Assembly (NCBI RefSeq): GCF_038811545.1
Contig: NZ_CP133319.1
Location: 1,054,001 to 1,118,000, forward strand
Reading direction: 5' to 3'
Source: Rhodoligotrophos sp. CJ14
Lineage (GTDB): Bacteria > Pseudomonadota > Alphaproteobacteria > Rhizobiales > Im1
DNA: 64,000 nt
Shown one piece after another: positions 1 to 64,000 of the stretch. Each line of letters begins with the position of its first letter. Within the stretch, counting starts at the first letter, position 1. A program made the position numbers and the translations under genes. The notes under the pieces were generated by a model, which was given only the letters and a program-made list of their open reading frames with translations, was not told the origin of the DNA and made no database searches.

Positions 1-783
1 TCACGCTGGCTGATCAATCTGGTCGGCTTCTCGGTGCTGCTGTTCCTGTGCCTGCCGATTGCCATCGTCATTCCAATGTCCTTCTCGAGCGCCGACACGC
101 TGGCCTTCCCGCCCCCGAGCCTGTCGCTGCGCTGGTATCACTCCTTCTTTGATGATCCCCGCTGGATCGAAGCCGCGCGGACGTCGCTGCTGGTGGCCTT
201 TGCATCGAGCACGATCGCCGTTCTGTTCGGCAGTGCCGCGGCCTATGGCCTGGTGCGGGGGACTTTTCGTGGCCGGCGGGTTCTGGAAGCCAATTTCCTC
301 GCCCCCATCATCGTCCCCCAGGTCATTACCGCCTTGGCCCTCTATATCTACCTGGCGAAATTCGGCCTGCTGGGTACCCTTGGCGGGCTCATCATCGGCC
401 ACACGATCCTGGGCCTTCCCTATGTGGTGTTGCTGATGATGGTCGCGATCCGCTCCTTCGATGTTCGGATCGAGCAGGCCGCCCTCAGCCTTGGTGCATC
501 CTGGCAGGAAATGTTCCGCCGCGTGCTGATCCCCAACCTGATGCCGAGCCTACTCGCGGCCTGGATCTTTGCCTTCATCATCAGCTTCGACGAGGTGATC
601 GTGACGATCTTCCTGTCGGGCGCACATGAGACCATTCCGAAGAAGATGTTCAACGAGCTCGTCCTGCGGGTCAATCCGACCATCACGGCGATCGCGACGT
701 TGCTGATCGGCTTCACGGTGATCACCATGGGCCTCGCGGCCTGGCTGGCCAAGCGCGGCGGCGTTGCGGCCTTCGCACGCTAA
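1..783 (+). CDS. ABC transporter permease, PotC type (5' end outside window)
   Basis: The frame is open from base 1 (S-R-W-L-I-N...), so the true start lies before the window and about 260 residues are visible. The protein is an inner-membrane subunit of a polyamine/opine-type importer. Hydrophobic helices alternate with short loops, and the EAA loop that docks on the ATPase is clear near visible residues 157-180 (EQAALSLGASWQEMFRRVL then IPNLMPS). It ends with TAA at 781-783. Its partner ATPase, second permease and binding protein must lie upstream. It is related to, but distinct from, the second PotC-like permease at 7525. Substrate is not predictable from this fragment. Confidence 0.9.
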   Translation, partial: SRWLINLVGFSVLLFLCLPIAIVIPMSFSSADTLAFPPPSLSLRWYHSFFDDPRWIEAARTSLLVAFASSTIAVLFGSAAAYGLVRGTFRGRRVLEANFLAPIIVPQVITALALYIYLAKFGLLGTLGGLIIGHTILGLPYVVLLMMVAIRSFDVRIEQAALSLGASWQEMFRRVLIPNLMPSLLAAWIFAFIISFDEVIVTIFLSGAHETIPKKMFNELVLRVNPTITAIATLLIGFTVITMGLAAWLAKRGGVAAFAR

Positions 784-835
784 TTAATCTTGAGACGTGG
801 CCGAAGAACAAGCATGAGCAATCCCTTCACGGGTG

Positions 836-852
836 CGGCTCCGGCTGAGCCG
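836..852. repeat. Short hairpin in convergent intergenic gap
   Basis: CGGCTC and GAGCCG form a perfect 6-bp inverted repeat around a 5-base loop, in the 135-base gap between the convergent permease and AHSA1 genes. There is no T-run on either side, so it is not a textbook intrinsic terminator, but its place between converging genes suits a transcription end. Nothing else is recognisable in the gap. Confidence 0.35.
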
Positions 853-918
853 GACGAATAGGCGGGCCGGAGCCGTCGTGGAACACGACACGCGCCGCGC
901 CCGCGCGATCCTGTTGTT

Positions 919-1362
919 TTATTGATTGATCTCGGGCTCGACGAGCCTTGCCAGATTTTGCAGCGATTCCTGCCAGCCGAGATAACAGGCCTCAGGCGGA
1001 ATGACATCCGGCACACCGGCCTGTTCGATATCGAGCTCGGTGCCGACCGAGACCTTCTTCAGCCTCACCGTGATCTGCATCTCGCCGGGCAGGTTGGGAT
1101 CATCAAACTTGTCCGTATAGCGCAAGCATTCGCCGGGGACGAGTTCGACATACTCACCGCCAAAGCTGTGGCTGATGCCGGTTGTGAAGTTCCGGAAAGA
1201 CATCTTGAACCGACCGCCCGCTTTCGGTTCGAGGTAATGCACCGTGCAGGTAAAGCCATTGGGCGGAAGCCATTTGGCCAGCGCATCAGCCTCCAGGAAA
1301 GCGCGATAGACCTTCTCCGGGCTGGTCGCCAGAACGCGGTGCAAACGTATTGTGCTGGGCAT
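919..1362 (-). CDS. SRPBCC / AHSA1-domain protein
   Basis: A 147-residue protein with the AHSA1-like START fold pattern: an N-terminal strand (IRLHRVLATSPEKVYRAF), an L-A-K-W-L-PP segment, then F-K-M-S-F and late Y-L-GW-Q-E-SL-LA motifs. Such proteins bind small hydrophobic ligands or act as Hsp90 co-chaperone relatives; the actual role is unknown. The ATG at 1362 has a strong ribosome site (GGGAGGGG) 2 bases upstream. The gene lies downstream of katG on the same strand with a gap of about 106 bases, so co-transcription is possible but unproven. Confidence 0.85.
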   Translation of the reverse strand: MPSTIRLHRVLATSPEKVYRAFLEADALAKWLPPNGFTCTVHYLEPKAGGRFKMSFRNFTTGISHSFGGEYVELVPGECLRYTDKFDDPNLPGEMQITVRLKKVSVGTELDIEQAGVPDVIPPEACYLGWQESLQNLARLVEPEINQ

Positions 1363-1468
1363 ATCCCCTCCCCTTATGAATGGAACGGCACCTTTCGGCG
1401 CTCATTGGCTGGGCCGCGCTCCAAATGCGTTTGAAGCGCAGCCCTCCTTCGTCCCACGACCTCCCGAA

Positions 1469-4403
<2,935 letters not shown>

Positions 4404-4415
4404 GGCTCTTCAAGC

Positions 4416-5336
4416 TTAGGATACCAGCATCTTCTGGTTGGCCTTGTGCGCACTCTTCAGGTCCTTTGAGAACTGTGAGATGATTCGGCTTTGCTTCTCG
4501 CTGTTTCGTCTTATGTTGTAGAAGAGATTGTCATAGAAATACTGCTGCGTCTTGATCGGCCTCATATCCCCCCTCGCCTCCCAATGTTGCGCGTAATGCT
4601 CTGGAAGGAAGCCGATGAAGCGGCCCGACAGGATGAGGATCGCCGCGCTCTCCATATTGTGGACCATGGTGACGCCGCGAAGCACCTCCTTATAGCCGGG
4701 CTCGTCTGGCAATGGGCAGACATGGCTTGCATATTTCTCCGACGCGATCTGATCGGTCGACCAGCCATGCGGCGCAAGCTCGAACAGAGGATGCAGCCGC
4801 GAGCAGTACAGATACTGCCGTTCCGTGAACAGGAGATCGTAGTCGAGCACCCCGAGATTGCTGAGCCGGGGACCAACCCCGACATCAAGCATTCCATCCG
4901 AGACCTGGCGCTCGAGATCGCGCGGTGAAACCACCTCGACGGTCACTGTCACCTCGTGGTCTCGACGGTCGAACAGATGGATCGCCCGATGCACCGCTGC
5001 GCGCGGATTGTTCACGATATTATCGACGATCCCAATCCGGAGCTTGCCGACCAGGATATCGCGCAAGCCGGCGAGTTCGGAATTGGCAGCACTCACTGCA
5101 CCCGTGAGCCGCCGCGCGATTTCATAGACCTTGAGCCCCTCCTCGGTCAGGCGGAAACCGCCGCGCCCGCGATCACAGAGCTTGACGCCCAGCCGCTTCT
5201 CGAGCGTCGCCATGTGGGAGCTGATGGTCGAGAGGCCAACATTCAGGCTGGTCTGAGCGGCGGCGAGACCACGATTCTCGACCACAGTCAGAAATACCTG
5301 CATCAGGCGGAGGTCGAGATCGGTAATGCTCGTCAC
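4416..5336 (-). CDS. LysR-family transcriptional regulator
   Basis: A 306-residue protein with the typical LysR layout: winged helix-turn-helix at residues 10-65 (LMQVFLTVVENRGLAAAQ, then STISSHMATLEKRLGVKL) and an effector-binding domain from about residue 95. The start appears to be GTG at 5336. It is divergent from the ABC importer beginning at 5477, which strongly suggests that importer is its target and a polyamine- or opine-like compound its ligand. The 140-base gap holds a palindrome suited to LysR binding. Confidence 0.93.
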   Translation of the reverse strand: MTSITDLDLRLMQVFLTVVENRGLAAAQTSLNVGLSTISSHMATLEKRLGVKLCDRGRGGFRLTEEGLKVYEIARRLTGAVSAANSELAGLRDILVGKLRIGIVDNIVNNPRAAVHRAIHLFDRRDHEVTVTVEVVSPRDLERQVSDGMLDVGVGPRLSNLGVLDYDLLFTERQYLYCSRLHPLFELAPHGWSTDQIASEKYASHVCPLPDEPGYKEVLRGVTMVHNMESAAILILSGRFIGFLPEHYAQHWEARGDMRPIKTQQYFYDNLFYNIRRNSEKQSRIISQFSKDLKSAHKANQKMLVS

Positions 5337-5372
5337 GGAACTGTTCGACAGCGATTGAACTGTAATTCGCGA

Positions 5373-5390
5373 CTTCGATATTTGTCGAAG
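5373..5390. promoter_or_regulatory. Inverted repeat in LysR / ABC importer intergenic region
   Basis: CTTCGA and TCGAAG form a perfect 6-bp inverted repeat around TATTTG, 37 bases from the lysR start and 87 from the binding-protein start. LysR proteins bind interrupted palindromes in such divergent gaps, so this is the best operator candidate here. Confidence 0.45.
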
Positions 5391-5476
5391 GTAATCGTTC
5401 GTGCAAGCTTCTGATTACGGAGTGAGTGGAATCAACATGTCCGCTTAGCTCATAATAAAAAAGGGGAGTTGGATCG

Positions 5477-6619
5477 ATGAAACTTCGCAACTTCACGAAT
5501 CGCGTGACGACGCGCCGCCAGCTGCTCCAGGCAGCGGCCGTCACAACCGGTGCAGCCCTGGTCTCGCAAATGCCCTTCAGGGCGGCCGAGGCTCAGAGCG
5601 ATGAAAAGGTGCTGACCTGGCTCACCTATCCCGGCCATGGAGCACCTGAGGTCGTTGGCCCCTTCGAGGAGAAATACGGCGTCAAGATCGTTGCGAAGGA
5701 ATATAGTGGCGGCGAAAGACTGCTCGCCCTCATCCATGGCTCGCCCCCCGGCACCTTCGACGTGGTGCTCAGCGACGAGGCCTATGTGAACGAGCTCAAG
5801 CAGGCCGACTTCATCGAGCCCATGAATCCCGCCGACTATCCGATCAGTGATTTCTGGCCGGAATTCCAGAAATTCCCACTGCACTGGATCGATGATCAGC
5901 TTTACACCGTGATGACCAGCTGGGGCATCAATGGTTTGGCCTATAATGCCGATCAGCTGACCGCGGATGATGCAAGCTCCTACGCCATCATGTGGGACCA
6001 GAAGATCAAGGGCAAGGTCGGCATGCGCGACTGGTACCTGCCCTGCATGGGCTGCATCAGCGCCTATCTCGGCAACAAGAAACCCTATGATCTGAACGAT
6101 GAGCAGTTCGAGAAGCTGAAGGAGACCATCTTCTCGCTCAAACCCCAGGTGGCGGGCTTTTGGGATTTTGCGGCAATCTTTGATTCCTTCGCCAATGGCG
6201 GGGCGATGGTCGTTCCCGGCACCGGTGAATGGATGGTCGGCCTGCTGCAGCGCGATGGGCACAATATTCGGGCATCCGTGCCCAAGGAAGGCGCCATCAT
6301 CTGGACCGAGAGCGCCTCGATCGTGAAGGGCACCAAGAAGCAGGAGCTCGCTAAGGAGTTCATCCGCTATCTCGTGAGCCCCGAAGGGCAACGCCGCCTG
6401 ATGCTGAAATCCTCCTACATGGCCTCAGGGCCGAGCAAGCCCGCCTGGGAGCTTCTGAACAAGGAGAACCTGAAGGAGGCAAAGATGATCAATATGGATC
6501 TCAATGCCCCGAACCTGCTCGATGATTATCGGGCCGGGCGCATCTTGCTTCGCGAGCTGCCCACGCATCAGTCCAGTGAGGATTGGCAGGACGTCTGGAC
6601 CGAATTCCAGAGCCTCTGA
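5477..6619 (+). CDS. ABC transporter substrate-binding protein, PotD/family-1 like, Tat-exported
   Basis: A 380-residue periplasmic binding protein. The N-terminus has a twin-arginine motif (TTRRQLLQAAA) and a cleavage site near AEAQ at residue 40, so export by Tat is likely. The body follows the spermidine/putrescine-binding family (VLTWLTYPGHGAPEVVGPF, FDVVLSDEAYVNEL, WGINGLAYNADQ). ATG 5477 follows AGGGGAG. It is first in an operon with two permeases and an ATPase (to 9443). The substrate could be a polyamine, opine or similar cation; sequence alone does not decide. Confidence 0.92.
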   Translation: MKLRNFTNRVTTRRQLLQAAAVTTGAALVSQMPFRAAEAQSDEKVLTWLTYPGHGAPEVVGPFEEKYGVKIVAKEYSGGERLLALIHGSPPGTFDVVLSDEAYVNELKQADFIEPMNPADYPISDFWPEFQKFPLHWIDDQLYTVMTSWGINGLAYNADQLTADDASSYAIMWDQKIKGKVGMRDWYLPCMGCISAYLGNKKPYDLNDEQFEKLKETIFSLKPQVAGFWDFAAIFDSFANGGAMVVPGTGEWMVGLLQRDGHNIRASVPKEGAIIWTESASIVKGTKKQELAKEFIRYLVSPEGQRRLMLKSSYMASGPSKPAWELLNKENLKEAKMINMDLNAPNLLDDYRAGRILLRELPTHQSSEDWQDVWTEFQSL

Positions 6620-6641
6620 CCGCATCGACTGGACGCTTCAT

Positions 6642-7523
6642 ATGAGCTGGAATGGCAAAAGCACGCCCGGCACGAAGAGAGGGTGGCGCTTCCCGGGCTT
6701 TGCTGTCTTCTGGGGATCGCCGCTCGCCCTGTGGCAGATCATCTTCTTTCTGGCCCCGCTGCTGTTCCTGATCGCGCTAAGCTTCTGGACCGTTCGCAGC
6801 TACCGATTGACCCCCGACCTCACCCTGGCCAACTGGACCCGGATCCTCAACACGGGGTTCTTCTGGGACGGCTACTTGCGGTCGCTGTGGTATGCCGCGA
6901 TCGCCTCGGTCGTTGCCTCCATACTCGCCTTCCCGCTGGCCTATACCCTGGCCTTCAAAGTCTCGCCGCGGACGCGATTGCTCGGAGCCTGCCTGCTCAT
7001 CACCCCCTTCTTCACATCCTACCTGGTTCGTGCTTATACCTGGCGCACGATGCTCGGCACCAACGGCGTTGTAAACCACATCCTCGGCGGCATTGGCATT
7101 GGGCCGATCGAGATGGTCGATACCCCTTTCGCGACCCAGATTGGCTTTCTCACCTTGGTCTTTCCTCTGGTTGCCTTGCTCCAGCTCCTGAGCCTCGCAT
7201 TCGTTGATCGCCGTCTGATCGAAGCGGCCCACAATCTTGGCGCGGGCCGCTTGCGAACCGTCTTCGCCGTGATCATTCCATCCGCCAAGGTCGGCTTGGT
7301 CCTCGGTGCAGCCTTTGCCTTCGTCTTGGCCTTCGGTGACTTCGTCAGCCCCCAATTGCTTGGCGGCTCGAACCCGCCGACCGTGAGCCTGTTGGTGATC
7401 GACCAGGTGCGCGCCGGATCCCATTGGCCACGCGCCTCCGTGATTGCCCTGATCATGATCGCCACATTGCTGGTGGTCGTCTCCGCCGCCATGTCCATCG
7501 CCTATCGCCGCGCTGGGAAGTGA
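6642..7523 (+). CDS. ABC transporter permease, PotB type
   Basis: A 293-residue inner-membrane permease with about six helices and an EAA loop (EAAHNLGAGRLRTVF then IIPSAK). The open frame continues upstream to 6504, but that part overlaps the binding-protein gene; ATG 6642, 23 bases after its stop, is chosen. It pairs with the permease at 7525 to form the channel. Confidence 0.92.
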   Translation: MSWNGKSTPGTKRGWRFPGFAVFWGSPLALWQIIFFLAPLLFLIALSFWTVRSYRLTPDLTLANWTRILNTGFFWDGYLRSLWYAAIASVVASILAFPLAYTLAFKVSPRTRLLGACLLITPFFTSYLVRAYTWRTMLGTNGVVNHILGGIGIGPIEMVDTPFATQIGFLTLVFPLVALLQLLSLAFVDRRLIEAAHNLGAGRLRTVFAVIIPSAKVGLVLGAAFAFVLAFGDFVSPQLLGGSNPPTVSLLVIDQVRAGSHWPRASVIALIMIATLLVVVSAAMSIAYRRAGK

Positions 7524-7524
7524 C

Positions 7525-8331
7525 ATGGACCGACTGATCTCGACAATACTCCGCCTCTATGTCATCGCCATCCTGGCACTGGTCTTCGCGCCCATCGTGG
7601 TGAGCTTCATCTTCTCCTTCAGCGCTGACCGCTTCCCGACCCTCCCGCCTTCCGCCTATAGCCTGCAATGGTACGAGGCCGTATGGGCCGATGTCGAAGT
7701 GGCGGCTGCGGCGCGGCGCACCCTTCTATCCGGCCTGGCGGTCTCGATCCTGTCCACCCTGATCGGCTTCGGTGCAGCCTATACGGACTATCGCTACGAC
7801 TTCTTCGGCAAGCGCCTCTATTTGGCGCTGGGCTTTATGCCTCCGCTGGTGCCGATCCTGATCCTGGGCCTCGCCATGCTCTTCTTTCTGGCCCAGCTCG
7901 GCTTGTCGGGCGGGCTCCACTCCGTCATCATCGCTCACACCGTCCTCTGCATTCCCTTCGCCACCGCCGTCATCAGATTGCGCCTGTCGCAGATGGACCC
8001 GGCGCTAGAGTCCGCCGCCTGGAACCTCGGCGCCAACCAATGGCAGGCCCTGTGGCACCTGATCCTGCCCTTCTGCCTGCCCGCCATCCTGGCGGCCCTG
8101 TTTGTGACGGCCGCCGTGTCCTTCGATGAGTTCGCCATCGCCTGGTTCGTGTCTGGGCTTGAGGAGACGCTGCCCGTCCGCGTCCTGAACTTCGTGCAGG
8201 GACAGGCAAGCCCCCGCATCAACGCGATTGGCAGCTTCACCTTCACCCTATCGATCGTGCTCGTCGTGGTGGCTCAGCTCCTGTTGATTAGGAACAGGAC
8301 GACGGGCCCCTCGAGCAAGGAGCGCAAGTGA
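7525..8331 (+). CDS. ABC transporter permease, PotC type
   Basis: A 268-residue permease with six predicted helices and an EAA loop (ESAAWNLGANQWQALWHLI then LPFCLPA). It starts one base after the stop of the upstream permease, and its stop overlaps the start of the ATPase gene, as in a tightly coupled operon. Confidence 0.92.
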   Translation: MDRLISTILRLYVIAILALVFAPIVVSFIFSFSADRFPTLPPSAYSLQWYEAVWADVEVAAAARRTLLSGLAVSILSTLIGFGAAYTDYRYDFFGKRLYLALGFMPPLVPILILGLAMLFFLAQLGLSGGLHSVIIAHTVLCIPFATAVIRLRLSQMDPALESAAWNLGANQWQALWHLILPFCLPAILAALFVTAAVSFDEFAIAWFVSGLEETLPVRVLNFVQGQASPRINAIGSFTFTLSIVLVVVAQLLLIRNRTTGPSSKERK

Positions 8332-9443
8332 TGACCGACCCCAGCGATGCCCGTGGATCCACGAGCCTCGTCCGCTTCATAGACGTGACCAAGCGCTACG
8401 GTGATTTTACCGCGGTCGACAATCTCTCCCTCGACATCCAGCAAGGAACCTTCGTCGCCATCATGGGGCCGAGCGGATGCGGCAAGACCACGACCCTTCG
8501 CATGCTGGCCGGGCTTGAGACGCCGACCTCCGGCGAGATCGAATTCAACGGCGAACGGATCACTGACCTGAAGCCGTGGCAACGCAACATGCCGCTCGTC
8601 TGGCAGAACCTGGCGCTGTTTCCCTTTCTCGACGTGATGAGCAATGTGACCTTCGGGCTCAAGATGGCGGGTATGCCTTCGGCCGAGCGCAGGGCCCGCG
8701 CGCGCACCTGGCTGGAACGCCTCGGCATTGGTCAGCTTGCCCAAAGCCAGGTGGCGAAGATCTCCGGCGGCCAGGCACAGCGCGTCGCGCTGGCGCGCGC
8801 GCTCGTGATGGAGCCCAAGATGCTGCTCCTCGACGAGCCGCTCTCGGCGCTCGATGCCCACCTCGTCGTACGGATGCAGGCTGAGCTCACCAAGCTCCAG
8901 CGCGAGCTCGGCATCACCTTTCTCTATGTCACGCACAGCCAGTCCGAAGCCTTCGCCATGGCCGACCGTGTCGTCATTATGGACCAAGGCCGCATCCAGC
9001 AGAACGGCACCCCGCGCGAGGTCTTCCGCGCTCCCGCCAATCGGTTTGTTGCCGAATTCGTCGGCACCAACAACATTCTTTCCGGCACGTTGCGCTCCGT
9101 CGTCGGTGATCAATCACTGGTCGAGACCGCCGTCGGCCTCCTGCCCGCGCATGCGCCCTCTCAGCCATTACCGCCCGGCAGACCGGTCGACCTCGTGATC
9201 AGCGCCGATCTCGTCCAGCTCTCACTGCAGCCCAGCGAAACGTTCCCCGCCCTCCCGGTCGACCTGATCAGCGAGCAATTCGTTGGCACGATGGTCACCC
9301 TGTTCCTGGATATGGGCGGTGACAAGACCCTGCGCGTCCAAACCCATCAGCAGGCGGCAGAAGCCCTGCTCGCAGATGGCCATTCGCGCTTCTATGCCTC
9401 CTGGCGCCCCTCTGACGCTTTGCTTCTGACGGCCGGCAGCTAA
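8331..9443 (+). CDS. ABC transporter ATPase, PotA type
   Basis: A 370-residue ATPase energising the importer. Walker A is GPSGCGKTT, the signature ISGGQAQRV, Walker B MLLLDEPLSALD, and the switch His is in YVTHSQSEAF. A C-terminal TOBE-like domain begins near residue 240. ATG 8331 overlaps the permease TGA by one base; GTG 8328 directly before it is an alternative. The gene closes the four-gene operon; 216 bases follow before the next gene. Confidence 0.93.
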   Translation: MTDPSDARGSTSLVRFIDVTKRYGDFTAVDNLSLDIQQGTFVAIMGPSGCGKTTTLRMLAGLETPTSGEIEFNGERITDLKPWQRNMPLVWQNLALFPFLDVMSNVTFGLKMAGMPSAERRARARTWLERLGIGQLAQSQVAKISGGQAQRVALARALVMEPKMLLLDEPLSALDAHLVVRMQAELTKLQRELGITFLYVTHSQSEAFAMADRVVIMDQGRIQQNGTPREVFRAPANRFVAEFVGTNNILSGTLRSVVGDQSLVETAVGLLPAHAPSQPLPPGRPVDLVISADLVQLSLQPSETFPALPVDLISEQFVGTMVTLFLDMGGDKTLRVQTHQQAAEALLADGHSRFYASWRPSDALLLTAGS

Positions 9444-9659
9444 CGCCGGGTTCTCATCGAACCAACCTCTGCTCGACATTAAGGGAACTGCCCGCCCCCT
9501 TGCCCATTGAACAGGATGCGGGCGGCCTCGATGCTTGTCTGTTCCTCTCTCGCGCGTGTCCGGTTGAGAGCTGACCTTTCGAGAATCATCGCCCGAACAT
9601 TGCACCCTCGGTCGGTTCGCCACCGGGCAATAGTGTTCTCAAACGATCGGGAGACCCGC

Positions 9660-10835
9660 ATGCGCGCATTGGTATGGCACGGCAAAGAGGATGTGAGATG
9701 CGATACCGTCACCGATCCTGGGATCGAGCATCCACGCGATGCCATCATCCGCGTCACGAGCTGCGCGATCTGCGGGTCAGACCTGCACCTGTTCCATAAC
9801 ATCATCCCGGCCATGATGCCCGGCGACATCATGGGCCATGAGATGATGGGCGAGGTCGTCGAGGTGGGCTCCGGCCTCAATGGCAGCCTGAAGAAAGGCG
9901 ACCGGATCGTCGTCCCATTCACCATCATTTGCGGCGAATGCGATCAGTGCAAGCGCGGCAACTATTCCGTCTGCGAGCGCACAAACAGGAACAGGCACCT
10001 GGCCGAGAAAGTCTTCGGGCACGCCACCGCCGGCCTGTTCGGCTATACGCACCTGACCGGCGGCTATCCCGGCGGCCAGGCGGAATATCTGCGCGTGCCC
10101 TTTGCCGATGCCACTCACATCAAGGTGCCCGATAGCCTCACCGATGAGCAGGCGCTCTTCCTGGGCGACATCTTCCCCACCGGCTGGCAGGCCGCGGTGA
10201 ACTGCGAAATCGAGCCGACGGATACCGTTGCCATTTGGGGCTGCGGCCCGGTTGGCCAAATGGCCATACGCAGCGCCATCCTGCTTGGCGCAAGGCAGGT
10301 TGTCGCCATCGACCGCCTGCCGGAACGCCTGTCCATGGCAGCGGCAGGCGGCGCGATCCCCATCAATTTCGAGGAGGAAAGCGTCATCGAGCGGCTAAAT
10401 GAGCTGACCGATGGCAAGGGGCCAGAAAAATGCATCGATGCCATCGGCACCGAGAGCCATGTCTCGATCAGCCAACCCGATACGCTTTATGACCGGGCCA
10501 AGCAGATGCTGGTCATGGAGAATGACCGTCCGCATGTACTGCGCGAGATGATCTATGTCTGCCGGCCCGCCGGCATCATTTCGATCGCCGGCGTTTACAC
10601 GGGCTTCATCGACAAGATGCCCATGGGCCAGGCCATGAACAAGAGCCTCACCTTCCGCATGGGCCAGACCCATGTGAACCGATGGACGGATGACCTGCTG
10701 CGCCGCATCGAGGAAGGCCAGATCGATCCATCCTTTGTGATCACCCACACGGTCGGCCTCGCAGACGGGCCGGAAATGTACAAGGTTTTCCGCGACAAGC
10801 AGGACAGCTGCGTCAAGGTCGTGTTGAAGCCGTGA
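9660..10835 (+). CDS. Zinc-dependent alcohol dehydrogenase, formaldehyde-dehydrogenase-like long form
   Basis: A 391-residue medium-chain dehydrogenase. Catalytic zinc ligands are in CAICGSDLH and GHEMMGEV; the structural zinc site is the four-Cys lobe ICGECDQCKRGNYSVCE; NAD binding is in WGCGPVGQMA. Its length and the IDAIGTESH insert resemble glutathione-independent formaldehyde dehydrogenases and related long alcohol dehydrogenases. ATG 9660 follows CGGGAGA; an in-frame extension to 9507 lacks family similarity. It may oxidise an alcohol or aldehyde released by the imported compound, but that is inference. Confidence 0.9.
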   Translation: MRALVWHGKEDVRCDTVTDPGIEHPRDAIIRVTSCAICGSDLHLFHNIIPAMMPGDIMGHEMMGEVVEVGSGLNGSLKKGDRIVVPFTIICGECDQCKRGNYSVCERTNRNRHLAEKVFGHATAGLFGYTHLTGGYPGGQAEYLRVPFADATHIKVPDSLTDEQALFLGDIFPTGWQAAVNCEIEPTDTVAIWGCGPVGQMAIRSAILLGARQVVAIDRLPERLSMAAAGGAIPINFEEESVIERLNELTDGKGPEKCIDAIGTESHVSISQPDTLYDRAKQMLVMENDRPHVLREMIYVCRPAGIISIAGVYTGFIDKMPMGQAMNKSLTFRMGQTHVNRWTDDLLRRIEEGQIDPSFVITHTVGLADGPEMYKVFRDKQDSCVKVVLKP

Positions 10836-10849
10836 GCGGAGGCATCGCG

Positions 10850-11500
10850 ATGACTTACCTCTCCAACTTCGCCCGTCCTGAGGGTGATCCACGGGTCCTG
10901 CAATCTGGCCCCAGTTCCTTGAGCCCGACCGATCGCCTGGCCCGGCAACTCGGCTGGTTCAGCATCGGACTTGGGCTGACCCAGCTCTTCGCCGCCCGCC
11001 GCATCACCCGAGCCCTCGGCATGGAGGGCAAAGAAAGCCTTATGCGAGCCTGCGGTACGCGCGAAATCGCAAGCGGCGTGCTCTGCCTTTCGCTCGACAA
11101 GCAGGTCGGCCTCTGGAGCCGGGTTGCCGGTGATGCGGTTGACATCGCAACCCTTGCCCGCGAGCAGCGCCAGGACAATCCCAAGCGCGATAATGTGAAC
11201 CTCGCCTTGGCGATGGTGATTGGCATAACCGCGCTCGATGTCATCTGTGCCCAGCGGACGAGCCGGCTGCATTGCCGCAGCCCGAGACAATGGCGCGATT
11301 ACAGTGGTCGCAGCGGGTTCCCGCAGGGGATCAGCGCGGCGCAAGGTCAGGCGCGGGACCAGCTTGGCACGACCAAGTCTCAGAGCCCGGTGACCAGCCT
11401 CTCTTCACCCGCAGGCGAGCAAGGCTCCGGCTTGAACGAAGCGGCCTCACCCGAGACAGGCAACATTCGCGACAGCGGTATGCGGGCCGGTGCACAATGA
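10850..11500 (+). CDS. Cyclase/dehydrase-like membrane protein (N-terminal part of family)
   Basis: A 216-residue protein. The segment LARQLGWFSIGLGLTQLFA, the TREIASGV motif and RVAGDAVDIATL match membrane-anchored proteins often called 'cyclase/dehydrase', which usually carry an SRPBCC domain; that domain is absent here. A conserved-looking RDYSGRSGFPQG segment follows, then a low-complexity Ser/Gly tail. ATG 10850 has GCGGAGG upstream and lies 14 bases after the dehydrogenase stop, so the two are probably one transcript. Function unknown. Confidence 0.7.
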   Translation: MTYLSNFARPEGDPRVLQSGPSSLSPTDRLARQLGWFSIGLGLTQLFAARRITRALGMEGKESLMRACGTREIASGVLCLSLDKQVGLWSRVAGDAVDIATLAREQRQDNPKRDNVNLALAMVIGITALDVICAQRTSRLHCRSPRQWRDYSGRSGFPQGISAAQGQARDQLGTTKSQSPVTSLSSPAGEQGSGLNEAASPETGNIRDSGMRAGAQ

Positions 11501-11539
11501 GCGGATCTCTCATACGCTGCTTGTAAGCCAGTCCCACCG

Positions 11540-12240
11540 TCAGGCGCCTGACCGCTCTTTGATCGCCACGCGCCAGAAATCCGGGTCGTCATAGCTGGTG
11601 GGATCCTCGATCCCTGCCAGATGAAAGGCCTCGCGGCGCTCCACACACGTGCCGCAGCGCCCGCAATGCTGTGCGCCGCCCTTATAGCAGGACCATGTCT
11701 CCGCAAAAGGCGTCCCGAAACGCGCGCCCTCACGTACGATGTCGACCTTCTGCGGTGAACGAAGGGCGTAAACAGGCGCACGTCGGCATAGCCGTCGAGC
11801 GCCGTCCGCTGCATAGCCTCGAAGGCTTCAGTGAAAGCCGGACGGCAATCCGGATAGATGAAATGATCGCCCCCATGCACGGCCGTTGCTACGGCATTGT
11901 CCCCGCGGGCTGCCGCAATCCCGAAGGCGATGGCCAGCATGATCGCGTTCCGGTTCGGCACCACCGTCACGCGCATGGTCTCCTCCGCATAATGCCCATC
12001 GGGCACCGCAATGTCCTCCGTCAGCGCCGAACCGGTAAGCACCCGTCCGACCGCACGAACATCGATAAGCTCGTGCGGAACACCGAGCCGCATCGCACAG
12101 CGGGCGGCAAATTCCAGCTCTTTCGCATGCCGCTGGCCGTAATCGAAGGAGACCAGCCGGGTGAGTTCCTGTTCGCCCGCCACCATATGGGCAAGCGCAA
12201 CCGAATCCAGTCCGCCGGAGCAGACAACGAGCGTTCTCAT
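11540..12240 (-). pseudogene. queC: 7-cyano-7-deazaguanine synthase QueC, frameshifted
   Basis: QueC makes preQ0 from carboxy-deazaguanine in queuosine biosynthesis. The N-terminal frame has the ATP-PPi loop VVCSGGLDS at residues 5-13, FDYGQRH, and RLFTPFVHR. At about 11748-11753 the frame must shift by one base; beyond it the other frame reads KVDIVREG, then the four-Cys zinc site [17 protein letters not shown], and ends with TGA at 11540-11542. The joined product is about 233 residues, normal for QueC. Without the shift, translation runs in a nonsense frame to 11380. It is either a recent pseudogene or a sequencing error; the rest of the gene is intact. No queD or queE neighbours. Confidence 0.88.
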
Positions 12241-12459
12241 GAAGCAAAGGCCCTTGTTTTGGTGATCCGGGTAGGCTGCGACCGGAATTCCTCCGCTTAC
12301 CTCCGATCATGCAGGCCGGCAAGCCTGCTTGCCCCGCCGCCGGCTCTGTGCATCAATCTGGACCTTGCCCACGGGCCAGGGTGTTCTTCCCTGGGCATGA
12401 TCGGGCATCCATCAGTCGCAGGTGAACAGGGTCGAAGGACTCGGGGGTGAGGGGTTCGC

Positions 12460-14826
12460 ATGGATAGAGGAGATCACGGGTACGACAGCAACCATCGAAC
12501 CATTACGGCATCCGATGATCCACGCTCGCTCAGGCGTCTCGAGGATGAGCGGTTTCTCACGGGCAAGGGCCGCTATGTCGATGATGAGCCAGCGACGGGC
12601 CAGTACTTTGCGAGCGTCCTGCGGTCACCGCATGCCCATGCGCGGATCCTGTCGATCGATACCGAGGCGGCCCTCGCCGTTCCTGGAGTGATGGGGGTCT
12701 ATACGGCCGCCGACCTTCTCGCCGACGGGATCGGCCCCCTTCCCTGTTTTATGAATCTCGGGGCCGATGCTCCCCTGATCGTGCCCGAGCGTTATCCGCT
12801 CGCCCGTGAGCGGGTGCGCCATGTCGGTGATCCCGTTGCCTTCATTGTCGCCGAAACGCGCGAGGCCGCGCGAGAGGCCCTCGATCATGTCGAGGTTGAC
12901 TACGACATCCTCCCCGCCGTGGTTGATCCTCGCCAGGCCCGTGATCTGCAAGCCCCTCAGATCTGGGACGAGGCACCTGGCAATCTCGCCTTTCATTTCA
13001 GGCGGGGCGATTTCACCAAGACCGAAGCAGCACTCGCGTCCGCGGCGCATGTGATCGACCTCGAGCTCGTCAATAATCGCATTGCCGCCGCCGCCCTGGA
13101 ACCGCGCGTTGCGATTGGCCACTGGGATGCCGCGAATGGGCGCTATCGGCTCGTGCTCAGCGGCGCCTCCGTCCATGCGATCCGCCGGGACCTTGCCGAT
13201 AGTGTCTTCCGCATTCCTCATGACCGCATCGATGTGATCTGCCCCGATGTGGGCGGCGGCTTCGGCATGAAGAATGTTGCCTATCCGGAATATGTGCTGG
13301 TGCTCTGGGCGGCGAAAAAGCTCGGACGTCCCGTGCGCTGGGTGGCCGAGCGGGTCGACGAATTCACCAGCGGCGTCCATGGCCGCGACAATGTCACCAA
13401 AGCAAAGCTTGCGCTTGATGCGCAAGCAAGGATCTTGGGACTTTGGGTTGAGACCACGGCCAATCTTGGCGCCTATCTCTCCTCAGGCGGCCCCGGCAGC
13501 TCGACCATGGCGCCAACCCCGGCCATGGGCGGCCTCTATGCCGTACCGGCAATTGCCATGGAGGTGCACGGCGTCTTCACGAACACCGCCCCCATTGACG
13601 CCTATCGCGGTGCCGGTAAGCCCGAGGCCAATTACATCATCGAGCGCATCATCGATGTGGCCGCCCACCGCTTAGGTCTCGATCCGGCCGAGCTTCGCCG
13701 CCGCAATTTCATCCGCGAATTCCCCTATCGCAACGCCACCGGCGCCCTGATCGACTGCGGTGCTTTCACAGACAATCTGGAGCGTGCGCTTGAAGCTGCC
13801 GACAAGGCAGGCTTTGCCGCCCGCAAAGCCCAATCCGCAGCCAAGGGCAAATTGCGGGGGCTCGGCCTCGCCTGCTTCCTTGAGACCGCCCGCGGCCAGC
13901 CCAATGAGGAGGGCTGGATCCGTTTCGCAACCGATGGCTTGATCGAGCTCGCGGTCGGCACCCAGTCCAACGGGCAAGGCCACGAGACGAGCTTCGTGCA
14001 GCTCATTGCCGGGCGCTTGGGCCTGCCCCTCGAAGCCTTCCGTTTCGTCCAGGGCGATACCCGCGTCATCCCGCGCGGCGGTGGCCATGGAGGAGCGCGC
14101 TCGCTGCATCTCGGCGGCACTGCCCTGGTGCTTGCCGCCGATGATCTTCTCCACAAGGCGCATCCGATCGCGGCCCGCCTGCTTCAGGCCAATCCGGAGG
14201 ACATCTCTTACCAAAGCGGAGCATTCATCTGTGCACCCGCTCCAGGCAGCCCTGAGCGCAGCATCGATCTACCCGCGATCGCGCGCGCCCTTGCCCAGTC
14301 GGGCGAGGAGCCGCTTCACGGCTATGGCCAGAATATCTGCGATGCCGTCACCTTCCCCAATGGCTGCCATGTGGCCGAGGTGGAGGTTGATCCTGAGACC
14401 GGGGAAGTCTCTCTTCAAAGCTACATCGCGGTTGATGACTATGGCCGGCTCGTGAACCCCCTGCTCACCGAGGGCCAGGTCCATGGCGGCCTCGCCCAGG
14501 GGATCGGTCAGGCCCTCATGGAGGAATCGGTTTACGATCCCGAATCGGGCCAGCTGATCAGCGCCACCTTCACCGACTACGCCATGCCTCGCGGCGCCGA
14601 TCTTCCTGATCTCCACATCCGCTTCGTGGAGATCCCGACAGCGGCCAATCCCATCGGCGCAAAAGGATCGGGCCAGGCTGGCGCCATCGCCGCCCCGCAA
14701 ACCATCATCAATGCCATTGTCGATGCCCTCCGGGCATTCGGCATCGATCACATCGACATGCCAGCCACGCCGCAGCGCGTGTGGCGCGCCATAGAGCAGG
14801 CGAAAACCCGGCACGGCGCTGCTTGA
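12460..14826 (+). CDS. Xanthine dehydrogenase/CoxL-family molybdopterin-binding subunit
   Basis: A 788-residue large subunit of a molybdenum hydroxylase that would bind Mo-pterin cytosine dinucleotide. Visible motifs: SPHAHARI near residue 57, DVGGGFGMK, AYRGAGKPE, GQGHETSF and GGHGGARS. The catalytic Glu found near the C-terminus of most members (GxGEAG) is Gln739 here (KGSGQAG). No FAD subunit or 2Fe-2S subunit gene adjoins it, so partners would be encoded elsewhere. ATG 12460 follows a GGGGTGAGGGG stretch. The ThDP enzyme starts 58 bases downstream on the same strand. Confidence 0.92.
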   Translation: MDRGDHGYDSNHRTITASDDPRSLRRLEDERFLTGKGRYVDDEPATGQYFASVLRSPHAHARILSIDTEAALAVPGVMGVYTAADLLADGIGPLPCFMNLGADAPLIVPERYPLARERVRHVGDPVAFIVAETREAAREALDHVEVDYDILPAVVDPRQARDLQAPQIWDEAPGNLAFHFRRGDFTKTEAALASAAHVIDLELVNNRIAAAALEPRVAIGHWDAANGRYRLVLSGASVHAIRRDLADSVFRIPHDRIDVICPDVGGGFGMKNVAYPEYVLVLWAAKKLGRPVRWVAERVDEFTSGVHGRDNVTKAKLALDAQARILGLWVETTANLGAYLSSGGPGSSTMAPTPAMGGLYAVPAIAMEVHGVFTNTAPIDAYRGAGKPEANYIIERIIDVAAHRLGLDPAELRRRNFIREFPYRNATGALIDCGAFTDNLERALEAADKAGFAARKAQSAAKGKLRGLGLACFLETARGQPNEEGWIRFATDGLIELAVGTQSNGQGHETSFVQLIAGRLGLPLEAFRFVQGDTRVIPRGGGHGGARSLHLGGTALVLAADDLLHKAHPIAARLLQANPEDISYQSGAFICAPAPGSPERSIDLPAIARALAQSGEEPLHGYGQNICDAVTFPNGCHVAEVEVDPETGEVSLQSYIAVDDYGRLVNPLLTEGQVHGGLAQGIGQALMEESVYDPESGQLISATFTDYAMPRGADLPDLHIRFVEIPTAANPIGAKGSGQAGAIAAPQTIINAIVDALRAFGIDHIDMPATPQRVWRAIEQAKTRHGAA

Positions 14827-14884
14827 TCTCGCTCAGCCAGGGTGCCACTAAGGCGCAATCTGAGCTTACCCCTGGAGAATTGCC

Positions 14885-16435
14885 ATGAACGGCGCCGATC
14901 GCCTTTGTGACGTTTTGTTGGCCAATGGCGTCGATGTCTGCTTCGCCAATCCCGGAACGTCGGAGATGCACTTCGTTGCTGCCTTGGACCGCAAGCCGGA
15001 GCTGCGCTGCATTCTGGGGCTCTTTGAAGGCGTGGTGACCGGTGCGGCCGATGGCTATGCCCGCATGGCAGAGAAGCCGGCGGCAACCCTGCTCCATACT
15101 GGCCCCGGGCTCGCCAATGGCCTTGCCAATATCCACAATGCCAAGCGCGCCCGCACGCCGATGATCAACATCGTCGGCGACCACGCGACCTACCATCTGC
15201 AATATGATGCGCCCCTGACCAGCGACATCGAGAGCCTCGCGCGCCCCATGTCCCATTGGGTGGGCAGGGCCCAGACGGCCGGTGATGTGCGCCAAATGGT
15301 CGAGCAGGCTTATCTTGCGGCCTGCACGACACCTGGCATTGCGACCATGATCCTGCCTGGCGATGCTGCCTGGAACAGCCTTGAGCCGGAAGAGGTAACG
15401 CCCGTGCGCCTGCCGGCACCAGAACCCGCCGCCAGTGAACAGCTACTGAAAGCGGCGGCAGCCTTACGCTCCGGCCGCCGCGCGGCGCTCATGATTGGTG
15501 GCGCACTCACCCGCGGCAAGCCGCTGGAGATGGCCGGCAGGATCGCACAGACGCTCGGCATCGACTTGTTCGTGCAGCGATCGGGACGCAATGCCGGAGG
15601 CGCCGGCCGTGTCGCCCCCAAGCCCATTCCCTATCGGGTCGACTCCGCGATCGACGCCCTGAAGCACCTCGACGTGGTCGTCCTGTGCGGGGCGACCGAG
15701 CCGGTCGGCTTCTTCGCCTATCCGGGCAAGCCCAGCACCATGCTGCCGCCGGGTTGCGAGATTATCGCCTTGGCTGAGCAAGGCCAGGATCTTGCCACCA
15801 CCATCACCCATCTCGCAGACGAGCTCGGTGTCAGGCCTGACGCGCCCGTAGCAACCCCGCCGCTGACGACGCCTAACCTGCCGGTGCCGACCGGCAGGCT
15901 CACCGCCGACACGGTCTCGACCATCATCGCCAAGCTTCTGCCTGAGAATGCCATTGTCTGCGATGAAGCAATCACCTCTGGTGGCGCATTCCACGCGCTT
16001 GCGCCCGGCGCCGAGCCTCATGAGGTGCTACCGCTGATGGGCGGTGCGATCGGCATCGGTACACCTCTTGCGGCCGGCGCTGCGATTGCCTGTCCGGACC
16101 GCAAGGTGATCGGCCTGCAGGCCGATGGCAGTGCCATGTACACGATCCAGGGATTGTGGACCCAGGCCCGAGAAAATCTCGACGTGGTCACCGTCGTCTA
16201 TTCGAACCGCGCCTATGCCATTCTTCAGGATGAGATGAAGAATGTCGGCGTCAACCATTTCGGCCGCAATGCGAGCCGCATGCTGAACCTGGATGAGCCC
16301 GCCCTCGACTGGCTGTCGCTCGCCCGCAGCTTCGGGGTTGACGCCGGGCGCGCCGAAACGACGGAAGAGCTTGCGCGCCTCTTCACCGGTGCCTTGCGCA
16401 ACCGCGGCCCCTTCCTCATCGAAGCCGTCATCTGA
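14885..16435 (+). CDS. ThDP-dependent enzyme, acetolactate synthase/benzoylformate decarboxylase-like
   Basis: A 516-residue three-domain ThDP enzyme. The cofactor-activating Glu is Glu48 (GLFEGVVTGAADGYAR); the ThDP-Mg motif is ADGSAMYTIQGLW ending in VVYSN near residues 415-440. Members split or join 2-oxo acids. It lacks the long N-terminal and regulatory features of a biosynthetic acetolactate synthase, and no ilvN-like small subunit is near. GGAGA lies 7 bases before ATG 14885. Sitting just after a molybdenum hydroxylase, it may supply or use its aldehyde; this is inference. Confidence 0.9.
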   Translation: MNGADRLCDVLLANGVDVCFANPGTSEMHFVAALDRKPELRCILGLFEGVVTGAADGYARMAEKPAATLLHTGPGLANGLANIHNAKRARTPMINIVGDHATYHLQYDAPLTSDIESLARPMSHWVGRAQTAGDVRQMVEQAYLAACTTPGIATMILPGDAAWNSLEPEEVTPVRLPAPEPAASEQLLKAAAALRSGRRAALMIGGALTRGKPLEMAGRIAQTLGIDLFVQRSGRNAGGAGRVAPKPIPYRVDSAIDALKHLDVVVLCGATEPVGFFAYPGKPSTMLPPGCEIIALAEQGQDLATTITHLADELGVRPDAPVATPPLTTPNLPVPTGRLTADTVSTIIAKLLPENAIVCDEAITSGGAFHALAPGAEPHEVLPLMGGAIGIGTPLAAGAAIACPDRKVIGLQADGSAMYTIQGLWTQARENLDVVTVVYSNRAYAILQDEMKNVGVNHFGRNASRMLNLDEPALDWLSLARSFGVDAGRAETTEELARLFTGALRNRGPFLIEAVI

Positions 16436-16461
16436 AAAAGAGACTGGATGCGCAGCAAAAG

Positions 16462-16476
16462 ACCGGTTCGCGTGAA
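16462..16476. repeat. Degenerate copy of the Rhizobiales-type hairpin repeat
   Basis: ACCGGTTCGCGTGAA is shared exactly with the intact repeat at 22359-22373. It lies in the 52-base gap between convergent genes, where such repeats often sit. The outer arms are not recognisable. Confidence 0.4.
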
Positions 16477-16487
16477 AGACGCTCAGT

Positions 16488-17723
16488 CTAACGGCCGGCC
16501 GCCTTGGCCACGGCCCGAAGGTCGAAGGCGGGATCTGCCGCCTCTTCCGGCGTGATCGACAGGCCCGCGCCCAGCAGCTTGCGCGCCGCCATATGGTCAC
16601 CGGCGCTGTTGATCGAATCAACCGCGATCAGGCGCCCTTCCTTGAAAGCGAAGACCGAGAAGCGTTGAGCCGCCTGATCACCGCGCGTCACCGTCTGATC
16701 CGCCCCTTGCGACAGCCCTGCGATCTGCAGCTTCACATCATATTGGTCGCTCCAGAACCAGGGCACCGCGTCGTAATGATCAGCCCGCCCCACAATGACC
16801 CGGGCCACGTGCCGCGCCTGATCCGTCGCATTCTGCACCGATTCGAGCCGGATCGGCTCGCCGCCCGCCGGCAGCGGAAACCGCGCACAATCCCCCACGG
16901 CGAAAACCTGCGGATCGGACGTGCGCAAGTTGAGGTCGACCATCACCCCGTCGCGCACCGCGAGGCCGGCCGCCTTGGCCAGGTCATCATTGGGCATGAC
17001 CCCTGCGCCCACCACCACCAGATCCCCATCGAGCAGCTGGCCGCTTGAGGTTTCGACGCGCCGCGCAAGCCCGTTATCCCCGATGATGGCCCGCACGCCG
17101 TCACCCAGCTTGAGCGACACGCCATGGCCCCGGTGCAGCTCCTCGAAAAAGGTGGAGACCGGCGCCGGCACGGCACGCGCCATCAGCCGCGGCATCATCT
17201 CGACGACGGAGACATCCTTGCCGAGAATGCGGGCAACGGCGGCAAATTCGAGGCCGATGAAGCCGCCGCCCACCACCACCACCGCATGGGCCGCATCGAG
17301 CTTCTCCTTGAGCGCATCCGTGTCGTGAATGGTGCGAAGATAGAGAATATTGCCAAGCTCGGCACCGGGCACCGGCAGCGGCCGGTTGCGTGCGCCCGTG
17401 GCGAGCACCACGAAATCATAAGGCAGACGCGCCCCGGTTGAGAGCTGCACCACTCTTTCCTCGCGGTCGATCGAATCGGCCGTAACGCCAAGATGCAGCT
17501 CGATTCCATTGGTCGTGTAGAACTCCTCGCGCCGGAACACTAGGTCGGCTGCGGACGTCTTGCCCAGGAGATAGGCTTTCGACAAAGGGGGCCGCTGATA
17601 GGGCAAGGTGGGCTCTGCGGCCACGAGATGGACTGCACCTTCGAAACCCTCGCTGCGCAGCTGTGCGCAGATCTGATAGCCTGCCTGTCCCCCACCAATG
17701 ACGACGACTGTCTGCCCGGTCAT
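16488..17723 (-). CDS. NAD(P)H-dependent ferredoxin/rubredoxin reductase-type flavoprotein
   Basis: A 411-residue FAD oxidoreductase of the putidaredoxin/rubredoxin reductase kind. FAD-binding GGGQAGYQ is at residues 10-17, an NAD-binding GGGFIGLEF follows near residue 150, and VFAVGDCARFP near residue 275 closes the FAD site. A C-terminal reductase domain follows. ATG 17723 has GGCGGGA just upstream; an eight-residue extension to 17747 is less likely. Such enzymes feed electrons from NAD(P)H to a 2Fe-2S ferredoxin for P450s or ring dioxygenases; no such partner is in the window. Confidence 0.92.
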   Translation of the reverse strand: MTGQTVVVIGGGQAGYQICAQLRSEGFEGAVHLVAAEPTLPYQRPPLSKAYLLGKTSAADLVFRREEFYTTNGIELHLGVTADSIDREERVVQLSTGARLPYDFVVLATGARNRPLPVPGAELGNILYLRTIHDTDALKEKLDAAHAVVVVGGGFIGLEFAAVARILGKDVSVVEMMPRLMARAVPAPVSTFFEELHRGHGVSLKLGDGVRAIIGDNGLARRVETSSGQLLDGDLVVVGAGVMPNDDLAKAAGLAVRDGVMVDLNLRTSDPQVFAVGDCARFPLPAGGEPIRLESVQNATDQARHVARVIVGRADHYDAVPWFWSDQYDVKLQIAGLSQGADQTVTRGDQAAQRFSVFAFKEGRLIAVDSINSAGDHMAARKLLGAGLSITPEEAADPAFDLRAVAKAAGR

Positions 17724-17909
17724 TCCCGCCAAGATCCTTAAGTCCAATTCTGCAAGATCAGCACAGCTATGCAGCTTTCCGCATGAGGTGCAACAGGTCG
17801 TTGGCCAGCCGGAAGCAAGCCTTTCGAGCCATGGTGAAGCTTAGTGTGGCAACCTTTCCACGAGCCAGGTAGTAATCGCAGTTCGCGACTCACAACCTGG
17901 TCGAGAATC

Positions 17910-18899
17910 ATGACCGAACCGCTCGTCATTGAAGTCACCCGGGGCAATCTCGTGGAAAGCCGGCACGCCATCAGCTTCGCCGTCTGCGACGCCGCCGGCG
18001 CGCTGGTCGCAACCGGCGGTGATGTCGATCGACCGGAATATCCCCGCTCATCCGTTAAGGCATTCCAGGCTATCCCCATGCTGGAAAGCGGCGCGGCCAC
18101 TCATTTTGGCTATGACGATGGGCAGATCGCCCTTGCCTGCTCATCCCACAATGGCGAGCCCCGCCATATCGGCGCGGTGACCACCATGCTCACCAAGGCC
18201 GGAATTGTGGAATCGGCGCTCGAATGCGGTGCGGTCCTGCCCATGTATAAACCCGCGGCCGATGCTCTCATCAAGGCCGGCCAGACGCCGCGGCCTGTCC
18301 ACAATGAATGTTCTGGCAAACATGCCGGCATGCTCGCCTTCGCCCGTCACAACAACTTGCCACTCGCGGCCTACAGCCAGCCCGACCATCCCGTACAGCA
18401 GGCCGTCGCACGGGCGCTTTCCGAATTCTGTGGGGTCGATGTGGAGCACTGCCCCTGCGGGATCGATGGCTGCTCGGTGCCAACCTGGGCGATGCCGCTT
18501 CGGGCGGTGGCCAAGGGCTTTGCCCGCCTTGCAACGGGCACGGGGCTGAGCCGCGATCATGCCGATGCCGCGGCACGGATCATCAGGGCTGTGCGCGACA
18601 ACCCCTTCATGGTGGCCGGCACCGGCCGCTTCGATACGGACTTGATGACGGCCGTCCCTCGCATTTTCGTAAAATCGGGAGCGGAGGGCTTTCTTGTCGC
18701 GAGCCTGCCTCACATGGGCTACGGCATAGCCCTGAAATGTCTCGATGGCGCCCCGCGCGCATCAACCATCGCCATGGTTGCGATTCTCCGGAAGCTGCCG
18801 ATCTGGACCACGGAGGAAGAAACCCGGCTCAACGAGTTCGCGACCCGCCCAGTCCTGAGCCGCAAAGGTGAGACGGCCGGCATGGTTCGTCCGGCCTAA
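17910..18899 (+). CDS. Rhizobial-type (zinc-dependent) L-asparaginase
   Basis: A 329-residue Asparaginase_II (ReAV-like) enzyme that hydrolyses asparagine to aspartate and ammonia; unrelated to the E. coli enzymes. Its fold resembles serine beta-lactamases. All expected residues are present: Ser47-x-x-Lys50 (RSSVK), Ser79 (CSSHNGE), Lys255 (VKSGAEG), and the metal ligands Cys134, Lys137 (NECSGKHAG) and Cys188 (IDGCSVP), each close to the ReAV numbering. ATG 17910 is chosen because upstream codons lack similarity. It is divergent from the flavoprotein gene with 186 bases between. Confidence 0.93.
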   Translation: MTEPLVIEVTRGNLVESRHAISFAVCDAAGALVATGGDVDRPEYPRSSVKAFQAIPMLESGAATHFGYDDGQIALACSSHNGEPRHIGAVTTMLTKAGIVESALECGAVLPMYKPAADALIKAGQTPRPVHNECSGKHAGMLAFARHNNLPLAAYSQPDHPVQQAVARALSEFCGVDVEHCPCGIDGCSVPTWAMPLRAVAKGFARLATGTGLSRDHADAAARIIRAVRDNPFMVAGTGRFDTDLMTAVPRIFVKSGAEGFLVASLPHMGYGIALKCLDGAPRASTIAMVAILRKLPIWTTEEETRLNEFATRPVLSRKGETAGMVRPA

Positions 18900-18919
18900 C
18901 TCGGGCTGGAATACACCCC

Positions 18920-20278
18920 CTACACCGCATTTCCCGCAATTGTCAGATTGACCGGCACGTCCGCCACCTCCGCCTTGGCGAGATCGGCGGTGACGCCCCG
19001 GCCATTCTGATGGCCAATAATGGCGGCCTCGCTGCAATCGGCCAGCATGTTCTGCCCGATCAGCACCCGGCCGGCGCCGGGCGATACCGAGGCGGCGATC
19101 CCCCAGCGCGCATCCCGGACCATATTGCCGGTCACCGCGACATTGCGCTGATGCCGGCCCCAGCCGACCATGATCCCTGCCCTCGGCGCCTTCTCAACCA
19201 CATTGCCGGTGATCGCCGCATCAGCCTCGACTGCAATACCAACACCGCGCGATTCGCCCTCCGCCCGCGTGAACAGGTTGCGGATCAGATTGCCCGAGCA
19301 GACAGCAAGCCGTCCGCCATGGTTGAAATTGGTGATCGAGATGCCGAGTGCTGCCGTATCGACCAGATTGTCGCTGATGACTGCGCCCTGGAACCCGAAC
19401 TCCGCATAAAGCGCGACCTCCCCGAGCCTCTCGCAGGAATTGCCGATGATCTGCGTGTTCGATCCCGCATTCACGCGGACGGCGGAAAAGGCGCAATCGG
19501 TCACGCGATTATTGCTGACCGTTACCGAACCCGCCCGGAACACATTGATCCCATTGCCATTCTGGCCGGAGCCCCCCTTGTCCGCGCGCACGTTGCTGAT
19601 CCGGTTCTCGGCGACCTTCGTGCCATCCTCGCCCGTCTCGCTGCGCCAGACCTGGATGCCGTTGTTGCCGATATTGCTGATGATGTTGCGTGCAATTTCG
19701 AGCCCCGCCGAATCAAGCGCGAACAAGGCTGTATCAGCAATATCGCTGAACCGGCATTCGGACACCGTGCCGGAGCAGCGCGTGAGGCTCGCCCCGCCGC
19801 CCCGCGAGCGGGCCACCGTCAGCCGGTCGAAGATGAGATCGCTCACAGCTTCCGCGCGGATGATCGGACCATCGGCGGCAATATCGCCCCCGTCCAGCGT
19901 GAGATTGCGCAAATAGATGCTGGTGCCAGATAGGCTCAGGAGCGGACCATCGCCACAGCGCACGAGCCGAGCACCCCCTGGCGTGCACACGAGCGACAAT
20001 GGGCCCGTGATTTTGAGCCGCTTCACCCGGTAGGATCCTGCGGGCAGCATGAGCACCTGCCGCTGCGCGATCGCCTTGTTGATCGCGGCCTGCATCACGG
20101 CGCTCTGATCATCGGGACTGTCAGGCTTAAGCCCCAAGCCGCCTGCAATCACCTCGGTGTTTGCAGCCTTCGCCTGCCCCCGCCCACCTTGCGCGCCAAG
20201 CGCGGCCGATGCTCCCGCGCCAAGGGCGAAGGTTGTGCTTCCCGCTTGCAGCAAGCGGCGTCGTGACAAGCTCGCCAT
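18920..20278 (-). CDS. Tat-exported right-handed beta-helix protein (TIGR03808 type)
   Basis: A 452-residue protein. Residues 1-38 hold a twin-arginine signal (SLSRRRLLQAG) with a hydrophobic stretch and a cleavage site near AKAAN. The rest is a ladder of short strands with repeated N-x-I/V-x-G/N patterns (NNGIQVW, NNRVTDC, ITGNVVEKA, VAVTGNMVRDA), as in pectin-lyase-like parallel beta-helices. The family is common in Rhizobiales and its role is unknown; a periplasmic carbohydrate or surface function is a guess. AGGAGG precedes ATG 20278 by 6 bases. Confidence 0.88.
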   Translation of the reverse strand: MASLSRRRLLQAGSTTFALGAGASAALGAQGGRGQAKAANTEVIAGGLGLKPDSPDDQSAVMQAAINKAIAQRQVLMLPAGSYRVKRLKITGPLSLVCTPGGARLVRCGDGPLLSLSGTSIYLRNLTLDGGDIAADGPIIRAEAVSDLIFDRLTVARSRGGGASLTRCSGTVSECRFSDIADTALFALDSAGLEIARNIISNIGNNGIQVWRSETGEDGTKVAENRISNVRADKGGSGQNGNGINVFRAGSVTVSNNRVTDCAFSAVRVNAGSNTQIIGNSCERLGEVALYAEFGFQGAVISDNLVDTAALGISITNFNHGGRLAVCSGNLIRNLFTRAEGESRGVGIAVEADAAITGNVVEKAPRAGIMVGWGRHQRNVAVTGNMVRDARWGIAASVSPGAGRVLIGQNMLADCSEAAIIGHQNGRGVTADLAKAEVADVPVNLTIAGNAV

Positions 20279-20361
20279 ATTGATCCTCCTGTATCAGAGG
20301 AGGCCCGTTGCAAGATCCCTGCCGCGGCCGCCACTCACCTCCTCACGAGATCGCCATTCGC

Positions 20362-21351
20362 TCAACCATCCGCCAGCGAAAGGATCTCGGTTGCCGCAAG
20401 GGTTGCGGTTATGCGCCCCTCGCGCAAGTCCTGCTCCAGGACCGGCAGCCTCGTTCTAACCCGGGAGTCTGCCTTGAGGCGCTGCATCAGCCCCTCTTCG
20501 AGCATGGACCACATCCATTTGACCTGCTGCTCGCTTCGCCGCGCCGCGAGCGCGCCGCTCTTCTCGAACAGCGCCCGATGCCGCTCGATCTCGGCCCACA
20601 AGGCATCGAGCCCAATATTCTTGAGACCGGATATCGTGAGAACCGGCGGTGTCCAGGCTGCCCCCGGCGGCATGAGAATCTGCAAGGCTGCCCGGTAATC
20701 AGAGACGGCGCGCCGCGCCCGGCCTGCATTATCCCCGTCCGCCTTGTTCACCGCCAGCATATCCGCAAGCTCGATCACGCCCTTCTTGATGCCCTGCAGA
20801 TCATCCCCCGCCCCCGGCAGCAGCAGCACGAGGAAGAAGTCGACCATATCGGCCACCGCCGTCTCTGATTGGCCGATGCCGACCGTTTCCACGATGATCA
20901 CATCGAAACCCGCGGCCTCGCATACGATCATCGTCTCGCGGGTCCGGCGTGCGACCCCGCCCAATGTGCCCGCCGAGGGGGATGGCCGGATGAAGGCATT
21001 GGGATCAACCGCAAGCCCGGCCATGCGTGTCTTGTCACCAAGGATCGACCCGCCCGTTCGCTGACTGCTCGGATCAACGGCCAGCACCGCCACCCTATGG
21101 CCGCTGGCGGTCAGATTGCGCCCGAGCGTATCGATCGTGGTGCTTTTGCCAACGCCCGGCACGCCGGTGATCCCGACCCGATAGGCCGTCCCGGAATGGG
21201 GCAGAAGCTTCAGCAACAGCTGCTGTGCAGCCGCTTCATGATCCGGCCGGCGGCTTTCAACCAGCGTGATGGCGCGGCCGAGCGCGGCCCGCTCCCCCGC
21301 CCTCACCCGTGCTGCGAGATCATCCAGATCGAGTTTCGGCGCCTCTATCAT
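20362..21351 (-). CDS. meaB: MeaB/ArgK-family GTPase, methylmalonyl-CoA mutase chaperone
   Basis: A 329-residue G3E-type GTPase that protects and reloads adenosylcobalamin-dependent methylmalonyl-CoA mutase. Walker A is GVPGVGKST near residue 60, AVDPSS follows, the DVIIVETVGIGQSE switch is near residue 150, and the base-recognition NKAD is near residue 200. The open frame extends to 21657, but ATG 21351 with GGGAGAG upstream matches the family start. No mutase subunit lies in the window, so the partner is encoded elsewhere. Confidence 0.93.
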   Translation of the reverse strand: MIEAPKLDLDDLAARVRAGERAALGRAITLVESRRPDHEAAAQQLLLKLLPHSGTAYRVGITGVPGVGKSTTIDTLGRNLTASGHRVAVLAVDPSSQRTGGSILGDKTRMAGLAVDPNAFIRPSPSAGTLGGVARRTRETMIVCEAAGFDVIIVETVGIGQSETAVADMVDFFLVLLLPGAGDDLQGIKKGVIELADMLAVNKADGDNAGRARRAVSDYRAALQILMPPGAAWTPPVLTISGLKNIGLDALWAEIERHRALFEKSGALAARRSEQQVKWMWSMLEEGLMQRLKADSRVRTRLPVLEQDLREGRITATLAATEILSLADG

Positions 21352-21437
21352 TTCTCTCCCGGTCGCGACCCGTCGCGCATAGCGTTCTATATGACACTGT
21401 CGCAATGCTAAAGCCTCGCCGCTGCCCAGAAACTGCT

Positions 21438-21776
21438 CTAGTGGCCCACAGTCTTTGAAAAGACATTCACGATCACCACACCGGCGATGATGAAGCCGAT
21501 GCCGATCAGGCCCGCGAGGTCGATCGTCTGATTGAGGAAGAGATAGCCGACCAGCGTGATGAGCACGATGCCAAGCCCGCTCCATATGGCATAGGCGATC
21601 CCGACCGGCACCACCTTGAGCGCGTGCGAAAGCGCATAGAATGCTGCCACATAGCACACCACCATGACGATGGTTGGCACGACCCGGGTGAACTGCTGCG
21701 AGGCCTGCAGCGCGCTCGTCGCGATCACTTCACAGACGATGGCGAACAGCATCCAAAGATAGACGGGAAGGCTCAT
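21438..21776 (-). CDS. Small multidrug resistance (SMR/EmrE-family) efflux protein
   Basis: A 112-residue protein with four transmembrane helices. The membrane Glu needed for proton-coupled export is in the first helix (IVCEVIATSAL), and the Tyr/Trp substrate site is in GIAYAIWSGLG. It likely works as a dimer exporting cationic drugs, quaternary ammonium or guanidinium-like compounds. I see no guanidine riboswitch upstream. Confidence 0.93.
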   Translation of the reverse strand: MSLPVYLWMLFAIVCEVIATSALQASQQFTRVVPTIVMVVCYVAAFYALSHALKVVPVGIAYAIWSGLGIVLITLVGYLFLNQTIDLAGLIGIGFIIAGVVIVNVFSKTVGH

Positions 21777-21907
21777 GGCAAGGTCTTTGGCCTGATGGCT
21801 GCGGCGACATATCGCGAATGGCTGGTTGAAAGCGGTGACCCCTGCCCGCCATATTGCGCTCAGTTATGGTCATCGCCAACCCGCAAGGCATGGTTCCGGG
21901 ATCTCAA

Positions 21908-22336
21908 ATGCCAGCACAGGCGCCTTCCAGTCTCACAGCGCTCGATGAAGCGCTGATCGAGACCGTCATTCATGCCTTCTATGCGCGCGTCCGCAAGGAT
22001 CCTCTGATCGGTCCGATCTTCAATGCGAGGATCGCGCCCGATCACTGGCCCCAGCACCTTGCCACCATCGTCGATTTCTGGTCGTCCCTCTTGCTCGGCA
22101 CCAAGCGCTATCAGGGGCGTCCCCTCGCCAAGCATCTGGTGCTGGAGCCTTTGCGCGATGAACATTTCCTGCGCTGGCTCTCCCTGTTCCGGACGACTGT
22201 CATGGAACATGTTCCCGAAGAGCTTGCCCCCGCCTTTATCGTGCGGGCCGAGCGCATCGCCAACAGCTTTCGGATGGGCATCGCCTTCCACCATGGGGAG
22301 GACACCGTCTCCTTGCGCCCGCTCAGGGCCTCCTAG
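21908..22336 (+). CDS. Group 3 truncated hemoglobin
   Basis: A 142-residue globin with a short 2-on-2 fold. Segments LDEALIETVIHAFYARVRKD, PLIGPIF and LRDEHFLRWLSLF are typical of group III truncated globins; the proximal His is probably the one in LAKHLVLEPL or DEHFLRW. I chose ATG 21908 because GGGA lies 6 bases before it; ATGs at 21866 and 21890 are possible. Its TAG stop is provided by the first bases of a hairpin repeat (22332-22440). Confidence 0.88.
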   Translation: MPAQAPSSLTALDEALIETVIHAFYARVRKDPLIGPIFNARIAPDHWPQHLATIVDFWSSLLLGTKRYQGRPLAKHLVLEPLRDEHFLRWLSLFRTTVMEHVPEELAPAFIVRAERIANSFRMGIAFHHGEDTVSLRPLRAS

Positions 22337-22440
22337 AGCATCTTCGAGCGAGGTGGACACCGGTTCGCGTGAAGAAAATGCGAGCAAGCAGAACTTGAGA
22401 CGCGCGTTTGCGATTCAAAGAAGAGCGGAAACGCTCTAGG
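22332..22440. repeat. Rhizobiales-type palindromic repeat with terminal inverted repeats
   Basis: The 109-base element begins with CCTAGAGC and ends with its exact complement GCTCTAGG. Inside, GCATCTTC (22338) faces GAAAATGC (22374-22381) with one mismatch, and AGAGCG-GAAA-CGCTCT (22422-22437) forms a second hairpin. The CTAG at its edge is the stop codon of the globin gene. It resembles the copies at 31701 and belongs to a repeat class I recognise from Hyphomicrobiales genomes. Confidence 0.75.
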
Positions 22441-22484
22441 CGGGAGGATCTTCTGCCGAGGACCTGCCCTCCGCCACCGATACG

Positions 22485-23195
22485 TCAGTTTCGCTCTGCC
22501 ACTGTCTCGAGCCGTTCGACCACGCGCTCCAGCCTCTCAACGATGGTCTGGTCCACACCTGCCGACCCCGCCGGGCTTGGTGCGGCCGCAAGCCCGCGAT
22601 AAATCATGTCAGTGATCACATTGGCGGTCTCGTCGACCTTGATCTCGCCATGACCCCGCAGATAGGCCCAGGTATAATGCTCGATTGAGCCGAAGATGAG
22701 ATCGCGCACGACCCGCAGCGGAACGTCCTTCCGGAACTCTCCGCTCTCCATGGCCGCCTTTATGATGTCCAGCGTGCGTTTCGTATATTCGCGATTGAGC
22801 TCGAACACGGTGGTCGCGCGATATTCTGGACCCGGCCGGAGCTCCTGAAAGACCAGCTTGCAGAGCGCCGGCTCTTTCTCGATTGACGCCAGATGCTTCC
22901 AGATCATGAAGCGGAGCCGGTTCCAGGTGCCGGTGATCCCCTTCAGCTGCTCGTCGAAATCCGACAGCATCTCGTCGTACCAGCGTTCGACCACCTTGAT
23001 CATCAGGTCGCGCTTGTTCTCGAAATACCGGTAGATCGTCCCCTCGACGACATCGGCCCGGGCGGCAATCTCGGAAATCAGGGCGGCGTCATAGCCATGC
23101 TCCAGGAACACGGCCTTGGCGGCTTCCATGATGTCGGCCACTCTACGCTCGCGGGAGAGGCGGAAAATCTGTCGTCTTTGGAGAACTTCACTCAT
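22485..23195 (-). CDS. TetR-family regulator, likely repressor of acyl-CoA catabolism
   Basis: A 236-residue regulator. The N-terminal helix-turn-helix (residues 15-62) has recognition-helix residues ARADVVEGTIYRYF. The ligand domain follows, then a short Arg/Glu-rich tail (LERVVERLETVAERN). It is aligned along its whole length with the TetR at 35658. It is divergent from the acyl-CoA dehydrogenase gene, and the shared palindrome lies between. The start is ATG 23195; a GTG two codons upstream is an alternative. The ligand is probably an acyl-CoA (inference). Confidence 0.92.
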   Translation of the reverse strand: MSEVLQRRQIFRLSRERRVADIMEAAKAVFLEHGYDAALISEIAARADVVEGTIYRYFENKRDLMIKVVERWYDEMLSDFDEQLKGITGTWNRLRFMIWKHLASIEKEPALCKLVFQELRPGPEYRATTVFELNREYTKRTLDIIKAAMESGEFRKDVPLRVVRDLIFGSIEHYTWAYLRGHGEIKVDETANVITDMIYRGLAAAPSPAGSAGVDQTIVERLERVVERLETVAERN

Positions 23196-23368
23196 CGTCA
23201 CTTGATCAGACTGAATAGGGTAGAAAACCGGACTAGAGCCTACCCGCTTTGCCGACCTTGTCCAAGGAAATCAACGACAACGCGCGGATTGGCAGACCCT
23301 CTGCGCCTTTCCAGCGCAATTTTTCATCTGTCCCCTCGCGGCGTTTTGGGTTATGCCGAATGGACATA

Positions 23369-23383
23369 ATGAATTGAATTCAC
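23369..23383. promoter_or_regulatory. Palindromic operator, copy 1 (upstream of acyl-CoA dehydrogenase)
   Basis: ATGAATT-G-AATTCAC is a 7-1-7 inverted repeat with one mismatch at the outer end. Its inner 13 bases are the exact reverse complement of the site at 32986-32998. It is 54 bases before the dehydrogenase ATG, in the gap shared with the divergent TetR gene. I infer a TetR operator. Confidence 0.65.
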
Positions 23384-23436
23384 TAGCGTTGGTCGAGCGC
23401 CGCGCCAAGACGGCACCGCCTTTGAGGAGACCCCCG

Positions 23437-24639
23437 ATGGACGAGCAGTCTTCCCCCTCCCTTCGCAATGCGCAGCCTTCATTCGATCTCGCGCCGGAGC
23501 AGCAGGAGATCCTCGATGCTGCCGACCGCTTCGCGCGCAACGAGCTGTTCCCGCTCTCCGAGCGCATGGACAATGAGGAATGGTGGCCCGAGGACATTTT
23601 CCCCAAGATCGGCGAGGCCGGCCTGTTCGGTATCACCGTTTCGCCAGACTATGGTGGCTCCGGGTCGGACCTCTTCACCAGTGGCCTCGTTCTCCAGGCT
23701 TTTTCCCGCTGGAACCATGCCCTGGCCTTGTCCTGGGTCGCTCATGAGAACCTCTGCCTCAACAATATCTACCGCAATGGCAACGAGTTTATCCGCCGCA
23801 AATATCTGCCGGGCCTCTGCGACGGCACCAGGATTGGCGCACTCGGCCTGACCGAACCCGGTGCAGGCTCCGATGCCCTTGGCTCAATGCGCACGACCGC
23901 TCGGCGCGACGGCGACCATTACATTCTCAACGGCTCGAAGATCTATATCACCAACGGCCCCGTCGCCGATGTGCTGCTCGTCTATGCCAAAACCAATCCG
24001 GAGCTTGGTCCGAAGGGCATTTCCGCCTTTATCGTCGAAAAGGACTATCCCGGCTTCAGGGTCGCCCAGAAGCTTGTGAAAATGGGCTTCCGCGGCAGCC
24101 AGACAGCCGAGCTCGTCTTCGAGGATTGTCGCGTGCCCGCCGAGAACATGGTGGGCGTGGAGAACCGTGGCGTCTCGGTGGTCATGAGCGGCCTCGATCT
24201 TGAGCGGGCGATGATTGCGCCGATCTGCCTAGGGATTTGCGAGCGCGCGCTCGAGCTTTCGATCGACTATGCCAAGACCCGCAAGCAGTTCGGCCGGCCG
24301 ATCGCCGAGTTCCAGATGGTCCAGTCCAAGATTGCCGATATGTATGTCTGGACCGAAACCGTGCGCACCTTCACCTATCGCGTGCTCGCACAAGCCAATG
24401 ATCTTGAGGTCGGCGGCGGCGGCCGTGGCCATATCCATGCCCTGACCGCGGCCTCCGTCATGTATGCCGCCGAGACCATGGGCCGCGTCCTCTCCGACGC
24501 GGTCCAGATCCACGGCGGCTCTGGCTATATCTGGGAATCAGAGATCAACCGGCTCTATCGCTCGTCCAAGCTTCTCGAGATCGGCGCCGGCACCACTGAA
24601 GTCCGCAAGATGATCATCTCCGGCGAGCTGCTGAAATAG
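23437..24639 (+). CDS. Acyl-CoA dehydrogenase, isovaleryl-CoA dehydrogenase-like
   Basis: A 400-residue FAD enzyme that forms a 2,3-double bond in an acyl-CoA. GLTEPGAGSD, and YITNGPVADV belong to the FAD/substrate site. The region where straight-chain enzymes carry the catalytic Glu reads LEIGAGTTEVRK, whereas a Glu is present in MSGLDLERAMIA, the catalytic position of isovaleryl-CoA dehydrogenase; this indicates a branched substrate. In the Atu pathway the matching role is citronellyl-CoA dehydrogenase (AtuD). GAGGAGA precedes ATG 23437. Confidence 0.93.
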   Translation: MDEQSSPSLRNAQPSFDLAPEQQEILDAADRFARNELFPLSERMDNEEWWPEDIFPKIGEAGLFGITVSPDYGGSGSDLFTSGLVLQAFSRWNHALALSWVAHENLCLNNIYRNGNEFIRRKYLPGLCDGTRIGALGLTEPGAGSDALGSMRTTARRDGDHYILNGSKIYITNGPVADVLLVYAKTNPELGPKGISAFIVEKDYPGFRVAQKLVKMGFRGSQTAELVFEDCRVPAENMVGVENRGVSVVMSGLDLERAMIAPICLGICERALELSIDYAKTRKQFGRPIAEFQMVQSKIADMYVWTETVRTFTYRVLAQANDLEVGGGGRGHIHALTAASVMYAAETMGRVLSDAVQIHGGSGYIWESEINRLYRSSKLLEIGAGTTEVRKMIISGELLK

Positions 24640-24654
24640 CCGGCCCGGTGGCCC

Positions 24655-25602
24655 TCACAGCGGCTTGAGGCCTGCCTCGATCTCGGCGCGGCGATGCTCG
24701 AGGAAGGGCGGCAGTGACAGACGCGTGCCCAATTCCTCCAGCGGCTCATCCGCGGTGAACCCGGGACCATCTGTTGCGATTTCGAACAGGATCCCGTTCG
24801 GCTCGCGGAAATAGAGGCTACGGAAATAGAAACGGTCGATCGGGCCGCTGAACGGCAGCCGGCTTGTCGATTGCAGCCGCTGCGCCCAATCCGCATAGGC
24901 TTCATCCGGTATCCGGAACGCCACATGGTGAACGCCGCCCGCGCCGGGATGCATGCGCGGGCTGTTGGGCTCGACCGCCACATGCAGCTCCGCGGCCGCT
25001 CCCCCGGGCCCCATGCTGAAAATATGCGTGATCGAGCCCTCAACATCCGGGGTGGGATAGCGGCCCGTCGGGCGCATATTGAGAATTTCCATAAGCACGC
25101 GCTCCGTTGGTTCGAGCTCCGGCACGCTCAGCGTGATCGGCCCAAGCCCACGGATCTGGCGGGCTGCCGGCACGGGACCCGCCATCCAGGGATGCGCTTC
25201 ACCCTCACCGCCATCATCCACAAGCCGCAGGCGCTGCCCTTCCGGGTCAGTGAAATCGAGCGAAAGCCGGCCGCCAAGCAGCCTGATCTCTCCACAAGGC
25301 GCGCCATGATCGGCAAACCGCTGCGCCCACCAGGTAAGACTATCCTCGCCCGCCACCCGCAACCCTGTGCGGGAAATACTGTGGATCCCGTGCCGTGCGG
25401 GCTTGGTGGGAAAATCGAAGAACGTAAGGTCACTGCCGGGCGATGCCGCGCCGTCCCCATAAAAAAGGTGGTAGGCGGAGACATCATCCTGGTTCACGGT
25501 CTTCTTGACGAGCCGCATGCCTAGCTCGCCCGTATAGAATGCATGGTTGCCGCGCGCATCCGCCGTGACCGCCGTGAGATGGTGAATTCCATGCAATTCC
25601 AT
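24655..25602 (-). CDS. VOC-family ring-cleaving dioxygenase (MhqO/PcpA-like)
   Basis: A 315-residue protein of two vicinal-oxygen-chelate halves. Metal ligands are probably His in GIHHLTAVT (residue 7 or 8), His in GGVHHVAFR, and Glu in [13 protein letters not shown]. MhqO and PcpA relatives cleave hydroquinones using Fe(II) and are often induced by quinones. It converges with the dehydrogenase gene. A perfect palindrome lies 30 bases upstream of its start. Confidence 0.88.
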
Positions 25603-25631
25603 GCGGCGGCTCCTTGTTGGGCTCCTCCAAG

Positions 25632-25644
25632 TGGCTGTCAGCCA
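25632..25644. promoter_or_regulatory. Perfect 6-1-6 palindrome upstream of VOC dioxygenase
   Basis: TGGCTG-T-CAGCCA is a perfect inverted repeat with a single central base, 30 bases before the dioxygenase start. The one-base centre argues against an RNA hairpin and for a dimeric regulator, perhaps MarR or TetR type. No regulator gene is adjacent. Confidence 0.35.
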
Positions 25645-25737
25645 ACCCGTAAACGATCAGAGGAGCATGGCCCAGTCCCATTGTCGCGCAGCCATCGAGA
25701 AAGCTCAATGCGCACAGCGCCCCCGACCTCACCACCT

Positions 25738-26883
25738 CTATTTCCGGCTGATCGTCACCGAGAACGCGACACTGTCGCCATTTCCGAGTTTGATGAGCAC
25801 CGGCCCCTCCCCGTGAGGCACCGCCAGCCTGCCTGAGAACGGCACCATGTCGAGCGCCATCCCGCTCGGCCGCCTCTGTCGGTCGGCCTGTAGCCTGCCC
25901 TCCGAGAGGACTTGGCCATTAAGCTGGCTGATCACCGCCCTGATCGCGTCGCCCTCGAAGAAATAGTCCGGCGCTTCTCCCGAGAGTTCAACGGGCGGAC
26001 GCACCACACTGTCCGGTTGAGGCGCAGCAATCAGAACGAAGGCAGCCTTGCTCCCTTCGGCACTGCTGACATGCGAGAGCACAATCGGCTCGCTCGCAAA
26101 TACATCGCGCCATTCCCGCGCCAGCATCGGTTCGAGCTCACGGCTCGAAATCTCGATCCGGTATGGCCCCTCCGCATAGGGTCCTGCGAGATAGGGAGCG
26201 AAATGAAATTCGATACCACCGGCTTTCCCTCGTTCGGTGGAAGGCAATAGGGTCATCGCTTCGACGGGCAGCGCCAGATCCTCAAGCCAGATATCATCGC
26301 GCGCTGCATCGTAGTCTCCACCGAGCCGCTCGCGCTTTTTCGCGCGCAGCTTATTCCTCGCGATCACTTTGAGCCGCGCCTCGTTCTCCTTCCATCCTCC
26401 CCCGCCGCTCAGAATATCCTGAGTGGCGACAAAGCGCTTGCGCCGGATGTCATAGGTGATGCCCTCGAACACCAAGTTCCCATGCGCGCCGCCTGTGAAG
26501 ATTTCGGAGACGACCAGCAGGCTTACGAGATCCCGTGACACAAATCGCGGCCGGTGCTCGACTGTCAGCGAGAAGGTTGGTGGCTCAATGGCCGGATCCG
26601 TTCGCCGCAGCTCGCGCTGTTCTGCTGCGGCATCCTCGACGAACTTATTGGCGAGCTGCTCGGCCTCCCGGTGCAAACGGCTGAGCAAGGCCGGCGCGAC
26701 CGATGCCTCCCGTGCGATCGCGATCCTGGCCTCGGCAGCGTCATTGCTTGCATGCACCACCATCGGCCGCTTCTGGCTAGCCTGCGCCACCGCCGGCCGC
26801 TCTTGCGCATCGCTGCCAAGCGCCATGGGGACCATCGAGGCCATTGCAACCATGAAAGCCAGGCAAAAACCTGTTTGTCGCAT
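25738..26883 (-). CDS. Secreted protein with DUF4163/DUF3298-like and Gmad2-like domains
   Basis: A 381-residue exported protein. A signal peptide covers about residues 1-24 (CLAFMVAMASMVPMALGSDA). The middle part has FTGGAHGN, YDIRRKRFVATQDIL and LPSTERGKAGGIEFHF, a pattern I know from DUF4163/DUF3298 (RsiV/PdaC-like) domains. The last 95 residues (IAAPQPDSVVRPPVELSG, FFEGDAIRAVI, DMVPFSGRL) resemble Gmad2, an Ig-like domain of spore-germination proteins. Start ATG 26883 follows AGGGG; ATG 26898 is an alternative. Function unknown. Confidence 0.75.
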   Translation of the reverse strand: MRQTGFCLAFMVAMASMVPMALGSDAQERPAVAQASQKRPMVVHASNDAAEARIAIAREASVAPALLSRLHREAEQLANKFVEDAAAEQRELRRTDPAIEPPTFSLTVEHRPRFVSRDLVSLLVVSEIFTGGAHGNLVFEGITYDIRRKRFVATQDILSGGGGWKENEARLKVIARNKLRAKKRERLGGDYDAARDDIWLEDLALPVEAMTLLPSTERGKAGGIEFHFAPYLAGPYAEGPYRIEISSRELEPMLAREWRDVFASEPIVLSHVSSAEGSKAAFVLIAAPQPDSVVRPPVELSGEAPDYFFEGDAIRAVISQLNGQVLSEGRLQADRQRRPSGMALDMVPFSGRLAVPHGEGPVLIKLGNGDSVAFSVTISRK

Positions 26884-26994
26884 TACCCCTGCGTCCATGA
26901 AATGCAACCTGCCCCGTTCTTGAGCATTCGCAGGACTGAGGCCAGATGATGACCAATCGTCGGCGACATCGGCTGCACGGGAGGCTTTCGCAAC

Positions 26995-27015
26995 CGGATG
27001 ATCGCTTATCATCCG
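26995..27015. repeat. Perfect hairpin upstream of sodB
   Basis: CGGATGAT and ATCATCCG form a perfect 8-bp stem around CGCTT, 113 bases before the sodB start in the divergent gap. There is no T-run on either strand, so it is more likely an operator or UTR element than a terminator. Confidence 0.4.
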
Positions 27016-27127
27016 ACGGATATTCCCATTGCTCCGATTTATGCGCTAGTGTCGCTCCCGGTCTCAAGGGCGGGCGCTGACCGGGCGTTCTCCGCCCATG
27101 ATAATTCTGACTGAGGAGGCTTGTCCC

Positions 27128-27727
27128 ATGGCTTTTGAACTCCCCCCATTGCCTTACGCATATGATGCTCTTGCCCCCTACATGTCCGCAGAGACGCTGG
27201 AGTTTCACCACGACAAGCACCACCAGGCTTATGTGGATAACGGCAACAAGCTGCTTCAGGGTTCGGGCCTCGAAGGCAAGTCCCTGGAGGAGATCGTCAA
27301 AGAGTCCTACGGCAAGAATCAGGGCCTCTTTAACAATGCCGGCCAGCACTACAACCACATCCACTTCTGGAAGTGGATGAAGAAGGGCGGCGGCGGCAAG
27401 AGCCTTCCCGGCGCGCTGCAGAAGGCGGTCGACAGCGATCTCGGCGGCTATGACAAGTTCCGCGCCGATTTCCTCAACGCGGGTGCCACCCAGTTTGGCT
27501 CAGGCTGGGCCTGGCTTGCTGTGAAGAATGGCAAGCTCGAGATCATGAAGACCCCGAATGGCGAGAACCCGCTGGTCCAGGGCGCAACACCGATCCTTGG
27601 CGTCGATGTCTGGGAACACTCCTATTACATCGACTATCGAAATGCCCGGCCGAAATATCTGGAGGCATTCGTCGACAATCTCATCAATTGGGAATATGTC
27701 GAGGAGCTCTACAGCAAAGCCAGCTGA
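27128..27727 (+). CDS. sodB: Superoxide dismutase, Fe type
   Basis: A 199-residue Fe/Mn superoxide dismutase. Metal ligands: His in LEFHHDKHH, His in HYNHIHFW, and Asp/His in DVWEHSYYIDY. The second-sphere Gln lies in NNAGQHYNH, the position used by iron enzymes, and the other position reads ATQFGSGWAW; this favours iron or cambialistic use. A strong GAGGAGG lies 9 bases before ATG 27128. A terminator follows directly. Confidence 0.96.
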   Translation: MAFELPPLPYAYDALAPYMSAETLEFHHDKHHQAYVDNGNKLLQGSGLEGKSLEEIVKESYGKNQGLFNNAGQHYNHIHFWKWMKKGGGGKSLPGALQKAVDSDLGGYDKFRADFLNAGATQFGSGWAWLAVKNGKLEIMKTPNGENPLVQGATPILGVDVWEHSYYIDYRNARPKYLEAFVDNLINWEYVEELYSKAS

Positions 27728-27756
27728 TCTTGCCCACCGGCGAAGGGCGCGTTAAG

Positions 27757-27791
27757 GAGCGGGGCGGGCGTGACGCCCCGCTCTTCTTGTT
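27757..27791 (+). terminator. Intrinsic terminator after sodB
   Basis: GAGCGGGGC and GCCCCGCTC make a perfect 9-bp GC-rich stem (27757-27765 with 27775-27783), followed by TTCTTGTT. It lies 30 bases after the sodB stop and 20 bases before ribB, so it should separate the two genes. Confidence 0.8.
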
Positions 27792-27810
27792 TGTGCAGGA
27801 TTTGGACTGA

Positions 27811-28920
27811 ATGACCGAGGACAACATGACCCTCGACCCCGTCGACCAGGCGGTCGAAGCGGTCAAGGCCGGCGAGATGGTCGTCGTGGTGGATGATGCC
27901 GACCGTGAGAATGAAGGCGATCTGATTATGGCCGCATCCCGCGCGACCGCCGAACAGATCGCCTTCATGATCCGCCATACCAGCGGCATCGTCTGCGCCC
28001 CGCTGACGGCGGAGGAAGCCCGCCGGCTCAGGCTTGATCCCATGGTCTCTCACAATGATGCCCCGATGGGCACCGCCTTCACCGTCTCGGTGGATTACCG
28101 GCCGGGCCTCACCACAGGCATTTCCGCTGAGGAGCGCTGCAACACCGTCCGCGCGCTTGCCAATGGCAATGTCGGCGCTGATGACTTTGTTCGCCCCGGC
28201 CACATTTTCCCGCTGATTGCCAAGAGCGGCGGCGTGCTCATGCGTTCTGGCCATACCGAGGCGGCGGTCGATCTCGCGCGTCTGGCAGGATTGCCGCCGG
28301 TCGGCGTCATCGCCGAGCTGGTCAATGACGATGGCACCGTGAAGCGTGGACCCGATGTGCTGCGCTTCGCCCGCCAGCATGGCCTGAAGATCATATCGGT
28401 CAACGATCTCATCGCCTATCGGCAGGCCCGCGAGCGCCTGGTCGAGCGCACGGCCGACCTGACCCTCGATACCCCCATTGGTCCGGCGCGGGCGATTGCT
28501 TATTCGACGCCCTTCGATGCAGTCCAGCATCTCGCTGTGATCTTCGGGGACGTCTCTGGCGTTCGCGGCGTTCCAACCCGCCTCCATCGCGAGGACGTGC
28601 TCGATGATATCTTCGGCCAGCGCGAAGTGCTGACCTCCGTCTATGACCGGTTTCGCCGCGAAGGACGGGGTGTTCTGGTCTATTTGCGCGAAGGGGCAGC
28701 CGGCGTTCCCGCAGCGGTCTACCGCCGCGAGCAGGCCGACGGCCAAACGGACAGTGATGCCGCCCGCGAGCAGGCTTGGCGCGATATCGGCCTTGGCGCC
28801 CAGATCCTCAGAGATCTCGGTGTCACCTCGATCAATCTGCTGGCCACCTCCTCCCGCCATTATATCGGGCTAACTGGTTTCGGGATTGAAATCGAGGAAA
28901 CCTCTCGATTAGATCCTTAA
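27811..28920 (+). CDS. ribB: 3,4-dihydroxy-2-butanone-4-phosphate synthase with degenerate RibA-like C-terminal domain
   Basis: A 369-residue riboflavin enzyme. The RibB domain (about residues 10-210) has the acidic site DDADRENEGDL, SGIVCAPL, PMGTAFTVSVD, TTGISAEER and GHTEAAVDL. The C-terminal half resembles GTP cyclohydrolase II in shape, but the zinc-binding three-Cys motif and the GD-FGS segment are missing, so it should make only the butanone phosphate. Such half-dead RibBA proteins are known in alphaproteobacteria. I see no FMN riboswitch in the 84-base upstream gap. Confidence 0.92.
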   Translation: MTEDNMTLDPVDQAVEAVKAGEMVVVVDDADRENEGDLIMAASRATAEQIAFMIRHTSGIVCAPLTAEEARRLRLDPMVSHNDAPMGTAFTVSVDYRPGLTTGISAEERCNTVRALANGNVGADDFVRPGHIFPLIAKSGGVLMRSGHTEAAVDLARLAGLPPVGVIAELVNDDGTVKRGPDVLRFARQHGLKIISVNDLIAYRQARERLVERTADLTLDTPIGPARAIAYSTPFDAVQHLAVIFGDVSGVRGVPTRLHREDVLDDIFGQREVLTSVYDRFRREGRGVLVYLREGAAGVPAAVYRREQADGQTDSDAAREQAWRDIGLGAQILRDLGVTSINLLATSSRHYIGLTGFGIEIEETSRLDP

Positions 28921-29043
28921 AAGTTGTATAGTGAGTCCTTATATCCAAACAGGTGCATTGCATCTCCGGGGTAGAGGACTTGACGCTGCGCTCCGCAAGC
29001 GGGCTGAGCGCTACCCTCTGGAGGTGCGAACTCCGGGTGGTAC
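28921..29043 (+). other. Leader region of molybdenum hydroxylase genes
   Basis: The 123-base gap contains GGGTAG (28971) facing CTACCC (29013) and several GC-rich half-stems (CTTGACG...CGCAAG), so the leader could fold. It does not match the Moco riboswitch pattern as I remember it. No other signal recognised. Confidence 0.3.
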
Positions 29044-29505
29044 ATGCGTTTTACATTACACCTGAACGGAACCGTTCATAGTCTTGAGGTCGAGCCCGAT
29101 ACGCCCCTGCTCTGGGTTTTGCGCGAAGAGCTCGGCCTGGTTGGCGCGAAATATGGATGTGGTACTGGCGACTGCGGAGCATGCACCGTTCTGGTCGCAG
29201 GCCAGCCCCGTCGCTCATGCCTTTTGCGGATCGCTCGGCTCGGCAATGCCGAGGTCATCACCATCGAGGGACTGACCGGCCCCGTAGCGTCAGGTGTTCT
29301 TCGTGCCTGGCGCGAAATCGATAACGCGGAATGCGGCTATTGTCAGAGCGGACAAATCCTGACGGCAGTCGCGCTCCTGTCGCGGGTGAGTGAACCGAGC
29401 GACCAACAGATCGATCTCGCCTTCGATGGCAATATTTGTCGGTGCACGGCCTATCTCGGGATTCGCCGCGCCGTTCATTACGCCTCCACGATCATTGAGC
29501 GATGA
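29044..29505 (+). CDS. 2Fe-2S subunit of molybdenum hydroxylase (IorA type)
   Basis: A 153-residue electron-transfer subunit. The plant-type 2Fe-2S cluster uses the Cys in YGCGTGDCGACTVL and SCLL (residues about 39-60); the second cluster uses CGYCQSGQ and ICRCTAY. It passes electrons from the molybdenum subunit encoded next to it. ATG 29044 begins a typical MRFTLHLNG strand. It pairs with the gene at 29536, about 30 bases downstream. Confidence 0.93.
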   Translation: MRFTLHLNGTVHSLEVEPDTPLLWVLREELGLVGAKYGCGTGDCGACTVLVAGQPRRSCLLRIARLGNAEVITIEGLTGPVASGVLRAWREIDNAECGYCQSGQILTAVALLSRVSEPSDQQIDLAFDGNICRCTAYLGIRRAVHYASTIIER

Positions 29506-29535
29506 GCGACAGGCGTGTCCGAACGGGATAAGGCG

Positions 29536-31704
29536 ATGTCGGCCGCCCAATCATATGACCGGCGTGCCTTTTTGCGGATGGCTGCAGGTGGGAGTGGCGG
29601 GCTCCTGATTGGCGGCTGGGTGCCGGTGGCGAGCCGCTCGCCTGCGCAGGGAGACCGTATCCTGCTGCATCCCAGCCCTTTTGTTGCGCTGTCGCCCGAT
29701 GACCGCATCACGGTCATCGTCAAACACCTCGAAATGGGTCAGGGCATTGAGACCGCACTTGCAACTTTGGTTGCTGAGGAGATGGATGCAGCTCGCGCGC
29801 AGCTCAGAACCCAGTTCGCGCCGGTCGACCCCAATCTCTACGGCAATCTTCGCCTAGGCGGTACGCAGGCCACCCTGGCCTCGACCTCATTGGGCAACTC
29901 CTATCTCCAATATCGCCACGCCGGCGCGATTGCGCGCTCTCTCCTGATTTCCGCAGCGGCTCGGACGTGGAAGATCCCGCGTGCTTATATCGCGGTGAGC
30001 GATGGCAGGCTACGCGCGCCGGACGGCCGGTCCTTCAGCTTTGGCGAGCTTGCAACCACAGCAAGCAATCTCGAACTGCCGGTCGCGGTGGAGCTGAAGC
30101 GTTCGGCACATTACTGCTACATCGGCAGGCGCTTTCCCCGGCTCGACGCTCAGGCGAAGACGAGTGGCGCCCCAATTTATGCAGCCGACATCCAGCTCGA
30201 CGATATGCTTGTCGCGACGATTGTCCGGCCGCCCCAGTTCGGGGCAAACCTGCTCCATTACGATGACCGTCGTGCCCGTCTGGTGAAGGGAGTTCTGCAC
30301 GTCCTTCGCCTATCCTCGGGCGTTGCCATTGTTGCGCGCAACAGCTGGGCGGCAATAAAGGCTCGCAGGCTTCTTAATGTCGTATGGGATGACAGTGAGG
30401 CCGAAACGCGCAGCACGTCCGAACTCGCCACTCAGTACCTAAAGCTCCTCGAGGATGGTGGAATGACCATCTACAACGAGGGCGACGTGCACTCCCGCAC
30501 CCGGGGTGCCCCAATGACCATCCAGGCGGATTTTCATTTCCCGTTCCTGCATCATGGACCCATGGAGACCACGGACGCCGTGCTGCACGTTCGCGATGGC
30601 AGCGCCAGGCTCTGGGTCGCCTCACAATTACCCGGGGCCGACCGAAAACATGTCGCGCGGGAACTTGCGATTCCCGAAAGCAAGGTCGAGATCACGACCG
30701 TTTACGCTGGCGGATCCTTCGGCCGCCGCGCCGCGCGCGATGCTCATGTGGCGGTGGAAGCAGCCCAGATCGTCCGCACCTTGGGACTGACGCAGCCCCT
30801 GAAAGTGTTCTGGACCAGAGAGGACGATATTCGCGGCGGCTATTATCATCCCATGTATCTTCATCGGGTTGTCGCCGCACTTGAACGCGACGGCTCCATT
30901 CAGGCCTGGCACCATCGTGTCGTCGGCCAGACTGTTGACGACCTGCCACTGTCCGAAGGAGCGAGCGCGGCGGAACGCTGGCGAGAGAACTTCAAGGCCT
31001 GCGCCGAGCTCCCCTATGCTGTCCCGGACTTTCGCCTGGAATTCCGCGAGGCCAAGTCGCCAATTCCAGTCTTGCCGATCCGTTCTGGCGCGCACGGCCA
31101 CTGCGCTTACGTCATAGAAACCTTCATCGACGACCTTGCTTTCACGATTCACGAGGATCCTGTCGCCTATCGCCGCCGCATTCTGGGGCGTGATCCCCGC
31201 TATCTTCGGGTACTTGATCTGGCAGCAGCCCGCTCCGGATGGGATGGACCCGTCCGAAATGGCCGCTATCGTGGCATTGCCCTCCATCGCACCAGAGGGA
31301 CTTACGTAGCCACGGTTGCCGATGTCGAATTCCCCATGGAAACGGTGTTTCGGGTGACCCGGATCACCTGCGCCGTCGATTGCGGATTAGTGATCAATCC
31401 CGAGATTGTCCGCGCTCAGATCGAAGGCGGGGTGGGCTTCGGGCTCAATGCCGCTCTGCGCGGCGGCATCACGCTTGAAGACGGTCGGGTGGTGCAGCGG
31501 ACCATGGGCGACATTCGGCCTCTGCGCATGAGCGAAATGCCGCCCGTCGACATCTATATTGTTCCCTCTGACGCAAGCCCGACCGGCGTCGGTGAAGCTG
31601 GAGTGCCGACCGTTGCGCCAGCCATCGCCAATGCGATTTTTGCAGCGACCGGCATCAGGATCCGCTCCCTGCCCTTCTCCGCTACCCGGCTTATCCACCG
31701 CTAG
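29536..31704 (+). CDS. Molybdopterin-binding subunit, isoquinoline 1-oxidoreductase-like (IorB type), Tat-exported
   Basis: A 722-residue catalytic subunit. Residues 8-32 carry a twin-arginine signal (YDRRAFLRMAAGG), as usual for periplasmic IorB-like enzymes. Later motifs include EMGQGIETALATL, YAGGSFGRRAA, HGHCAYVIE and the C-terminal catalytic Glu in GVGEAGVP. Such enzymes oxidise aldehydes or N-heterocycles and pass electrons to a cytochrome c. ATG 29536 follows GGGATAAGG; GTG 29515 is an alternative. The stop TAG belongs to the following repeat. Substrate unknown. Confidence 0.92.
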   Translation: MSAAQSYDRRAFLRMAAGGSGGLLIGGWVPVASRSPAQGDRILLHPSPFVALSPDDRITVIVKHLEMGQGIETALATLVAEEMDAARAQLRTQFAPVDPNLYGNLRLGGTQATLASTSLGNSYLQYRHAGAIARSLLISAAARTWKIPRAYIAVSDGRLRAPDGRSFSFGELATTASNLELPVAVELKRSAHYCYIGRRFPRLDAQAKTSGAPIYAADIQLDDMLVATIVRPPQFGANLLHYDDRRARLVKGVLHVLRLSSGVAIVARNSWAAIKARRLLNVVWDDSEAETRSTSELATQYLKLLEDGGMTIYNEGDVHSRTRGAPMTIQADFHFPFLHHGPMETTDAVLHVRDGSARLWVASQLPGADRKHVARELAIPESKVEITTVYAGGSFGRRAARDAHVAVEAAQIVRTLGLTQPLKVFWTREDDIRGGYYHPMYLHRVVAALERDGSIQAWHHRVVGQTVDDLPLSEGASAAERWRENFKACAELPYAVPDFRLEFREAKSPIPVLPIRSGAHGHCAYVIETFIDDLAFTIHEDPVAYRRRILGRDPRYLRVLDLAAARSGWDGPVRNGRYRGIALHRTRGTYVATVADVEFPMETVFRVTRITCAVDCGLVINPEIVRAQIEGGVGFGLNAALRGGITLEDGRVVQRTMGDIRPLRMSEMPPVDIYIVPSDASPTGVGEAGVPTVAPAIANAIFAATGIRIRSLPFSATRLIHR

Positions 31705-31760
31705 GAGCATTTTCGAACGAAGTGGATACCGCTTCGCGCGAGGAAAATGCGACCAAGCAA
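31701..31760. repeat. Rhizobiales-type hairpin repeat, copy 2
   Basis: Starts with CTAGGAGC, then GCATTTTC (31707-31714) pairs perfectly with GAAAATGC (31743-31750); CGAAG and CTTCG pair inside. It matches the element at 22332 in order and spacing. The CTAG supplies the stop codon of the upstream Mo-hydroxylase gene. Confidence 0.75.
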
Positions 31761-31765
31761 AGGAC

Positions 31766-31797
31766 GAGCATTTTCGAGCAAAGTGGATACCTGGTTC
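31766..31797. repeat. Rhizobiales-type hairpin repeat, truncated copy 3
   Basis: GAGCATTTTCGAGCAAAGTG and the following GATACCTGGTTC repeat the left half of the preceding copy; the right arm is missing where the SDR gene's stop lies (31809). It is a tandem partial duplication of the repeat. Confidence 0.65.
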
Positions 31798-31808
31798 AGC
31801 CGTCCGGC

Positions 31809-32660
31809 CTATTTGAAATAGTCGGGCTTCGGGATCGCCCAGAACTCTCCCCATAGGCGGCCGCCGCCATCAACGGTGAGCGTTTCGCCCGTGATGAACT
31901 TGCCCGAAGGCCCTGCAAGATAGGCGCAGGCTTCGGCGACATCGAAGGCATCCCCGAAGCGCATCATCGGGTTCGACCGCTTATAGCTCTCGCGCGCCTC
32001 ATCTGAATAGACCACGTGCCCCTCGGTCATGATGGCACCGGGGGCCACGCAATTCACGCGTATGCCATACGGGATCCACTCCACGGCCACGGATCGCGTG
32101 AGACCGATCACGCCGGCTCGGGCGGCGCAGGTATGCGCGACCCCTGGCATGCCGCGGTCGACCACCGTGACAATGTTGACGATCGAGCCCGGAATGCCCG
32201 CATCCCGCCAGCACTGGGCCGCCACCTGCATCATCGCCCAGGTACCATTGAGATTGGTATCGATGACGGCGTTCCAGCCCTTGGCGGAATAGTCGATGGC
32301 GGCCTGCGGGAACTGCCCGCCCGCATTGTTGATGAGGATCGTCGGCAGCCCCGATCCTCCCTTTGCCCCAGCGAACAGGGAGTCGATGGAGTCCCGGTCG
32401 CGAATGTTCAGCGCACGGGTTTGAACCTTGAGGCCTGCTGCCCGCATCGGTGTCGCAGCGGCATCAAGCCGCTCAGGTTTGCGGCCCGCAATGATGATCT
32501 CGGCACCGAGGCGGCCAAACAACCAGGCCGTGGCCTTGCCCAAGCCCGAACCGCCCCCTGTGACCAGGACCCTTTGGCCGACGAACAGATCGCTTCTGAA
32601 GACCGGCTGATAGGCGGCAAGCTCTTCATCGCTCAATCCAAATTGTCGCGCTTCCGTCAT
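31809..32660 (-). CDS. SDR-family oxidoreductase, AtuB/DECR-like, atypical active site
   Basis: A 283-residue short-chain dehydrogenase/reductase. NAD(P)-binding TGGGSGLG is at residues 34-41 and NNAGG near 111. Where most SDRs have Tyr-x3-Lys, this one reads VAHTCAARAGV (about residues 174-184), so Tyr is Thr or His and Lys is Arg. Similar HSGAARAG or HAGAAKAG strings occur in 2,4-dienoyl-CoA reductases and in SDRs of acyclic terpene clusters. The start is ATG 32660 with GGTGGAG just before it; ATG 32705 is possible. It is divergent from the hydratase operon. Confidence 0.85.
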   Translation of the reverse strand: MTEARQFGLSDEELAAYQPVFRSDLFVGQRVLVTGGGSGLGKATAWLFGRLGAEIIIAGRKPERLDAAATPMRAAGLKVQTRALNIRDRDSIDSLFAGAKGGSGLPTILINNAGGQFPQAAIDYSAKGWNAVIDTNLNGTWAMMQVAAQCWRDAGIPGSIVNIVTVVDRGMPGVAHTCAARAGVIGLTRSVAVEWIPYGIRVNCVAPGAIMTEGHVVYSDEARESYKRSNPMMRFGDAFDVAEACAYLAGPSGKFITGETLTVDGGGRLWGEFWAIPKPDYFK

Positions 32661-32835
32661 CTCCACCCGAACTTCCCGCCGGTCATTGCTGTGCCGGCTT
32701 TTCATTTTGGCATTGACACCCGCCAGCGGATGCCCGTTAATGAGGCTCACTCACTTAACCGCATCCCCGGTCCGAAGTCAACGCGCGGGTCCACGGGGAA
32801 ATGAGAGTCGCAAAGCGGCCGAGAGTGGAGGAAAC

Positions 32836-32874
32836 ATGCAGGAGCCCGGAAAGCTGAGAGCAACTTCGCGTTAG
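32836..32874 (+). CDS. Short ORF, 12 residues, possible leader peptide or gene relic
   Basis: ATG CAG GAG ... CGT TAG encodes MQEPGKLRATSR and is preceded by GTGGAGGAAAC, a near-ideal ribosome site at proper spacing. No attenuator hairpin follows at once. It may be a leader peptide, or the 5' end of a lost gene. Only the ribosome site supports it. Confidence 0.3.
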   Translation: MQEPGKLRATSR

Positions 32875-32984
32875 ATCGCCTTCACCAAGGCCGACGTCAT
32901 ACCGTCATAGGGATTAACGGGCCGCGAGTCCTCACATCTCCTCCTCCGGAGCGGGAGCCTAGGACTCTACGTCATCCCGTTTTG

Positions 32985-32999
32985 ATGAATTCAATTCAT
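32985..32999. promoter_or_regulatory. Palindromic operator, copy 2 (upstream of hydratase operon)
   Basis: ATGAATT-C-AATTCAT is a perfect 7-1-7 inverted repeat. Its inner 13 bases are the reverse complement of the site at 23370-23382. It is 36 bases upstream of the chosen hydratase start, where an operator would block the promoter. Its presence argues against the longer open frame starting at 32982. Confidence 0.7.
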
Positions 33000-33035
33000 C
33001 TTTCTGAACAACCTGTCGATCAGCATGTGATGAAA

Positions 33036-33818
33036 ATGTCCGATCCCGTTCTCATGGAGCGCCGCGGTCCCGCGCTATGGATCACGATCAACCGGCCGGA
33101 GCGGCGCAATGCCATCAACGAAGCCGTGATCCGTGCCATCGGTGGCGGCATCACCGAGGCGCAAGGCATGGATGATGTGCGCGCGATCGTTCTCACGGGC
33201 GCGGGCGACAAGGCATTCTGCGCAGGCGGCGATCTCAACCCCACCGCTGAGGGTATTCCCTTCGTCGTGGACCCCGCCAATCCCCGCAATTACGTCGTTG
33301 ATCTCTTCAAGCTGGTCGAGGATTGCAGCCTCCCGATCATCGCACGGGTGAACGGCCATGCCTTGGCTGGCGGCCTCGGGCTCCTCTGTGCCTGCGATCT
33401 TGCCATAGCGGCTGACCATGCCACGTTCGGCACGCCCGAATCAAAGATCGGGCTCTTCCCGATGATGATCCTGCCCTATCTCATGCGCACTCTCTCACGC
33501 CGCCGGCTGATGGAGCTGTGCATCACGGGGGACGCGCTCACCGCCGCCGAAGCGCTCGAAGCAGGCCTCGTCAATAAGGTGGTGCCTGCCGGTGAGCTTG
33601 ATCAGGCCACCGACGAACTCATCACACGCATTGCCGGGCGCTCCCCCACCGCCATTCGCCTGGGCAAGATGGGCTTTCATGCCATGCAGGACATGAGCAT
33701 CCGTGAGGCACTCGAATTCGCGCAATTGATGCTGCCCATGATGGCGCGCACCGAGGATGCCCGCGAAGGCATGCGCGCTTTCCAGGAGAAACGTCAGCCC
33801 AACTGGACGGGGCGGTGA
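33036..33818 (+). CDS. Enoyl-CoA hydratase/isomerase family (AtuE/LiuC-like)
   Basis: A 260-residue crotonase-fold enzyme. Oxyanion-hole segments are FCAGGDLNP and HALAGGLGLLCACD; catalytic Glu residues are in FGTPESKIGLFP and probably near DALTAAEALEAGLV. In Atu or Liu pathways this step hydrates the 3-methylglutaconyl-type CoA made by the carboxylase. Starts at 33030 and 33036 are adjacent; I take ATG 33036 (MSDPVLMERRG). It begins the operon: the AtuA gene starts 1 base after its stop. Confidence 0.88.
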   Translation: MSDPVLMERRGPALWITINRPERRNAINEAVIRAIGGGITEAQGMDDVRAIVLTGAGDKAFCAGGDLNPTAEGIPFVVDPANPRNYVVDLFKLVEDCSLPIIARVNGHALAGGLGLLCACDLAIAADHATFGTPESKIGLFPMMILPYLMRTLSRRRLMELCITGDALTAAEALEAGLVNKVVPAGELDQATDELITRIAGRSPTAIRLGKMGFHAMQDMSIREALEFAQLMLPMMARTEDAREGMRAFQEKRQPNWTGR

Positions 33819-33819
33819 C

Positions 33820-35661
33820 ATGAGCGCCATGGGCGACAAAATGCTGCGAATCGGCTGCGGCGGTGGCTTCTGGGGCGATACCGGGGAAGGTCCGGCGCAA
33901 CTCGTCCGCTCCGGTCAGATCGACGTGCTGGTGGTGGACTACCTCGCCGAGATCACCATGTCGCTTTTGGCGCGCGCCCGGGCCAAGGACCCGGCGGGCG
34001 GCTTCGTTCCGGATTTCGTCCAGGCGATTGGCGCGCTCGGGCCCGAACTTGCCGAGCGCCGCATCCGCGTGGTGGTCAATGCGGGTGGGGTCAATCCGCT
34101 CGGTTGCCGCGATGCCCTCGCCGCAAAACTCGCGGCAAGCGGCGTGTCGCTCAAGATCGGTGTGGTGCTCGGCGATGATGTCAGCCCGCTCATGGAGCGG
34201 CTGCGCGAGGAAGGCGTCACCGAAATGTTCAGCGGGGCGCCGCTGCCGGCCAAGCCGTGGAGCGCCAATGCCTATCTCGGCGCCTTCCCGATCGCGGCGG
34301 CCCTTGCCGAGGGTGCCGACGTGGTGATCACCGGGCGCTGCGCCGACAGCGCTCTGGTGCTGGGACCCATGATCCATGCCTTCGGCTGGCAGCCTAGCGA
34401 CTATGACCGCCTGTCCATGGGCAGCCTCGCCGGCCATATCGTCGAATGCGGCGCGCAAGCAACCGGCGGCCTTGCCACGGACTGGCAGGATGTCGAGGGC
34501 TGGGACGATATGGGCCTCCCGATCGTCGAATGTAGGTCCGACGGCAGCTTTATCGTTACCAAGCCCTCCGGCACTGGCGGCAAGGTGACACCGGAAACAG
34601 TCTCAGAGCAGATTGTCTACGAGATCGGCGATCCCGCGGCCTATATCCTGCCCGATGTGGTGGCGGACTGGCGCGATGTGCGGCTGACCCAGGTTGGCCC
34701 TGACCGGGTTGAGGTCACCGGCGCGCGCGGCCGAGCGCCTACCCGCCATTACAAGGCCAGCATCACCGCACCCGACGGCTTCAAAGCAGTCGGCACCCTG
34801 ATGATCGGCGGCCGCGATGCAGCCTTGAAGGCCCGGCGCACCGCGGAGGCGATCCTCAAGCGCAGCCGGCGGCTGATGAACGCGCGTGGGCTCCAAGATT
34901 TCCGCCGCGTGTCCGTCGAGGTGCTGGGCGCCGAAGACACCTATGGCCCCCATGCACGCGCTGCCCGCTCGCGCGAGGTCATCCTCAAGGCGGCAGTTCA
35001 CCACGACGACAAGGCGGCTTGCGAGATCTTCTCCCGGGAATTCCTGCCCAGCGCCACCGCCATGGCCCAGGGCATCACCGGCTTTGCCGCCGGCCGGCCC
35101 AAGGTATCGCCAGTGGTGCGGCTCTATTCCTGCCTGGTGGATAAGAGCTGGCTCAATCCCACCATCGTCGTGAACGGCGAGGAGCAATTGGTCAGCACCT
35201 TCATTCCCAACGAGGACGCCAACCCAGAGATTACACCTGACCTTCTCAGCCCGGCTCCGCCCTCTGTTCCGGAAGGCCCGCGGGTCACCCTTCCGCTCAT
35301 CGCCCTGGCCTATGGCCGCAGCGGTGATAAGGGCGACTTTGCCAATATCGGCATCCTCGCGCGGCGGCCCGAATTTTTGGCCGTGATCGCCGAGGCGGTC
35401 ACACCCCGCGCGGTCGCCGACTATTTCGCCCATATTCTCGAAGGGCCGGTCGAACGCTTCCCCCTTCCCGGCCTTGGTGGCTTCAACTTTCTCCTGCACA
35501 ACGCGCTGGATGGTGGCGGAATTGCCTCCCTGCGCCATGATCCGCAGGGCAAGGCTTTCGCCCAGATGCTGCTCGATATCCCGGTCCCCGTTCCCGCCGC
35601 ATGGCTCGCGTCGGGCGGCCCGCTGCAGAACTCACCCTATGTCGGCGAGGTCCTGGCATGA
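33820..35661 (+). CDS. atuA: AtuA-family acyclic terpene utilisation protein (DUF1446)
   Basis: A 613-residue protein of the AtuA/DUF1446 family. Conserved strings are RIGCGGGFWGDT at the N-terminus, VVVNAGGVNPLGC near residue 87, and VITGRCADSALVLGP near residue 170; a C-terminal AtuA-like domain starts near residue 495 (RVTLPLIALAYGRSGDKGD). The gene is in Pseudomonas clusters for citronellol and geraniol degradation; its chemistry is unassigned to my knowledge. It starts 1 base after the hydratase stop and overlaps the TetR gene by 4 bases. Confidence 0.9.
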   Translation: MSAMGDKMLRIGCGGGFWGDTGEGPAQLVRSGQIDVLVVDYLAEITMSLLARARAKDPAGGFVPDFVQAIGALGPELAERRIRVVVNAGGVNPLGCRDALAAKLAASGVSLKIGVVLGDDVSPLMERLREEGVTEMFSGAPLPAKPWSANAYLGAFPIAAALAEGADVVITGRCADSALVLGPMIHAFGWQPSDYDRLSMGSLAGHIVECGAQATGGLATDWQDVEGWDDMGLPIVECRSDGSFIVTKPSGTGGKVTPETVSEQIVYEIGDPAAYILPDVVADWRDVRLTQVGPDRVEVTGARGRAPTRHYKASITAPDGFKAVGTLMIGGRDAALKARRTAEAILKRSRRLMNARGLQDFRRVSVEVLGAEDTYGPHARAARSREVILKAAVHHDDKAACEIFSREFLPSATAMAQGITGFAAGRPKVSPVVRLYSCLVDKSWLNPTIVVNGEEQLVSTFIPNEDANPEITPDLLSPAPPSVPEGPRVTLPLIALAYGRSGDKGDFANIGILARRPEFLAVIAEAVTPRAVADYFAHILEGPVERFPLPGLGGFNFLLHNALDGGGIASLRHDPQGKAFAQMLLDIPVPVPAAWLASGGPLQNSPYVGEVLA

Positions 35662-36359
35662 GCCCGCAGGCCCGCCGCATCGTCAACCGTTTGCCGCGCG
35701 AGCGGCGCGAACGCGACATTCTGGCCGCTGCGAGCGCGGTCTTTGGCGAACAAGGTTATGAGAATGCCTCCATGGCCGAGATTGCCGCGCGCGCTGGCGT
35801 CGTCGAAGGCACCATTTACAAATACTTCAACAACAAGCGCGATCTCATGCTGCAGGTGCTGAGCCGCTGGTATGAGGGCATGCTCGCCAATTACGAGGAG
35901 CATCTGTCTGGCATCCAGGGAACCGAAAACCGGTTGCGCTATGTCATCTGGCGCCATCTGGCCTTCATTGCAGCCAATCCGGCTCTCTGCCGCGTGTTCT
36001 TCCGCGAGGTGCGCACGGGCGGTGATTATGATCGCTCAACCATCCAGGACCTCAACCGCCGCTACACACATTTCGTCATCGCCATCCTGCGCGAAGGGCT
36101 TGCCCGGGGTGACATCAAGCATGACCTCTCCTTGGGTCTCGTGCGCGATCTCATTTACGGCGCCATCGAGCATCACACCTGGAAATATGTCTGCGGCCTA
36201 GGTGAGCTCGATCCAGATGCTGTGGCCGATCAGCTCTGCCTTGTGGTGTTCCGCGGCATTGCAGCCGATGCGGTCGGAGATCGCCTGGCCGAAACGAGCG
36301 CCAGGCTGGAGCGCCTCGCCGACCGTTTCGAGCAGATCGCGGGGAGGAGCTCCGGATGA
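35658..36359 (+). CDS. TetR-family regulator, paralogue of the one at 22485
   Basis: A 233-residue repressor-type protein. The recognition region ARAGVVEGTIYKYFNNKRDL differs from the other TetR by only a few residues, and the ligand domain also aligns throughout (NPALCRVFFREVR, LVRDLIYGAIEHHTW). Its ATG lies in the ATGA overlap with AtuA, and its stop overlaps livF, so it is cotranscribed with the genes it probably controls. In Pseudomonas the corresponding role is AtuR. Confidence 0.92.
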   Translation: MSPQARRIVNRLPRERRERDILAAASAVFGEQGYENASMAEIAARAGVVEGTIYKYFNNKRDLMLQVLSRWYEGMLANYEEHLSGIQGTENRLRYVIWRHLAFIAANPALCRVFFREVRTGGDYDRSTIQDLNRRYTHFVIAILREGLARGDIKHDLSLGLVRDLIYGAIEHHTWKYVCGLGELDPDAVADQLCLVVFRGIAADAVGDRLAETSARLERLADRFEQIAGRSSG

Positions 36360-37156
36360 GCACCGTCCTGTCCCTGACCAACATCCAGGTCCTATATGAT
36401 CGCGCAATAGAGGCGGTCCGCGATGTTTCCTTGAATGTCCAGCAGGGCGCCATCATCGCCCTGCTCGGCTCCAACGGCGCCGGCAAGTCGACCGTTCTCA
36501 AGGCGATCTCCGGCATCCTCGATCGCGAGGAAGGAGAGATCGTTGGCGGCAGCATCCTCTTTGAGGGTGCCAGCATTGCCGGTCGCACAGCTGACCAGAT
36601 CGTGCGCGCAGGCCTCTTGCAGGTGCCGGAGGGGCGCGCCCTGTTTCCAACTCTGACCGTCGAGGAAAACCTCCTGATGGGCGGCTATACCCGCAATGCT
36701 GCCCACAACGCGGAATCATTGGAGCAGGTCTACACCCTCTTTCCCCGCGTCAAGGAGCGGCGTACGCAAATTGCCGGCTATCTCTCAGGTGGCGAGCAGC
36801 AGATGGTCGCCGTGGGGCGCGCGCTCATGGCCAAGCCCCGTATTCTCATGCTGGATGAGCCCAGCCTCGGGCTTGCCCCTCAGGTCATCGACGGCATCTT
36901 CGAGACCATCATCCGGCTCAATCGCGAGCATGGCCTCACCGTCCTGCTGGTCGAACAGAACGCTCAGCTTGCCCTGAGCGTCGCAAGCTACGGCTACATC
37001 ATGGAGAACGGCCGCATCGTGCTCGATGGCCCCGCGGAGAAGCTGCGCAGCAACGCCGACGTGCAGGAATTTTATCTGGGCTTCGCCGCCTCCGGCCAGC
37101 GCAAGTCCATGCGCGAGGTCAAGCACTATAAGCGCCGCAAGAGGTGGCTGTCATGA
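36356..37156 (+). CDS. livF: Branched-chain-type ABC transporter ATPase LivF
   Basis: A 266-residue ATPase. Walker A LLGSNGAGKST, signature LSGGEQQMVAVGRAL, Walker B ILMLDEPSLGLAP and the switch-region LLVEQNAQ are as in LivF. The tail after residue 240 (SGQRKSMREVKHYKRRKRW) is a basic extension beyond usual LivF length. It overlaps both neighbours by 4 bases. With LivG it drives an importer for an amino acid, or here more likely an organic acid. Confidence 0.93.
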   Translation: MSTVLSLTNIQVLYDRAIEAVRDVSLNVQQGAIIALLGSNGAGKSTVLKAISGILDREEGEIVGGSILFEGASIAGRTADQIVRAGLLQVPEGRALFPTLTVEENLLMGGYTRNAAHNAESLEQVYTLFPRVKERRTQIAGYLSGGEQQMVAVGRALMAKPRILMLDEPSLGLAPQVIDGIFETIIRLNREHGLTVLLVEQNAQLALSVASYGYIMENGRIVLDGPAEKLRSNADVQEFYLGFAASGQRKSMREVKHYKRRKRWLS

Positions 37157-37998
37157 CGCGCATGTCCAATGCCGCGCTCGCCCCTTCTCCGGCCCCGGAG
37201 CCGATGGCCCCCGCAAAGCCGACCACAGCGCCATTGCTGGAGGGTGCTGGCCTGACCAAAACCTTCGGCGGCCTGCGCGCTGTATCCGACGTGAGCTTCG
37301 CCGTGCCCCGTGGCACGATCTGTTCGCTCATCGGCCCCAACGGAGCGGGCAAGACCACCCTTTTCAACCTGATCAGTGCCGTGCTGCGCCCCACCTCCGG
37401 CCACGTTGTCTTTGATGGCAAGGACATCACCAAGGCGCCCACCTATACCCTGGCCAAGCGCGGCATTGCCCGCACCTTCCAGAACCTCGCCGTCTTCAAG
37501 CATGAGACGGTGGTGAACAATCTGCTGGTCGGCATGCATGCCCATCTCCGCACCGACCCCTTCTCTGCCGCCATCTTCTTCGGCCGGGCGCGCAGGGAAG
37601 AGATCAAGGCCCGCGAAAGGGTCGAGGAGATCATCGAATTTCTGGAGATCGAAGATATCCGCGACCTGCCCGTTGGCACCTTGTCCTATGGCATGCAGAA
37701 GCGGGTTGAGCTTGGCCGCGCGCTTGCGGTCAATCCACGGCTCCTGCTGCTAGATGAGATGGTCTCCGGCATGAACCAGGAGGAACGTGAAGATATCGCC
37801 CGGCTCATTCTCGATTTGAAGGAGGAGCTTGGGGTCACCGTGCTGATGGTCGAGCACGACATGGGCATCGTGATGGACATCTCCGACCGGGTGTTCGTGA
37901 TGAACTATGGCGAGAAGATTGCTGAAGGCACTCCTGCCGAAGTCTCGGCAAATCCCGTGGTGGTGGATGCCTATCTCGGGCGGAGGTCGGCAGCATGA
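37153..37998 (+). CDS. livG: Branched-chain-type ABC transporter ATPase LivG
   Basis: A 281-residue ATPase. After a Pro/Ala-rich N-terminal 28 residues comes the ATPase fold: Walker A GPNGAGKTT, the LivG-type loop ARTFQNLAVF, signature LSYGMQKRVELGRAL and Walker B LLLLDEMVSGMN, where Met replaces the usual Pro after Glu. ATG 37153 overlaps livF by 4 bases, and the stop overlaps the CoA ligase gene by 4. Confidence 0.93.
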   Translation: MTRMSNAALAPSPAPEPMAPAKPTTAPLLEGAGLTKTFGGLRAVSDVSFAVPRGTICSLIGPNGAGKTTLFNLISAVLRPTSGHVVFDGKDITKAPTYTLAKRGIARTFQNLAVFKHETVVNNLLVGMHAHLRTDPFSAAIFFGRARREEIKARERVEEIIEFLEIEDIRDLPVGTLSYGMQKRVELGRALAVNPRLLLLDEMVSGMNQEEREDIARLILDLKEELGVTVLMVEHDMGIVMDISDRVFVMNYGEKIAEGTPAEVSANPVVVDAYLGRRSAA

Positions 37999-39845
37999 AC
38001 CCGCTGGATCTCAAGCAGCTGGAAAAGCTCACCCTGCCGCAGGTTTTGGCGGCGCGTGCCAAGGCCCATCCTTCAGAGCTTGCCCTGCGCGAGAAGGTGC
38101 GTGGCATTTGGCGGCGCACCACCTGGGCTGACTATTTCCGCAATGTGCGGATGACGGCGCTTGGCCTCTATGCCCTCGGCTTCCGTCCCGGCGACCGCCT
38201 GGCGATTGCCAGCGAGAACACGCCGGAATGGTATTATGCCGATCTCGCAGCCCAGATGCTGGGCGGTGCGGGCCTTGGCATCTATCCCACCAATCCCTGG
38301 CCGGAGCTGCAATATATCATGCGCCATGCCCGGGTAAGGCTGGTGGTCTGCGGCGATCAGGAGCAAGCGGACAAGGTGATCGACGCGAGCCGCCACGAAG
38401 GCGGCCTGCCCGATCTCGAAAAGCTGATCTGCGTCGACATGCGCGGCCTGCGGAGCTACGACCGCAGCAATCTCATGTCCTTCGCCGACCTGCTCGCGCT
38501 TGGGCAGAAATCGCAAGCAGCCCACGGCGCCGCCGTCGATGCGCTGCTCGCTGCCGGCAAGCCCGATGACACCGCGATCATCGTCTATACCTCCGGCACC
38601 ACCGGCATGCCGAAGGGCGCGATGCTCTCCCACCGCAACATGCTCTATTCGGCAGCGCGCGTCGTGGAGACGGCGGGGCTTTCCGCCGAAACCTATTCGG
38701 TGGTCTGCTATCTCCCGCTTTGCCATGTGGCCGAGCGCTCATTCTCCCTCTGCATGCACCTTCTCTCCGGGGCGCCGGTCAATTTCGCCGAATCCGTCGA
38801 TACCGTGGTTGAGAACCTGCGCGAGATCGCACCGCTCGGCTTCCTCGGTGTGCCGCGCATCTGGGAGAAGATGCAGCAGCGCATCCTCTTCCGGGTGAAG
38901 GACACAACCCCGCTGCAGCGGCGCGTGTTCGACACGGCCATGCGCCTTGGCCGCCCGATTGCCGAGCGCCGGCAGGCCAATGGCGGCGCATTTGCCAGCC
39001 CCCGCGACCAGCTGATCTATCGGCTCCTCTACCTCGCCTGCTTCCGCGCCCTGCAGCGCTTCGTGGGGCTTGATCGCCTGCGCTGCGGCTTTTGCGGCGG
39101 GGCGACCGTCTCGCCCGAAGTGCTGCTCTTCTTCTGGACGCTCGGCGTTCCCGTCTATCAGATCTACGGCATGACCGAGACGGGCGGTGTCAGCCATATG
39201 CAGCGCCCCGGCTTCACCCGCAGCGGCTGCTCTGGCCTTCTGATCGATGGCCTCGAGCAGCAGGTTGCCACCGATGGCGAATTGCTGTTGCGCGGCCCCT
39301 CCGTCTTCAAGGGCTATCTGTTCGATGACGTCGCCACCGCCCGGGCGCTGGAGAATGGCTGGCTCCACACGGGTGATGTGACCGAACTTGAGGATAATGG
39401 CGAATTGCGTGTCATCGACCGCAAGAAGGACATCCTCATCACCTCCGGCGGCAAGAACATCACCCCCTCGCTCATAGAGAACGCCCTCAAGGACAGCCTC
39501 TATATCCGCGAGGCGATCCTGCTCGGCGATGGCCGTCACTTCGTCTCGGCCCTGATCCAGATCGATTACGAGACGGTCGGCCAATGGGCCCAGTCCCGGG
39601 GCATTGCCTACACCACCTATCGCACCCTCGCTGAGAACCCGCAGGTGAAAGACTTGATCCAGGGCGAGGTCGACAAGGTCAATGCCCGTTTCGCCCGCGT
39701 CGAGAACATCCGGAAATTCGTGCTGCTCGCCAAGGAGCTCGACCATGACGATGGCGAACTGACTGCAACCATGAAGGTGCGCCGCCGGGTGATCGAGCAG
39801 AAATTCCGCGAAGAGATCGTCGCGATCTACGGGAGTGCGGCCTAA
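37995..39845 (+). CDS. Long-chain-type acyl-CoA synthetase (AMP-forming)
   Basis: A 616-residue adenylate-forming ligase that activates a carboxylic acid with CoA. The P-loop YTSGTTGMPKGAM is near residue 198, YGMTETGG near 393, and the hinge DRKKDILITSGGKN near 474. It is of the long-chain (FadD15/FAA) kind, not the medium-chain kind. It sits between livG and livH with 4- and 1-base overlaps, so import and activation are probably coupled. AtuH is the matching role in Pseudomonas. Confidence 0.92.
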   Translation: MNPLDLKQLEKLTLPQVLAARAKAHPSELALREKVRGIWRRTTWADYFRNVRMTALGLYALGFRPGDRLAIASENTPEWYYADLAAQMLGGAGLGIYPTNPWPELQYIMRHARVRLVVCGDQEQADKVIDASRHEGGLPDLEKLICVDMRGLRSYDRSNLMSFADLLALGQKSQAAHGAAVDALLAAGKPDDTAIIVYTSGTTGMPKGAMLSHRNMLYSAARVVETAGLSAETYSVVCYLPLCHVAERSFSLCMHLLSGAPVNFAESVDTVVENLREIAPLGFLGVPRIWEKMQQRILFRVKDTTPLQRRVFDTAMRLGRPIAERRQANGGAFASPRDQLIYRLLYLACFRALQRFVGLDRLRCGFCGGATVSPEVLLFFWTLGVPVYQIYGMTETGGVSHMQRPGFTRSGCSGLLIDGLEQQVATDGELLLRGPSVFKGYLFDDVATARALENGWLHTGDVTELEDNGELRVIDRKKDILITSGGKNITPSLIENALKDSLYIREAILLGDGRHFVSALIQIDYETVGQWAQSRGIAYTTYRTLAENPQVKDLIQGEVDKVNARFARVENIRKFVLLAKELDHDDGELTATMKVRRRVIEQKFREEIVAIYGSAA

Positions 39846-40717
39846 TGGACTTCTTCCTGCTGCTGCTCGCCACCGGCCTCGTCTCGGGCGCCGCCTATGG
39901 CATGATCGCGATGGGCTTTGCCCTGATCTACAAGGCCACGGGCGTTGTGAATTTCGCCCAGGGCGAGCTGGTGATGCTCACCGCCTATATCGCCTTCTCC
40001 ATTGCCGCGAGCCTCAACCTCTCCTTCTTTCCCCTGGTGGCGGTCACCGTGCCCATCGCCATGGTGCTGGGCCTCCTGCTCGAGCGGATTTTCATCCGTC
40101 CGATGCTGGGCGAGCCGATCTTCTCCATCGTCATGGTGACCATCGGCTTGGCCGTTATCATCCGCGGCGTCACCATCATGATTTGGGGCCCCGACCCGTT
40201 CGACTTCCCGGCGGGGCTTCCAAGCGATGTCGTCTTCATCGGCAATATCCCCTTCTATCCGGCCCAGCTTTATGCCCTCGGTGCACTGGCCGTGCTGGTG
40301 GCGGCCGCTTGGTTCTTCCTCCACCGCAGCCGCATGGGCATTGCCATGCGCGCCGTTGCCGCCAATGAGAAGGCAGCCATGCTCATGGGCATCGGCGTTG
40401 CCCGCATTCATGCATTGGCCTGGTCGCTCTCATCCGCCATAGCCGCCGTCGCCGGCATCCTCTTTGCCGCCAATTTCAAACTCGGGCCCGATCTATGGTT
40501 CCAGGGCCTGAAATCCTTCCCCGCCGTCATCCTCGGCGGCCTCGACAGTGTGATCGGCGCCGCGATTGGCGGCCTGGTCATCGGTGTCATCGAGAACATG
40601 GCGCAAGGTTATCTCGGCCAGGGCCTGCGTGAGATCGCCGGCTTCGTGGTCATCGTGCTGGTGCTGATGATCAAGCCATATGGCCTGTTCGGCGAGCGGG
40701 AAATCGAGAGGGTCTGA
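39845..40717 (+). CDS. livH: Branched-chain-type ABC transporter permease LivH
   Basis: A 290-residue permease with about eight helices. GAAYGMIAMGFALIYKATGV and NFAQGELVML at the N-terminus are the LivH signature, and the coupling loop is GIAMRAVAANEKAAMLMGI. The ATG overlaps the ligase stop by one base. Confidence 0.93.
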   Translation: MDFFLLLLATGLVSGAAYGMIAMGFALIYKATGVVNFAQGELVMLTAYIAFSIAASLNLSFFPLVAVTVPIAMVLGLLLERIFIRPMLGEPIFSIVMVTIGLAVIIRGVTIMIWGPDPFDFPAGLPSDVVFIGNIPFYPAQLYALGALAVLVAAAWFFLHRSRMGIAMRAVAANEKAAMLMGIGVARIHALAWSLSSAIAAVAGILFAANFKLGPDLWFQGLKSFPAVILGGLDSVIGAAIGGLVIGVIENMAQGYLGQGLREIAGFVVIVLVLMIKPYGLFGEREIERV

Positions 40718-40720
40718 GCC

Positions 40721-41767
40721 ATGCGCACCGGTCATTTCAAAGAGAGCTATGCCGAGCTGGTGGCCCTGAGCGACAGCACCGTCACCTGGGCCTGGGTGGC
40801 AGTCCTCATCGCCGCGCTGATCGGCCTGCCACTTTTCGTCGGCAACTATTCGCTATCCCTCGCATCGGGCGCCATGATCGCCGTTATTGGCGCTGTCGGC
40901 TTGAACCTGCTTGTCGGTACCACCGGCCTCATCTCCATTGGCCAGTCTGGCTTCCTCGCCATCGGCGCCTATACAAATGCGCTTCTTCTGGCTGATCATG
41001 GCTGGCCCCTTTGGGCGAGCATTCCGGCAGCCGGTGTGGTCTCGGCCCTCATTAGCCTCCTCGTTGGCATCCCCTCCTTGCGGCTCAAGGGGCTTTATCT
41101 CGCGATCACCACCCTCGCCTTCGCCTTCATCGTCACCCACGTGATCCTCTATGCCGAGGACATCACCCATGGGCCCAACGGCGTGTTCCTGCCCAAGGTT
41201 TCCGCCTTTGGCTTTGATCTCTCGAGCGATCGCCCCTTCTATTATTTCGCCTTGGCCATCACCATCGCCGTGGTGCTCGTCGCGCTGAATCTTTCGCGCA
41301 CCCGCATCGGCCGCGCCTGGATGGCCATCCGCGATCATGACATCGCAGCCAGGGTCATGGGCATCGATCTCGTCCGCTACAAGCTGCTCGCCTTCATGAT
41401 CTCGTCCTTCCTGGTGGGGATCGGCGGCGCGCTCATGGCGCTTCACATCCGCTTCGTGAATATCGACGTCTTCGGCCTCATCCTGTCGATCGAGGCATTG
41501 GCGATGATCATCCTCGGCGGTTTGGGCTCGATTGCGGGCGCGATCTTGGGGGCGATTTTCCTCTCGCTCCTGCCGGAGGTGATCCGCATCGCCTTTGCAA
41601 CCTTCGGCGATCCCTCCTCCACCACCTACACGTCCTATGTCTACGAGATCAGGGGCATCGCCTATGGCGTCGTGATCGTCGCGTTTCTTCGCTTCAAGCC
41701 TGATGGTCTCATCGGCTTCTGGAGAGATATCCGCCGTTACTGGAGCAACTGGCCGCTCGCCTACTGA
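40721..41767 (+). CDS. livM: Branched-chain-type ABC transporter permease LivM
   Basis: A 348-residue permease with about nine to ten helices. GLNLLVGTTGLISIGQSGFLAIGAY and the coupling loop GRAWMAIRDHDIAARVMGI are typical LivM elements, as is ILGGLGSIAGAILGA. It starts 3 bases after livH. Together they form the translocation channel. Confidence 0.93.
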   Translation: MRTGHFKESYAELVALSDSTVTWAWVAVLIAALIGLPLFVGNYSLSLASGAMIAVIGAVGLNLLVGTTGLISIGQSGFLAIGAYTNALLLADHGWPLWASIPAAGVVSALISLLVGIPSLRLKGLYLAITTLAFAFIVTHVILYAEDITHGPNGVFLPKVSAFGFDLSSDRPFYYFALAITIAVVLVALNLSRTRIGRAWMAIRDHDIAARVMGIDLVRYKLLAFMISSFLVGIGGALMALHIRFVNIDVFGLILSIEALAMIILGGLGSIAGAILGAIFLSLLPEVIRIAFATFGDPSSTTYTSYVYEIRGIAYGVVIVAFLRFKPDGLIGFWRDIRRYWSNWPLAY

Positions 41768-41810
41768 CACAAGAACTGCCTGAACCGGGCGCGAATTGGG
41801 AGGAAACAGA

Positions 41811-42995
41811 ATGCGCATGAAATCTGTGGGGTTGGGGCTCTTGGCCCTTTTGATGGCGTCGACCGCCCACGCTCAGGATCCCGGTGTGACCGACACTGAG
41901 ATCAAAATCGGTGACGTGAACATCCTGACCGGCCCCGCCTCCTTCATCGGCCGGGCGGTTTCCGTTGGCTCCAAGCTTGCCGCCGCCGAAATCAACGAAG
42001 CTGGCGGCATCAACGGCCGCAAGATCGTCGTCGCCACCGAGGATGACGGATATGTGCCCGCCCGCTCTTTCCAGGCCTTGAAGAAGCTCATTGAAGTTGA
42101 CGGCATCTTCGCTCTCAACGGCACCTCCGGCACCGCCAATATCCTCGCCATGCTGCCGCTGATCGAGGAGAACAACCTGCCGACTGTCGTGACCACGACG
42201 CCCACGGAGCTTGCCTACAAACCAGTGCGGCCTTCGGTCTTCACCATCGGCGCCCGCTACCAGGATGCCTTTTTCGGCCAGCTCAAATACATCCATGAGA
42301 AGTTGGAGCCGGAGAATGCCGTTTATGGCCTCATCCGTCAGGATGATGACTTCGGTGTCACCGTTGAAGGGGGCTATGACCGCGCCATCAAGGAGCTCGG
42401 CCTCAAGGATGGTATCCGCCTGAAATTTAAGCGCGGCACCACCAACTTCTCAGCCGAGGTTGTGCAGATGCGGGCCGCCGGCGTCAATGTGCTCGCCAAT
42501 GGCGGCATCATCGCCGGCGCTGCCAATATCCTGGGCGAGGCACGCAAGCTCGGCATGGATCTGCAGGTGGCCTCCGTGTGGAGCGAGGACATGCCGCCCT
42601 CCGTCAAGCTCGCCGCTCCCGCGGGCTATCCCTATCTGGTCGCCGATTACGTCGCCCTCAATGATGCGGCGACCGACGCCTTCCACAAGCTCGCCGAGAA
42701 GCACTTGAGCACCGGCGAGGTCGAGGCGATCAATCGCTATTCCTACATCACCTATGTCGGCCTCAAGGTCCTCGCCAAAGCCATGGAGGGCTGCGGCAAG
42801 GAATTGACCCGCGCCTGTACCATCGAGCAGCTGCGCAAGATCAAGGACTTCGACACGGGCGGCCTCACTGCCCCGATCAGCTTCGACAATGAGAAGCAGC
42901 TCTCCGGAACCGCGGTGAAGATCTATCAGCTCGATCCGGCCAGCCAGAAGTTCAAGACGCTGGTCGATTTCACCGAATATTCGCCCAACGACTAA
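41811..42995 (+). CDS. Periplasmic ligand-binding protein, LivK/amide-type
   Basis: A 394-residue binding protein for the importer. A Sec signal peptide covers residues 1-22 (GLGLLALLMASTAHAQ). The body has DTEIKIGDVNILTGPASFIG, GGINGRKIVVATEDDGY and FALNGTSGTANILAMLP, the usual type-I binding-protein lobes. GGGAGG stands 8 bases before ATG 41811. Family members bind branched amino acids, amides or aromatic and aliphatic acids. Confidence 0.93.
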   Translation: MRMKSVGLGLLALLMASTAHAQDPGVTDTEIKIGDVNILTGPASFIGRAVSVGSKLAAAEINEAGGINGRKIVVATEDDGYVPARSFQALKKLIEVDGIFALNGTSGTANILAMLPLIEENNLPTVVTTTPTELAYKPVRPSVFTIGARYQDAFFGQLKYIHEKLEPENAVYGLIRQDDDFGVTVEGGYDRAIKELGLKDGIRLKFKRGTTNFSAEVVQMRAAGVNVLANGGIIAGAANILGEARKLGMDLQVASVWSEDMPPSVKLAAPAGYPYLVADYVALNDAATDAFHKLAEKHLSTGEVEAINRYSYITYVGLKVLAKAMEGCGKELTRACTIEQLRKIKDFDTGGLTAPISFDNEKQLSGTAVKIYQLDPASQKFKTLVDFTEYSPND

Positions 42996-43064
42996 GTCGA
43001 ACCGGACCACGCCGGATAGGCCACCTCCGGCGTGGTGCCGCAAACCCCAGAACCGAGTATTCCG

Positions 43065-44543
43065 ATGACAAAGCCCTTCAACCGTGTCCTCATCGCCAAT
43101 CGCGGCGAGATCGCGGTTCGCATTGCGAGCACTCTGCGTAAGCTCGGCATCGAAAGTGTTGTGGTCTACCACGCCGCCGATCGGGCAAGCCCGGCCGTAA
43201 GCCTCGCCGACCACGCGGTCGAGATCTCCGGCGCAACACCCGTCTCAGCTTACCTCGATGGCGACCAGATCATTGAGGCTGCCCGCAGGACCGGCGCTGA
43301 AGCCATTCATCCCGGCTATGGCTTTCTTTCGGAGAATGCCGGCTTTGCTAGGGCGGTCGCCTCCGCCGATCTGGTCTTTGTCGGCCCCACTCCTGATGCG
43401 ATCGAGCTGATGGGCGATAAGATCCGCGCCCGCGCCTTTGTCGAGAAGCACGGCTTTCCCGTTGCGCCTTCCGCCATCGAGGATGATGACCCCCGCAGCT
43501 TCACCAAGCGCGCCCGGGCCGTAGGCGCCCCGCTTCTGATCAAGCCCTCAGCCGGTGGCGGTGGCAAAGGCATGCGCATCGTCCGCGATCTCGATCTGCT
43601 CGATGAGGAGATCGAGCGCGCCCGCAGCGAGGGCCAGCGCTATTTCGGCGATGGCAGGCTTTACGTCGAGCGCTACGTGGAGAACCCGCGCCACATCGAG
43701 GTGCAGGTTTTGGGGGATGCCCACGGCCATGTCGTGCACCTCTTCGAGCGCGAATGCTCGGTTCAGCGCCGCTTCCAGAAGATTGTCGAGGAAACCCCCT
43801 CACCTGCGCTAACGGCCGAGCTGCGCCAGAAGATCTGCGAAACCGCCGCCGGCATCGCCCGAGCGGCGGGCTACCGCAATGCCGGCACGGTCGAGTTCAT
43901 CTATGGTAATGGCGAGTTCTTCTTCCTTGAAATGAACACCCGCCTGCAGGTCGAGCATCCCGTCACCGAAATGATCACGGGCGTCGACCTCGTGGCCGAG
44001 CAGTTGCGGGTGGCGGCCGGCAATCCCTTGCCATTTACCCAGGAAGAGATCACAGCCCGTGGCCATGCCATCGAATATCGCATCTATGCGGAAAGCCCCG
44101 CCCGTGGCTTCACCCCGACCACGGGCAAGGTCCTGCGCCTTGCCATGCCCGAGGGTGAAGGCATTCGCATCGATAGTGGCATCCGCGAGGGCCAGGCGGT
44201 CACCTCGGCCTTTGATCCGATGCTGGCCAAGCTCATCATTTATGGTGCCGACCGGGGCCAGGCGCTGGCCCGGGCTGACAAGGCCTTGGCTGAGTTCGCC
44301 CTGCTGGGCTGCGAGACCAATGTCGAGTTCCTGCACCGGCTGAACGCCGACCCGGCCTTTCGGGAAGGCAATGTCCACACCGGCTTCCTCGATGCCAATC
44401 CCGCGCTTGCCGAGCCAGCGCCCCTGCCCGAGGCAACCTTGCACCGTCTGCTCGCGGCGGCAGCGCTCTCGGTCCGCCCGGTGCGCGATGCGGCAGACGC
44501 AATTCCCGAACTGCAAGCGGCCATGGGCGCCTGGAGAAATTGA
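43065..44543 (+). CDS. Acyl-CoA carboxylase, biotin carboxylase subunit
   Basis: A 492-residue biotin carboxylase. IANRGEIAVRI and HPGYGFLSEN at the start, ATP-grasp loop SAGGGGKGMR near residue 165, catalytic EMNTRLQVEHPVTE near residue 295. In most methylcrotonyl- or geranyl-CoA carboxylases this domain is fused to the biotin carrier; here it ends after about residue 490 and the carrier is a separate gene overlapping by one base. Confidence 0.93.
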   Translation: MTKPFNRVLIANRGEIAVRIASTLRKLGIESVVVYHAADRASPAVSLADHAVEISGATPVSAYLDGDQIIEAARRTGAEAIHPGYGFLSENAGFARAVASADLVFVGPTPDAIELMGDKIRARAFVEKHGFPVAPSAIEDDDPRSFTKRARAVGAPLLIKPSAGGGGKGMRIVRDLDLLDEEIERARSEGQRYFGDGRLYVERYVENPRHIEVQVLGDAHGHVVHLFERECSVQRRFQKIVEETPSPALTAELRQKICETAAGIARAAGYRNAGTVEFIYGNGEFFFLEMNTRLQVEHPVTEMITGVDLVAEQLRVAAGNPLPFTQEEITARGHAIEYRIYAESPARGFTPTTGKVLRLAMPEGEGIRIDSGIREGQAVTSAFDPMLAKLIIYGADRGQALARADKALAEFALLGCETNVEFLHRLNADPAFREGNVHTGFLDANPALAEPAPLPEATLHRLLAAAALSVRPVRDAADAIPELQAAMGAWRN

Positions 44544-45046
44544 TGAAGCACGTCTTTGTTCTCGATGATGCCGACTATGCGCTCTGGCTTGGCCGCGACG
44601 CGAGTGGCTATCGCATGGCGCTGGGTGATGAGCGCTTTTCTGTGGCCCTGGCCCCCAACAACCGTGGTCGTGACCATCTCACGGTCGATGGTGTCGAGAC
44701 CTCCGCGCTCATCGCCGTCGATGGCGACATCGTGCACATCCATGTCGATGGCGTGACCCGCAGCCTGCAGTGGTTAGACTCCATCGCCCGCTATGCCGCC
44801 CAGTCCGGCGCATCCGCCGACGACATCATCACGGCCCCCATGCCGGGCACGGTGATTTCCGTCTCGGTGGAGGCCGGCCAGCAGGTTGCGCGCGGCGAGA
44901 CCCTGGTGGTGATCGAGAGCATGAAGCTCGAAACGGCGATCAAGGCCCCCCGCGATGGCATCGTGGAGATCGTTCACGTGAGCGCGGGGCGAACCTTCGA
45001 CCGGTCTGCCCCCCTGGTCACCCTCGCGCCCGCGACAGGAGCCTGA
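44543..45046 (+). CDS. Biotin carboxyl carrier protein subunit
   Basis: A 167-residue protein. The C-terminal biotinyl domain (residues about 92-165) begins ITAPMPGTVISVSV and has the biotin Lys in VIESMKLETAI. The first 90 residues correspond to the linker and BT domain normally between BC and BCCP in fused alpha subunits. It overlaps the BC gene by one base (TGATG). Confidence 0.92.
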   Translation: MKHVFVLDDADYALWLGRDASGYRMALGDERFSVALAPNNRGRDHLTVDGVETSALIAVDGDIVHIHVDGVTRSLQWLDSIARYAAQSGASADDIITAPMPGTVISVSVEAGQQVARGETLVVIESMKLETAIKAPRDGIVEIVHVSAGRTFDRSAPLVTLAPATGA

Positions 45047-45052
45047 TTTCCC

Positions 45053-46657
45053 ATGCGCATTGAATCGCGTATCGATACCTCGTCTGAGGAGTTCCGGGCC
45101 AATATGGCCCATAATCGCGGGCTCGTGGCCGATTTCCGTGCGCGCCAGCAGAAGGCGCGCTTCGAGCGGCCAACCCGTGACTTCGACCGGCTGAAGCGCC
45201 AGAACAAGCTGTTCGTGCGCGAGCGCCTCGACCTGCTGCTTGATCCGGATACGCCCTTTCTCGAGCTTTCAACCCTTGCCGCCAACATGTCCTATGACGG
45301 CGAGGTCCCGGGCGCCGGCAATGTCACCGGCATCGGCATCGTTGCCGGCCGCGAGGTCATGATCCACGCCGACGATGCAAGCGTGAAGGGTGGCGCATGG
45401 TATCCGCTGACCATCAAAAAGATGGTGCGGGCGCTCGATATCGCCATCGAGAACCGGCTGCCCGTCGTTCATCTCTGCGACAGCGCAGGCGGCTTTCTGC
45501 CCCTGCAGGCGGACCTTTTCGCGGACAAATACCTGGCCGGACGCCTGTTCCGCAATCAGGCGATCCTGTCGAAGCGCGGCATCCCGCAGGTCGCGATCGT
45601 GCTCGGCCATTGCACGGCGGGCGGCGCCTATATCCCGGCTCTGAGCGAATATAACGTCATTGTCCGCCGCACCGGGGCGATTTTCCTTGGCGGCCCGCCG
45701 CTGGTGAAGGCGGCGACCGGCGAAGAGGTCACGGTCGATGAGCTGGGCGGTGCCGATGTCCACACCCGCATTTCTGGCACCGCCGACTATCCCGCCGACA
45801 CCGAGGAACAGGCAATCGCCATCGCCCGCGATATCGTCGCCCAGTTCCCGCGACCCAATAAGCTGCGGATCGAGCAGATTGCCCCTGAGCCCCCCTATTA
45901 TGACCCGGAGGAGCTCTACGGCATCATTCCCCGCGACATCAAGGTGCAATTCGACATGCGCGAGGTGATTGCGCGCATCGTCGATGGCAGCCGCTTCCAT
46001 GAATATCAGCCCGCTTACGGCACCACGCTCGTCTGCGGCTATGCTCATATCTGGGGCTACCAGGTCGGCATTCTCGGCAATAACGGCGTGCTCTTCAACG
46101 ACTCGTCCCTGAAGGCCGCCCATTTCATGCAGCTGTGCAATCAGCACCGCGTGCCGATGATCTTCCTACAGAACATCACCGGCTACATGGTGGGCCGCGA
46201 CTATGAGCATCGCGGCATCACTAAGGATGGCGCCAAGATGATCATGGCCGTGGCCGGATCGGAGGTGCCGAAGATCACGGTCATGGTGAACGGATCTTTC
46301 GGTGCCGGCAATTACGGCATGTCGGGTCGCGCCTTCGACTCGCGCTTCCTCTTCGCCTGGCCTCAGCATCAGATCTCGGTCATGGGTGCCGAGCAGGCCG
46401 CCAATGTGCTTGCCGAAATCAAGGTCCGCCAGCTCGAGCGCCATGGCCAGACCTTGACGCCTGAGGAGATCGCGGCCATCCGCGATCCGATCCTTGAGGA
46501 ATACCGCCGCCAATCCAGCGCCTATTACTCAACCTCGGAAATCTGGGATGATGGCATTCTCGATCCCGTGGACACCCGCAACGCACTCGGCATTGGTTTG
46601 AGCGCAGCCCTCAATGCCGAGATCGACCGCCCCCATTATGGCGTGTTCAGAATGTGA
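45053..46657 (+). CDS. Acyl-CoA carboxylase, carboxyltransferase (beta) subunit, MCC/GCC-like
   Basis: A 534-residue carboxyltransferase. HCTAGGAYIPALSE and FLGGPPLVKAATGEEV mark the N domain; NITGYMVGRDYEH, GSFGAGNYGMSGRAF and WPQHQISVMGAEQAANVL mark the C domain. The pattern is that of methylcrotonyl-CoA carboxylase beta or its geranyl-CoA relative AtuC. The segment AGRLFRNQAILS differs from the usual FGRTFYNQA of MCC, perhaps altering substrate size. It is 6 bases after the BCCP gene. Confidence 0.93.
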   Translation: MRIESRIDTSSEEFRANMAHNRGLVADFRARQQKARFERPTRDFDRLKRQNKLFVRERLDLLLDPDTPFLELSTLAANMSYDGEVPGAGNVTGIGIVAGREVMIHADDASVKGGAWYPLTIKKMVRALDIAIENRLPVVHLCDSAGGFLPLQADLFADKYLAGRLFRNQAILSKRGIPQVAIVLGHCTAGGAYIPALSEYNVIVRRTGAIFLGGPPLVKAATGEEVTVDELGGADVHTRISGTADYPADTEEQAIAIARDIVAQFPRPNKLRIEQIAPEPPYYDPEELYGIIPRDIKVQFDMREVIARIVDGSRFHEYQPAYGTTLVCGYAHIWGYQVGILGNNGVLFNDSSLKAAHFMQLCNQHRVPMIFLQNITGYMVGRDYEHRGITKDGAKMIMAVAGSEVPKITVMVNGSFGAGNYGMSGRAFDSRFLFAWPQHQISVMGAEQAANVLAEIKVRQLERHGQTLTPEEIAAIRDPILEEYRRQSSAYYSTSEIWDDGILDPVDTRNALGIGLSAALNAEIDRPHYGVFRM

Positions 46658-46677
46658 TTTCAGGGAGATAGAACCTG

Positions 46678-47613
46678 ATGCCGCTACCGCAATCTCTACA
46701 GGGCCGCCTGAAGGCGCCGATCATCGCTGCGCCGATGTTCCTGACCTCGGGCCCCGACCTGGTGGTCGAGACCTGCAGGTCGGGCCTCCTCGGCACCTTT
46801 CCCGCCTTGAACCAGCGCACCAGCGAAGGCTACGCTGCCTGGCTCGATGAAATTGAGCAGCGCCTCGCCGAATTCCCCGAGACAGCCCCTTTCGGCGTCA
46901 ACCTGGTGGTCCATCGCAGCAACCCGCGGCTTGCCGCCGATCTCGAGCTTACGGTGAAGCACAAGGTGCCGTTGATCATCACGTCCCTTGGCGCCGCCAA
47001 TGAGGTTGTCGAGGCCGTGCATTCCTACGGTGGCGTGGTCTTTCACGACGTGATCGGCTTCCGGCATGCGGAAAAGGCGGTCGCCGCTGGGGTTGACGGC
47101 CTGATTGCCGTCTGTGCGGGCGCCGGCGGGCATGCAGGAACGCTAAGTCCCTTTGCCTTCATCCCCGAGCTGCGCGCCATGTTCGATGGCACCGTCATCC
47201 TCGGCGGCTGCATCTCGAACGGTCGCCAGGTCGCCGCCGCCCGCATGCTCGGTGCCGACCTCGCCTATCTCGGCACCCGCTTCATCGCGACCAGAGAGAG
47301 CTTCGCCCCACAGGGCCACAAGCAAATGATCATCGACGGCCGCGCCTCCGACATCGTCTACACCCCGGCCGTTAGTGGCGTGCATGGCAATTTCCTCAAG
47401 CCCAGCCTTCTCGCGCACGGGATCGACGAGGAGGCAATGGCAAGCCCCGCCAAGCTCGATTTCGGCACCGATGGCGAGGCCAGAGCCTGGAAGACCCTGT
47501 GGTCGGCGGGCCAGGGTGTCGGTGCTATCGACGACATTCCGGCCGCTGCCGAACTCTGTGCGCGCCTCATCGCTGAATACAACCAAGCCCTTCGCCTGCC
47601 GGAAGCGGCCTGA
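46678..47613 (+). CDS. Nitronate monooxygenase/2-nitropropane dioxygenase-like flavoprotein
   Basis: A 311-residue FMN TIM-barrel protein. APMFLTSGPDLV at the N-terminus, CAGAGGHAGTLSPFAF near residue 145, and ILGGCISNGRQVAAARMLGADLAYLGTRF (as shorter strings GGCISNGRQ, GADLAYLGTRF) give the NPD-family FMN site. Family members also include enoyl-reductase-like proteins of unknown role. It starts 20 bases after the carboxylase gene and is likely cotranscribed. Confidence 0.88.
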   Translation: MPLPQSLQGRLKAPIIAAPMFLTSGPDLVVETCRSGLLGTFPALNQRTSEGYAAWLDEIEQRLAEFPETAPFGVNLVVHRSNPRLAADLELTVKHKVPLIITSLGAANEVVEAVHSYGGVVFHDVIGFRHAEKAVAAGVDGLIAVCAGAGGHAGTLSPFAFIPELRAMFDGTVILGGCISNGRQVAAARMLGADLAYLGTRFIATRESFAPQGHKQMIIDGRASDIVYTPAVSGVHGNFLKPSLLAHGIDEEAMASPAKLDFGTDGEARAWKTLWSAGQGVGAIDDIPAAAELCARLIAEYNQALRLPEAA

Positions 47614-47662
47614 CAAGAGCCGTGGGCAGCCATTTTCGAGGAAACGCCTGGGAGGTCACGCA

Positions 47663-49219
47663 ATGCCGCAAGCGCCCTCATGGAGCACGACCACGGCGGG
47701 CAAGACTTGGCGCGCCGGTCGGCTGACGGTCTATGAACTCTTTCGCAGCCGCGCTCGCCGGCAGCCCCAGGCTCTGGCCATCGAGCATGCCGGCGGAATG
47801 CTCACCTATGGCGAGCTGCATGACCGTGTTCTTCGCTTGTCCGCCGTTCTCGCGAGCCGCGGCCTCACCCGCGGCGACCGGGTGGCGATCCTCTCCGAGA
47901 ACCGGCTGGAATATGTAGAGCTCGAGCTGGCGGCCGCCCGCAACGGCCTGATTATCGCCTGCCAGAATTGGCGCCTGGCGGCCGGCGAGCTTCGCCACTG
48001 CATCACCCTCGTCGAGCCAAAGCTGGTACTGGTCTCGGCACGTTATACTGAGCCCCTTGCAGCCCTCAATCTCAACCTGCCCGTCATCAATATCGATGCG
48101 GAATACGAGCAGCTCTTGGCCACGAGCCCGGACCCGGCGGAAATTGCCGCGGCAGGTGATCCGGAGGTCGATCCCGAAGATGGCCTCGTGATCCTTTATA
48201 CCAGCGGCACCACTGGCCTGCCTAAAGGCGCGCTGATCAGTCATCGCGCCGAAATCGCCCGCATGACCGTCTTGGCGATTGATCTCAACATCACCTCTGA
48301 AGATGGCTTCATCGCTTGGGCGCCCTTATTCCACATGGGCTCGACCGACCAGACCCTGGCAGCGCTGATGGCGGGGGCGCCGGTGATCGTCATCGATGGC
48401 TTCGATGCGCGCCGCATCGTCGATGCGGTGGCGCGTTATAAGCTCGGCTGGCTCTTACTGATGCCGGGCTCGATCGAGCCCGTCGTCGAGATCATGCGTC
48501 GCGAGGGTACCGTACCGAAGGGCGTGAAGGCCTGCGGTGCCATGGCCGATCTCGTGCCCCTCCAGCTCATTGCCGAGCTGAGCGGCCTCATGCGCGCGCC
48601 CTATCTCAACAGTTTCGGCGCCACCGAAACGGGCCTGCCGCCCGGGAGCGGTGCCGTGCTGCCACCCGGCGAGGTGCCGAAATCGCTCTCGAAGCGGCTG
48701 AGCTCGCTTTGCGACGTGATGCTGGTCGACCCGGCCGGCCATCCGGTGCCCGATGGCGAGCCCGGCGAGATCGCCATCCGCGGCGCCACCGTCTTCAGCG
48801 GCTACTGGAACGCGGAAGAAACCAATGCCCGCGACTTTGCCGATGGCCGGTTCCGCATGGGTGACCTTTTCCGGAAGAACCCGGACGGCACCTATGACTT
48901 CGTCGATCGTGCAAAATACATGATCAAATCCGGCGGCGAGAACATCTACCCCGCCGAGATCGAGCGGGTGCTCCTGTCGGATGCGCGCGTCGCCGACGCC
49001 GTGGTGGTGCGCAAGCGTGATGAGCGCTGGGGCGAAATACCCGTCGCCTTTATCGCCCGGCACACCGAGGATCTGACCGCCGCCGAGATCGACGCGCTCT
49101 GCCGGCGTGAACTTGCCGGTTATAAGCGCCCGAAGGAGGTCCGCTTCATCCCCTTTGCGGAATTCCCGCGCTCGACCACAGGCAAGATCCTGCGGCACGA
49201 GCTGGAGAAGCTGCTCTGA
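47663..49219 (+). CDS. AMP-dependent acyl-CoA synthetase
   Basis: A 518-residue adenylate-forming ligase. P-loop LYTSGTTGLPKGA is near residue 178, FGATETG near 315, and DRAKYMIKSGGENIYP near 415; the catalytic Lys is in RSTTGKILRHEL at the C-terminus. GGGAGG lies 8 bases before ATG 47663. It is the second CoA ligase of the cluster, differing in length and subclass from the one at 37995, so the two probably act on different acids. Confidence 0.92.
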   Translation: MPQAPSWSTTTAGKTWRAGRLTVYELFRSRARRQPQALAIEHAGGMLTYGELHDRVLRLSAVLASRGLTRGDRVAILSENRLEYVELELAAARNGLIIACQNWRLAAGELRHCITLVEPKLVLVSARYTEPLAALNLNLPVINIDAEYEQLLATSPDPAEIAAAGDPEVDPEDGLVILYTSGTTGLPKGALISHRAEIARMTVLAIDLNITSEDGFIAWAPLFHMGSTDQTLAALMAGAPVIVIDGFDARRIVDAVARYKLGWLLLMPGSIEPVVEIMRREGTVPKGVKACGAMADLVPLQLIAELSGLMRAPYLNSFGATETGLPPGSGAVLPPGEVPKSLSKRLSSLCDVMLVDPAGHPVPDGEPGEIAIRGATVFSGYWNAEETNARDFADGRFRMGDLFRKNPDGTYDFVDRAKYMIKSGGENIYPAEIERVLLSDARVADAVVVRKRDERWGEIPVAFIARHTEDLTAAEIDALCRRELAGYKRPKEVRFIPFAEFPRSTTGKILRHELEKLL

Positions 49220-49277
49220 CCCGGCGCTTTACGGATCTATCTGCGGCTGCTAACCCTCTCGCGCAAAGGAGACGGCT

Positions 49278-50195
49278 ATGGTCGACATTCCCTTCGAGCG
49301 TGAGATGGAATTCACCCCCGGCGAGGCACTACAGGTATCCCCTTTGATTCGCCGGTTGGTTGCCCCCAATCCCAGCGCATTCACGTTCAAGGGGACCAAC
49401 ACCTATATTGTCGGCCGCGGTTCCGTCGCGGTTATCGATCCGGGTCCGGATGATGACGAGCATTTCGCAGCGCTGATGCGGGCGCTCGATGGCGACACCG
49501 TGAGCCACATCGTGGTGACCCACACCCATCGCGACCACTCGCCCTTGGCGGCCCGCCTCACAGCGGCAACCGGCGCGCCGACCATTGCCTTCGGTCCCCA
49601 TGGCGCGGGCCGCAGCAATGGTGCTGCCCTCGCCTCAGGCAGCGTGCAGCTCGATGCCTCGGGTGATACGGACTTCCAGCCCGATCAGGAAATCCGCCAT
49701 GGCGAGGTGATCGACGGCAGGGACTGGCATCTCGAGGCGGTCTTCACCCCCGGCCATACCTCGAACCACATGGCCTTCGCGCTGCTTGAGGAGAATGCTT
49801 TGTTCTCCGCCGATCACGTGATGGCCTGGTCGACCAGCGTGATCGCCCCGCCCGATGGCAATATGGCCGACTACATGGCCTCGCTGCGCTTGTTGCTCGA
49901 CCGCGATGATGAGATCTACTGGCCGGGGCACGGGCCGGCCAAGAAGGATCCGCGACCCTTCGTGCGCGCCTTCATCACCCATCGCCAGATGCGCGAGCAG
50001 GCGATCCTGTCGCGCATTGAGGCGGGCGACCGCAAGGTGATGGACGTCGTGAAGAAGGTCTACAGCTCCGTCGACCCCAAGCTGCATCCCGCAGCCGCCA
50101 TGTCGGCGCTCGCCCATGTGGAGCATCTCATCCACCTGGGCAAGGTCAGGGGCAACGGCCCTCTGTCGCTCGACACGGACTATGTCCCCGCATGA
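49278..50195 (+). CDS. MBL-fold metallohydrolase, LACTB2-like
   Basis: A 305-residue metallo-beta-lactamase-fold protein. The metal site is THTHRDHSPL (HxHxDH), with further ligands in TPGHTSNHMAF, FSADHVMAW and WPGHGPAKKD; a C-terminal winged-helix-like part has HLIHLGKVRGNGPL. LACTB2-like proteins act on RNA or thioesters. It follows the operon by 58 bases with AAAGGAG before ATG 49278. It could be a CoA thioesterase in this context (inference). Confidence 0.9.
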   Translation: MVDIPFEREMEFTPGEALQVSPLIRRLVAPNPSAFTFKGTNTYIVGRGSVAVIDPGPDDDEHFAALMRALDGDTVSHIVVTHTHRDHSPLAARLTAATGAPTIAFGPHGAGRSNGAALASGSVQLDASGDTDFQPDQEIRHGEVIDGRDWHLEAVFTPGHTSNHMAFALLEENALFSADHVMAWSTSVIAPPDGNMADYMASLRLLLDRDDEIYWPGHGPAKKDPRPFVRAFITHRQMREQAILSRIEAGDRKVMDVVKKVYSSVDPKLHPAAAMSALAHVEHLIHLGKVRGNGPLSLDTDYVPA

Positions 50196-50260
50196 CCGAT
50201 CGGCCCCGACGGGACGCCCCGTCTGAATGATCGGCGCCGACCGATCAGCGCTCCGCGCTC

Positions 50261-51907
50261 TTATTCCGCCGCCTGGACTGTCGGCAGTCGGTAATCAGCA
50301 AAGCGCTGCCGAAGGGCAAGTTTCGAGATCTTGCCCGTCGCGGTGTGCGGGATCTCCTCGATGAAGACCACGTCGTCCGGCAGCCACCACTTCACGACCT
50401 TGTCCTTGAGGAAATCGAGGATCTCCTCCTTCTGAACGGCCATCTCCGGCTTTTTCACCACGATCAGCAAGGGCCGCTCGTCCCATTTGGGATGAGGCAC
50501 GCCAATCACTGCCGCTTCCGCCACCGCCGGATGCCCCATGGCCGCATTCTCGAGATCGATTGAGGAGATCCACTCACCGCCCGACTTGATCACATCCTTG
50601 GCCCGGTCGGTGATCTGCATGAAGCCCCATTGATCGAGCGTGGCAACGTCGCCCGTGTCGAAATAGCCGTCTTTGTCCAGGATCTGCCCACCCTCACCCT
50701 TGTAATAGGCGCGCGCAACCGCCGGCCCCCGCACGACCAGGTGCCCGAAGGTCTTCCCGTCATTGGGCAGAACCTTGCCGTGGTCGTCCTTGATCTCCAT
50801 CTCGACGCCGAAATAGGGCCGCCCCTGCTTGAGTTGCAGCGGCCACCACTGCTCATGCCCGAAATTGGCAGTGGCGCCGGACCGATTGGCGAGCGAGCCG
50901 ATCGGGCTCATCTCCGTCATGCCCCAGGCATGCACCACGCGCGTGTCGTATTTCTTCTCGAAGGCGACCATCATCGCTTCCGGGCAAGCCGAGCCGCCGA
51001 TCAGCGCCCGTTCGAGATAGGGCAGCTTGAGCTCCGGGTGTTTCTCGAGATGCTGCAGCAGCATGAGCCAGACGGTCGGAACGCCGGCCGTGAACGTGAC
51101 GCGCTCGCTATCCAGGAGCTCATAGATCGAGGCACCATCCATCTTAGGCCCAGGAAGCACCAGCTTTGAGCCCGCCATGGGCCCTGAGAAGATGAGCGAC
51201 CAGGCATTGGCATGGAACATCGGTACCACCGGCATGACCGTGTCGCGCGAGCTGATCGCCATGGCATCCGCTGCGCACAGCGCCATCGCATGGAGAACAT
51301 GCGAGCGCTGGGAATAGACCACGCCCTTCGGGTTTCCGGTCGTGCCCGAAGTATAGCAGATGCCGCAGGCGCTCTGCTCATCGAGCTTCGGCCAGACAAA
51401 GCCTGCATCGCCCTCGGCAATCAGCTCCTCATAGCAGAGAGCGTTGCGCAGCTTGGTCGCCGGCATGTTTGCCCGGTCGGTCAGGATGATGAAGCCTTTG
51501 ACCGTCGGGATCTTCTCCTGCAGAGCCTCCATCTGCTCGACGAAGGTTAAGTCTAGGAATAGATACTGATCTTCGGCGTGATTGACGATATATTCGAGCT
51601 GATCGGCAAACAGCCGGGGGTTCAGCGTATGCACCACCGCCCCGAGCCCCATGAGCCCGTACCAGATCTCCATGTGGCGATAGCCGTTCCACGCCATGGT
51701 CGCGATGATGTCGCCGGCCTTCAGCCCCAGCTTCTTTTGCGCCACATCCGCGAGTGCCCGCGACCGGCGCGCGCACTCGACATAGGTGTAGCGATGGATG
51801 GGACCTTCCACGGTCCGCGAGACGATTTCGCTTGTGCCGTGGTAGCGGCTCGCATGATCCAGAATGCGGTGGATCAGCAGCGGCCAGTCCTGCATCAAAC
51901 CCAGCAT
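50261..51907 (-). CDS. Acyl-CoA ligase, 3-(methylthio)propionyl-CoA ligase (DmdB)-like
   Basis: A 548-residue adenylate-forming ligase. The N-terminus ([19 protein letters not shown]) and P-loop [15 protein letters not shown] are like proteins annotated as DmdB, which also accept short- and medium-chain acids. The hinge region is [15 protein letters not shown] and the catalytic Lys is in [22 protein letters not shown] precedes ATG 51907; an in-frame extension to 51952 is not needed. It stands alone on the minus strand. Confidence 0.9.
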
Positions 51908-52107
51908 CGAGTCTTCTTCCTCCTTGGGGGCGAGCAGCTCACGCCCGCACATCTTAGAGGCGACTTTAGTGTATCAGATGCAAGTCTGGGAACCGCTTTT
52001 AGGAAGAATGAGCAGGTGCCTGCTGCCGATGCGGGACTCGCTTGTGCCACAGCACCTCTTCTGGTGCGTGCTGCGCGGCCGCACCCTCGCAAAACGCCCG
52101 ATCTGGA

Positions 52108-52329
52108 TCAATGAGCCCAAGGATTATCGCTTGGCTGAGGCTGAACGACCGGATCGTTGGATGAGTGATCATGAAACAGCACATGACCGAGCCCGTAGCC
52201 CAGAAGGCTGGCGAGGCCGCTGGCCACAGGCAATGCGATGGCCCCGACCTTGAGGCCAGTGCTGAGATCGTCGTATTCGATTGGCAGCGAGGGCACGAGG
52301 TCTGGATGGTAGGATCCAGTTTTTCCCAT
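52108..52329 (-). CDS. Small membrane protein, unknown function
   Basis: A 73-residue protein with one likely transmembrane segment (VGAIALPVASGLASLLGYGL) between a polar N-terminus and a Pro/His-rich tail. AAGGAA lies 7 bases before ATG 52329. No family recognised. A perfect palindrome (52459-52475) lies 130 bases upstream. Confidence 0.5.
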   Translation of the reverse strand: MGKTGSYHPDLVPSLPIEYDDLSTGLKVGAIALPVASGLASLLGYGLGHVLFHDHSSNDPVVQPQPSDNPWAH

Positions 52330-52458
52330 AACAAATTCCTTCAATATGATTCTTCGAGAGAACCAAGGTGATCGCGATATGGCCCCGCGTTGGAGCCAAG
52401 CACACCGCACCATTGGTCGGCATCAATGGAGATGTGACTACATTGGCCACGATCGATA

Positions 52459-52475
52459 TGCAACTATATGTTGCA
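52459..52475. repeat. Perfect 6-5-6 inverted repeat
   Basis: TGCAAC-TATAT-GTTGCA is a perfect palindrome in the 235-base gap between the small membrane protein and fabI. It may be a regulator site for the former; nothing more can be said. Confidence 0.3.
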
Positions 52476-52564
52476 GCGCCCTCACCAGAGCTTGCCTAGC
52501 AGCTTGGAGTGACAGGAGCAGCCAAAAGCCCGGCTGCGCTGCGTTGTGCTAGGCTGGGTGGCGA

Positions 52565-53377
52565 TCACACGACCGAAATATCTGGCGCTTCCGGATTTTT
52601 CATGCCGACGATGTGATATCCGGCGTCCACATGCACGATCTCACCGGTCACGGCAGATCCGAGATCGGACAGCAGAAACACCGCCGAATTGCCGACCTCG
52701 TCGATGGTCACCGTGCGCCGCAGCGGCGAGTTATATTCGTTCCATTTCAAGATGTAGCGGAAGTCACCGATGCCCGAAGCGGCCAGCGTCTTGATGGGGC
52801 CGGCAGAAATGGCGTTCACCCGGATCGCGCGGCTGCCGAGATCCGCGGCCATGTAGCGAACGCTCGCCTCCAGTGCCGCCTTGGCAACGCCCATGACATT
52901 GTAATGGGGCATCCACTTCTCGGCGCCGAAATAGGTCAGCGTCAGCATGGAGCCGCCATTGTTCATGAGCTTCTCGGCCCGCTGCGCGGCAGCCGTGAAG
53001 GAATAGCATGACACGTTCAGTGTCTTGGCGAAATTGTCCGGGGTCGTATCGATATAGCGCCCCGTCAGCTGATCCTTGTCCGAGAACGCGATGCAGTGGA
53101 CGAGAAAATCAAGCCCGCCCCATCTCTGCTCGATCGCAGCAAAGGCCTCGTCCAGAGATGCACCATCCGTCACGTCGCAAGGCACCACCAGGTCGGATCC
53201 GAGCTGCTGTGCGAGCGGCTCGACTCGCTTCTTCAACGCTTCGCCTTGATAGGAAAGGGCGATCTCGGCGCCATGGCGGGCGCACGCCTGGGCTATTCCC
53301 CAGGCGATCGAACGGTTGTTCGCAACGCCCATGATCAGCCCGCGTTTGCCTGTCATGAGCGCCTTCGGCTCGGTCAT
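52565..53377 (-). CDS. fabI: Enoyl-[acyl-carrier-protein] reductase FabI
   Basis: A 270-residue NADH-dependent reductase for the last step of fatty-acid elongation. GVANNRSIAWGIA near residue 17 binds the cofactor; the catalytic Tyr-x6-Lys is in YNVMGVAK, and SAGPIKTLAASGI follows. The frame remains open to 53839, but ATG 53377 gives the usual length. Target of triclosan-type inhibitors as a family. Confidence 0.95.
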   Translation of the reverse strand: MTEPKALMTGKRGLIMGVANNRSIAWGIAQACARHGAEIALSYQGEALKKRVEPLAQQLGSDLVVPCDVTDGASLDEAFAAIEQRWGGLDFLVHCIAFSDKDQLTGRYIDTTPDNFAKTLNVSCYSFTAAAQRAEKLMNNGGSMLTLTYFGAEKWMPHYNVMGVAKAALEASVRYMAADLGSRAIRVNAISAGPIKTLAASGIGDFRYILKWNEYNSPLRRTVTIDEVGNSAVFLLSDLGSAVTGEIVHVDAGYHIVGMKNPEAPDISVV

Positions 53378-53519
53378 GCTGTCCTCAAAAACGGATGTGG
53401 AGGCCACTACCCACCCCAATGGTGCGCGCATCCTACACAAATCGCTTTTGAGGTCTAGGAAAATGGCGAGACGGCAGGGAGGCAGCGAGTACGGCTGTAT
53501 GGGGGCAGGCCCCTTTTCG

Positions 53520-53990
53520 TCAGCCGACCACCCGCCAGGAGCCGTCCGCCAGCTGGCAAGCCGTGCCGTGAACCACTTCGCGCCGGCCATTGACGAACAT
53601 CCGATGTGAGAAGTCCCGGCACATTTCCGGGCCGCGATAATAGGTCTCCTCGGGAATGAACTCGCCGTAATAGCCACGCGGATCATCCCACCTTTGCCGC
53701 CGCCCCGACGAGAACGCCGCCTCGGCGGCGTAATAGGCCCGCGCCCGTGCCTGCTCGTCCAGCGAATAGCCCACCTGATTGCCGAGCACCGCACCCAAGG
53801 CGGCTCCCACCACGGTTGCACCGGCGCCCCCGACGGCACTGCCGATCAGTCCGCCGGCGACACCACCGACAACGGTTCCGGCCGCCTGATTGCCTCCCCA
53901 GGCCTGGGGCTGGTAGGGATTGGGGCCAGCACATCCCGCAAGTGCGACGGCACCTGCGAGCGTGAGTGATGCAACAGTCATCTTGATCAT
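53520..53990 (-). CDS. Glycine-zipper (17 kDa antigen-like) outer-membrane lipoprotein
   Basis: A 156-residue lipoprotein. A signal peptide ends in the lipobox LAGC near residue 16. Residues 35-75 form a glycine-zipper 2TM-like segment (GTVVGGVAGGLIGSAVGG, GAALGAVLGNQVG), and a C-terminal globular part has two Cys (EMCRDF, HGTACQLADGSWRVVG). It resembles the rickettsial 17-kDa antigen family. Start ATG 53990 follows AGGGGA. Role likely in the envelope. Confidence 0.85.
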   Translation of the reverse strand: MIKMTVASLTLAGAVALAGCAGPNPYQPQAWGGNQAAGTVVGGVAGGLIGSAVGGAGATVVGAALGAVLGNQVGYSLDEQARARAYYAAEAAFSSGRRQRWDDPRGYYGEFIPEETYYRGPEMCRDFSHRMFVNGRREVVHGTACQLADGSWRVVG

Positions 53991-54129
53991 GGGCTTCCCC
54001 TGAGACACAAACGCAAATCAGATTGGGCACGCAGCAAGCTTCTAGCAGCACGCATGGACGCGCCCCCCGCTTCGCCTTCTCTTCCAATCAAATGCGCCAA
54101 GACTATGGCCGCGGACTGAGGTAGAACCC

Positions 54130-54798
54130 ATGTCGAAAACCGATGGTTCAGGAAAGGGCGCCCCCATGGAGACTGAAGCGAGCACGGCCCAAGCAGGCGA
54201 GCACATCTCGGCCGCGCCCGATGAACCCATCACCATGTTCGAGGCCTGGATGGCCGAGGCTGCGGCAAGCGAACCGAACGATCCGAACGCCATGAGCCTC
54301 GCCACCGTGGATGCCGACGGCACACCGAATGTGCGCATGGTTCTGCTGAAGGGCGTGGATCCCCGCGGCTTCGTCTTCTACACCAACCTCGAGAGCCAGA
54401 AGGGAAACGAGCTTGCGGCCAACCCCAAGGCGGCCCTCTGTTTCCACTGGAAATCGCTCAGGCGGCAGATTCGCATTCGCGGCCTCGTTGAGCCGGTGAG
54501 CGATGCTGAAGCGGATGCCTATTTTGCCTCCCGCCCGCGCGACAGTCGGATAGGCGCTTGGGCCTCACAGCAATCGCGTCCGTTGGAAAGCCGCTTCGCC
54601 CTGGAGAAAGCGGTGGCAAAATTCGCGGCGAAATATGCGATCGGTGATGTGCCGCGCCCGTCTTACTGGTCAGGCTTTCGCATCATCCCCATATCCATGG
54701 AATTCTGGCAGGATCGGCCGTTCCGATTGCACGAGCGCATCCGCTTTGACCGAGAACGAGAAGGCTCGCCCTGGACGAAATCGCGCCTCTATCCTTGA
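54130..54798 (+). CDS. pdxH: Pyridoxamine 5'-phosphate oxidase
   Basis: A 222-residue FMN enzyme that makes pyridoxal 5'-phosphate from pyridoxine or pyridoxamine phosphate. [11 protein letters not shown] and [13 protein letters not shown] bind [17 protein letters not shown] and the C-terminal FRLHERI...WTKSRLYP are family hallmarks. ATG 54130 has GAGG upstream; ATG 54166 would give a shorter N-terminus. The following SDR starts 14 bases on, and a PLP-dependent enzyme comes after it, so the operon supplies its own cofactor. Confidence 0.94.
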
Positions 54799-54811
54799 GG
54801 AACCAAGCAGC

Positions 54812-55567
54812 ATGATTGCGAATGAGGATACCGAGCGCAAAACGCTCATCTTGACCGGCGCAAGCCGTGGCATTGGCCACGCGACCGTCAAGCGGTTTTC
54901 CAGCGCCGGCTGGCGCGTGATCACCTGCTCCCGGCACGGCTTTCCCGAGAACTGCCCTTGGGATGCGGGCCCGGAGGATCACATCCAGGTCGACCTTGCC
55001 CATCCCGAGGATGTCGATCGCGCCATCGCCGAGATGCGCGAACGCCTGAAGGCCAATGGCAGCCGCCTGCACGCGCTGGTCAACAATGCCGCCATCTCGC
55101 CCAAGGGACCGGGAGGCAGCCGGCTTGCGGCGATCGATATGGATATTGAGGATTGGAAGACGGTCTTTCAGGTCAATCTGTTCGCGCCCATCATGCTGGG
55201 CCGTGGCCTGCTCGATGAGCTCAAGGCAGCCAAGGGTGCGATTGTGAATGTCACCTCGATCGCCGGCAGCCGGGTTCATCCCTTCGCCGGTGCCGCCTAT
55301 GCGACCTCCAAGGCGGCCCTCTTCGCCCTGACCCGTGAGATGGCGCATGATTTCGGCCCGCTTGGCATCCGCGTGAATGCCATATCGCCAGGCGAGATCG
55401 ACACATCCATCCTATCGCCTGGCACGGAAAAGCTCATCGAGGATATCCCCATGCACCGCCTCGGCAAGCCCGAGGAGGTGGCCAAGGCCATCTATTTCCT
55501 GTGCACCGATGCTTCGAGCTACGTGAATGGCGCGGAGCTTCACATCAATGGCGGCCAGCATGTCTAA
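54812..55567 (+). CDS. SDR-family oxidoreductase
   Basis: A 251-residue classical SDR. TGASRGIG near residue 15, NNAAIS near 93, Ser in NVTSIAGS and Tyr-x3-Lys in YATSKAAL are all present, unlike the SDR at 31809. TTGAGGAACC precedes ATG 54812. It overlaps the next gene by 8 bases. Substrate unknown; the context suggests an amino- or hydroxy-acid. Confidence 0.9.
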   Translation: MIANEDTERKTLILTGASRGIGHATVKRFSSAGWRVITCSRHGFPENCPWDAGPEDHIQVDLAHPEDVDRAIAEMRERLKANGSRLHALVNNAAISPKGPGGSRLAAIDMDIEDWKTVFQVNLFAPIMLGRGLLDELKAAKGAIVNVTSIAGSRVHPFAGAAYATSKAALFALTREMAHDFGPLGIRVNAISPGEIDTSILSPGTEKLIEDIPMHRLGKPEEVAKAIYFLCTDASSYVNGAELHINGGQHV

Positions 55568-56705
55568 CTTCAAACCGAGCCCGCGCTCGCGCATCGCTCA
55601 GATTGGCCATTTCATCGACCCCGAACATGGCGCGATCATTCCGCCTCTGCAATTTGCTACGACCTTCGCCCGTGACGAGAACCACGAGCTGATCGGCAAC
55701 TATCTCTATTCCCGCTATGGATCGCCGACCGTTGCTCAGGCCGAGGCAAGCCTGGCCGAGCTTGAAGGCGCAACGGCCGCCCAGCTCTATGCCTCGGGGC
55801 TTGCCGGCATCGTCGCCATCTGCGAAAGCCTGCGCAGCGGCGATCACATGGTGATGCCGCGGATCATGTATCATGGTGCGCAGGCCTGGATGAAGCGCAT
55901 CGCCGAGCGCCGCAACATCGGGCTCGACGTCTTCGAGACCGACGACCTGGAGAGCCTGGCGAAGGCCGTCCGCAAGGGCAAGACGAGGCTGGTTTGGGCC
56001 GAGACCATCGTCAACCCGACCTGGGACGTGCTCGACATTGCCCGCGCCGCTGAAATCGCGCACGAGGCCGGCGCGCTGCTCGCGGTCGATTCCACCTGTG
56101 CGCCGCCGGTGACCACGAAGCCTCTCGATCTGGGCGCCGATATCGTCTTCCATTCCGCAACCAAATATCTCAATGGGCACAGCGACTTGACCGGCGGCGT
56201 GATCGCGGGCCGCGAGCCCAATGCCATCTGGGAGGATGTTGCCCAGACCCGCACTCTCCTCGGGTCGGTTATGGCGCCCTTCGAGGCCTGGCTGTTGATG
56301 CGCGGCCTGCGCACCGTCTTCGTCCGCTTCGAGGCGATTTCGCGCTCGGCAGAGCGCATCGCGAGCGTTTTGGAGAGCCATCCCAAGATCGAGCGCGTTC
56401 TTTATCCCGGACTTGCAAGCCATCCCGCGCACGGGCTGGCCGCCGAGCAGATGCGGAACGGCTTCGGCGGCATGATGTCGATCCTTGTCAAAGGCGGTGA
56501 AGCAGAAGCGCGGCGCTTTGCATCTCATCTGCAGGTGTTCTTGCCCGCAACCTCCCTCGGCGGCGTTGAAAGCCTCTGTGAGCACCGCCGGACGGTGGAA
56601 GGTCCCTCCTCGGCAGTTGCGCCCAACCTCATTCGTCTCTCGATCGGCATCGAGGACCCTGATGATCTCATCCGCGATATCGATCAGGCACTCGAGCAAA
56701 TCTGA
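55560..56705 (+). CDS. PLP-dependent Cys/Met metabolism enzyme (trans-sulfuration family)
   Basis: A 381-residue fold-type I PLP enzyme. Schiff-base Lys is in FHSATKYLNGHSD; Tyr-Arg of the cofactor site is in YLYSRYGSPT; the C-terminal segment SLGGVESLCEHRRTV is family-typical. It could be a cystathionine synthase/lyase, or a methionine gamma-lyase; the sequence does not settle it. ATG 55560 lies inside the SDR gene's last codons. Confidence 0.92.
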   Translation: MSNFKPSPRSRIAQIGHFIDPEHGAIIPPLQFATTFARDENHELIGNYLYSRYGSPTVAQAEASLAELEGATAAQLYASGLAGIVAICESLRSGDHMVMPRIMYHGAQAWMKRIAERRNIGLDVFETDDLESLAKAVRKGKTRLVWAETIVNPTWDVLDIARAAEIAHEAGALLAVDSTCAPPVTTKPLDLGADIVFHSATKYLNGHSDLTGGVIAGREPNAIWEDVAQTRTLLGSVMAPFEAWLLMRGLRTVFVRFEAISRSAERIASVLESHPKIERVLYPGLASHPAHGLAAEQMRNGFGGMMSILVKGGEAEARRFASHLQVFLPATSLGGVESLCEHRRTVEGPSSAVAPNLIRLSIGIEDPDDLIRDIDQALEQI

Positions 56706-56792
56706 TCCGAGCCATCATTGCCTCGCGGCCGCACGCCGGCTCTGAGCACTTCCCGAGCCAATAGATCACATCCTCTTTCCCCCAGAACGGCC

Positions 56793-58118
56793 ATGCCTGC
56801 TGACTTGCAAATGTCCCCTGCCCCGGTACCAGCCGCAGAGGCCCGCAACGTCCTCGTTATCGGCGCAGGTCTCGTCGGCCTCTGCTCGGCCCTCTGGCTC
56901 CAGCGTTTAGGCCACCGCGTCACCATCGCGGATCGCGATCCGCCCTTGCCCGGCTCGTCCTATCGCCACGCCTGCTCCTATGGGAATGCCTGCACGGTTG
57001 CGTCCTATGCCGTGATCCCCGTGGCAACGCCCGGCATTGCCTGGCGCGTGCCGGGCATGCTGGCCGATCCCGCGGGCCCCCTCGCCATTATGTGGCGCTA
57101 CATGCCAGCATTGGCCCCATGGTTGCGCGCTTTCATCGCAAGCTCGACCGCGCAAGAGGTCGAGCGAATCGCAACCATTTTGCAGGGCCTTCTGGCCAAT
57201 GCCGAGGCAGCCTATGCCCCCCTCCACAAGGATGCCGGCACCGAGGCGCTGATCCGTCGCGAGGGTGCTCTTTACCTCTATAAATCCGATGCAGAGTTCA
57301 ATGCAGATCAGGAGCGCTTTGCCCTCTATGCGCGACACGGCATTCGCTTCGATATGCTGGATAAGTCCGCGATTCATGATCTCGAGCCGAACTTGGCCCC
57401 GATCTATCACCGCGGCATCCTCTTTCGCGACGGGCACCATTTCAACAGCCCCAAGGCGGTCGCCATGGCCTTTGCGGCGCATTTCCAAGCGAGGGGTGGT
57501 GAATTTCTCTCAGGCGAGGTGCTCGCGCTCAACCCCACGGCCACGGGCCTGCGCGCTGAACTCGGTCATGCCGCTCATGAATATGATCGGGCAGTGGTCG
57601 CGGGCGGTGCTTGGTCGAAAGATCTCGCCCGCAAGGTAGGCGATGACATCCTGCTCGATACCGAGCGAGGCTACCACGTTCTCTACCCCGACGCTGGTCA
57701 CCTGCTGAACCGGCCCGTCTGCTTTGCCGAACAAGGCTTCTACATGGTGCCTATGGCGGATGGGCTGCGGGCGGCGGGCACGGTGGAGCTTGGCGGCCTC
57801 AAGCTGCCGATGCGCAAGGCCCGTACCGATGCGATCAGGACGAGCGTCGCTCGTTTTGTTCCCCAGGCAGGACACGGAACGGATGAGTGGATGGGCTTTC
57901 GGCCTTCCATGCCGGACAGCCTGCCGGTCATCGGCCGCTCGCCCAGCGAACCCCGCGTGATCTATGCCTTCGGCCATGGCCACATCGGATTGACTTTGGC
58001 CGGTGTGACGGGGCGCCTTATCGCTGATCTCGTCTGCGACAGGCAACCTTTTATCGACCTCAACCCGCTGCGACCGGTACGCTTTAGCCCGTGGGGACGG
58101 CCGCTTGCCTCGCGCTGA
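56793..58118 (+). CDS. D-amino-acid dehydrogenase-like FAD oxidoreductase (DadA type)
   Basis: A 441-residue flavoprotein of the DAO/DadA family. VLVIGAGLVGLCSALWLQ near residue 20 binds FAD; HACSYGNAC, VAGGAWSKDLARKVG and C-terminal YAFGHGHIGLTLAG are typical DadA elements. It would oxidise a D-amino acid and feed electrons to the quinone pool. It follows the PLP enzyme by 87 bases. ATG 56811 is an alternative start. Confidence 0.9.
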   Translation: MPADLQMSPAPVPAAEARNVLVIGAGLVGLCSALWLQRLGHRVTIADRDPPLPGSSYRHACSYGNACTVASYAVIPVATPGIAWRVPGMLADPAGPLAIMWRYMPALAPWLRAFIASSTAQEVERIATILQGLLANAEAAYAPLHKDAGTEALIRREGALYLYKSDAEFNADQERFALYARHGIRFDMLDKSAIHDLEPNLAPIYHRGILFRDGHHFNSPKAVAMAFAAHFQARGGEFLSGEVLALNPTATGLRAELGHAAHEYDRAVVAGGAWSKDLARKVGDDILLDTERGYHVLYPDAGHLLNRPVCFAEQGFYMVPMADGLRAAGTVELGGLKLPMRKARTDAIRTSVARFVPQAGHGTDEWMGFRPSMPDSLPVIGRSPSEPRVIYAFGHGHIGLTLAGVTGRLIADLVCDRQPFIDLNPLRPVRFSPWGRPLASR

Positions 58119-58147
58119 AACGGCGGCCGCCCCATGGCATAGCCGTC

Positions 58148-58741
58148 TCAGACCGGTGGCAGGCGCAGCACCCAGCCTGGCTGGATATGATCGGGATTGG
58201 TCACTGGCGGCATATTGGCCCTGAGGATTTCCTCATACCGCGCGCCATTGCCGTAATGCATCTCCGCGATCTTCCACAGGCTGTCGCCCGGCTTGACCGT
58301 GTAGAACGTGGATGACGGACCGGCATTGGCCGGCGTGATCTGATTGTCAACCTTCGCAACACCCATGGTGTTTCCAACCGCCAGCGCCATCTTCTCCGCA
58401 GCCTCGGTGGTCGGAGCCGTGCCGGAAAGGGTGACATGCTCGCCATTCACATGCACGTTCACGCCGCTCGTATCGAGCCCATGCTGCGCAATGGTTTGCT
58501 TGATCGCATCCGCCGAGTTGCCCAGAGCGTTGGCCGCTGTATTGGCCATGCCGGCGGCTGTGTTCGCCATGCCGGTCGCCGCATTCGCTGCGGTATTGGC
58601 CATGCCCGATGCAGCACTCGTTGCTGTATTGGCCATGCCTGTCGCAGCATTGGCAGCGCTGTTGGCCGCATTGGCGGCATTCGCTTCAGCAGCGCCAATC
58701 ATTTTGGAGCCGGCATCTTTGATGAAGTCGAGAAGTCCCAT
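58148..58741 (-). CDS. BON-LysM protein (Kbp/YgaU-like) with Ala-rich repeat insertion
   Basis: A 197-residue protein. After GLLDFIKDAGSKM come Ala/Asn-rich repeats (residues 19-73) in which GMANT recurs at 35, 46, 57 and 64, giving periods of 11, 11 and 7. A BON domain (about 76-137, with VNVHVNGEHVTLSG) and a LysM domain (145-195, with YTVKPGDSLWKIA) follow. E. coli Kbp, a cytoplasmic potassium-binding protein, has BON-LysM but no such repeat. There is no signal peptide. The start codon lies in a perfect hairpin. Confidence 0.88.
   Translation of the reverse strand: MGLLDFIKDAGSKMIGAAEANAANAANSAANAATGMANTATSAASGMANTAANAATGMANTAAGMANTAANALGNSADAIKQTIAQHGLDTSGVNVHVNGEHVTLSGTAPTTEAAEKMALAVGNTMGVAKVDNQITPANAGPSSTFYTVKPGDSLWKIAEMHYGNGARYEEILRANMPPVTNPDHIQPGWVLRLPPV
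58526..58684 (-). repeat. Ala-rich 11-residue coding repeat
   Basis: The segment encodes about 53 residues almost wholly of Ala, Asn, Thr, Gly, Met and Ser, with GMANT units spaced 11 residues apart. Hendecad spacing of this kind forms amphipathic helices or right-handed coiled coils. Confidence 0.7.
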
Positions 58742-58778
58742 CGTGCATTCCTTTGCAAATTTATCTACTTTGCACGAT
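58740..58778 (-). promoter_or_regulatory. Hairpin enclosing ribosome site and start codon of Kbp-like gene
   Basis: On the transcript, AUCGUGCA and UGCACGAU are perfect 8-bp complements 23 bases apart. The loop holds AAAGGA, and the stem's last two bases are the AU of the start codon at 58741. Folding would hide the start, so a translational switch (for example thermal or ionic) is possible. Confidence 0.45.
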
Positions 58779-58848
58779 AGAAAATCTACCCTGAAACAGC
58801 TGAACCTCTTACAACAAACTGCCTGCGCGGCGTAACTTCGTCCGCGAT

Positions 58849-59382
58849 TTATGCTGTCTTTATTTCTGCTGTATTAACATCAAGCATAAATACTTCACCT
58901 TGCACAGCCTCTCTCCCGCGTCCAATCTGGTCCAGCGCATCAACCATACGCCCACGACGGCCAAGAATATCATCGGCATACGCAACGATGAGCCGGTTCG
59001 GCGTGGCCGTTGGCGAGGCCTGTCGCAGGCGCATGGCCAAAACCAGCTCATCCTCCTCCGGCCGATGCGCGCACAGGGCCGCATAAGCTGCAGCCGTCGA
59101 GCGGCTGATCCCCGCCCAGCAATGAATGAGAATCGGGCTCTTGCGCGGCCAGCGCTGGATGAACGTCATCAGCCCCTCCACATGCTCGGCGCTCGGGCAG
59201 ATGAGTCCGGTCATCGCGGCCGTGATATCATTGAACTGGAGGCGCAGATGATCATCGCTGCCGATACCCTCGACAATGACCGGATCCGCGGTCGGGCCAA
59301 GCAGCGTGACCACATGGCTCGGCTTGTAGAGTGCAGCAGCCATCGGCACGGCACTCAGGGGCGAGACGATGATCTTCGGCAT
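58849..59382 (-). CDS. Protein tyrosine phosphatase-like protein
   Basis: A 177-residue protein with the phosphatase P-loop HCWAGISRS (Cys88, Arg94), so a Cys-dependent phosphatase is likely. The general acid Asp may lie in LRLQFNDI near residue 52. Compact members of this type in alphaproteobacteria are annotated as tyrosine phosphatases. It lies 13 bases after the HD-domain gene, in the same direction. Confidence 0.85.
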   Translation of the reverse strand: MPKIIVSPLSAVPMAAALYKPSHVVTLLGPTADPVIVEGIGSDDHLRLQFNDITAAMTGLICPSAEHVEGLMTFIQRWPRKSPILIHCWAGISRSTAAAYAALCAHRPEEDELVLAMRLRQASPTATPNRLIVAYADDILGRRGRMVDALDQIGRGREAVQGEVFMLDVNTAEIKTA

Positions 59383-59395
59383 GGGTCCTCAACCC

Positions 59396-60007
59396 TCAAC
59401 GATGCAGCATTTCGAAACGCTCGAGATATAGCGCGGCGGCATCATCCGGCGCCACGGCCTCGAGCGGCAGAACCTTGCGCAAGGCAAGTCCGCCCTTGCC
59501 CTGCGGACGCCCGAAATAGCGAGCGGCTTCCGCAAGATCAAAACCGGCAAGCTCGGTTGCCTCCGCGTAAGCCGAGATTGTATCCGCCCGCTTGATCAGC
59601 TTCTTGACGCTTTCAGGCAGGACTGCGGGCAAGGCGAACCGCAGATGAATGGCTGCCATGAGCCGCGCCTCGAAAGCTTTATAGTCAAGGCCGAGCGCCG
59701 CCTTGAACGGGCTGATCATATCACCGATCACATATTCTGGCGCGTCATGCAGAAGCGCTGCAAGGCGCCATTGCTGATCCAATGAAGGCTCGAGCTCGCA
59801 GACGAGCCGCTCCACGATGACGCAATGCTGCGCGACCGAGAAGGCATGCGGACCGCGGGTCTGGCCGTTCCATCGCGCGACGCGGGCGAGCCCATGGGCG
59901 ATATCGGTGATCTCCACATCCAAAGGTGAGGGATTGAGCAGATCAAGCCGTCGGCCTGAAAGCATGCGCTGCCAGGCGCGCGGCTCGGCATCCTTGCGAG
60001 GCGGCAT
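59396..60007 (-). CDS. HD-domain phosphohydrolase, YfbR-like
   Basis: A 203-residue HD-domain protein. HAFSVAQHCVIVERL (His at about 54 and 61), LLHDAPEYVIGDM (His-Asp at 87-88) and a later Asp in RADTIS give the metal site; GDMISPFK is close to the GDI-x2-P-x-K of YfbR 5'-nucleotidases. ATG 60007 directly follows the tag stop codon (TAAGATG). It probably acts on nucleotides. Confidence 0.88.
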   Translation of the reverse strand: MPPRKDAEPRAWQRMLSGRRLDLLNPSPLDVEITDIAHGLARVARWNGQTRGPHAFSVAQHCVIVERLVCELEPSLDQQWRLAALLHDAPEYVIGDMISPFKAALGLDYKAFEARLMAAIHLRFALPAVLPESVKKLIKRADTISAYAEATELAGFDLAEAARYFGRPQGKGGLALRKVLPLEAVAPDDAAALYLERFEMLHR

Positions 60008-60008
60008 C

Positions 60009-60629
60009 TTAGGCTGCAGGCCTGTGCGCGAGAGCGGCGCAAGCCTCATGCCGGTGGCAGTCCACCACATGGTCATTGACCATCCCCACCGCTTGCATGA
60101 ACGCATAGACGATCGTGGGTCCGACAAACCGGAAGCCGCGCTTCATGAGATCCTTGGAGATCGCGCGGCTTAGCGGCGTTTCCGCCGGGATATCGCCACG
60201 CTCGCGAAAGCGGTTCTGAACGGGCACCCCGTCGATAAACCCCCAGAGATAATTCGAGAAGCCCTCGCCCTCCTGGATCGCGAGATAGGCTTTCGCATTG
60301 CCGATCGTGGCATCGATCTTCGCCTTGTTGCGAATGATGCCGGGATCTGCCATCAGCGCTGCGCGCTTCGCATCGTCATAGCGGGCGATCCGCTCGGGAT
60401 CGAACTGATCGAAGGCAGCGCGGAACGTCTCGCGGCGGCGCAGAATGGTGATCCACGACAGGCCCGCCTGAAACCCGTCGAGGATGAGCTTTTCGAACAG
60501 CGCCCGGTCATCCCATTCGGGCACGCCCCATTCCGTGTCGTGATAGCTTACATAAAGCGGATCGGTGCCCGGCCAGCCGCAGCGGGCAAGACCATCAGTT
60601 TCGGAAACGACAGCGCCAGTCCAGCTCAT
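60009..60629 (-). CDS. tag: DNA-3-methyladenine glycosylase I
   Basis: A 206-residue base-excision repair enzyme. CGWPGTDPLYVSYHDTEWGV at the N-terminus, FQAGLSWITILRRRE, KRGFRFVGPTIVYAFMQAVG and NDHVVDCHRH are close to E. coli Tag; the Cys and His residues form the zinc snap. Its ATG overlaps the ygfZ stop by 4 bases, so the two are cotranscribed. Confidence 0.95.
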   Translation of the reverse strand: MSWTGAVVSETDGLARCGWPGTDPLYVSYHDTEWGVPEWDDRALFEKLILDGFQAGLSWITILRRRETFRAAFDQFDPERIARYDDAKRAALMADPGIIRNKAKIDATIGNAKAYLAIQEGEGFSNYLWGFIDGVPVQNRFRERGDIPAETPLSRAISKDLMKRGFRFVGPTIVYAFMQAVGMVNDHVVDCHRHEACAALAHRPAA

Positions 60630-61528
60630 GTGGCAACGCTCGTTTGGGGAACTGTGAATTTCGCCCAGCGCGGCTGCACGAGTTCCACGGGCTTGTCCTC
60701 AACCAATAGGGCATTGCCATTGGTGGCCGCGTCCTCTGCCCGGTCCAGCCGGACAAGCGCCAGGGCCACTTCGCCGGCCGACGAGAGAACTTCGCCGATG
60801 CCCTTGCCGCCGGCCGCGATCTGCGCGCCGTTCTCCAGCACACCGCCCCTTATCCGCACCGGTACGATTCGCTTACGCGCGCCCGTGCCCCGATGCTCCA
60901 TCCGCGACACGACCTCCTGGCCGACATAGCAGCCCTTGGCGAAATCAACCCCGTGAAACTGGTCGAAATTGGCTTCATGCGGAAAGAGCTCCGCAGAACC
61001 GAGATCGGCCATGGTGTCAGCCAGTCCGAGCCCAATCCGGAAGGCGTGGTAATCCTGCGCCGATGCAGCGGCGCCGTCAGGTGTCGCATCCCTTGGCAGA
61101 ATCGCGCGAAAGCCCGCTTCCGCCACCCGTGGATCTCTGAACCAGACACCACCATCCCGCGCCACAGAGGCGCCGGCCTCTTGTCCAACTCCGGCGACAT
61201 CCCCGTCCCATGCCGCCCAAACCCGATAATCCGCGCCCACATCCTCGATCTTCAGATCAGCACGCAGGCGGTAGAACATCAGTCGCTTGACGAGATCCTC
61301 CTTCTGCAGCCCCGCGCAGTCGAAGAGATAACCCTCCTCGTCCTCAACCACGAAGAAGTCGAACAGGATCTTGCCCTGCGGCGTCAGCAGCGCGCCATAG
61401 CCGGCCCGTTCCCGCGAGACATCGTCGATATCGACCGTCAGCAGCTTTTGCAGAAGCTTGCGTGCATCGGCCCCGCTGACGCGGATGATGGTACGATCGG
61501 TGAGTTCGGTCAGTTTGGGCTGGGTCAT
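60626..61528 (-). CDS. ygfZ: Folate-binding protein YgfZ
   Basis: A 300-residue GcvT-related protein that assists iron-sulfur cluster assembly using tetrahydrofolate. The hallmark KGCYVGQE lies near residue 212, preceded by LFPHEANFDQF; the N-terminus has RTIIRVSGADARKLLQ. ATG 61528 is chosen; upstream in-frame codons to 61591 lack similarity. It starts a minus-strand run with tag and the HD gene. Confidence 0.93.
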   Translation of the reverse strand: MTQPKLTELTDRTIIRVSGADARKLLQKLLTVDIDDVSRERAGYGALLTPQGKILFDFFVVEDEEGYLFDCAGLQKEDLVKRLMFYRLRADLKIEDVGADYRVWAAWDGDVAGVGQEAGASVARDGGVWFRDPRVAEAGFRAILPRDATPDGAAASAQDYHAFRIGLGLADTMADLGSAELFPHEANFDQFHGVDFAKGCYVGQEVVSRMEHRGTGARKRIVPVRIRGGVLENGAQIAAGGKGIGEVLSSAGEVALALVRLDRAEDAATNGNALLVEDKPVELVQPRWAKFTVPQTSVAT

Positions 61529-61632
61529 GAAGTGGCTTGAGGGTGTCCGGATGATGGGCCATGCGCAACTGGCTTGCCTCAGGTAACACATTTACGTAAG
61601 CCGTGCCTGGGCTGCAAGGAGCGCGCAACGAT

Positions 61633-62973
61633 ATGTCCGCACGGTTTGATACCATTCTCAAGGGGGGCACGATCGTCAATCACGACGGTGTCCATCAGCG
61701 CGATGTTGGGCTCGCCGAGGGACGGATAGCGGCTCTGGGCACGCTCGACCCTGCCGCGGCCGGCGAGGTGATCGACTGCACCGGCCTTCACGTCCTGCCC
61801 GGCGTCATCGATCCCCATGTGCATCTGCGTGAGCCCGGCGCCGAGCATAAGGAAAATCTGGCCTCGGGCAGTCTGTCTGCGGTGATGGGCGGGGTCACCG
61901 CCTTTTTCGAGATGCCGAACACCAAGCCCGAGACTACGACCGAAGAGGCCCTGGCCGACAAGGTTGCCCGCGCAACGGCGAGCGCCTATTGCGATTTCGC
62001 CTTCTATGTCGGCGCGACCCGCGAGAACACGGATGAGCTTGGAAGATTGGAGCGGCTGCCCGGCTGCTGCGGCGTCAAAGTGTTCATGGGCGCATCGACC
62101 GGCGATCTCCTGATCGAGGACGATGCCGGGGTGGAGGCTGTGCTGCGCACAACCGCGCGCCGTGTCTCCTTTCATTCCGAAGACGAATATCGGCTCAACG
62201 CCCGCAAGAGCCTCCAGCGCCCTGGCGATCCCTCGAGCCATAGCGACTGGCGCGATGTGGAGGCGGCTGTCCTCGGCACCGAGCGCCTGGTGCGCTTGGC
62301 CCGCATGACCGGCAAGCGTATCCATGTGCTGCACGTGACGACCGCCCCGGAGATGCTGTTCTTAAGTCAGCATCGCGATGTCGCAACCATCGAGGTCACC
62401 CCGCAGCATCTGACGCTCACCTTGCCTGATGCCTATGAGGTCCTCGGCACCAAGGCGCAGATGAACCCGCCTCTGCGTGATCGCACCCAGATGGAAGGCT
62501 TGTGGCTTGGCTTGAGCCAGGGCGCCGCGGACACCCTGGGCTCGGATCACGCGCCCCATACGCTGGAAGAGAAGGCCAAGTCTTATCCATCCTCGCCCTC
62601 GGGCATGCCTGGGGTGCAAACCCTCGTCCCCGTAATGCTCGACCATGTGAATGCCGGCAGGCTGACCCTCGAACGGTTTGTCGACCTCACCGCCCATGGT
62701 CCCCAACGCGTTTACGGCATCGCCAACAAGGGGCGCCTCGCCCTCGGCTATGACGCCGATATCACCGTGGTGGACCTGAAGCGGCGCCGCACCATCACGG
62801 ATGATTGGATCCAAAGCCGCTGTGGCTGGACCCCCTTTGTTGGCCGCACCGTGACCGGCTGGCCGGTTGGCACCATCATCCGCGGCCAGCGCGTGATGTG
62901 GGAAGGCGAGTTGCTGGCAGCGGGCGGCCTGGGCCGGCCCGTGCGCTTTCAGGAGGCCTTGCAGCCCTCCTGA
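61633..62973 (+). CDS. pyrC: Dihydroorotase
   Basis: A 446-residue amidohydrolase. Metal ligands: HVHLREPG near residue 63, Lys in CGVKVFMGASTG (carbamylated), His in SFHSEDEY, His in VLHVTT, and Asp in GSDHAPHT. PNTKPETT matches dihydroorotase substrate residues. The Lys-containing active site follows the type I know from Bradyrhizobium dihydroorotases. No pyrB or other pyrimidine gene is adjacent. It is divergent from ygfZ. An allantoinase or hydantoinase role is less likely. Confidence 0.85.
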   Translation: MSARFDTILKGGTIVNHDGVHQRDVGLAEGRIAALGTLDPAAAGEVIDCTGLHVLPGVIDPHVHLREPGAEHKENLASGSLSAVMGGVTAFFEMPNTKPETTTEEALADKVARATASAYCDFAFYVGATRENTDELGRLERLPGCCGVKVFMGASTGDLLIEDDAGVEAVLRTTARRVSFHSEDEYRLNARKSLQRPGDPSSHSDWRDVEAAVLGTERLVRLARMTGKRIHVLHVTTAPEMLFLSQHRDVATIEVTPQHLTLTLPDAYEVLGTKAQMNPPLRDRTQMEGLWLGLSQGAADTLGSDHAPHTLEEKAKSYPSSPSGMPGVQTLVPVMLDHVNAGRLTLERFVDLTAHGPQRVYGIANKGRLALGYDADITVVDLKRRRTITDDWIQSRCGWTPFVGRTVTGWPVGTIIRGQRVMWEGELLAAGGLGRPVRFQEALQPS

Positions 62974-62984
62974 GGAATGCACGG

Positions 62985-63656
62985 TCAGTCTGCGAGCTTG
63001 AAATAGCGCACCGACCCATTGGGCGCGATGCCGATCCGATAGCCCGTATACCCCTCGGCCGGATCGAGCTCGCGCACCTCCTGCGGCCGCATCAGCGTAT
63101 AGAGCTCAACCTGTTGCTGCGGATTGAGCCGATCGGTGGGATAGACCGCGTGATAGGGCCAGATGAAGGTCTCATCCGGCTGCCCCACATTCACATGCAC
63201 ATAGCCCGAGCGCAGCACCTTCAGCACCTCCGCCAGGATCTCCCGGCCCGTTCCGTCGATCGAGATGCTGCGCCAATAGGCGACCGGGTCGCGCACCGGA
63301 ACGTTCTGCAGTTCCGGCAGCACCTCATTGCGCGCCGAGAACACCGCCGCCAGCTGTTCGAGCGAGCCTGACGTGGCCGCCTCGATCATGGCCCGGCGAG
63401 TCTCCGCAACCGGCTGCGGCAAACCTTCTTCCCCATAATGAACCTGCGGCAGCGCAAGATCGGTGCGCGGCGCCGCCGGGGCCTGCGTGACCGGGCGGTC
63501 GCTTTTGGGTGCGGCCTGGGTCGGCGGTCGATAGGGCTCGACCGCATCGGCGCCAGCCGGTTGCGCGGCACAAAGCGAAACGGCCATCCCAATGAACGCG
63601 CCAAGGACACGATGGCCGGCTCGCCCTTGGCCGCCGGCAGTGCCTAACTCACTCAT
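62985..63656 (-). CDS. Periplasmic protein, unknown function
   Basis: A 223-residue exported protein. Residues 13-37 form a signal peptide (GHRVLGAFIGMAVSLCAAQ), followed by a Pro/Ala-rich linker, then a globular domain (about 70-223) with SGSLEQLAAVFSARNEVLP, YVHVNVGQPDETFIWPYHA and GYRIGIAPNGSVRYFKL. I recall similar hypothetical proteins in Rhizobiales, without a role. AGGAGGG lies 7 bases before ATG 63656. Confidence 0.8.
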   Translation of the reverse strand: MSELGTAGGQGRAGHRVLGAFIGMAVSLCAAQPAGADAVEPYRPPTQAAPKSDRPVTQAPAAPRTDLALPQVHYGEEGLPQPVAETRRAMIEAATSGSLEQLAAVFSARNEVLPELQNVPVRDPVAYWRSISIDGTGREILAEVLKVLRSGYVHVNVGQPDETFIWPYHAVYPTDRLNPQQQVELYTLMRPQEVRELDPAEGYTGYRIGIAPNGSVRYFKLAD

Positions 63657-63722
63657 CCCCGTCCCTCCTGAGGCCTGCGCCAAAATCCCGATACGGCGCG
63701 CCAGCCTCGACCTCAGCTCAAT

Positions 63723-63740
63723 TGATACAAATGTATATCA
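63723..63740. promoter_or_regulatory. Imperfect AT-rich palindrome upstream of AcuI-like gene
   Basis: TGATA and TATCA are complementary and surround ACAAATGTA, in the divergent gap (63657-63913). It is the most AT-rich stretch there, so a promoter or operator is plausible. No regulator assigned. Confidence 0.3.
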
Positions 63741-63913
63741 TTATTCGACTTCTGCTCGGCATGCTGAGGAGAGCGAGACCTATCTTTACCTTAACGAAGG
63801 GTGCATTTATGCCTTCTTGCAGGGAGACATCGGTCGCGGAGTGCTCTAGGTTCGCAATCGTCCGTCCTGCCCCACGATCCGAGAATAACTGTCAAACAGG
63901 AGGTTACGTGCCG

Positions 63914-64000
63914 ATGAGCGAAGCTTTCACCGCCCTGGTCGCCGACAAGAAGGATGACCAGTACTCCGTTGAGATTCGCGAATGGACCGAGGCGCAACTG
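63914..64000 (+). CDS. Quinone oxidoreductase / acryloyl-CoA reductase AcuI/YhdH family (3' end outside window)
   Basis: Only the first 29 residues are visible: MSEAFTALVADKKDDQYSVE and then IREWTEAQL. The FTALVADK start and the spacing to EAQL match AcuI/YhdH-type medium-chain reductases, which begin with an F-x-AL strand. AGGAGG lies 9 bases before ATG 63914. The frame is open upstream to 63731, but that extension lacks similarity. AcuI detoxifies acryloyl-CoA using NADPH. Confidence 0.65.
   Translation, partial: MSEAFTALVADKKDDQYSVEIREWTEAQL

What the first reader, a model, noticed from the sequence alone, without database searches (positions are those of the whole stretch)
23369..32999. 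Same 7-1-7 palindrome before the acyl-CoA dehydrogenase and before the hydratase operon
ATGAATTGAATTCAC (23369-23383) and ATGAATTCAATTCAT (32985-32999) share a 13-base core that is identical on opposite strands. Each lies 36-54 bases before a start codon of a fatty/branched-acid catabolic gene. Chance identity of two 13-mers in exactly these two promoters is unlikely. They should be operators of one regulon.
Basis: partly seen in the sequence, partly recalled or inferred. Interest (0 to 1): 0.72.

Follow-up and report, generated by a model that had tools for sequence, protein, structure and literature searches.

The report
Conserved TetR operator pair controlling catabolism
Two copies of one short DNA palindrome mark the likely switches of two neighbouring operons for breaking down branched fatty-acid-like compounds, and similar switches recur beside the same kind of regulator and genes in related bacteria; it is a well-supported but ordinary kind of local control circuit.

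Summary
ATGAATTGAATTCAC (23369-23383) and ATGAATTCAATTCAT (32985-32999) share a 13-bp core on opposite strands and are the two best matches in the 4.81-Mb genome. The regulon reading is supported by comparison. The broad operator is TGARYNNNRYTCA, whose only exact matches in the window are these two. The stricter TGARYTNARYTCA has 2, 1 and 1 matches in the window's genome and two congeners, all at these promoters. Related palindromes recur before orthologous dehydrogenase (ACAD), hydratase, AtuA, transporter or carboxylase genes in most loci that encode one FadR-like TetR clade, with exceptions. On 16 loci outside the motif's training set, the top-scoring site lay in a target promoter region in 12 (column-permuted motifs: mean 1.7). 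In about half of the promoters scanned the site fills the -35/-10 spacer or overlaps the -10, which predicts repression. Most likely TetR1 (22485-23201) represses both promoters; its paralogue TetR2, inside the second operon, may read the same operator. Inducer (inferred): a pathway acyl-CoA. The operon resembles an Atu/Liu-type pathway plus a Liv-type transporter; its operator differs from AtuR's. New member of a known kind. Binding, ligand and substrate are untested.

The parts
23370..23382 (.). operator O1, TGAATTGAATTCA, in the TetR1-ACAD divergent intergenic region
   Evidence: sites at the same promoter in congeners TGAATTGAGTTCA and TGAACTTAGCTCA
32986..32998 (.). operator O2, TGAATTCAATTCA, upstream of the ECH-AtuA-TetR2-liv operon (between this and the divergent SDR gene)
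   Evidence: sites at the same promoter in congeners TGAGTCGAACTCA and TGAACATCACTCA
23361..23366 (+). candidate -35 TGGACA of the ACAD promoter (inferred)
   Evidence: T[GA]GACA, 17-bp spacer holding the operator, in the window genome and two congeners
23384..23389 (+). candidate -10 TAGCGT of the ACAD promoter (inferred; poor match here, TAATGT and TAATCT in congeners)
22485..23201 (-). TetR1, FadR-like TetR regulator, divergent from ACAD (start codon uncertain)
23437..24639 (+). acyl-CoA dehydrogenase (ACAD)
31809..32750 (-). SDR oxidoreductase, divergent from the hydratase operon (start uncertain)
   Evidence: neighbour in several relatives
33036..33818 (+). enoyl-CoA hydratase (ECH), first gene of the operon
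33757..35661 (+). AtuA family protein (real start probably 33820)
35601..36359 (+). TetR2, paralogue of TetR1 (48%), in the operon (real start probably 35658)
36356..37156 (+). LivF-like ABC ATPase
   Evidence: named by eye from the sequence; homologues
37144..37998 (+). LivG-like ABC ATPase
   Evidence: named by eye from the sequence; homologues
37995..39845 (+). acyl-CoA ligase
39845..40717 (+). LivH-like permease
   Evidence: named by eye from the sequence
40721..41767 (+). LivM-like permease
   Evidence: named by eye from the sequence
41796..42995 (+). periplasmic binding protein (LivK-like)
43032..44543 (+). biotin carboxylase subunit
44540..45046 (+). biotin carrier protein
45053..46657 (+). 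acyl-CoA carboxyltransferase, MCC/GCC type
46678..47613 (+). nitronate monooxygenase-like protein (probable operon member)
   Evidence: membership from spacing only
47660..49219 (+). second acyl-CoA ligase (probable operon member)
   Evidence: membership from spacing only

Best explanation
O1 and O2 are operators of one local TetR regulon. A dimer of the FadR-like repressor TetR1 (possibly also, or alternately, TetR2) binds the palindrome TGARYNNNRYTCA, which lies in or next to the core promoter, and blocks RNA polymerase at the ACAD promoter and at the hydratase-AtuA-TetR2-liv-ligase-carboxylase operon. When a substrate is taken up and activated to its CoA ester, that acyl-CoA binds the TetR C-terminal domain and releases the DNA, so uptake, activation and breakdown of a branched (isoprenoid-like) acid switch on together. 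Shown here: the sites, their rarity in the genome, their recurrence at orthologous promoters, co-occurrence with the TetR clade. Inferred: binding, repression, TetR1 as main binder, the ligand and the substrate.
For: Rarity: TGARYNNNRYTCA has exactly these two matches in the window; TGARYTNARYTCA has 2, 1 and 1 matches in G000, G001 and G002, all at these promoters, reversed control 0. Recurrence: in the 13 order genomes with the cluster (6 genera), TGAATNNNATTCA within 320 bp upstream of ECH has 0 mismatches in 5 of 13, up to 1 in 8 of 13 and up to 2 in 12 of 13; upstream of ACAD 0 in 6 of 13, up to 1 in 9 of 13 and up to 2 in 11 of 13 (2 mismatches is weak evidence alone). The congener ECH site TGAGTCGAACTCA changes both half-sites together. 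Co-occurrence: the TetR clade is in 13 of 397 order genomes and these are the 13 genomes with the best AtuA matches (22 of 397 with AtuA). Loci outside the training set: 12 of 16 top-scoring sites in target promoter regions that are 2.4% of the sequence; column-permuted motifs 1.7 on average, 1 of 1000 reached 12. Trans case: G425 has the exact core before AtuA-SDR on one contig and the TetR-ACAD pair with a one-mismatch site on another. Nine other AtuA-homologue loci without this TetR beside them have no TGAATTNAATTCA site with up to 2 mismatches. Promoter geometry: operator in the spacer or over the -10 at 8 of 16 sites scanned. FadR-like TetR: best NCBIfam model FadR for both (107 and 101 bits, below the 200-bit cut-off), best fold matches of TetR1 are FadR structures.
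Against: No binding or expression data. The ECH sites of G002 and G001 miss the strict pattern by 1 and 2 bases, though they fit TGARYNNNRYTCA. G180 has the TetR and the cluster but no site with up to 2 mismatches before ECH or ACAD. L225 and L226 have no good site near the TetR gene. The looser TGAATNNNATTCA has three further exact places in G000, one at the start of a GNAT-like frame, one inside a frame and one not examined. The core is not exclusive: exact or one-mismatch copies occur in genomes that lack the clade (47 of 61 genomes with up to 1 mismatch), 1 to 17 places per genome in the 13 class genomes, and the exact core lies in a longer palindrome before an unrelated TetR gene in G1012 and G828. 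The window's hydratase promoter has no good -35/-10. O1 is about 170 bp from the TetR1 start, so autoregulation is not shown. The TetR1 model is of modest confidence (pLDDT 68; best fold match TM 0.58 by query, rmsd 6.5 A).
Confidence: 0.85

Rival explanations
1. TetR2, not TetR1, is the repressor of both operators (self-regulation from inside its own operon), and TetR1 acts elsewhere.
For: TetR2 is encoded in the regulated operon, an autoregulated layout. Its recognition region (VVEGTIYKYF) is close to that of TetR1 (VVEGTIYRYF). G180 and G1083 carry a TetR of the group between AtuA and livF.
Against: Clusters with a single TetR of the group and related operators in f27 and G365 use members of the TetR1 side of the tree. 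TetR1 sits divergent to ACAD with the operator between, as in the f19 genomes, whose TetR belongs to neither window clade.
Confidence: 0.2
2. Both TetRs bind the same palindrome as competing repressors with different inducers, giving the regulon two inputs.
For: 48% identity with nearly the same recognition region. In the tree TetR1 and TetR2 split before the genus, and both are kept in the window genome and two congeners. Only two good sites exist in the genome for two regulators.
Against: No ligand or binding data. TetR2 could have targets with a different motif.
Confidence: 0.4
3. The similarity of the two sites is chance or shared coding sequence.
For: A longer reading frame runs over both sites, and the hydratase one is in frame in one of two congeners.
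Against: the frame is broken in one congener at each site.
Confidence: 0.02

Closest known systems
AtuR/RdmA of Pseudomonas (TetR repressor of the atu/dmg cluster)
   Same: TetR-family repressor beside an AtuA-containing, carboxylase-dependent cluster, with palindromic operators near the promoter (passages of PMC9973270).
   Different: The AtuR operator is AGCAAGCGCTTGG/CCAAGCGCTTGCT, unrelated to TGARYNNNRYTCA. The present cluster adds a Liv-type ABC transporter and has its dehydrogenase in a separate unit. AtuR and TetR1 were not aligned.
FadR (YsiA) of Bacillus, TetR family
   Same: Best NCBIfam model of both TetRs; for TetR1 the second PDB-sequence match (3whb, after an unnamed regulator 1vi0) and the top fold matches. 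An acyl-CoA-responsive repressor of beta-oxidation genes (passage of PMC6449355).
   Different: Scores are about half the NCBIfam cut-off. The FadR operator (recalled, not seen in a call: TGAATGAMTANTCATTCA) shares the TGAAT half but has wider half-site spacing.
FadR of Sulfolobus acidocaldarius (FadRSa)
   Same: TetR repressor which by its abstract binds only four genomic sites and represses one 30-kb lipid-catabolic cluster, released by acyl-CoA (abstract and passages of PMC6449355).
   Different: Archaeal, 16-bp motif, different genes.
LiuR, LiuQ, FadP, PsrA regulons of Proteobacteria
   Same: Regulators of branched-chain or fatty-acid catabolism (passages of PMC5343134).
   Different: LiuR is MerR-type; LiuQ and FadP are described there as unique to betaproteobacteria; their motifs were not compared here.

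Membership tests
TetR-family repressor with local palindromic operator | N-terminal TetR HTH domain | tested here: met
   PF00440 at 56.8 and 66 bits, cut-off 24
TetR-family repressor with local palindromic operator | conserved palindrome in the promoter of the divergent gene and of other targets | tested here: met
   exceptions G180, L225, L226
TetR-family repressor with local palindromic operator | ligand-released DNA binding | not testable with these tools
   needs EMSA and reporter assays
FadR (TetR-type, NCBIfam NF053878) | score above curated cut-off | tested here: not met
   107.3 and 100.6 bits against 200
FadR (TetR-type, NCBIfam NF053878) | FadR-like fold | tested here: met
   top Foldseek hits 3whb, 5gp9, 5gpa for TetR1; model of modest quality, rmsd 6.5-7.1 A
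AtuR regulon | operator AGCAAGCGCTTGG | tested here: not met
   the two sites here are TGAATTGAATTCA and its complement; AtuR operator as quoted in PMC9973270
AtuR regulon | AtuA with dehydrogenase, carboxylase and hydratase genes | tested here: met
   PF07287 AtuA 474 bits; ACAD, ECH, biotin carboxylase and carboxyltransferase present
Geranyl-CoA versus 3-methylcrotonyl-CoA carboxylase | Gly (GCC) or Phe (MCC) at the Phe191 position, and the 3-residue insertion in MCC | tested here: inconclusive
   Ala162 aligns with residue 191 (Phe) of the MCC beta chain 8j4z (read from the alignment; that the paper's Phe191 is this residue is my inference); the segment has MCC length (87 residues against 84 in GCC chain 5ikl)

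The most novel reading that the evidence does not exclude
A FadR-like TetR regulon spread over several families of the class, not found described in the searches made here, for an Atu-like branched-acid pathway, in which two anciently diverged paralogous repressors with nearly the same recognition helix share the same two operators and so gate one pathway by two different acyl-CoA signals.
Probability: 0.35. Interest if true: 0.55.

Novelty: new member of a known kind. Interest (0 to 1): 0.42.

Why it matters
It gives a regulator, a DNA motif and a target list for a catabolic cluster whose substrate is not established, across several families of one bacterial class. The motif ties unlinked genes (as in G425) to the pathway, and inducer screening with the TetR would be a direct route to the substrate. 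The paralogous pair is a test case for how duplicated repressors come to share operators.

Tried and rejected
Coding-sequence explanation: judged unlikely, since the frame over each site is broken in one of two congeners. AtuR-type operator: rejected by sequence. Extra regulon members in the window genome: none convincing among the further places seen; one exact TGAATNNNATTCA place (C1:2565032) was not examined. TGAATGGCATTCA or its complement occurs in 13 of the 14 genomes and was set aside; the copy in G000 that was looked at is the start of a GNAT-like frame. A relative search in named genome contigs gave one distant hit only. A first tree with five distant outgroups had very long branches and was replaced by one without them; even there 8 of 30 inner branches are open and some rows are long. 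The G180 row of the promoter scan used a misplaced site and is not counted among the 8 of 16. Literature: one search searched five spellings of the motif and found 2 papers, on other subjects by title and not read; (50 papers with three or more terms, 10 listed) showed no title on this regulon; some searches were word searches on neighbouring subjects. Passages or sections were seen of five papers only (PMC9973270, PMC3511530, PMC5343134, PMC6449355, PMC4673880). Kazakov 2009 and Yeo 2017 are not held, so a published prediction of this motif is not excluded. Covariation over 42 hand-picked sites (G828 left out) showed co-change only at the 4/10 pair; 30 of the 42 fit TGARYNNNRYTCA exactly, 11 miss by one and 1 by two. 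These sites were chosen by motif, so this is weak evidence.
Full report
Observation. The two palindromes are present as described. Their 13-bp cores are reverse complements of each other. The one before the hydratase is a perfect 7-1-7 palindrome; the one before the dehydrogenase is 6-1-6. In the window the pattern with up to 2 mismatches has 2 matches against 0.10 expected. In the whole genome (one contig, 4.81 Mb) there are 5 places with up to 2 mismatches, 0 for the reversed control, and the two best are these two. By the open frames around them, two of the other three fall inside coding frames and one lies beside an XRE-like gene.

Setting. O1 lies between TetR1 (22485-23201, minus) and an acyl-CoA dehydrogenase (23437-24639, plus). 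O2 lies upstream of an operon that by spacing runs from the enoyl-CoA hydratase (33036) through AtuA, TetR2, LivF, LivG, an acyl-CoA ligase, LivH, LivM, a binding protein, biotin carboxylase, biotin carrier and carboxyltransferase (to 46657), probably on to a second ligase (the Liv names of the ATPases and permeases are by eye). An SDR gene diverges from it. The set ACAD, carboxylase, hydratase and AtuA resembles the Atu/Liu scheme. The carboxyltransferase is closest in the PDB to 3-methylcrotonyl-CoA carboxylases and to a chain deposited as propionyl-CoA carboxylase. At the residue that blocks large substrates in MCC (Phe191; Gly162 in geranyl-CoA carboxylase; one section and passages of PMC4673880) it has Ala by the alignment, which suggests a substrate larger than methylcrotonyl-CoA. 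The matching of the numbering is my inference, and its segment length is of the MCC type, so this is a lead only.

Regulators. TetR1 and TetR2 are 48% identical. Both have TetR_N and YsiA-like C-terminal domains and match the Bacillus FadR model best, at about half its cut-off. A TetR1 model of modest confidence (pLDDT 68) matches FadR structures first, at TM 0.58 by query and rmsd 6.5 A.

Conservation in the genus. G002 and G001 keep both TetRs (82% and 78% for TetR1) and the clusters. Their dehydrogenase sites are TGAATTGAGTTCA and TGAACTTAGCTCA, and their hydratase sites TGAGTCGAACTCA and TGAACATCACTCA. The strict pattern TGARYTNARYTCA, chosen after seeing these sites, has 2, 1 and 1 exact matches in G000, G001 and G002, all at these promoters, none for the reversed control. 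The two congener hydratase sites miss it by 1 and 2 bases but fit the broader TGARYNNNRYTCA, which in the 64-kb window matches only O1 and O2.

Conservation in the order. In 13 genomes with the cluster (6 genera, these three included), TGAATNNNATTCA within 320 bp upstream of the hydratase has 0 mismatches in 5 of 13, up to 1 in 8 of 13 and up to 2 in 12 of 13; upstream of ACAD 0 in 6 of 13, up to 1 in 9 of 13 and up to 2 in 11 of 13. Where the two genes diverge (G029, G071, G106, G365) one site can count for both. G180 has none. G029 and G365 also have a site before the liv genes.

Co-occurrence. A profile of the TetRs (A1) at E up to 1e-35 finds 13 of 397 order genomes. These are exactly the 13 genomes with the best AtuA matches among 22 of 397 with AtuA. 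In the class 20 of 385 genomes have such a TetR.

Test outside the training set. A motif built from 17 order-level sites was run on 16 loci of 13 class genomes, fetched for their TetR gene. They cover 17 of the 23 places outside the window genome that one search listed; the six weakest genomes were not fetched. I had already looked at these loci for sites before fixing the list of target genes, so the test is independent in the motif but not fully blind; some of the genomes are congeners of one another. The top-scoring site of each locus fell in a target promoter region (350 bp upstream of ACAD, ECH, AtuA, TetR, livF, livG or SDR) in 12 of 16. These regions are 2.4% of the sequence. Column-permuted motifs gave 1.7 on average; 1 of 1000 reached 12, and the identity permutation is expected 1.4 times. 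Of the four misses, L222 has its site just before a biotin carboxylase gene and L221 between an acyl-CoA ligase and a DsbA/HCCA-isomerase-like gene (named by eye), both plausible targets not on my list; L225 and L226 have no good site near the TetR.

Trans case and control. In G425 the TetR-ACAD pair with its site is on another contig than AtuA-SDR with the exact core just before its ribosome-binding site, as a trans-acting regulon would show. Nine other AtuA-homologue loci (L147-L152, L154-L156) had no TGAATTNAATTCA site with up to 2 mismatches and no such TetR beside them. Three of these lie in genomes that have the TetR elsewhere; four of the others were not searched for the TetR; none was chosen at random.

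Mechanism. At the ACAD promoters of G000, G001 and G002 the operator lies in a 17-bp spacer between T[GA]GACA and TA[AG][TC][GC]T. In the four f19 genomes scanned the -10 (TAT[CT]AT after TTGCCA and 16 bp) lies inside the operator, and at the G365 liv promoter TTGACA-17-TTCATT overlaps it. The other 8 of 16 sites scanned, the window's hydratase promoter among them, gave no convincing pair. The geometry predicts repression by exclusion of polymerase. Which TetR: a tree of 33 TetRs puts TetR1 with the cluster TetRs of f27, G365 and others, and TetR2 outside that group (17-row group, support 97/96), so the pair is older than the genus (8 of 30 inner branches open). TetR1 is therefore the likelier main repressor, and sharing of the operator by both is plausible. 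The acyl-CoA inducer is inferred from FadR relatives; in FadRSa four sites in one 30-kb cluster are relieved by acyl-CoA (abstract and passages of PMC6449355).

Against. The core is not exclusive to this regulator. With up to one mismatch it occurs in 47 of 61 relatives and 1 to 17 times in each of 13 class genomes, most of these places not examined. The exact core lies in a longer palindrome before an unrelated TetR gene in G1012 and G828. TGAATNNNATTCA has three more exact places in G000 besides O1 and O2. No binding, expression or ligand data exist here.

Known systems. AtuR/RdmA controls a similar cluster through AGCAAGCGCTTGG (passages of PMC9973270), a different operator. The Bacillus FadR operator (recalled) shares TGAAT half-sites at a wider spacing. 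The motif searched as letters gave no relevant paper, but key subscription papers were not held. Verdict: real, conserved, a new member of a known kind.

Noticed in passing
L237 1501-1513 (G1012) and L242 1501-1513 (G828): TGAATTGAATTCA inside a longer palindrome (TTGAATTGAATTCAA...) just before a TetR gene of another subfamily.
   Followed up: partly
G000 C1:4568536-4570365 (L147): Second AtuA homologue (54%) in the window genome, in another catabolic cluster without a site of up to 2 mismatches.
   Followed up: partly
L082 963-1686 (G002): About 700 bp between AtuA and TetR2 in this congener, where the genes overlap in the window.
   Followed up: no
L224 (G1083 C1): Two TetRs of this wider group and several palindrome copies around ACAD and AtuA in one 20-kb locus, besides another TetR-ECH-ACAD locus in the same genome (L222).
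   Followed up: partly
G000 C1:565958-565970 and places in 12 other genomes: TGAATGGCATTCA (or its complement) occurs in 13 of the 14 genomes searched; the G000 copy looked at is the start of a GNAT-like reading frame.
   Followed up: partly
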